Assembly (NCBI GenBank): GCA_934661715.1 | Contig: CAKUJL010000002.1 | Location: forward strand, 1 to 24,579 | Reading direction: 5' to 3' | Length of the DNA stretch: 24,579 nucleotides | From: an uncultured Oscillospiraceae bacterium | GTDB taxonomy: Bacteria > Bacillota > Clostridia > Oscillospirales > Oscillospiraceae | Shown here: piece after piece, positions 1 to 24,579 of the stretch | How the letters are laid out: each line of letters starts with the position of its first letter | Numbering within the stretch: the first letter of the stretch is position 1 | Translations under genes and position numbers: made by a program | The notes under the pieces: model-generated | Told to the model about the DNA's origin: nothing | What the model saw: the letters and a program-made list of their open reading frames with translations, nothing else | Databases searched by the model: none

Positions 1-2
1 GT

Positions 3-77
3 TCGCGCAGCGGCGAAGGGGTGCCCTTCCTGCCGGATGATATGGACTCCATTGATCTGACACGGAGCTATGGCTGA
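3..77 (+). CDS. C-terminal tail of an unrecognised protein (5' end outside window)
   Basis: An open frame enters from the left edge and ends at TGA 75-77, giving about 24 residues ending in DSIDLTRSYG. The tail is acidic and reads like a real C-terminus, but it is too short to assign to a family. The other two plus-strand frames also close within 60 bases, so this is only the best of three. No terminator follows within 100 bases. Confidence 0.3.
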   Translation, partial: SRSGEGVPFLPDDMDSIDLTRSYG

Positions 78-203
78 GTCCCCTTTCATTTTTCCAAACA
101 CTCGCAGTTCGCCCCACATCTATTCTATCGAGAGACGCTGAAACAAAAAATGCTCGTATCGCAGTCATAGCTTAGAGTGCGTAGTACCAAACATCCCGGC
201 TCT
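78..203. other. Non-coding stretch without recognisable signals
   Basis: I see no convincing gene, promoter or T-tract terminator between the end of the left partial frame and the helicase remnant. Confidence 0.4.
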
Positions 204-440
204 TCAGCCATGTAAAAACGGCTGACATGGTGGGAAATTTACCGTACATGAAGCAGAGTCCTCCTTTCCAGTCGGGAAGGAGGACTTATAGCGCCCGTCA
301 AACTCGATCACGACATTGGTACCGCTGATTTTGCGGATGGTGCCGATGTCACCGTTGAAAACACCCTCGCTGACCTGCTTGCCGGAGCGGTCATATAGCT
401 TGATGTCGTAATTATTCCGCATCTGCATCACGCGGTCATT
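204..440 (-). pseudogene. Remnant of a RecD2-type ATP-dependent DNA helicase
   Basis: About 50 codons (roughly 291-440) read RLNDRVMQMRNNYDI, then GVFNGDIGTI and VIEFDGR. From memory of the family, this is the segment just before the last helicase motifs of RecD2-like helicases (normally about 700-750 residues). Everything on either side of the segment is missing. Upstream the frame runs into a hairpin at 458-491. Downstream of FDGR the homology stops and 28 unrelated residues lead to a TGA at 204. There is no credible ribosome site; the GTG at 431 is an internal codon of the parent gene. I read it as a scrap left by recombination or a join in the assembly. The family call is fairly firm; non-functionality is inferred from its length. 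Confidence 0.6.
257..286. repeat. Near-perfect hairpin at the edge of the helicase remnant
   Basis: AGTCCTCCTTTCC (257-269) pairs with 274-286 across a 4-base loop: 13 pairs, one of them G-T. No T-run follows on either strand, so it is not an ordinary terminator. It lies where helicase homology ends (about 290). Confidence 0.5.
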
Positions 441-457
441 GAGGCGGAATAAGAAAG

Positions 458-491
458 AAAAGGGAGGTTCGCCGCGGCGGATCTCCCTTTT
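458..491 (-). terminator. Terminator-like hairpin, second of a tandem pair behind pucR
   Basis: AAAAGGGAG (458-466) pairs with CTCCCTTTT (483-491) around a GC-rich loop. Read on the minus strand, the stem ends in CTCCCTTTTCTTTC. It lies directly behind the stronger terminator at 497-533 and may be a backup. Confidence 0.5.
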
Positions 492-496
492 GCGTG

Positions 497-533
497 AAAA
501 AAGACGCCGGAGCTTTTCGCTCCGGCGTCTTTT
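497..533 (-). terminator. Intrinsic terminator of the PucR-type regulator
   Basis: A 14-bp stem (500-513 with 519-533; GACGCCGGAGC core, TTTTC loop) is followed on the minus strand by six T residues. It lies about 20 bases beyond the regulator's stop codon at 552. Confidence 0.85.
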
Positions 534-551
534 GGCGTTACAGAATCGCGA

Positions 552-1757
552 TCATTTGCTGCCGTAAGGATAGATGTCCAGAATCATCAAGGCGTTGAGT
601 ACATCCCGGTATACCTCGGGGTCTGAAAGCTTTTTCTTGAGGATCGACTCGATTCGTTCGATCCGGTAGGAGAGCGTATTGCGGTGGATGTACAACGCCT
701 CCGCCGTGCGCAGCATATTACCGCCGAAGGTGATGTAGGCGCGCAGCGTGGCAAGCAGCTGCTCGTTCTCACTCAGCTCTTTCAGGTAGCGGTCGCGGAA
801 GGCGAAAAGCACAGCCTTGTCTTCAATGTAGAAGGGAAGCTGATAGCTGCCGAGGTCAGAAAAGGAATAGACATTTCCGGCGAGCAGGCCGCCGCGAAGA
901 AGCGAGGAGGTGTAAAAGGCCTGCTGGTAGGCCTTGCCGATTTCCAGTATATTTTCTGTGATGCAGCTGGAAGCCAGCACAAGATTGCTGCCCTTGACCG
1001 AGTGGGAGAACTGGCCGCGCGTGTGTTCCATCAGCTCGAGAATGGGAGCAAAATCCGATTCGGTCCTGCCGTACACCATATAGGCGGCAGAACTTGCCCC
1101 GGGATAGACGATTGGCTTGATCCGCATGGCGTTGAGCGAGGCATTGCACGCATTTTGCAGGGCATTGAGAACACCGAGCATTGTAGCGCCGTAATCCGAG
1201 GCGTCGGGGGCGTCATGGATGGACTGCGGTATGATGGCGAAAAGGAAGACCTGATAGATGCAGTCCGACGGAACGTCTGCCTCTTTGAAAAGCAGCTGTA
1301 CCTCCTTTTGACTGAGGGAGTCGTCGGAAACCAGTTTTTTTAGCAGGGAGGATGCATATTTATCATACAAGCTGCTCTCCAAAATGGCATTGGAGATCTC
1401 ACGGCAGATGTCCAGGAAGCTGACGACACGTGACGCAAAAAAGAGAGGAACGCCGAGCTGGTCAGCGTGGTCGGTCACGGAACGGCTGAGCGTTTTGAAG
1501 TTGATGCCGCCCTCGACCATGATACCGGAGAGATGGTTCATTTCCGCCTCGTCCAAAAGAGCGATCAATTCACTGTCATTCACGCCGTATTCATAGCCGG
1601 ATACCAGAATAAATTCTCCGCCGCGCACCCACGGGCTGACGACCTTGGTGTGCTTTGGATAGGGCCATGAGATGACGTTGTCAAGGCCGGAATGCCCTGC
1701 TACGACGGAAACGCCGCGAAAGGAGTCCAAATGAAGCAACTCTCTGCACGTTAGCAA
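552..1757 (-). CDS. PucR-family transcriptional regulator
   Basis: Likely a DNA-binding regulator of the divergent catabolic operon. The N-terminal 120 or so residues carry the PucR sensor-type domain (LLHLDSFRGVSVVAG, then WVRGGEFILVSGYEYG). The middle is a GGDEF-like/CdaR-type region. Residues about 335-395 form the C-terminal helix-turn-helix (TFGGNMLRTAEALYIHRNTL, then YRIERIE). Length (about 401 aa) suits the family. The longest frame starts at GTG 1766, but that codon overlaps the ribosome site GGAGG (1766-1770); TTG 1757 is 8 bases from it and is the better start. It has its own promoter (1832-1861) and terminator (497-533). PucR members often control purine, amino-acid or GABA catabolism, acting as activators with a small-molecule ligand. 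The ligand here is unknown; by position it is probably an intermediate of operon A. Confidence 0.88.
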   Translation of the reverse strand: MLTCRELLHLDSFRGVSVVAGHSGLDNVISWPYPKHTKVVSPWVRGGEFILVSGYEYGVNDSELIALLDEAEMNHLSGIMVEGGINFKTLSRSVTDHADQLGVPLFFASRVVSFLDICREISNAILESSLYDKYASSLLKKLVSDDSLSQKEVQLLFKEADVPSDCIYQVFLFAIIPQSIHDAPDASDYGATMLGVLNALQNACNASLNAMRIKPIVYPGASSAAYMVYGRTESDFAPILELMEHTRGQFSHSVKGSNLVLASSCITENILEIGKAYQQAFYTSSLLRGGLLAGNVYSFSDLGSYQLPFYIEDKAVLFAFRDRYLKELSENEQLLATLRAYITFGGNMLRTAEALYIHRNTLSYRIERIESILKKKLSDPEVYRDVLNALMILDIYPYGSK

Positions 1758-1765
1758 AATGCACA

Positions 1766-1770
1766 CCTCC
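1766..1770 (-). promoter_or_regulatory. Ribosome site that decides a TTG start for pucR
   Basis: GGAGG on the minus strand, 8 bases before TTG 1757. The alternative GTG 1766 begins inside this site and cannot be served by it. Confidence 0.65.
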
Positions 1771-1818
1771 AGAACGATGAAGTAGGAAAAATGCCGGACG
1801 GATATGGATAAAAACTAC

Positions 1819-1829
1819 AGACATTGTCT
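1819..1829. promoter_or_regulatory. Candidate operator at the pucR transcription start
   Basis: AGACATTGTCT is an 11-bp perfect inverted repeat (AGACA-T-TGTCT) just downstream of the pucR -10 box, where an autoregulator or the partner regulator could bind. Binding is inferred. Confidence 0.4.
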
Positions 1830-1831
1830 AA

Positions 1832-1861
1832 AGTATAGCATCCTTTTGAGCAGAAAGTCAA
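1832..1861 (-). promoter_or_regulatory. Sigma-A promoter of pucR
   Basis: On the minus strand: -35 TTGACT (1861-1856), 18-base spacer, -10 TATACT (1837-1832). Start of transcription is expected near 1825, giving a leader of about 70 bases. Confidence 0.75.
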
Positions 1862-1874
1862 TAAAGCCAAACTT

Positions 1875-2038
1875 CAATTTGACAGGCTGAACAAAGAATT
1901 GTGCTTTTTGCATACCGAGGTGCGGAATGCGTCGTGCATATTGCTTGAAAGGAACGTTCAGAACTTTGTGATAATTTCGGATTTATAATTTATGCACATA
2001 ATGCTATAGTAAACATACAGATCAATTTGTACAATTTG
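1875..2038. promoter_or_regulatory. Three copies of CAATTTG in the pucR/operon A divergent region
   Basis: CAATTTG occurs at 1875-1881, 2023-2029 and 2032-2038. The last two are only 2 bases apart and create the palindrome TTGTACAA (2027-2034) between them. Such spaced short repeats are typical of regulator sites; the binder, most simply PucR, is inferred. Confidence 0.35.
2002..2010 (+). promoter_or_regulatory. Likely extended -10 promoter of operon A
   Basis: TGCTATAGT is a TGn-extended -10 element; the -35 region (TTTATA at 1982-1987) is poor, as expected of an activator-dependent promoter. A second TATAAT at 1984-1989 lacks a good -35. The start would be near 2017, about 115 bases before the first gene. 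The intergenic region 1758-2131 holds only these signals and no gene. Confidence 0.45.
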
Positions 2039-2131
2039 AATCTCCAGCGGCAAACCGTATGAGAAAAATGCGGCTTGCGATCCCCCGGCATTCCCCCTAT
2101 AAAAGAAATAAAAAAGAAGGGAAAAATCACT

Positions 2132-2845
2132 ATGAGCACAATGAACTATACCGAGATTTGCAATGCCCCATGGATGTACATTTATGTAGGATTATTGATC
2201 TTCGCGTGCTGTCTGCACTCCTTTATATTTGCAAGACGTGCGTGGAAGCACGGACTGGATATCGGATTGACACCCACAGAACTTCGTAAACCGCTGACAA
2301 CCGGTATTGGCATCAGCGTGTTTCCGACGATCCCTGTTGTGATTACTATGATTGGCTTGATTCCGCTGCTTGGTACGCCGCTTCCCTGGCTGCGCTTGTC
2401 TGTTATTGGCGGAGCGGCGGCAGAGGCAATGTCGGCCACGGCTGGTGTTGAAGCAGTCGGCGAGGTGCTCGAGGTGGGCGGCTATTCCGTCAAAGGATGG
2501 ATCGCTGCGGCCTATGTTATGTGCTTTGCACAGACGACGGCGGTTATCTTTAATGTCATTTTCACGAAGCCGATCTCGAAGCTTTATGCAGGCGGCAAGA
2601 CAGTTGATGCAAAGCTTCCGATGACGATCGGTACGGGCTGCCTGCTCGGCGTCATGGGATATGCGACGATTAACTTCGGCTTGAGTGCGATTAGCACCAA
2701 AGGACTTGTTTTTGGTGTGAGTTTTCTGGTTGGCGCAGCGATGGTGGTGCTTGCCAAGAAGCTGCCTGAACAGAAGTGGATGAAGGATTCTCTCATGGCT
2801 GTTGCTATGGTTGTAGCCATGGTTGTTGCTGTGATCGTATTCTAA
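2132..2845 (+). CDS. DUF5058-family integral membrane protein
   Basis: A 237-residue, strongly hydrophobic protein with about six membrane segments (near 12-35, 58-82, 122-145, 166-186, 189-208 and 219-237) and a conserved-looking loop GGAAAEAMSATAGVEAVGEV at 93-112. I recognise it as DUF5058-like, a family of unknown function. ATG 2132 is preferred because AAGAAGGGA lies just upstream; upstream in-frame ATGs have no ribosome site. It is the first gene of operon A and is followed 17 bases later by another small membrane protein. No solute-binding protein, ATPase or classical permease is encoded in the operon, so the pair is the obvious candidate for uptake of the substrate. That role is inferred from context. 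Confidence 0.75.
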   Translation: MSTMNYTEICNAPWMYIYVGLLIFACCLHSFIFARRAWKHGLDIGLTPTELRKPLTTGIGISVFPTIPVVITMIGLIPLLGTPLPWLRLSVIGGAAAEAMSATAGVEAVGEVLEVGGYSVKGWIAAAYVMCFAQTTAVIFNVIFTKPISKLYAGGKTVDAKLPMTIGTGCLLGVMGYATINFGLSAISTKGLVFGVSFLVGAAMVVLAKKLPEQKWMKDSLMAVAMVVAMVVAVIVF

Positions 2846-2862
2846 GAAAGGGGATTATGAAA

Positions 2863-3525
2863 ATGGATAACAAAAGACAGGAATTTGTGAGTTGGGTACA
2901 TCGTTTCGGCATTCCCGCCGGTATTATTCTGGCGATTCCGATGTTCGGCTTTCCGGTTGTCTGCTCTTTGATTTATGGCGTTTGGCCCAACTTTGGAGAT
3001 CTCTGGCCTGCTTATGTAGCAATGGTGTTGTTCCTGCTTCCGTGGTGGCCGGCAGAGCATTTTGGATATATGTCAACGATGGGCCCTGGCGCTATGTACA
3101 TGGGTTACATTACAGGCAACATTTCGAATCTCCGCATGCCGGCAACGATTGGTACAATCAACAACTTAGGCATTGAGCCGAATACGGATAAGTGCCATAC
3201 GTTGGCGATCCTTGCCTGCGCGGGATCCGTCGTGACTTCGATTGCGGTTCTTGCGCTGGGCGTTGTGCTTGCGGTTCCTCTTCAGCCGGTGCTTTCAAAT
3301 CCTACGCTCAAGCCTGCTTTTGATTATGTTCTGCCTGCGCTGTTCGGTGGACTGGTCGCACAGAGTGTACTGAAAGGCAAGAAAGAGATTGCGGTTTGGG
3401 TTGGATGTGTGGCTCTTTGCTTCTTCCTAATGAAGACGGGCCTTGGCGCTGCCTACTACATGCTCATTACGATTGCAGTCGGCGCAGGCGCTTATTACCT
3501 TATTGCGTACAAAAAGGCGAAGTAA
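2863..3525 (+). CDS. Uncharacterised membrane protein paired with DUF5058 protein
   Basis: A 220-residue hydrophobic protein with about six membrane segments (near 17-38, 47-62, 112-140, 155-170, 175-190 and 196-214). A polar stretch, TGNISNLRMPATIGTINNLG at 84-103, lies between helices and may line a substrate path. I do not recognise a named family. AAGG at 2848-2851 sits 11-14 bases upstream of ATG 2863; ATG 2857, two codons earlier, is also possible but close to that site. It follows the DUF5058 gene directly and precedes the amidohydrolase by 70 bases. I infer that the two proteins form one membrane complex, probably a transporter; nothing in the sequence proves this. Confidence 0.7.
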   Translation: MDNKRQEFVSWVHRFGIPAGIILAIPMFGFPVVCSLIYGVWPNFGDLWPAYVAMVLFLLPWWPAEHFGYMSTMGPGAMYMGYITGNISNLRMPATIGTINNLGIEPNTDKCHTLAILACAGSVVTSIAVLALGVVLAVPLQPVLSNPTLKPAFDYVLPALFGGLVAQSVLKGKKEIAVWVGCVALCFFLMKTGLGAAYYMLITIAVGAGAYYLIAYKKAK

Positions 3526-3595
3526 ATAGATCTTGAAGGAAAACAAGACGATAACGATAAAATTATTTATTTGAAATTTGAAAGGAGTAAAGACA

Positions 3596-4891
3596 ATGAG
3601 CGAGTATAAACTGATTCGGTGCGGTAAGCTGTTCGACGGCATCCACGAAGAGATGTATGAAAATATGGAGATTCTGGTAAAGGATAATGTGATTGAGGAA
3701 GTTGGCCGAGGCCTTACTTATCCAGAGGGAACTAAGATCATCGACATGAACGGTAAGACGGTCACGCCCGGCATGATTGACGCGCATGTTCACCTTAGTC
3801 AGATCGACGTTACCGATAAGAATATTGATGTGGTTCACTATTCGGATGGCTGGAGAACACTTGCGGCTCTTTACAGCGCAAAGCGCTGCTTGCACGCAGG
3901 CTTCACCACGGTCCGTCACCTCGGTTGGTTTGCGGAGGACTACATCCTTGATGTTAAGCGCATGATCGACGCCGGTCTGCACGAAGGTGCCCGCGTGATC
4001 GCGGCGCCGCATCTGCTTGGTACGACCGGTAGCCACGGTGATGGTTCCCAGACGTTCAACACGCATCCTGCTCTGGCCGACTGGCTGGCCTATGACCGTT
4101 ATCCGACGATTGGCTGCGGAAAGGATTTCTTTGTCAACGCCGTTCGTAGAGAGCGTAAGCTTGGTGCAGACTTCATTAAGATCATGGTTTCCGGCGGTGT
4201 GATGAGCAAGACCGATCAGCCGACGGACGTTCAGCTCAACGATGAAGAGCTTGCCGGTATTTTCGATACGGCGCAGTCCCTTGGAATCTCTGTTACCGCC
4301 CATAACTACGGTGCAGCGGGCGTGAAGAAGCTCGTCAAGTTCGGCATTAACGGTATTGAGCACGGCACGATGATGGACGAGGAAGCCGCGCGTATGATGG
4401 CGGATGCCGGAACCTATGTTGTTCCCACCTTTGCTCCTGGTGAAGATGCGATTATGAACGGTGATAAGGGACTCAACGGTTGCAACCCGGCATTTATCAA
4501 GTTTGTCCAGCGCGCCGAAGCACTCAAGGCCGGTCGTCAGGTCATTATGGACAGTGATATTAAGCTGATTGGTTATGGTACGGACTTCGTGGTTGGTTGC
4601 CGCCATCAGGTCTATGAGTGCGGCAAGGAGTACTGGTGCTATCTGCAGCACGGCATGGGCGCATACCGCAGCTTGAAGGCTGCGACCTCCGTCAACGCCA
4701 AGATCTGCGGCATTGATGACAAGGTGGGTACCATCGAGAAGGGTAAGCTTGCGGATATTTCCGGTTGGGATGCCGATCTGCTCACCGATCCCTATGGACT
4801 CACCAAGTGTGCCTTTGTTATGAAGGACGGCAAGGAATATGAGCCGGAGTACCAGTACGGCAAGTATTGCAAGTTTGAGGATCTCCTGTAA
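3596..4891 (+). CDS. Amidohydrolase-superfamily metal-dependent hydrolase
   Basis: A 431-residue cytoplasmic enzyme with the full binuclear amidohydrolase set: HxH at H64/H66 (IDAHVHL), a candidate carboxylated Lys at K195 (FIKIMVSGG), H236 (VTAHNYG), H256 (GIEHG) and catalytic D330 (GYGTD). It closes with the usual beta-sandwich return GTIEKGKLADI. The pattern is closest to the imidazolonepropionase / Xaa-Pro-dipeptidase-like branch, whose members cleave amide or dipeptide bonds. The exact substrate cannot be read from sequence. ATG 3596 is chosen because AAAGGAG (3581-3587) fits it; the longer frame from 3578 has no ribosome site. In the operon it probably performs the first hydrolysis, releasing an amino or imino acid for the downstream enzymes. 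Confidence 0.88.
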   Translation: MSEYKLIRCGKLFDGIHEEMYENMEILVKDNVIEEVGRGLTYPEGTKIIDMNGKTVTPGMIDAHVHLSQIDVTDKNIDVVHYSDGWRTLAALYSAKRCLHAGFTTVRHLGWFAEDYILDVKRMIDAGLHEGARVIAAPHLLGTTGSHGDGSQTFNTHPALADWLAYDRYPTIGCGKDFFVNAVRRERKLGADFIKIMVSGGVMSKTDQPTDVQLNDEELAGIFDTAQSLGISVTAHNYGAAGVKKLVKFGINGIEHGTMMDEEAARMMADAGTYVVPTFAPGEDAIMNGDKGLNGCNPAFIKFVQRAEALKAGRQVIMDSDIKLIGYGTDFVVGCRHQVYECGKEYWCYLQHGMGAYRSLKAATSVNAKICGIDDKVGTIEKGKLADISGWDADLLTDPYGLTKCAFVMKDGKEYEPEYQYGKYCKFEDLL

Positions 4892-4909
4892 GAGATAAAG
4901 GAGGAAATT

Positions 4910-6565
4910 ATGAGTCAATACGGACCTGAATTTTGGAACGGTACGAGCGGAGCGCACCGCCGCGTGATGCTCAAGGCGGCCGGTTATGGCGATAAGGATA
5001 TCCGGACCAAGCCCCATATCGGTGTGCCCAACACCTTTCAGGAGGGCTCACCCGGAACGGCGCACCTGCGTCAGATCGCCGAGGCCGTGAAGCAGGGCAT
5101 TTGGGCGGCAGGCGGCATTCCGATTGAGTTCGGCGTGCCAGCGACCTGCGGTAACATTCCAAACGGCGTGGAGGAGATGAAATATGAGCAGGTCATGCGC
5201 GACATCGTCTGCATGAGCATTGAGGCTGTCAGCAAGGTGCATCAGTTTGACGGAATCTGCATGATCGCCTCCTGCGATAACATCATTGCCGGCTGCTACC
5301 AGGCGGCGGCCCGTCTGGACATTCCCGCGATGGTCGTTACCGGCGGCTGCATGGGTGCAGGCTCTCACAACGGCAAGCGCGTTGTCGAGGCGGATGTGGA
5401 CGTAGCCCGCTTCTCCGGATGCAGCAAGGCGGAGCTCGATGAGTTGGAAGAATGCGTCTGCCCGACCTGCGGCGCCTGCCCGTCGATGGGTACGGCGAAC
5501 ACGATGCAGCTCATCGGTGAGATCTTCAATCTGGTTCTGCCCGGCACCTCCTGCATTCCGGCGGTGGACAGCCTGAAGATCCGCAAGGCGCGTGAGGCCG
5601 GCGAGTACATGGTGGAGATGGTGAAGAAGAACATCCGCCCCTCGCAGCTCATTACCCGCGAAACGCTGCTCAATGCCATCATGTTCGATATGGCGATTGC
5701 CGGTTCGACCAACGCTTTGCTGCACATCCTCGCACTCTCCTACGAGCTGGGGCTGGACATCAGCATGGAGGACTTTGAGACTTATGCAAAGGAGATCCGC
5801 TGCATTGTCGGCGTCATTCCGAGCGGTCCGTATACCATCAATGATCTTTATTACGCCGGCGGCGCGCTGGCCGTCATGAAGAAGCTGGAGAGCAAGATCT
5901 TCAGCGACGTGCCGACAATGACCGGAACAACGTGGGGCGAGATGCTCAAGAAGGTGCTTGACCGTAAGACGGATGTGGTCCGTGATCTGGACAATCCGCA
6001 CTTCGACCTTCCCGGTCTCCAGATCCTGCGCGGAAACCTCGCTCCTTACGGCGCGATCATCCGTCCGACGGGTGTTCCCGAGGAGATGCGTACCTTCCGC
6101 GGTAAGGCAAAGTGCTTCGATAACGATACGAAGGCCTATCAGGCGATCGTTGCCGGTCAGATCATTCCCGGCGACGTGCTCGTCATCCGTTATGAGGGCT
6201 GCAAAGGCGCACCCGGCATGAAGGAACTAATGCTCTCCAACGACGCACTGGTTGCCTACGGCCTACATAAGAGTGTCGGCCTGGTCACGGATGCACGTTT
6301 CTCCGGCTTCAGCCATGGTGCACTGGTAGGACATATTTCTCCGGAGGCCTATGACGGCGGCAATATCGCACTTGTGGAAGACGGCGACATGATTACCGTC
6401 GACTCCATCAAGGGTGTTGTGGAACTGGAAGTTCCCGACGAGGTCCTTGCCGAGAGAAGAAAGAACTGGGTCTGTCCGCCGCTCAAGGAGCAGAAGGGCT
6501 GCCTGAATATCTTTGCACGCACCTGTCGTCCCGCCCACGAAGGTGGCGCGATGCAGCCGTGGTGA
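4910..6565 (+). CDS. IlvD/Edd-family dehydratase homologue with altered ligands
   Basis: A 551-residue cytoplasmic protein recognisable as IlvD/Edd from end to end: CPTCGACPSMGTANTM (184-199), RYEGCKGAPGMKEL, DARFSGFSHGALVGHISPEA. Normal members dehydrate 2,3-dihydroxy acids or sugar acids using an Fe-S cluster and Mg2+. Of the three cluster cysteines, two are present (C122, C190). The first is absent: the usual NPC(N/H) is GSPGTAH at 47-53. The Asp-Gly of the usual SDG Mg site reads CGN (80-82), and the usually carbamylated Lys after CD is N124 (SCDN). The Glu and the catalytic-type Ser (FSGFS) regions are kept. It is therefore unlikely to be the biosynthetic ilvD, and no other branched-chain gene is nearby. 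Start ATG 4910 follows AAAGGAGG. It may catalyse a different dehydration in the operon A pathway; the substrate is unknown. Confidence 0.85.
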   Translation: MSQYGPEFWNGTSGAHRRVMLKAAGYGDKDIRTKPHIGVPNTFQEGSPGTAHLRQIAEAVKQGIWAAGGIPIEFGVPATCGNIPNGVEEMKYEQVMRDIVCMSIEAVSKVHQFDGICMIASCDNIIAGCYQAAARLDIPAMVVTGGCMGAGSHNGKRVVEADVDVARFSGCSKAELDELEECVCPTCGACPSMGTANTMQLIGEIFNLVLPGTSCIPAVDSLKIRKAREAGEYMVEMVKKNIRPSQLITRETLLNAIMFDMAIAGSTNALLHILALSYELGLDISMEDFETYAKEIRCIVGVIPSGPYTINDLYYAGGALAVMKKLESKIFSDVPTMTGTTWGEMLKKVLDRKTDVVRDLDNPHFDLPGLQILRGNLAPYGAIIRPTGVPEEMRTFRGKAKCFDNDTKAYQAIVAGQIIPGDVLVIRYEGCKGAPGMKELMLSNDALVAYGLHKSVGLVTDARFSGFSHGALVGHISPEAYDGGNIALVEDGDMITVDSIKGVVELEVPDEVLAERRKNWVCPPLKEQKGCLNIFARTCRPAHEGGAMQPW

Positions 6566-6585
6566 GATAGAGAGGAGAGGGCAGA

Positions 6586-7590
6586 ATGAAGGCGAAAAAG
6601 ACACTCTTTACGGTAGAATCCCATACAATGGGTGAGCCGCTCCGTCTCGTTGTCGGCGGTATTCCGACGCTGAAGGGAAACAGTATCCCCGAAAAACGGG
6701 AATATTTTATCAAGAACTATGATTACATGCGCAAGGCCCTGATGCAGGAGCCGCGCGGACATAAGGACATGTTTGGTTGCATTCTCACGGAGCCTACCAT
6801 GGAAGAAGCGGATGTCGGCGTGATCTTCATGCACGGCGAAGGCTTCCACAATATGTGCGGCCACGGGACGATTGCGACCAATACGATCCTGGTGGAGACC
6901 GGAATGGTTCCGGTTACGGAGCCAGTGACAACGGTCAAGATGGAGGCCCCCGCGGGACTGGTCACAGTTCATGTGAACGTGGAGGACGGGCATGCGAAGA
7001 ACGTTTCGTTTGAAAATGTGCCTGCGTTCCTCTATAAGCGGGATGTTGAGATTGATGTACCCGGCTACGGGAAATACACGATTGACGTCTCGTTCGGCGG
7101 AAGCTTTTTCGCCATCGTTGACGCTAAGCAGTTGGGACTGGGCATTTGCCCGGAAAACGCTACAAAGCTGACACAGGCTGGCATGGCGATCATCCATGCG
7201 GCAAATGAGCAGATCAAAGTAGAGCATCCCGATCTGCCGCACATCAAGACCATTGATCTGTGCGAGATTTACGGCCCGGCCAAGTCTCCCGACGCTGATA
7301 TGCAGAACATCACCATCTTTGACAACCAGATCGACCGTTCCCCCTGCGGAACGGGAACCTGCGCCAAGGTTGCCACACTGTGGGCGAAGGGTGAGCTGAA
7401 GGTTGGCGAGGAGTTCGTTTACGAGAGCGTGATCAACACGAAGTTTGTCGGCAAGGCGCTGCGTGAAACGCAGGTCGGTCCCTATCGGGCCATTATTCCG
7501 CAGGTGACCGGCAGCGCTTACATCACCGGCTATGCGCAGTGGATGATCGACGAGGATGATCCCGTTAAGCACGGTTTCGCTTTGGGTTGA
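6586..7590 (+). CDS. Proline racemase / hydroxyproline 2-epimerase family enzyme
   Basis: A 334-residue PLP-independent racemase with both catalytic cysteines: C91 in NMCGHGTIA and C254 in DRSPCGTGT. Family knowledge: two Cys mean racemase/epimerase activity, whereas the 3-hydroxyproline dehydratases carry Thr at one position, so this member should invert the alpha-carbon. Proline, 4-hydroxyproline or another cyclic or linear amino acid are possible substrates and cannot be separated by eye. ATG 6586 follows GAGAGGAGAGG with good spacing, 20 bases after the IlvD/Edd gene. It probably epimerises the amino acid liberated by the amidohydrolase. No proline reductase (prd) genes are in the window, which argues against the classical Stickland proline pathway. 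Confidence 0.88.
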   Translation: MKAKKTLFTVESHTMGEPLRLVVGGIPTLKGNSIPEKREYFIKNYDYMRKALMQEPRGHKDMFGCILTEPTMEEADVGVIFMHGEGFHNMCGHGTIATNTILVETGMVPVTEPVTTVKMEAPAGLVTVHVNVEDGHAKNVSFENVPAFLYKRDVEIDVPGYGKYTIDVSFGGSFFAIVDAKQLGLGICPENATKLTQAGMAIIHAANEQIKVEHPDLPHIKTIDLCEIYGPAKSPDADMQNITIFDNQIDRSPCGTGTCAKVATLWAKGELKVGEEFVYESVINTKFVGKALRETQVGPYRAIIPQVTGSAYITGYAQWMIDEDDPVKHGFALG

Positions 7591-7625
7591 AAAAGGACAG
7601 AGACAACAAAGGAGTCAGGCGAAGG

Positions 7626-8618
7626 ATGAAAGTAGTAATCTGTGATTATAAGACGGATCTGGCGCGGAACGTGGAGTACGAAAAAGAGCTTTTGAGGAAA
7701 GCGTTTCCGGACGTGCAGATCGAGACATATGAGTACCACGATGACAAGAAGGAACTGATTTCCATTGTTGCGGACGCGGACGCCGTCATAAATACGTACA
7801 TAGATTTTGACCGCGAGATTTTGTCGCAGTGCAAAAAGCTCAAGGTGATCGCGCTTAACGCCGTTGGCTACAACATGGTGGACGTCGCGGCGGCGACGGA
7901 ATACGGCGTGATGGTCTGTCCGGCGGCGGAGTACTGCACGGTCGAGGTGGCGGAGCACACGATGGCGCTGCTCTTTGCGCTCTGCCGGGCACTGCGCAAG
8001 TACGTAACGTCGATTGAGAATCACGTTTGGGATTATACCATCGGCGGAAATGTGGAGCGCATCAGCGGGAAGACGATGACGATCTTCGGTTTTGGGAAGA
8101 TCGGAAAGGCGGTCGCACAGCGTGCCCAGGCGATGGAAATCAAAGTGCAGGTCGTTTCCGGCTCACTCAAGCCGGAGGCGGCGGAGGCACTGGGCGTGAA
8201 GCTGGTGGACTGCGACACGGCGCTGGAGACCTCGGATATTCTCTCAAACCACCAGGCACTGAACGAGAAGACGGCGGGGTATTTCAATCTGGAAAAGTTC
8301 GCAAGGTGTAAGCGCCGCCCAATTTTCATCAACACAGGACGCGGCGGCAGCGTGGTGGAGGACGATCTGGTCAAGGCGCTGGACGAGGGTTACATCAGTG
8401 CGGCCGGACTGGATGTGCTGGCGAGCGAGAACGTCGATTTCAGCCAGCTGAAGCTGCTCGGGCGGGACAATGTAATCATCACGCCGCATGTTGGCTTCTT
8501 CTCGATTCAGGCGGCGCGGGATTTGCAGGACATCGCCTGCAACACCGTGATCTGTGCCATGAAGCAGGAGTATGACGGCATTTCCAAGATCGTCAACCGG
8601 GCGGAGCTCAAGCTTTGA
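7626..8618 (+). CDS. D-isomer-specific 2-hydroxyacid dehydrogenase
   Basis: A 330-residue NAD(P)-dependent reductase of 2-keto acids to D-2-hydroxy acids. The Rossmann motif GFGKIG is at 155-160. The catalytic triad is R239 (NTGRGG), E268 (LASE) and H288 (ITPHVG). The acidic residue that normally ends the second Rossmann strand and binds the NAD ribose is missing; the strand reads VQVVSGS, which may favour NADPH. ATG 7626 is preferred, with AAGGAG at 7609-7614. The longer frame begins at a TTG overlapping the previous stop and lacks a ribosome site. It lies between the racemase and ridA, as expected of an enzyme consuming the 2-keto acid formed by imine hydrolysis. That pathway role is inference. 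Confidence 0.86.
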   Translation: MKVVICDYKTDLARNVEYEKELLRKAFPDVQIETYEYHDDKKELISIVADADAVINTYIDFDREILSQCKKLKVIALNAVGYNMVDVAAATEYGVMVCPAAEYCTVEVAEHTMALLFALCRALRKYVTSIENHVWDYTIGGNVERISGKTMTIFGFGKIGKAVAQRAQAMEIKVQVVSGSLKPEAAEALGVKLVDCDTALETSDILSNHQALNEKTAGYFNLEKFARCKRRPIFINTGRGGSVVEDDLVKALDEGYISAAGLDVLASENVDFSQLKLLGRDNVIITPHVGFFSIQAARDLQDIACNTVICAMKQEYDGISKIVNRAELKL

Positions 8619-8633
8619 GAAAGGAAGAGAACC

Positions 8634-9017
8634 ATGAAGAAATATGCGATTACAAATGAAGCGCAGGCAGGACCGGCGCATGGTCCCTATTCGCAGGCAT
8701 TGGTGTGCGATCATCTTTTCTACACGGGAGTGATCGGCTCGGACGCAAGCGGTGAAGTCGTAAGCGACAAGGTGTATGAGCAGACGATCCGCTGTCTGGA
8801 GAATACGGAGGCGTTTCTCAAGGAGGCGGGCGGCTCGCTTGCCGACGTCATCAACGTGACGGTGTATCTTCTGCAGATCTCCGATTTTGATGAGATGAAC
8901 CGCGCGTATAAGGAAAAGTTTGTGGAAGCACCGATGCCGGCGCGCGCGACGGTGACCGTGCATGAGATGCTGCCGGGCGTGAAGGTCGAAATGGTCGTGA
9001 CTGCGTATCTGCCGTGA
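8634..9017 (+). CDS. RidA-family enamine/imine deaminase
   Basis: A 127-residue Rid-family (YjgF/YER057c) protein of standard length. The substrate-carboxylate-binding Arg is R104 in PMPARATVTV, followed by the C-terminal VKVEMVVTAY strand; GPYSQAL (17-23) is the family's N-terminal signature. RidA proteins hydrolyse reactive 2-imino or enamino acids to 2-keto acids and ammonia. A dedicated copy at the end of a catabolic operon implies that an upstream enzyme releases such an imine, fitting the dehydratase/racemase/dehydrogenase set. ATG 8634 follows GAAAGGAAGAG, 15 bases after the dehydrogenase stop. The operon terminator follows at 9038. Confidence 0.92.
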   Translation: MKKYAITNEAQAGPAHGPYSQALVCDHLFYTGVIGSDASGEVVSDKVYEQTIRCLENTEAFLKEAGGSLADVINVTVYLLQISDFDEMNRAYKEKFVEAPMPARATVTVHEMLPGVKVEMVVTAYLP

Positions 9018-9037
9018 TACAAGCAGCGAGGATAGTG

Positions 9038-9084
9038 AAAAGAGTGGAGGGGCCGCTGGAAAGCGGTTCCTCCACTCTTTTTTT
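9038..9084 (+). terminator. Strong intrinsic terminator ending operon A (likely bidirectional)
   Basis: AAAAGAGTGGAGG (9038-9050) pairs with CCTCCACTCTTTT (9069-9081), with an inner CCGCT/AGCGG stem, followed by a T-run on the plus strand. The A-run on the left arm gives Ts on the other strand, so it can also end the convergent AraC gene. Confidence 0.9.
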
Positions 9085-9119
9085 GCTTTGATAAATGGAA
9101 TGTCTGGTAGGAAAGTGTG

Positions 9120-9890
9120 TCAGACAATAATACATTGCTTGTTTTTATAGACCTGCTCGACAAACAGGGTCGGCGTGATGGAGGTATACTGCTTGAAATC
9201 GTGGATAAAATGTGCCTGATCGTAGTAGCCAAGATCAACGATTACATCCATCACACAGGCGGATTCCAGATAGCGCAGAGCCGTCTGCATCCGGACAATA
9301 TCCGAGTATTTTTTCAAAGAGACGCCGTAATTCTGACGAAAGATGTTGTTGACATACTGCTGGGAATAGCCCATGGAGCTGGCGATATCTGTAATGCGCT
9401 GGATGCCGGTTGTCTGCGTGATCATTTTGGCTGCGCTGGAAGCGATGACGGGCAGCGTGAAAAACTGCTTATTGTTAAAAAAGCTTTGCGCGGTGTCGAG
9501 CATCTGCGCGAAGTCGGCACACTCACTCAAATGCTCCTCCAGCAGAGAAACGTCCAGAAATTCGGTGAGCGGAATGCGACTGTCGACAAGATTTTGAATA
9601 TTATGGCTGAGAAAACGGAAGCGGACGTCGGGGCGGAGCTTCATGCCAAAGCAACGCTGGTAGCGGCTGACCATCGACTTTCTGCCTTGCAGGAAGCTAC
9701 CGCAGGCATAACCGCGGCAGGTGTTGTTTTCCCAAGTAAACTCAAGGTCGATGTAGCTGTCGGGAATAGCAATAATGTCAATTTGGCTGGGGTTTTCAAT
9801 CAAATAAAACTTTTCAAAGACCGGGTCTCCGGACAAAAATTCCTGATAACGGACGAAACTATTATTGATATAAAATGTGCGAAAGCTCAC
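9120..9890 (-). CDS. AraC-family transcriptional regulator
   Basis: A 256-residue protein with the two helix-turn-helix units of AraC/XylS regulators at the C-terminus: about 166-187 (ITDIASSMGYSQQYVNNIFR) and 213-236 (VIVDLGYYDQAHFIHDFKQY). The N-terminal 140 or so residues are an unassigned ligand or partner domain. The frame extends to ATG 9929, but the strong ribosome site AAGGAGG (9906-9900) lies 9 bases before GTG 9890, so GTG is taken as the start. It is convergent with operon A and has its own promoter at 9966-9994. Target genes are unknown; operon A or the neighbouring minus-strand genes are candidates by position only. Confidence 0.85.
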   Translation of the reverse strand: MSFRTFYINNSFVRYQEFLSGDPVFEKFYLIENPSQIDIIAIPDSYIDLEFTWENNTCRGYACGSFLQGRKSMVSRYQRCFGMKLRPDVRFRFLSHNIQNLVDSRIPLTEFLDVSLLEEHLSECADFAQMLDTAQSFFNNKQFFTLPVIASSAAKMITQTTGIQRITDIASSMGYSQQYVNNIFRQNYGVSLKKYSDIVRMQTALRYLESACVMDVIVDLGYYDQAHFIHDFKQYTSITPTLFVEQVYKNKQCIIV

Positions 9891-9899
9891 GGCGTCCAC

Positions 9900-9906
9900 C
9901 CTCCTT
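9900..9906 (-). promoter_or_regulatory. Ribosome site that decides a GTG start for the AraC regulator
   Basis: AAGGAGG on the minus strand, 9 bases from GTG 9890. It lies inside the longer frame from ATG 9929, which itself has no ribosome site. Confidence 0.7.
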
Positions 9907-9946
9907 TTTGATTTATTTATAGAAACCATAAATCGACAAAATGCGA

Positions 9947-9959
9947 TAGAAAAATTCTA
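9947..9959. promoter_or_regulatory. Candidate operator at the araC-type transcription start
   Basis: TAGAAAAATTCTA is a perfect inverted repeat (TAGAA-AAA-TTCTA) at the expected start of transcription. An autoregulatory role is a guess. Confidence 0.3.
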
Positions 9960-9965
9960 ATCTAT

Positions 9966-9994
9966 AGTATAAAGCAGTGAAAAATGTTTGTCAA
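9966..9994 (-). promoter_or_regulatory. Sigma-A promoter of the AraC-family regulator
   Basis: On the minus strand: TTGACA (9994-9989), 17-base spacer, TATACT (9971-9966), a near-consensus promoter. The predicted leader to GTG 9890 is about 70 bases. Confidence 0.82.
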
Positions 9995-10030
9995 TTGTTC
10001 AGAAATTCCAATATTGCATGGATATTTGAA

Positions 10031-10072
10031 CAAAATGCCGCCACCTCACTTTTGTGAGACGGCGGCATTTTG
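10031..10072 (-). terminator. Intrinsic terminator after the GntR/PPOx operon
   Basis: CAAAATGCCGCC (10031-10042) pairs with GGCGGCATTTTG (10061-10072), with an inner CTCAC/GTGAG stem. On the minus strand the stem ends in GGCGGCATTTTGTTC. It sits 33 bases past the stop at 10105. Confidence 0.75.
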
Positions 10073-10104
10073 TTCGTTGTAGAATTGGAAACGAAGTGCC
10101 CGAC

Positions 10105-10581
10105 TTACTGCATGGGCTGGGGACGCTTTTTCGCAGTCAGCGTGTCAACGCGAATCGCAATCACCGCGACCTTGTCCGCCATTTCAGCGGTAAACACGTC
10201 GTTGCGGCCGGCCATATGAAGCATCAGAGCGGATAGGCCTTTGCACTTTTCGTCGCCCTCAAGGATCTCTGCTTTGCCCTCGCCCAGAACAGAGGCATAA
10301 TAATAACTGTGCGTGCAGGCGGTTTCACCGTGCTGGAGAGCATTCTGGCAGTCCATCTCAAATGCAACACTGGCATTCTTGCGGATCACGTCGAGCTTCT
10401 TGCCTTCCTTTGCGCCGTGGAAATAGAAGGTGAAAGCGCCGTTCTCATAGGTGTAACCAAAGTTGAGAGGAACCACATAGGGCTTGTCGCCGTTGATCAT
10501 TGCAAGACGGATGACCTTGCACTCGTCAATGAGAGCACGAATCTCCTGAATGTCGGTCACTTCACGGTCGTTTCTTCGCAT
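10105..10581 (-). CDS. Pyridoxamine 5'-phosphate oxidase-like (NimA-type) flavin-binding protein
   Basis: A 158-residue split-barrel protein. It has the family features CKVIRLAMINGDKPYVVPLN (21-40), GYTYENGAFTFYFHGAKEGK (42-61) and the mid-protein SYYYASVLGEGKAEIL. This branch binds FMN or a related cofactor; many relatives are annotated as nitroimidazole-resistance or general flavin-nucleotide-binding proteins. Physiological substrates are mostly unknown, so no resistance role should be read from this alone. GGAGG sits 8 bases before ATG 10581. Only 20 bases separate it from the GntR gene upstream, so the two form an operon ending at the terminator 10031-10072. Confidence 0.85.
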   Translation of the reverse strand: MRRNDREVTDIQEIRALIDECKVIRLAMINGDKPYVVPLNFGYTYENGAFTFYFHGAKEGKKLDVIRKNASVAFEMDCQNALQHGETACTHSYYYASVLGEGKAEILEGDEKCKGLSALMLHMAGRNDVFTAEMADKVAVIAIRVDTLTAKKRPQPMQ

Positions 10582-10601
10582 AAAAATAGCCTCCTGTTTT
10601 T

Positions 10602-11252
10602 TTAATTGTACTGGCGCATTTGGACGCCTTTGATGTGCTTTTTCATCGCCTGCATCGCAGCGTCAATATCATTTTCCTCTAATGAATTTACAATATTTTC
10701 ATGTTCATCAACGGCGGCCTTTGCCGATTTTTGCAGCGTCGTACTGAGCATCAAACAGCGACTGCTGTGCATGTTGATCAGCTCGACCATATCCAGAAGA
10801 TACTGGTTGTGCGTTTCGCGCGCCAGCATAGTGTGAAACTGATAGTCCAACTGAATATAGAGGGCATAGTCATCTGCATTTAGCATCTGAATCTTACGCT
10901 GCTCACGCACACACTCATGCAGCTGCCGCAGCAGGTGATTTGTCACATTGCCGCGCAGCGATTCGATGCCTAAAAGCTCAATATTTTGGCGTACCGCGCT
11001 GATTTTGATGGCGTCCTCTGCACTGATCTTGGTGACGGCCATGCTTTTTCCTTTGCTTTCCAACAGACCTTCCGCAGTAAGACGGCCCAGCGCGGCGCGC
11101 AAAGGCGTCCGGCTGACCGACAACTCGGCCGACAGGCGTTCTTCTGTCAAAACGGCGCCGGCCGCGATGTCGCCGATGATGATCGCGTTGCGAATGGTCA
11201 GATAAGCCTTATCGGAAAGAGTAGGCTCCTTTTTTACCGGTTTTAACGCCAA
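10602..11252 (-). CDS. GntR-family regulator, FadR/FCD subfamily
   Basis: A 216-residue regulator. The N-terminal winged helix spans about 10-75 (LTEERLSAELSVSRTPLRAA). The helical FCD ligand domain spans about 85-210 and has the metal-site pattern D136-x3-H140, H184 and H206. FCD regulators usually sense organic acids and often repress transport or catabolic genes. The longest frame begins at GTG 11258, 2 bases from AAGGAG; TTG 11252 is 8 bases from that site and preferred. It lies just downstream of rocB on the same strand, and palindromes centred on GTATAC occur in the rocB and TRAP leaders. It is therefore the best candidate regulator of both (inferred). Confidence 0.85.
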   Translation of the reverse strand: MALKPVKKEPTLSDKAYLTIRNAIIIGDIAAGAVLTEERLSAELSVSRTPLRAALGRLTAEGLLESKGKSMAVTKISAEDAIKISAVRQNIELLGIESLRGNVTNHLLRQLHECVREQRKIQMLNADDYALYIQLDYQFHTMLARETHNQYLLDMVELINMHSSRCLMLSTTLQKSAKAAVDEHENIVNSLEENDIDAAMQAMKKHIKGVQMRQYN

Positions 11253-11260
11253 GAACACCG

Positions 11261-11266
11261 CTCCTT
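11261..11266 (-). promoter_or_regulatory. Ribosome site that decides a TTG start for the GntR regulator
   Basis: AAGGAG on the minus strand, 8 bases from TTG 11252 and only 2 from GTG 11258. Confidence 0.6.
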
Positions 11267-11281
11267 CCTAAAGACTTACCA

Positions 11282-11297
11282 CTATATTACAGTATAG
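11282..11297. promoter_or_regulatory. Inverted repeat over the gntR -10 box
   Basis: CTATA (11282-11286) and TATAG (11293-11297) are separated by 6 bases and overlap a minus-strand TATACT box (11296-11291). This suggests autorepression. I find no good -35 at standard spacing. Confidence 0.4.
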
Positions 11298-11344
11298 CGA
11301 TCCAAAACACAAGGATATTGTAAAAATGAATGCACTTATTTAAA

Positions 11345-11385
11345 AAATTGAGGCATATTCCGTCAGGCTGCACAACAATGCAGCG
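11345..11385 (-). terminator. Weak terminator-like hairpin after rocB
   Basis: Behind the rocB stop, TTCCG...CGGAA encloses CTGCA...TGCAG with an internal bulge; a T6 run follows about 10 bases later on the minus strand. It may only partly separate rocB from gntR. Confidence 0.35.
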
Positions 11386-11391
11386 GAAGGA

Positions 11392-13050
11392 TTACTTGAT
11401 CAGGTACTTCTCCAGCGTGCGCAGCATGATGACGGGGAGCTTGCCGAAGGAATACTCTTTGTGAACGCGCTCAGTCCACTTGTGGGCGTCCTTGCCGTGG
11501 CAGCCGAAGTTGAAGGCAGGAATGTTCAGACGCTTGATCTGATCGAGCGGAACGTTGTAGAAGCCCTTCATGTTCGGGAGGTTGTCCACCAGCGTCTTCG
11601 TGGAGGTCTCCGTATCGTCCAGCTTGAGGTAGCTGCTGTCGGTGAGAACGGGGAAGAACTGCATCATCTTGAGATCCTCACCCATCTCCTTGCCCAGCTC
11701 GTCGAGCAGGGAGGTCACACCGTCGAGAATCTCACGCTCCTCGGGAATCTCGCGCTTGAGCGTGTTGCGCGGGCAGTACGGAGGCGCAAGGAAGACGATG
11801 ACGGTCGGGGTCTTGATGTCGACGATCGTGACGAGGTGCTCGACGATCTTCAGGCACAGCTCACGGCGGTCGAGGTTCTCGGCCATGGCCTTGTTGGTGA
11901 TCTCGTCGATCTCAGCGTCAACGTCGGGCTTGATGGCCTTGACCGCGTTGTACAGCTCGCTGTAGTCCATGACCTTGAGCGCGTACTCACGCTTGTAGTA
12001 CTTGGCGCCGGTCATCTTGCAGTAAATCTTGTTCTGCTCGTCGGTATAGTTGTCAACATACTCCAGCGCGTCCTGAGCGACCTTGCGCAGGCGGGCGAAG
12101 ATATCGTCCATCTCCATGTTGTGGATGAAGTAGTTGAAGTAAACGAAAGCGGAGAAGGCCGTCTGCACGTCGTAGGAGGGCTTGAGGTCCTTCATCTTCA
12201 GAACCGTGGGAGGCATCGTGTACTCATTGTTGTACACGTCGCTGAACTCCGCGCGCATATCAATGTTGCGGGTGATTTCGGCGGCAACCATGGAGGCGCT
12301 GAAGCCCTCGAAGCCCTGGCCGGAGTGCGTCGGCTTACCGATGATATAGAAGCAGGGGAGGATCTTGCCGACCGCACCGGCGTGGAAGTAGTGCGCCGTG
12401 TCGCCGGGGAAGGCGGGGGAGATGAAGTCGGTGTTCATCGCCATCTTGTAGGTGAGGTTGTACTTGGCCTTGAGCTCTTCCAGAACATCGAGGGAGTCGA
12501 TGATACCGGTGTGCTGATTTTCCTCAACAGGGTTGGACATGAAGATGAGGTTGCCGTCGAACTTATCTAGATTCTCAGTGAAGTAACGCATGAGAAGCAT
12601 GTTGATCGCATCGCCGCACTTCATGTCGGAAGCGCCGCGGCCAAACATCCATTCGCCGGATTCGATATCCGCCAGGACCTCAGGATCGTTCGTCAGGGCC
12701 TTGATCTTCTCGGGCAGGGCGTCGCAATCGAAGGCGTAATCCTTGATTGCGCCGTAGTCGTCGATTTGGACGGTGTCCATGTGACCATGGAGAATGATCG
12801 TGTCCTTGCTGTCGCTGCGCGTACCGAAGGCGATGGCAATCACGTTGAGTCGGTTGAAGGGATCGTTGTTCTTCAGAGGCTGAACGATCAGCTGATCCGG
12901 ATGCACCTTAAAGTAAGGAATATTGCCAACCCACTCGGCAATGTGCAGGGCAACATCGCGCTCACCGTGCTCGGAATTGTTCAGACTGGGAATAGCAACC
13001 AGCTCTTTGGTAAGAGCAAGCGCTTCGTCATAAAAAGGATACTTCTGCAT
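11392..13050 (-). CDS. rocB: M20-family zinc peptidase, RocB-like (arginine utilization protein)
   Basis: A 552-residue enzyme of the M20 metallopeptidase superfamily, long for M20 but typical of RocB. Metal and catalytic residues visible: H90 and D92 (LHGHMDTV), D142 (GRGASDMKCG), E176/E177 (NPVEEN). RocB lies in arginine/ornithine catabolism regions of Bacillus, but its reaction is not well defined; related M20 enzymes hydrolyse amide bonds of N-acyl amino acids or peptides. ATG 13050 follows AAGGAGAGG; the frame extends 67 codons further upstream through the promoter region and is not coding there. It is divergent from the TRAP operon and shares a leader motif with it. I infer a cytosolic hydrolase acting on the imported compound. 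The rocB name is by similarity, not proof of arginine metabolism. Confidence 0.85.
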   Translation of the reverse strand: MQKYPFYDEALALTKELVAIPSLNNSEHGERDVALHIAEWVGNIPYFKVHPDQLIVQPLKNNDPFNRLNVIAIAFGTRSDSKDTIILHGHMDTVQIDDYGAIKDYAFDCDALPEKIKALTNDPEVLADIESGEWMFGRGASDMKCGDAINMLLMRYFTENLDKFDGNLIFMSNPVEENQHTGIIDSLDVLEELKAKYNLTYKMAMNTDFISPAFPGDTAHYFHAGAVGKILPCFYIIGKPTHSGQGFEGFSASMVAAEITRNIDMRAEFSDVYNNEYTMPPTVLKMKDLKPSYDVQTAFSAFVYFNYFIHNMEMDDIFARLRKVAQDALEYVDNYTDEQNKIYCKMTGAKYYKREYALKVMDYSELYNAVKAIKPDVDAEIDEITNKAMAENLDRRELCLKIVEHLVTIVDIKTPTVIVFLAPPYCPRNTLKREIPEEREILDGVTSLLDELGKEMGEDLKMMQFFPVLTDSSYLKLDDTETSTKTLVDNLPNMKGFYNVPLDQIKRLNIPAFNFGCHGKDAHKWTERVHKEYSFGKLPVIMLRTLEKYLIK

Positions 13051-13124
13051 GGTAAAACCTCTCCTTAAACAAAAGATATTATAATGTATAGGGGTGATTA
13101 TGACACTGCCGGAATGAGTGTTTC

Positions 13125-13148
13125 TTGTATTCTGCATTCTGTATACAA
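13125..13148 (-). promoter_or_regulatory. Candidate operator in the rocB leader
   Basis: Read on the minus strand, TTGTATACAGAAT runs from 13148 to 13136, and ATACAA at 13130-13125 completes an inverted repeat TTGTAT-N12-ATACAA. The first 13 bases are identical to the site at 13458-13470 in the TRAP leader. It lies about 30-55 bases downstream of the predicted rocB transcription start. Confidence 0.55.
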
Positions 13149-13185
13149 AAAACATACACAATACGTAGAAATGAATGTGGAGTTT

Positions 13186-13215
13186 ATTATAGAAAATTTG
13201 TGCAGGACTTGTCAA
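13186..13215 (-). promoter_or_regulatory. Sigma-A promoter of rocB
   Basis: On the minus strand: consensus TTGACA (13215-13210), 18-base spacer, consensus TATAAT (13191-13186). Predicted start is near 13179, giving a leader of about 130 bases that contains the shared operator motif. Confidence 0.85.
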
Positions 13216-13379
13216 TAGCGTTTTCGAAGAAAAAACCAATTTCCGGCACATTTTTATAAATTCTTTATTCGTTCCTGACAGATGCGACCGAAGATGTCAT
13301 ATTTGAAATTGACGCTTTTCACAAGAAAAAAGTCGAAAATTGGCGGACATGATGAAAAAAGGAAATGAGGGAAAATGCC

Positions 13380-13408
13380 TTGACAAGTTTCGAGAATTTG
13401 AATATTAT
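13380..13408 (+). promoter_or_regulatory. Sigma-A promoter of the TRAP operon
   Basis: TTGACA (13380-13385), 17-base spacer, TATTAT (13403-13408). Predicted start near 13415 would give a leader of about 325 bases before dctP. Confidence 0.75.
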
Positions 13409-13457
13409 ACTTAATAATAACCGAACCGTACGAAAGAAAATTGTCGTCACGTACAGG

Positions 13458-13485
13458 TTGTATACAGAATACGGTACTCTATAAT
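13458..13485 (+). promoter_or_regulatory. Operator motif plus second possible promoter of the TRAP operon
   Basis: TTGTATACAGAAT (13458-13470) matches the rocB-leader site base for base and has the same orientation relative to its own transcript. TATAAT at 13480-13485 stands 16 bases after TTGTAT, so the motif may also be the -35 of a second promoter. A bound regulator would then either block that promoter or act as a roadblock to the upstream one. Confidence 0.55.
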
Positions 13486-13740
13486 GTTGGAAATGAACGC
13501 ACCAGAGCGGGAGGAAGTCGCTCGCAAACCCATCCGTGAAAGCCGGAGTGCAGCCGACCGCCAAGCGGGAAGATTGCGGTTCCGTTTTTCAAAATGTCCC
13601 CGATCCGTCTGCGGCAGAGCAGGGCGGCGGAGAACGGTGTGCAATGACACTGCCCACGCTGTTTCCGTGCCGGGCTTTTCCAAGGCCTGGGTTGAGGACG
13701 AACATACTATTCTCGGTACATAATTTAAGGAGGACAAAAC
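13486..13740 (+). other. Long 5' leader of the TRAP operon, no gene recognised
   Basis: About 255 bases between the promoter/operator and dctP contain small hairpins (CCGC/GCGG near 13558-13568; CCGGGC with GCCTGG near 13671-13690) but no known riboswitch or T-box signature that I can identify. The 79-codon frame starting at 13484 has no ribosome site and an unlikely composition. Confidence 0.4.
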
Positions 13741-14781
13741 ATGAAAAAGATTCTTGCGCTAATCCTTGCGGGCGTTATGACCCTTTCGCTCGCAGCCTGC
13801 GGCTCCAAGCCCCCCGCAGAAGACACGAACAACGATGCCAATACGGGTGATGACAGCACGGTCTACAAGCTGATTACCGGCTCCACCGTTCAGGACGACT
13901 CCGCATCCGGCATTGCCCTGCTCGAGTACTTCAAGCCCTACGTGGAAGAGCACTCCAACGGCCGCATTCAGGTTGAGGTTCAGAACAACTCTGTTCTTGG
14001 CTCCGACCGCGAGCTGTTCGAAGGCCTTCAGATGAACACGGTTCAGTGCTCCTTCGGCCCCATGTCCACGCTGGCCAACTTCGCTCCCGACTACGCGGTG
14101 TGCGACCTGCCCTTCCTCTTCAGCGATAAGGAAGACGCTTACGCACAGCTCGACGGTGAGTTCGGCGCCAAGCTTGCCGAGTCTCTGCCCAACGTCGGTA
14201 TGCGTCTGCTCGCCTACGGCGAAAATGCGTTCCGCAACATCTCCAACTCCCAGCGTCCCATCGAGAAGCTGGAAGACCTGAAGGGCCTCAAGATCCGCGT
14301 CATGGAGTCCCCCATCAACATCGCTACCTACACCGCTCTGGGCTGCAACCCCACTCCGATGGCGTTCTCCGAGCTCTACACCGGCCTGCAGCAGAAGACG
14401 GTTGACGGTCAGGACAACGGCGTTGTTCTTACCTACACCGCCAAGCTCTTCGAGGTTCAGAAGTACTACACCTTCACCGGCCAGATCTACGCCGCCAACG
14501 GCATGGTCTTCTCCGAGGCCTTCTGGCAGAGCCTGCCCGAGGATCTTCAGCAGGTCGTTCGTGACGGTGCTCTCTACGCGATGGAGAATCAGCGCCGCCT
14601 GAACACCGAGATGGAAGAGTCCCTCATCACCACCATGGAAGAGGCTGGCCTGCAGGTCAACCATATGGACGAGGCTGAGATTGCCCGCATGAGAGAAGCT
14701 ACTGCGTCCGTTTGGGATCAGTTCAAGGGCGATATCTCCGAGGAAATCTACAACATGGCTGTCGAGATCCGCGACAACTAA
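13741..14781 (+). CDS. dctP: TRAP transporter solute-binding lipoprotein (DctP family)
   Basis: A 346-residue extracytoplasmic receptor. The N-terminus is a lipoprotein signal, MKKILALILAGVMTLSLAAC, with lipobox LAAC and lipidated C20. The mature part shows the DctP hallmarks: the ligand-carboxylate Arg R186 (LKGLKIRVMES) and the NPTPMAFSELYTGLQQ helix followed by KTVDGQDN. Such receptors bind carboxylates and hand them to the QM permease, driven by a sodium or proton gradient. The specific ligand is not evident. AAGGAGG sits 7 bases before ATG 13741. Codons are strongly C-ending, consistent with high expression. A GC-rich hairpin separates it from dctQ, as often seen where the receptor is made in excess of the membrane subunits. 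Confidence 0.93.
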   Translation: MKKILALILAGVMTLSLAACGSKPPAEDTNNDANTGDDSTVYKLITGSTVQDDSASGIALLEYFKPYVEEHSNGRIQVEVQNNSVLGSDRELFEGLQMNTVQCSFGPMSTLANFAPDYAVCDLPFLFSDKEDAYAQLDGEFGAKLAESLPNVGMRLLAYGENAFRNISNSQRPIEKLEDLKGLKIRVMESPINIATYTALGCNPTPMAFSELYTGLQQKTVDGQDNGVVLTYTAKLFEVQKYYTFTGQIYAANGMVFSEAFWQSLPEDLQQVVRDGALYAMENQRRLNTEMEESLITTMEEAGLQVNHMDEAEIARMREATASVWDQFKGDISEEIYNMAVEIRDN

Positions 14782-14816
14782 AACTCCCCAGCGCTTTAAT
14801 TCAATGGTTTAATTGA

Positions 14817-14859
14817 GTGTGTGGGGGCGTCGGCTTGACGCCGGCGTCCCCCGTACACT
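14817..14859 (+). promoter_or_regulatory. GC-rich intercistronic hairpin between dctP and dctQ
   Basis: GGGGGCGTCGGC pairs with GCCGGCGTCCCCC across a short loop, with one bulge, extended by GTGT/ACAC. No T-run follows, so it is more likely an mRNA-stabilising or partially attenuating stem than a full terminator. Confidence 0.55.
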
Positions 14860-14894
14860 TCCTGCGTTGATTCAGCTTTAGGAAGGGTTACTAT

Positions 14895-15407
14895 ATGAAA
14901 GAAAACAAATTGGCCTACATCTGGAATCACTTGGAGGAAATTATCTTGGTTCCCTCCTTTATGATTTCCACGGCGCTTGTCTTTATCCAGGTTATCATGC
15001 GTTATATTTTCCACAATTCTCTGACCTGGTCTGAGGAACTGGTGCGTTACATTTACATTTGGCAGACCTGGATCGGTGTGAGCTATGCGGTTCAGACCGG
15101 CAGCCATCTGCGCATCACGATGATTCGTGACAGACTCCCTGCCAAGGGCCAGCAGGTCCTTGAGATCCTTGTTCGTATTATTTGGGTCGGCTTTGCGATC
15201 TTCATTGCTTATCAGGGCGTTCAGGCCGTGCAGATTATTCTGTCTTTCGGCCAGAAATCTTCCGCTCTGCGCGTTCCCATGCAGTTCTGCTATATGTCGA
15301 TTCCTGTTGGTATGATTTTAATGAGCATCCGCCTGATCGAGAAGACGGTCAAGGAGCTGCTTCATAAAGATAATTCCACCTCTCAGGAAGGAGGCGTTGC
15401 TGAATGA
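14895..15407 (+). CDS. dctQ: TRAP transporter small permease (DctQ family)
   Basis: A 170-residue membrane protein with four predicted helices (about 13-33, 50-68, 84-108 and 130-150) and the DctQ signature RYIFHNSLTWSEELVRYIYI followed by WQTWIGVSYAV. It is the small membrane subunit that joins the large permease to the binding protein. The start follows AGGAAGGG with usual spacing. The stop overlaps the start of dctM by 4 bases (ATGA), so the two are translationally coupled, matching the fixed 1:1 complex. Confidence 0.93.
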   Translation: MKENKLAYIWNHLEEIILVPSFMISTALVFIQVIMRYIFHNSLTWSEELVRYIYIWQTWIGVSYAVQTGSHLRITMIRDRLPAKGQQVLEILVRIIWVGFAIFIAYQGVQAVQIILSFGQKSSALRVPMQFCYMSIPVGMILMSIRLIEKTVKELLHKDNSTSQEGGVAE

Positions 15408-16681
15408 ATATCGCAATGCTCTTTGGCATCTTCTTTGTCCTTGTTATGCTCAGTGTGCCGATCGGCGTTTCACTCGGCCTCGCTACCTCCGTTACCATTA
15501 TTCTTACCTCTGACATCGCTCCCGTGCTGGTTGCGCAGAAGGCATTCACGGGTCTTGATACGTTCACGCTCCTGGCGATCCCCTTCTTCATGCTTGCCGG
15601 TAACCTGATGGCCTACGGCGGCATTGCGCGCCGTATTGTCAAGCTGGCCGACGCGGCAGTCGGCAAGTACACCGGCGGTCTCGGCATGGCTACCGTTATC
15701 GGCTGCATGTTCTTTGCGGCGATTTCCGGTTCCGGCCCGGCCACGGTCGTTGCCATGGGCGCGATCATGATCCCTGAAATGGTCAAGCGCGGCTACGACA
15801 AGGGCTTCGCCACCGGTCTGACGGCAACGGCCGGTACGATCGGCGTTATCATCCCGCCCTCCATTCCCTTCGTTATTTACGGTGTTGCTTCCGGTACGTC
15901 CGTCGGAGACCTGTTCAAGGGCGGCTTTATTCCTGGTTTCCTGATTGGCTTTGCACTGATGCTCGTCAGTTATCTGATTTCCAAAAAGCGCAGCTACAAG
16001 GGTATGGTCCGCGAGAAGAACGATGAGAGCTTTATGTCCGTCCTGATGGACTGCCTGCCGGCGATCATGGCTCCGGTCATCATCCTCGGCGGTATCTACG
16101 CTGGTATCTTCACGCCGACCGAAGCGGCAGTTGTCGGTTCTGTCTACGCGCTGATTGTCGGAAAGTTCGTTTACCATGAGCTGGATTGGAAGACGATCGT
16201 CGACGCTTATAAGAGCACGGCGGATACCAACGGTATGACCGGTCTGGCACTCGGCTTCTCGATGGCGTTTGCTTCCTATCTGACGATGGAGCAGATCCCG
16301 ACCAAGATCGCCAACTATCTGCTCTCTGCAATCTCGGCTGATTGGCTGCTGATCCTCATGATGCTGATCGTTCTGCTGATCTTCGGCCTGTTCGTCGATA
16401 ACATCTCCTCCTGCCTGATCCTCACGCCGGTGTTCCTGCCGGTTGCGACCCGTCTGGGCATGAGTCCTGTCCACTTCGGTATCATGATGACGGTTGCTTT
16501 GGCGATCGGCTTCGTTACGCCTCCTTACGGCGTTAACCTGTTCGTTGCTTCCTCCGTTTCCAAGATGAAGATCGAAGAGGTGTCCAAATCTGCGATTCCG
16601 TTTATTATTGCAATGCTGGTCTGCCTGTTGCTGATCGCTTACATTCCCGGAATCTCTATGCTGCTGGTAAATCTCCTTTAA
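15404..16681 (+). CDS. dctM: TRAP transporter large permease (DctM family)
   Basis: A 425-residue membrane protein with about 11-12 helices, the ion-coupled translocating subunit. Typical DctM motifs are visible: LAIPFFMLAGNLM, FFAAISGSGPATVVAMG, GVIIPPSIPFVIYG, GIFTPTEAAVVGSVYAL and VTPPYGVNLFV. Overlap with dctQ and full length indicate an intact tripartite system together with dctP. Substrates of TRAP systems are generally organic acids or related anions; in this context an amino-acid-derived acid or acyl-amino acid is plausible but unproven. Confidence 0.94.
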   Translation: MNIAMLFGIFFVLVMLSVPIGVSLGLATSVTIILTSDIAPVLVAQKAFTGLDTFTLLAIPFFMLAGNLMAYGGIARRIVKLADAAVGKYTGGLGMATVIGCMFFAAISGSGPATVVAMGAIMIPEMVKRGYDKGFATGLTATAGTIGVIIPPSIPFVIYGVASGTSVGDLFKGGFIPGFLIGFALMLVSYLISKKRSYKGMVREKNDESFMSVLMDCLPAIMAPVIILGGIYAGIFTPTEAAVVGSVYALIVGKFVYHELDWKTIVDAYKSTADTNGMTGLALGFSMAFASYLTMEQIPTKIANYLLSAISADWLLILMMLIVLLIFGLFVDNISSCLILTPVFLPVATRLGMSPVHFGIMMTVALAIGFVTPPYGVNLFVASSVSKMKIEEVSKSAIPFIIAMLVCLLLIAYIPGISMLLVNLL

Positions 16682-16712
16682 GGATGTTGTTCACCGGCGT
16701 GCAGTGAATTGT

Positions 16713-16757
16713 ACAGCATTGCCTGTGAACACAAATGAGGTTTACAGGCAATGCTGT
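16713..16757 (+). terminator. Perfect 14-bp hairpin after the TRAP operon
   Basis: ACAGCATTGCCTGT (16713-16726) pairs exactly with ACAGGCAATGCTGT (16744-16757) across a 17-base loop. No T-run follows, so termination is uncertain; it could be a processing or attenuation hairpin. The rest of 16682-16973 holds the next promoter and no gene. Confidence 0.5.
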
Positions 16758-16838
16758 TGCAATATGGAAAATGCTTTATTTTATAAGACTTTTTGTGCGT
16801 GATGCTTCAATTTTTACAATGCAAAATCTGCCGCATCG

Positions 16839-16844
16839 TATAAT
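16839..16844 (+). promoter_or_regulatory. Likely -10 box of the aminotransferase operon
   Basis: Consensus TATAAT; the best -35 (TTTACA 16813-16818) is 20 bases away, too far for a good promoter, so activation or a weak promoter is possible. Downstream, ACCGTTCA is perfectly repeated in tandem (16907-16922). Confidence 0.45.
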
Positions 16845-16973
16845 ATGATAACAGGTTTTATAAGGTTTCCATTTTCCGACGCGGCGCGGATTGTGCCGCA
16901 TTTCATACCGTTCAACCGTTCACAAATCAGACAACCGTAAAACCACAAGAATAAAGAAAAGGAGAAATGGATC

Positions 16974-18263
16974 ATGATGACACAGAATGAAAGATCACAG
17001 GCAACCGTGCCGCCGATGGCATTACACAGCGCCACGACGCCCTGTGTTGTAAAGGGCGAGGGCTGCTATCTGTACACGGAGGATGGCCGGAAGATTCTGG
17101 ATATGGCATCCGGTATCGCGGTAAACGCGCTGGGCCACTGCCATCCGAAGGTAGTGGAGGCAATCGAGAAGCAGGTGCATACGCTGATCCACGCAGGCCA
17201 CAACGTGCTGTATTATGAGCCGTACGTGACGCTGACGGAGAAGCTGGTGCATGCGACGGGCGACAAGTACAAGCTGTACTTCTCGAACTCCGGCGCGGAG
17301 GCGAACGAGGGCGCGATGAAGCTGGCGAAGTACGCCACGCACCGTCCGGTCATCATCTCGATGAAGAACGCGTTCCACGGCCGTACGATGGCGACGGCGA
17401 CGATCACGACGTCGAACGCGAACTATCGCAAGTACTATGAGCCGATGATGCCGAGCGTGTACTTTGCGGAGTATCCGTACCTGTTCCGTACTCCGTACAA
17501 GATGGAGGACGGCAAGTGCCCGAAGGAGTACTTCACGCAGTTTGACGATATTTTCAAGAAGATCGTGGATCCCTCGATGGTGGCGGCGATCATGATGGAG
17601 CCGATTCAGGGCGAGGGCGGCTATGTGGTGCCCCCGATCGAGTGGCTGAAGTATGTGCGTGAGATCTGCGACAAGCACGGGATCATGCTGATCTTCGACG
17701 AGGTGCAGTCCGGCTTTGGCCGTACGGGTAACCTGTATGCATGGCAGACGTTCGGCGTGGAGCCCGACATCTTCACGTCGGCGAAGGGCATTGCGGGCGG
17801 TATGCCGCTGAGCGCAGTGTTCGGCAAGAAGGAGATCATGGACAAGTGGGCGGCCGGTGCACACGGCGGCACGTTCGGCGGCAACCCGGTGTCCTGCGCG
17901 GCGTCTATTGCAGTTCTGGATGAGCTGTATGAGGGCGGCGTGCTGGAGAACTGCCGCAAGATGGGCGAGGTTGTGCGTGCGAAGATGCACGATCTGCAGA
18001 AGAAGTATCCTGTGATCGGCGATGTGCGCGGCGTTGGCCTGATGAACGCGATGGAGTTCGTCAAGACCGAGGACAACGCGCCCGACGGCGCGCTGTGCGC
18101 GAAGGTGCAGGCAGAGGCGCTCAAGCGCGACCTGTTCCTGCTCAACTGCGGTGCAGACCACAACAACATTCGTCTGATTCCGCCTCTGAACGTGGATGAG
18201 GAGACGATTAACAAGGTGTTTGATATTCTCGACGCGGCGATTGACGCAGCGCTCAAGGCCTAA
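16974..18263 (+). CDS. Class III (omega-amino acid) PLP aminotransferase, GABA-transaminase-like
   Basis: A 429-residue fold-type I aminotransferase. The PLP lysine is K271 (TSAKGIAGG); the cofactor Asp is D242 (LIFDEVQSGFGR); SNSGAEANE (104-112) and MEPIQGEGGY are typical of class III. HGGTFGGNPVSCAA resembles GabT-type enzymes. Members move an amino group from a terminal amine (GABA, beta-alanine, 5-aminovalerate, ornithine) to a 2-keto acid, forming a semialdehyde. The next gene, 23 bases on, is an aldehyde dehydrogenase of the CoA-acylating type, which fits. ATG 16974 is 9 bases from GGAG; a second ATG follows at 16977. Codon choice strongly favours G-ending triplets (ACG, GCG, CTG), unlike its neighbour. 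Confidence 0.9.
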   Translation: MMTQNERSQATVPPMALHSATTPCVVKGEGCYLYTEDGRKILDMASGIAVNALGHCHPKVVEAIEKQVHTLIHAGHNVLYYEPYVTLTEKLVHATGDKYKLYFSNSGAEANEGAMKLAKYATHRPVIISMKNAFHGRTMATATITTSNANYRKYYEPMMPSVYFAEYPYLFRTPYKMEDGKCPKEYFTQFDDIFKKIVDPSMVAAIMMEPIQGEGGYVVPPIEWLKYVREICDKHGIMLIFDEVQSGFGRTGNLYAWQTFGVEPDIFTSAKGIAGGMPLSAVFGKKEIMDKWAAGAHGGTFGGNPVSCAASIAVLDELYEGGVLENCRKMGEVVRAKMHDLQKKYPVIGDVRGVGLMNAMEFVKTEDNAPDGALCAKVQAEALKRDLFLLNCGADHNNIRLIPPLNVDEETINKVFDILDAAIDAALKA

Positions 18264-18286
18264 TTTTAAGACGGAGGAAAAGAGCA

Positions 18287-19654
18287 ATGGAAGCAAAAGA
18301 GTATTTGGAACAGCTTGTCGCCAACGCGCGAGTAGCGCAGGCAGAGTTTGAGACCTATCCTCAGGAGAAGGTAGACGCAGCCTGCCGTGCAGTGTGCAAG
18401 GCTGTGTATGACAACGCCGATATGCTGGCTCACATGGCCGTCGACGAGACCCGTATGGGCCGCTACGACAGCAAGATCGCCAAGTGCCGCAACAAGTCCA
18501 AGACCGTTTGGCTGGGCATGAAGGGCAAGAAGAGCCGCGGCATCATCGACTGGGATGAAGACACCCAGATCGCCAAGGTCGCCAAGCCCATCGGCGTCAT
18601 CGGTTCCGTCACCCCGACCACGAACCCGGTCATCACCGTCATGCACAACTCCGCCTGCGCGATGAAGTGCGGCAACGCCATCATCATCTGCCCGCATCCC
18701 CGCGCCAAGGGCGTCGGCGTCAAGACTGTTGAGCTGATGAACGCTGAGCTCGAAAAGCTCGGCATGCCCAAGAACCTGATCCAGATCATCCCCGAGCCCA
18801 CCATGCAGCTCTCTGCCGGCCTGATGAGCGCTGTGGATCTGTGCATCTGCACCGGCGGCCCGAGCATGGTCAAGGCTGCCTACTCCAGCGGCAAGCCGGC
18901 CATCGGCGTCGGCCAGGGCAACGTTCAGGTCATGATCGACCGCGACGTCGACCTGAAGGAAGTGGTCGAGATGGTCATCACCGGCCGTACCTTCGATAAC
19001 GGCGTTCTGTGCACCTGCGAGCAGAACATGATCGTCCCCAAGGAAAAGCGCGCTGAGGCCATCGAGTATGCCAAAGAAGCCGGCGCTTACGTCATCGACG
19101 ACGAGAAAGATGCCGAGATCCTGCGCGAGACCATGTTCCCCAACGGCGCGCTGAACAAGAACATCGTCGGCGCTTCCCCCGCTGCCATCGGCAAGATGGC
19201 CGGCCTGCCGGTGCCCGAGGATGCCCGCGTGATCCTCTGCCGCACGAAGGGCGTTGCCTATGACGACGTTCTGGCCAAGGAGAAGCTCTGCCCCGTGCTG
19301 GCTCTGTTCGACTACGACAAGTGGGAAGACGCTGTTGAGATTGCCCGCGCGAACCTCAACATGGAAGGCGCTGGCCACAGCTGCGTGATCCACTCCAACA
19401 CCAAGGAGCACATTGAATATGTCCCGACCCGCGTGAACGTTTCCCGTTACGGCGTCAACCAGGTTGGCGGCACGGGCCTCGGCGGTGCGATGGACAACGG
19501 CCTGAACCCGACCACGACCCTCGGCTGCGGCACCTGGGGCGGCAACAGCATCAGCGAGAACATCTACTATCACAACCTGATGAACGTCTCCCGCATCTCC
19601 TACAAGATCAAGAACAAGAAGTTCCCCACCGACGAAGAGATCTGGGCTGAGTAA
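18287..19654 (+). CDS. CoA-acylating aldehyde dehydrogenase (succinate-semialdehyde dehydrogenase SucD-like)
   Basis: A 455-residue aldehyde dehydrogenase of the acylating branch. The nucleophile is C242 in RTFDNGVLCTCEQN. The N-terminal half has TPTTNPVITVMHNSACAMKC and the IIICPHPRAKG segment, seen in SucD/EutE/AdhE-type enzymes. The reaction is semialdehyde + CoA + NAD(P)+ to acyl-CoA. Following a GabT-like aminotransferase, succinic semialdehyde to succinyl-CoA (from GABA) or an analogue of other chain length is the natural reading; chain length cannot be told. AGACGGAGG precedes ATG 18287. Codons favour C-ending triplets (ACC, GCC, ATC). A strong terminator follows at 19784. Confidence 0.88.
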   Translation: MEAKEYLEQLVANARVAQAEFETYPQEKVDAACRAVCKAVYDNADMLAHMAVDETRMGRYDSKIAKCRNKSKTVWLGMKGKKSRGIIDWDEDTQIAKVAKPIGVIGSVTPTTNPVITVMHNSACAMKCGNAIIICPHPRAKGVGVKTVELMNAELEKLGMPKNLIQIIPEPTMQLSAGLMSAVDLCICTGGPSMVKAAYSSGKPAIGVGQGNVQVMIDRDVDLKEVVEMVITGRTFDNGVLCTCEQNMIVPKEKRAEAIEYAKEAGAYVIDDEKDAEILRETMFPNGALNKNIVGASPAAIGKMAGLPVPEDARVILCRTKGVAYDDVLAKEKLCPVLALFDYDKWEDAVEIARANLNMEGAGHSCVIHSNTKEHIEYVPTRVNVSRYGVNQVGGTGLGGAMDNGLNPTTTLGCGTWGGNSISENIYYHNLMNVSRISYKIKNKKFPTDEEIWAE

Positions 19655-19783
19655 TTTACTTAGCTCTGGTAATTAGGTCGAGCTGTTATAAACATCCTCT
19701 CACGGTTTTTCTTGCCATTTAAATTCTCTCATTGATCTGGTATTTCATATGCATTACAGCAATCGTCTAATTCACCAGTTTTA

Positions 19784-19823
19784 ATGTAATAAAAGCCCGA
19801 CATTAGTCGGGCTTTTATTACAT
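19784..19823 (+). terminator. Strong intrinsic terminator after the aldehyde dehydrogenase
   Basis: A perfect 18-bp stem (19784-19801 with 19806-19823; core AAAAGCCCGAC) with loop ATTA. The right arm carries TTTTATTA, and the structure is nearly symmetrical, so it can work in both directions. Between 19655 and 19783 I see no gene or clear signal. Confidence 0.85.
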
Positions 19824-19916
19824 ACGCAGACAGCAAGCAGCTACGGAAAGCGGTTTTGAGGATCGATGGTGCAGAGGCGTGGAGAGCCAACACCATTCGA
19901 AAAGTGGAGGAAATGT

Positions 19917-20879
19917 ATGAATACAGGCGTCGTTTTTATTCAGGTCGTCATCCTTACTATCATGATGGCAATCGGGTTTGTTCTTGGCAAGATCGGCTAT
20001 TTGAAAAAAGAGCATTCCGATTTGCTGACGCGCCTACTTCTGGATCTCTTTTTCCCGTGCAGTGTGCTTGCGTCGGCGAGCAACAGCTACGATACGGGAA
20101 GCATTGGCCAGACCATGCTGATTGTTTTCGTGTATTTTGCCATGTTGATCCTTTTTACCGGATTGGCACGTATCCTTGCGTGGATGCTTCGGATGAACGA
20201 GGACGATATGCTCGTATTTACCCGTAGCATAGGCTATCCGAATAACGGATTTATGGGTCTTCCGCTTTGCACTGCGGTGTTTGGCGCGCAGGGAACGCTG
20301 TGGGCGTCTTTATCGGTTCCCGGTACGACGATTTACATGTTTACGATTCTGATGCTCTGCTTCTCCAGAGAGGAAAAGGGAAACCTTACCAAGCAGATCA
20401 AGAGTTTGATCAACCCAATGAATCTGTCGGCGATCGTTATGATTGTGATGCTGGCGACGAGATGGAAGCTTCCGTCTTTCCTTACGCAGGTTTGCAGCAG
20501 TCTCGGCAACTGTGTCGCTCCGGTTGCGATGCTGGTTGTGGGCTATCTGCTCTCGGAGAACCCGCTGGCGGACGCATTGAAAGAGTTCCGACTGTATTTG
20601 ATTACGATTCTGCGCAACATTGTCTGTCCCCTGATCGGGGCGGTGCTGCTGCGTTTTTCGGGATGGGATCGGAATATGTGTATGTGCCTGGTCATGGTTA
20701 TGGGATGCAGCGTCGCAAGCTCTGTGAGTATCTTTGCCGCGCGGTATGACCGCTCGCCGAAGTTTGCCAGCCAGAGCATGCTCCAGTCGAGCCTGTTGCT
20801 TCCGCTTACGATGCCCTTTGTCATGGTTCTGGCGGAAAAAATTCTACAATATGCGAAGAATATGCCGTGTCTGTCTTGA
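19917..20879 (+). CDS. AEC (auxin efflux carrier) family transporter
   Basis: A 320-residue membrane protein with about ten helices. The N-terminal signature MMAIGFVLGKIGYLKKEHSD and the LTRLLLDLFFPCSVLAS helix are characteristic of the Mem_trans/AEC family (bacterial YwkB/MleP-like permeases). These carry organic acids such as malate, malonate or amino-acid-derived acids. GTGGAGG sits 6 bases before ATG 19917; the longer frame from 19866 lacks a ribosome site. It lies 64 bases upstream of the CoA-transferase-like gene with no terminator between, so co-transcription is likely. A role in exporting an acidic end product or importing a precursor is inference. Confidence 0.86.
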   Translation: MNTGVVFIQVVILTIMMAIGFVLGKIGYLKKEHSDLLTRLLLDLFFPCSVLASASNSYDTGSIGQTMLIVFVYFAMLILFTGLARILAWMLRMNEDDMLVFTRSIGYPNNGFMGLPLCTAVFGAQGTLWASLSVPGTTIYMFTILMLCFSREEKGNLTKQIKSLINPMNLSAIVMIVMLATRWKLPSFLTQVCSSLGNCVAPVAMLVVGYLLSENPLADALKEFRLYLITILRNIVCPLIGAVLLRFSGWDRNMCMCLVMVMGCSVASSVSIFAARYDRSPKFASQSMLQSSLLLPLTMPFVMVLAEKILQYAKNMPCLS

Positions 20880-20943
20880 AATATGGATACAGGCAGATTA
20901 AAATAATTACAATCACTCTATAACATTTGCAGGAGATAACAAT

Positions 20944-22266
20944 ATGGATACTACACTGAAAGCAAAATTTGTTACGCCTGAGGTTGCCGTGCAGTCGGTG
21001 CAGTCCGGAGACTGGGTTGACTACGGCTTCGGAGCAGGCTTTCCCGAGTTGCTGGACAAGGCGCTTGCCGCGCGTAAGGGCGAGGTCAAGGACGTCAAGG
21101 TTCGCGGCGGTCTTGTGATTCGTCCGCGTATTGAGATCGTGGAGAGCGATCCTGAGCAGGAGAGCTTTTCTTACTACAGCTGGCATATTGGCGATTATGA
21201 GCGCAAGCTTCAGACCCGTGGTCTCGTGAAGTTTATGCCTACAATCCTGCGCTCTCTGCCGTATCTTTACCGCGATAAGCACATCCGCTGCGATGTGGCG
21301 TTTGTTCCGGTTTCTGCTCCGGATGCGGAGGGTTACTGCGGCCTTGGTATTTCCAACTATGCATGGCGCACGATCTTCGAGAGCGCCCGCACGGTTATCT
21401 TTGAGATCAACGAGCACTATCCCAAGCTGCAGGGCGTGAACGGTTCTCACCGTGTTCACCTCTCAGAGGCGGACTATGTTGTTGAGGGCACACATGAACC
21501 GCTGCCCGTACGCTCCTACCGCGATCCGAGCGAGACGGATATCGCCATCGCCAAGTTGGTCGTTGACCAGATCCCCAACGGCGCAGTGCTTTCCCTCGGC
21601 GTGGGCGGCGTACCCTACACGGTCGCAAAGATGCTCGCCGAGTCTGATAAGAAGGACCTTGGCTGCCACACCGGTACGATCAGTGACGCGTTTCTTGAGC
21701 TTTACAAGGCCGGCAAGCTGACCAACGCCCGCAAGGAGCTGGATACCGGCCTTTCCGCGTGGAACCTCGCCATGGGTTCTCAGGCGCTCTATGACTGGCT
21801 GGACGCCGAGCCGGGCACTTTCCATCCCGGCGATCTGGATTATATTCACTCCGTCGAGCGCATTTCTCAGCTGAGCAACGTCATCAGCATCAACGGCGGC
21901 GTGCAGCTTGACCTGATGGGGCAGGAAAACGCCGAGAGTGCCGGTACTCGCCAGCTCTCCGGCATTGGCGGCCAGATGGATTTTCTCGAGGGCGCATTCC
22001 GTTCCAAGGGCGGCAAGGGCTTTATCTGCATCAATTCTTCCCGCGTGACCAAGGACGGTGAGCGGAAGTCGAACATCATTGCGACAATTCCCGGCGGCAG
22101 CACGGTCAGCGCACCGCGCACGATGATCCAGTACGTGGCGACGGAGTATGGTGTGGTTTCACTTTCCGGCAAGACCCTGCGTGAGCGCGCAGAGGCGATG
22201 GCTTCGATTGCACACCCCGATTTCCGTGAGGAACTGCTCAAGTACGCGAGAGACACGTTCAAGTAA
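20944..22266 (+). CDS. Acetyl-CoA hydrolase/transferase family protein (4-hydroxybutyrate CoA-transferase-like)
   Basis: A 440-residue protein of the AbfT/Cat1/acetyl-CoA hydrolase family. It shows FVPVSAPDAEGYCGLGIS (120-137), the GVGGVP loop (219-224) and the oxyanion/CoA motif GIGGQMDFLEG (340-350). In characterised transferases (AbfT, AarC) the catalytic Glu lies about 94 residues before that motif, in an HTE-type sequence; here the place reads HTG (242-244). The segment before the CoA motif reads INGGVQLD (316-323), where I expect NSAIEVD. It may be a hydrolase or an atypical transferase. GGAG precedes ATG 20944. The context, with aldehyde dehydrogenase and aminotransferase upstream and an old yellow enzyme start downstream, suggests a role in CoA-ester fermentation. 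Confidence 0.85.
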   Translation: MDTTLKAKFVTPEVAVQSVQSGDWVDYGFGAGFPELLDKALAARKGEVKDVKVRGGLVIRPRIEIVESDPEQESFSYYSWHIGDYERKLQTRGLVKFMPTILRSLPYLYRDKHIRCDVAFVPVSAPDAEGYCGLGISNYAWRTIFESARTVIFEINEHYPKLQGVNGSHRVHLSEADYVVEGTHEPLPVRSYRDPSETDIAIAKLVVDQIPNGAVLSLGVGGVPYTVAKMLAESDKKDLGCHTGTISDAFLELYKAGKLTNARKELDTGLSAWNLAMGSQALYDWLDAEPGTFHPGDLDYIHSVERISQLSNVISINGGVQLDLMGQENAESAGTRQLSGIGGQMDFLEGAFRSKGGKGFICINSSRVTKDGERKSNIIATIPGGSTVSAPRTMIQYVATEYGVVSLSGKTLRERAEAMASIAHPDFREELLKYARDTFK

Positions 22267-22287
22267 GTAGTTGGATAGGAGAGCAGT

Positions 22288-22612
22288 GTGAATAAGCCAT
22301 TTCAACCGGCGGTGCTTGGCCCGCTTAACCTGAAAAACAGGACGGTACGTTCGGCTACCAACGAGCACTTGTCACAGCCGGACGGTCAGGTAACAAAGAT
22401 CTGGGCGGATACGCTTGTTGAGCTTGCAAAGAATGAGGTTGGGCTGATTATCTCCGGCCATTTCTGCGTGGATGCGTCCCAGCGTGCGGATGAGGGGCAG
22501 CCGGTTCTGGATGAAAAGACGGACCGGGAAATCCTCTGCTGCGCAGCAGACGGTGTGCATCAGTGTGGCGGTAAGATTCTGGCACAACTCAGTCACAGCG
22601 GCATCAAAGCCA
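22288..22612 (+). pseudogene. 5' fragment of an old-yellow-enzyme family NADH:flavin oxidoreductase
   Basis: GTG 22288, 6 bases after AGGAG, opens a frame starting 22 bases past the CoA-transferase-like gene. About 108 residues match the N-terminus of old yellow enzymes / 2-enoate reductases: LGPLNLKNRTVRSAT (10-24), VGLIISGH (51-58) and GGKILAQLSHSG (94-105). From about 22610 the frame is the antisense of the SLH-protein gene and homology ends. About 250 residues or more of the flavin barrel are missing. The full gene would be expected to reduce an enoate or enoyl-type double bond. The truncation coincides exactly with the truncation of the opposing gene. Confidence 0.75.
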
Positions 22613-24579
22613 TGGAGCGCGGCGTACTTGATGTATTCTGCCGCCCAATAGCCGGAAGAAACATCGTTGAAACCGCTGAACTGCTCCATGATCTCAGCGT
22701 CGCCGTCTCCGTACACATCAAAGAAACGGACAGCCATCGTGGTAAACTCAGCACGGGTAATGGCATCGTTGGGGGCAAAGATGGTCTTGTTCTTACCGTA
22801 GGTAATGCCGTTGTTGCTCAGATACTTCACATAGCCGCTATACCATGCGTGTGCAGGAATATCCGCAAATTTGGTATTTGCCGCCGTGGAAATGGTGTCA
22901 CCGTTCTTCTCGGCAAGCAGGCGGGCGAAGATCGCGGCGGCTTCACTGCGGGTCATGCTGCGGCTGGGGCCGAAGGTACCGTCCGTGTAGCCGACGATGT
23001 AAACGCCGTGGCGCTTGGCCTGCTCCACTTCGGGGACGGTCAACTCACCGTTTTTGTCGGTCTTGCCTGCGGCTGACTGACCGAGATCACCCTTGACCGT
23101 GACATTTTTGCCCTGCTGGGGAGCCTTCTTGTGGTCGGTCACAATGACCGTCACCTGATGCTTGGCGTCCAGATCTGTGCCGTCCGGCAGCTTCACCGTG
23201 ATATTGCCGGTCTTGCCGATGGACACTGCACTGCCGGAGATGGGGCGCTTCGTGTCCGTGCGGATGACCTTGACGGTCAGCGTCCAGCGGTCGCCGTCCG
23301 CATCCTCATAGCCAGTAGTGACCTTGCCGTCCTCGTTGGTCTTACCGCTGCCGGTGGGGACGGTGATCTGACCTGCCTTGTCGGTCTTGCCGGAGGCGTA
23401 GTTGTCATTCTTATCCGTGACAGCGATGCTCATGTCCGGCACAGCGGACTTGTCCTTGACAAGCTGCACGGTCACGGTGGTCTGGTCGGCGTAGTCCAGC
23501 AAGCGGCTGTTGGGCAGACGGATGGAGATGCTGTTATCCTTGTGGAGCGCAACTGCGGCGTTTGCCACAGGATTTTTGTTGTCGGTATCGGTGACGGTCA
23601 CAAGGTAGCCGCCCACAATGGCCTCACCCTTGCTGTCCGTAGTGCCGCTGTTGTAGATCTTCTCAATCTCTGCCGTTTCCAGCTTCTCTCCGCAGTTCTC
23701 GCACTCCTTGTGCTTGCTGCCCGCAGTGTCGGTGGTAGGCTCCTTGTCGATGATCCAGTCGCCGGGCTTATGACCGGCAGGCTCGGTGTAATCGGTCTTG
23801 TTTGTATCGCCGCAACGGGTGCAGGTGTTGGTGGTGTAACCCATCTCGGTGCAGGTGGGAGCAGTCACTTCGGACTTGTAATCGTGTCCCAGCGCGTTTT
23901 TCAGCACAGCGCCGCACTTGGTACAGAACTGCGGCTGGGTGCAGGTGGCGGCATCGCCGGGGACATGACCTGCCGCCTCGTTACCCTCGATGCGGTGATA
24001 GCCGCAGCGGGTGCAGCGGTATTCCATGACCCCCTCGCCGGTGCAGGTGGCGTTGGTGACGAGGGTTCCCTCGTCCCAGCTATGCCCCAGCGGAGAAGCG
24101 TAATCCGTGACAAAGCTGCTGCCGCAGCCGTCACAGAGGTGGATGGTCTTGCCGCCGTTTTCGCAGGTAGCGGCGATGACATGGGATTCATAATTGTGAG
24201 GCAGCGCCGCCGTGATGTCCTCAATGTGACGATCCCCACAGACGGAGCACTCGCGGACGGTATAACCGGGGCTGGTACAGGTGGCAGCCACGGTGTAGAC
24301 CTCATAGCTGTGTTCGCCCTTGGGTGTGGCGGTCTGCTTCATTTCGCCGCAGCGGGAGCACAACTCCAGCTGCTTGCCGTCTGCTTCGCAGGTGGCGTCA
24401 CGGATGACGATGCTCTGCCATGCGTGACCGAGGGAGTCCACATAGTCGCGCTTTTCGATTTTGCCGCACTCCGTACAGAGGTAGCGGTCATAGCCGAGGG
24501 TGGTGCAGCCGGCCTTGGTGCTGTCCAGCAGAATATACTTGTGGTTTTCACCGCAGCCCTTGTCGGTGCAGCAATTTCC
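22372..24579 (-). CDS. SLH-domain cell-surface protein with tandem Cys-pair modules (partial, 3' chimeric)
   Basis: The frame enters from the right edge (no start in the window). From N to C: eight tandem modules of about 25-45 residues with C-x(5-9)-C-x2-C-G and usually a GH (24579 to about 23651); two beta-rich repeats of about 95 residues ending in KTDKAGQITVP and KTDKNGELTVP (about 23640-23020); and SLH domains 1 (IVGYTDGTFGPSRSMTRSEA), 2 (FADIPAHAWYSGYVKYLSNN) and the start of 3 (YWAAEYIKYAALHG). The third SLH stops at about 22612; the remaining 80 residues to the stop at 22372 are antisense of the old-yellow-enzyme fragment and not native. SLH domains anchor proteins to cell-wall polymers, so this is an exported wall-attached protein. 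Its function is unknown. Confidence 0.8.
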   Translation of the reverse strand, partial: GNCCTDKGCGENHKYILLDSTKAGCTTLGYDRYLCTECGKIEKRDYVDSLGHAWQSIVIRDATCEADGKQLELCSRCGEMKQTATPKGEHSYEVYTVAATCTSPGYTVRECSVCGDRHIEDITAALPHNYESHVIAATCENGGKTIHLCDGCGSSFVTDYASPLGHSWDEGTLVTNATCTGEGVMEYRCTRCGYHRIEGNEAAGHVPGDAATCTQPQFCTKCGAVLKNALGHDYKSEVTAPTCTEMGYTTNTCTRCGDTNKTDYTEPAGHKPGDWIIDKEPTTDTAGSKHKECENCGEKLETAEIEKIYNSGTTDSKGEAIVGGYLVTVTDTDNKNPVANAAVALHKDNSISIRLPNSRLLDYADQTTVTVQLVKDKSAVPDMSIAVTDKNDNYASGKTDKAGQITVPTGSGKTNEDGKVTTGYEDADGDRWTLTVKVIRTDTKRPISGSAVSIGKTGNITVKLPDGTDLDAKHQVTVIVTDHKKAPQQGKNVTVKGDLGQSAAGKTDKNGELTVPEVEQAKRHGVYIVGYTDGTFGPSRSMTRSEAAAIFARLLAEKNGDTISTAANTKFADIPAHAWYSGYVKYLSNNGITYGKNKTIFAPNDAITRAEFTTMAVRFFDVYGDGDAEIMEQFSGFNDVSSGYWAAEYIKYAALHGFDAAVTELCQNLTATLMHTVCCAAEDFPVRLFIQNRLPLIRTLGRIHAEMAGDNQPNLILCKLNKRIRPDLCYLTVRL
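22600..22620. other. Junction of two truncated convergent genes
   Basis: Old-yellow-enzyme homology (plus strand) ends around SHSGIKA at 22591-22611, and SLH homology (minus strand) ends at the ALHG codons near 22609-22620. The shared bases are at most a few (around GCC 22609-22611). There is no insertion sequence, attachment-like repeat or extra DNA between them. Confidence 0.7.
23651..24579 (-). repeat. Eight tandem Cys-pair protein modules
   Basis: Modules begin with (A/P)TC or AGC and contain CxxCG: CTECG, CSRCG, CSVCG, CDGCG, CTRCG, CTKCG, CTRCG and CENCG. The eighth lacks the first Cys (PTTDTAG). The spacing looks like a knuckle or disulfide module. More copies may lie beyond the right edge. 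Confidence 0.7.

Follow-up and report, generated by a model that had tools for sequence, protein, structure and literature searches.

What reaction, if any, is catalysed by a protein of the IlvD/Edd dehydratase family in which ligands of the metal site have been replaced? The question is raised by an open reading frame at positions 4910-6565 (plus strand) of a 24,579-nucleotide stretch of DNA from an uncultured Oscillospiraceae bacterium, the whole of which is called the window here. The frame starts with an ATG preceded by AAAGGAGG and encodes 551 amino acids free of internal stops, and the Pfam domains ILVD_EDD_N and ILV_EDD_C span the full length of its product (328.4 and 209.7 bits, cut-offs 27 and 27.7). 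Matches to eight NCBIfam dehydratase models all stay below the cut-off of the model concerned: PRK00911 comes out best (544.3 against 644), the DHAD model TIGR00110 gives 530.1 against 618.15, and the Edd model TIGR01196 gives 193 bits against 708. Between the window gene and its counterpart in locus L001, dN/dS is 0.064 (against L002 the synonymous sites are saturated, leaving no usable ratio). The gene is an IlvD/Edd paralogue under purifying selection; the intact frame and this ratio rule out a pseudogene or decay, in agreement with an earlier reading of the sequence (the original prediction), which had judged loss of activity the less likely outcome.

That reading placed the peculiarity of the protein partly in its Fe-S cluster, holding that one of the normally invariant cysteines of the cluster is absent and C80 perhaps a new ligand. 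The motifs on which it relied are present (CGN at residues 80-82, CDN at 122-124, C190, the EGCKGAPGM segment from 429, and FSGFS), as is GSPGTAH, although at residues 46-52 and not 47-53. Alignment with IlvD, Edd and YagF of E. coli, AraD of R. leguminosarum and the IlvD proteins of Paenibacillus and Thalassospira gives the cysteines a different meaning. Position 49 lacks a cysteine in all three E. coli proteins and in Paenibacillus IlvD, the first ('PCN') cysteine being present in AraD and Thalassospira IlvD; E. coli IlvD and Paenibacillus IlvD read PG at 48-49 and DDG at 80-82, and Edd and YagF have a cysteine at the C80 position (CDG). Among 18 chosen paralogous stretches from variant-bearing genomes, three proved to be variant or sister-clade copies, and all 15 that were left read PG without cysteine at 48-49, CDG at 80-82 and CDK at 122-124. 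Excerpts of PMC5770437 likewise state that the first cluster cysteine is conserved in one subfamily only and that its Edd counterpart lies within a Cys-Asp-Gly motif. Given the 15 paralogues and the Edd and YagF patterns, C80, C122 and C190 are the cysteines usual for this branch of the family; C80 corresponds to the third cysteine in Edd-type enzymes and in those clostridial paralogues that were read, and the reference and paralogue alignments rule out a lost or relocated cysteine as the novelty. All three, aligned and conserved, are putative Fe-S cluster ligands, and the catalytic serine of the R-x-S-G motif is found as S465, a putative base.

The genuine change, as judged by alignment, is the loss of two Mg ligands, not of a cysteine. 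According to the excerpts of PMC5770437, the four ligands are Glu or Asp (position 81 here), Asp (123), a carbamylated Lys (124) and Glu, the last of which we place at E439 from the alignment. The variant keeps D123 and E439 and has Gly for D81 and Asn for K124; the Mg-binding Asp and the carbamyl-Lys are thus truly replaced, as the original prediction had it, even though alignment with the family finds the third cysteine of the protein at the Edd position. Of its broader proposal that the cluster or the metal site had been rebuilt, the metal half stands, whereas the cluster cysteines are those normal for the lineage. Both PROSITE motifs, as quoted by PMC5770437, fail in the variant: the first, C-D-K-x(2)-P-[GA]-x(3)-[GA], reads CDNIIAGCYQA (Lys to Asn and Pro to Ala), and the second, ending in T-D-[GA]-R-[LIVMFY]-S-[GA]-[GAV]-[ST], reads TDARFSGFS, with Phe at [GAV] as the sole mismatch. 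In three ordinary enzymes, an Ala at the equivalent of D81 nearly abolished activity, according to an excerpt of PMC9314677.

Among the 120 matches listed of 7594 found (68-100% identical), C80, G81, N82, C122, D123, C190, E439 and S465 are invariant in all 120, and position 124 is Asn in 119 and Leu in one; kept throughout these matches, the variant residues are not due to chance. Genome loci were found by scan patterns typical of the variant clade, so that the 80 loci kept (of 82) sample this clade and not the whole IlvD/Edd family. In the 78 of them that are readable, position 124 is Asn in 61, Leu in 17 and never Lys, and position 81 is Gly in 74 and Ala in four. The cluster cysteines, Ser465, Arg463, D123 and E439 are kept in the relatives readable there, the sole exception at position 465 being L069, whose reading frame is broken. 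A maximum-likelihood tree built from 43 rows gathers every row that lacks Lys124 (CDN or CDL) into one clade of 22 (bootstrap/SH-aLRT 100/99), and a CAE sister group of four and a main group of 18 each receive 100/100; Edd, YagF and AraD sit on long branches, and their placement is unsure. The simplest reading would be that the predicted Mg site was lost once and that the loss was then retained.

Host-genome tests covered 33 chosen genomes, from 33 of the 80 loci. A higher-scoring family member (above 425 bits) coexists with the variant in 25, so the variant is not the cell's ordinary IlvD, and the six of these 25 copies that were read (L112, L122, L126-L129) are all of CDG/CDK type. The variant stands alone in the other eight, some of which are metagenome assemblies and may be incomplete. 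It occurs in five of 291 genomes evenly sampled from Emergencia's class; members were found in 2 of 300 and 2 of 86 for the family and genus of G001, and in 1 of 7 for the genus of G002, G001 and G002 included. Where the listed matches carry a name it is 'dihydroxy-acid dehydratase' (one entry has a technical label only), and proteins so named are, by their residues, unlikely to share the Mg-dependent mechanism usual in the family.

The variant and its surroundings in the window are as follows.

552..1766, minus strand: PucR-family regulator (Pfam; tblastn)
2132..2845, plus strand: DUF5058 membrane protein, probable half of a transporter (Pfam; ORF listed from 2075 and scanned from 2135, 2132 being taken as the likelier start)
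2857..3525, plus strand: second membrane-type protein without a Pfam match, probable partner of the DUF5058 protein (ORF listed and scanned from 2776, 2857 being taken as the likelier start)
3596..4891, plus strand: amidohydrolase resembling Xaa-Pro dipeptidase (NF051886, 238.7 bits, below the cut-off of 500; ORF listed and scanned from 3578, the ATG at 3596 being the likelier start)
4910..6565, plus strand: IlvD/Edd variant of the CGN/CDN clade, predicted to be an Fe-S dehydratase that lacks the Mg site and acts on a beta-hydroxy amino acid (Pfam, NCBIfam, alignments, tree)
6586..7590, plus strand: proline racemase/hydroxyproline epimerase family protein (NF010576, 529.6 bits, under the cut-off of 556)
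7626..8618, plus strand: D-isomer 2-hydroxyacid dehydrogenase family protein (Pfam/NCBIfam; ORF listed and scanned from 7587, the ATG at 7626 being taken as the likelier start)
8634..9017, plus strand: RidA family enamine/imine deaminase (Pfam, over cut-off; TIGR00004, 90.4 bits, cut-off 106.25)
9120..9929, minus strand: AraC-family regulator at the opposite end of the cluster (Pfam)

The genes from the amidohydrolase through the variant, the racemase family protein and the 2-hydroxyacid dehydrogenase to RidA form a tight same-strand run, with 18 bp separating the end of the amidohydrolase gene from the variant and the racemase-family gene starting 20 bp downstream of it. The racemase-family protein has, by sequence, both catalytic cysteines (NMCGHG and SPCGTG) and is 81% identical to its counterpart beside the variant in L001; in L047, L051, L055 and L080 the variant has a counterpart of the PucR regulator (39-43% identity) 2.8-4.1 kb upstream. 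From this neighbourhood the original prediction had suggested the dehydration of a beta-hydroxy amino acid, with a product that feeds RidA, and had proposed looking for homologues near amidohydrolase and RidA genes. A reaction giving an enamine or imine fits the neighbourhoods; the particular partners do not generalise, as RidA is found in one of the 80 loci (L058, 32% identity) and the amidohydrolase as weak 82-residue matches in two (L043, L044), which rules out their association as a general rule. The 2-hydroxyacid dehydrogenase gives only 25-27% matches in three loci, separated from the variant by some 6 kb or more.

The commoner partner is a gene of the ornithine-cyclodeaminase/mu-crystallin family (OCD), which lies within 3.3 kb of the variant (midpoint to midpoint) in 55 of the 80 loci, three times on the other strand; the same kind of product is therefore indicated as a RidA link would imply. 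All neighbourhood counts are by tblastn, since gene calling by longest ORF crowded out genuine genes in a few loci (L001, L032). By this method OCD was not found in 25 loci, nine of which have less than 2.5 kb of contig on one side, and the window contains no OCD gene. Both of the closest relatives of the window protein, in L001 (90%) and L002 (88%), are accompanied by OCD, the order in L001 being racemase-OCD-IlvD. The variant and OCD are direct neighbours in Coprococcus comes and Clostridium sp. OS1-26. Within the sample of 291 genomes, OCD is matched in 16, and the four best matches (at least 63% identity) each lie within 0.3 kb of a variant, three of these four genomes, and so three of the five that bear the variant, being Peptostreptococcus; in the fifth (G167), OCD is on a different contig. 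Eleven of the 16 genomes have OCD but not the variant, and so do Enterococcus and Carnobacterium plasmids with a TrmB-TSUP-OCD arrangement; OCD relatives thus also function without it.

Among solved structures, the nearest relative of OCD is 6t3e, a Delta1-pyrroline-2-carboxylate reductase (260 bits), followed by alanine dehydrogenase (182) and ornithine cyclodeaminase (76), although the partner could, despite this ranking, be a true ornithine cyclodeaminase. The model PRK08618, which names no function, is passed by the OCD of L009 (446 against 417) and just missed by that of L051 (410). Excerpts of PMC4113996 describe as experimentally established that OCD-family proteins adjoining trans-3-hydroxyproline dehydratases in Bacilli reduce proline ketimine (Pyr2C). 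In L047 and L055 a small tautomerase-like gene separates OCD from the variant (the L055 product has no Pfam or NCBIfam match); that it speeds enamine tautomerisation is a guess from its first residues.

Other neighbours also have links to proline and hydroxyproline. A proline racemase family gene is present in 12 of the 80 loci (in L064 it is 5 kb off, on the other strand), a TSUP-family transporter in 13 and an Xaa-Pro aminopeptidase match in seven, one of them only 27% identical; of the two neighbours typical of hydroxyproline pathways, OCD and the racemase family, the window has the second. FAD/2Fe-2S amino acid dehydrogenase genes of the hydroxyproline type lie near the variant in L047, L059 and L060. 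The alpha and gamma subunits of L059 are 68% identical to those of a Bacillus badius plasmid cluster that also holds two proline racemase family genes and OCD, the genes of L060 and L047 being 28-52% identical to this cluster. DHDPS-family genes occur in L059 and L060 and an aldehyde dehydrogenase in L059, both being gene families of the hydroxyproline pathway according to PMC4113996 (excerpt). In Emergencia, proC genes (scores 232 and 218, over the cut-off of 196.75) lie about 4 kb (L064) and about 7 kb (L131, a CAE-type sister) from the more divergent copies. A glycyl radical enzyme near the Emergencia sister paralogue was rejected as HypD (561 against the NCBI cut-off of 1100).

Proline is a main Stickland electron acceptor, and the D-proline reductase component PrdB is over cut-off in 18 of the 33 variant genomes versus 15 of the 291 genomes of the class sample. 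Inside that sample it is found in three of five variant-bearing genomes versus 12 of 286 others (p = 0.001, a value that overstates the evidence because the genomes are not phylogenetically independent). Emergencia (G025), Dethiosulfatibacter (G023) and L047 (G019) have genomes in which PrdB does not exceed its cut-off, and the same holds for L001-L003, whose variants are the nearest relatives of the window gene. In two Peptostreptococcus genomes and one further genome, OCD lies 12-15 kb from PrdB; in these three stretches genes that read by eye like selA/B/D adjoin OCD, and in one of them a TSUP gene, again by eye, stands beside a proline racemase family gene.

We hypothesize that an IlvD/Edd paralogue has been converted into an amino acid dehydratase, an idea that has good support from the neighbourhoods beyond the window. 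That the variant dehydrates some amino acid we consider quite probable. That it does so as an Fe-S dehydratase without a Mg site, with a beta-hydroxy amino acid and most likely an isomer of 3-hydroxyproline as its substrate, seems evenly poised, as does 3-hydroxyproline taken as the substrate by itself; the fullest version, in which the clade dispensed with Mg2+ and evolved into a 3-hydroxyproline dehydratase with the substrate's ammonium group replacing the metal, falls just short of that.

In the mechanism that we propose, C80, C122 and C190 would, like their counterparts in Edd and clostridial DHAD, bind an Fe-S cluster whose exposed iron would act as a Lewis acid activating the beta-hydroxyl (here the 3-hydroxyl), and S465 would take the alpha proton. 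Docking described in an excerpt of PMC9314677 has Mg2+ contacting the C2 hydroxyl and one carboxylate oxygen. The ion with this grip would no longer be there, since the protein has lost two of the four ligands for it (D81 to Gly, K124 to Asn or Leu), and D123 and E439 would grip the positively charged ring amine at its former place. The enamine product would tautomerise to Delta1-pyrroline-2-carboxylate, which the OCD partner would reduce to L-proline, and in many hosts the proline would then serve as a Stickland electron acceptor. In the window, RidA and the 2-hydroxyacid dehydrogenase may do the job of the absent OCD, a substitution suggested by this one locus; should RidA open the imine and the dehydrogenase reduce the 2-oxo acid, the window and the OCD loci would call for the same kind of product.

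The same chemistry could act on an open-chain beta-hydroxy amino acid (of the threonine/serine or hydroxy-aspartate type), with OCD as an amino acid dehydrogenase, RidA hydrolysing the imine and the 2-hydroxyacid dehydrogenase reducing the 2-oxo acid, which we regard as unlikely but worth weighing. RidA and the 2-hydroxyacid dehydrogenase are both present in the window, an archaeal alanine dehydrogenase is the second-best model for OCD, and an L-serine-dehydratase-like gene (recognised by eye, without a family search) lies near L058 and L080. Moreover, a class I/II aminotransferase is adjacent to the variant or one gene off in L051, L055 and L080; these would suit a primary amino acid better and count against hydroxyproline, since an aminotransferase cannot act on proline. 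However, the three described activities of the proline racemase family act on proline or hydroxyproline, according to PMC4113996 (excerpt), and the Xaa-Pro peptidases, hydroxyproline-type dehydrogenases, proC and PrdB point to a pyrrolidine ring, so that the evidence leans towards a ring amino acid (hydroxyproline) as the substrate.

A dihydroxyacid or sugar acid could still be the substrate if a divalent ion were held by fewer or other ligands (N82, N124, water), as the similarity to DHAD models (530 bits for TIGR00110) and the DHDPS-family and sugar-kinase-like genes (the kinase by eye) near the divergent L070 and L072 might suggest. We consider this improbable: the variant lies under the cut-off of all eight dehydratase models matched, Ala at the D81 equivalent kills ordinary enzymes (PMC9314677, excerpt), residue 124 is hardly a ligand because it varies between Asn and Leu, and 25 of 33 genomes have a further, higher-scoring copy. 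Slightly less probable again is another cyclic hydroxy amino acid or a hydroxyproline-derived imine (hydroxypipecolate or 4-hydroxy-pyrroline-2-carboxylate) processed by the same reductases; the dehydrogenase and DHDPS-family genes near the variant in L059 and L060 and the aldehyde dehydrogenase of L059 would suit it, but dehydrogenase genes are matched in only three of 80 loci versus 55 for OCD, and a unit of dehydratase and OCD without dehydrogenase requires the hydroxy acid itself as substrate. That catalysis has been lost and the variant is a binding or regulatory protein, as the two missing Mg ligands might suggest, is very improbable in view of cluster cysteines and a base serine invariant in all 120 matches listed, a dN/dS of 0.064 and a recurrent pairing with genes for enzymes.

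If the 3-hydroxyproline reading is true, the variant would to our knowledge be the first amino acid dehydratase in the IlvD/Edd family; titles and abstract openings of the open-licence PMC literature yielded no IlvD/Edd enzyme acting on hydroxyproline and no CGN/CDN variant. It would add a further independent origin of 3-hydroxyproline dehydration to those among proline-racemase, aconitase X and enolase-superfamily enzymes (for the last, PMC5144071, excerpt). The activity would be spread through gut and amino-acid-fermenting Clostridia, supplying proline to Stickland fermentation, and widespread misannotation would mask a route in gut Clostridia from a hydroxylated, collagen-type amino acid to proline. 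It would also offer a clean case of a metal ion swapped for a charged group of the substrate.

Four known systems come closest to the variant. Clostridial DHAD (IlvD, TIGR00110/PRK00911; six such copies read) shares with it the fold family, PG in place of the PCN cysteine, the cysteines at 80, 122 and 190 and the base serine, but retains Asp81 and Lys124 of the Mg site and has a biosynthetic role; E. coli IlvD has PG in common with the variant but reads DDG at 80-82. Edd shares the cysteine at the C80 position (CDG) and those of CDK and GTC, and differs in retaining the Asp and Lys and in using a sugar phosphate. AcnX, a known cis-3-hydroxyproline dehydratase family, has the proposed reaction in common with the variant and is likewise an iron-dependent hydro-lyase recruited to hydroxyproline, but belongs to the aconitase superfamily; it is strongly matched in five of the 33 variant genomes, so its replacement is not strict. 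In its crystal structure, substrate atoms occupy the positions of waters and Mg2+ in the apo form (PMC8184944, excerpt). The trans-3-hydroxyproline dehydratase of Bacilli, as excerpts of PMC4113996 describe it, shares the pairing of dehydratase with OCD reductase and the same proposed intermediate and product, although it is a Cys/Thr enzyme of the proline-racemase fold and the variant an IlvD/Edd protein; the racemase-family protein of the window, unlike that Cys/Thr dehydratase, has both cysteines.

A sister clade of the CGN/CDN-type IlvD/Edd paralogue (the IlvD variant), found in stretches L070, L072 and L123 from other genomes, carries the motifs SAGHTH/SPGHKP, STCAE, CDNIVPG and RYAGP/RYCGP; as in the IlvD variant, the carbamylated lysine is missing, and position 82 is occupied by Glu. 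The neighbours of this clade are different (L070 and L072 each have a gene of the DHDPS family and one resembling a sugar kinase), and its members may therefore act on yet another substrate. In Emergencia timonensis, genes for an activase and a glycyl radical enzyme lie close to a sister paralogue of CAE type (L131 9015-17102); the glycyl radical enzyme scores under the cut-off of every specific model (for HypD, 561 versus 1100).

Between the ornithine-cyclodeaminase/mu-crystallin family gene (OCD) and the IlvD variant, stretches L055 and L047 contain a small gene of 83 aa, tautomerase-like by reading (MPHISLSL...), whose L055 copy matched no Pfam or NCBIfam family; judged from its sequence, the product may speed enamine-imine conversion.
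L055 9721-9972, 83-aa gene
L047 9713-9964, 83-aa gene

Farther along the window lies a second catabolic-looking gene run, which looks like a pathway for omega-amino acid degradation from the gene names read off the translation. Beyond it, by eye, the family-like sequence of the gene starting at 22288 seems to stop after about 115 residues, and a 689-aa ORF on the opposite strand, encoding an S-layer-homology-type protein, runs into this gene; an assembly join or a rearrangement near 22.6-22.7 kb is possible.
13741-22266, + strand, second gene run, comprising:
TRAP-transporter-like DctP/Q/M genes, +
class III (4-aminobutyrate-type) aminotransferase, +
aldehyde dehydrogenase, CoA-acylating type, +
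AEC-type transporter, +
CoA-transferase-like gene, +
22288 onward (region about 22288-24441), + strand, NADH:flavin oxidoreductase-like start of gene

OCD also occurs with a TrmB-type regulator and a TauE/SafE-family (TSUP) transporter in a plasmid-borne module of Carnobacterium viridans and Enterococcus faecalis (L087 852-3640; L088 4294-6981), stretches within which the IlvD variant had no match. Two Peptostreptococcus genomes and a third genome have selA/selB/selD-like genes next to an OCD relative, at a distance of 12-15 kb from prdB, which encodes D-proline reductase; L102 also shows a TSUP transporter gene adjoining a prdF-like gene. These genes are candidates for extra parts of proline fermentation.
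Features of the OCD/prdB-linked stretches:
L102 16236-17285 and 26-919
L103 16698-17699
L104 14551-15552
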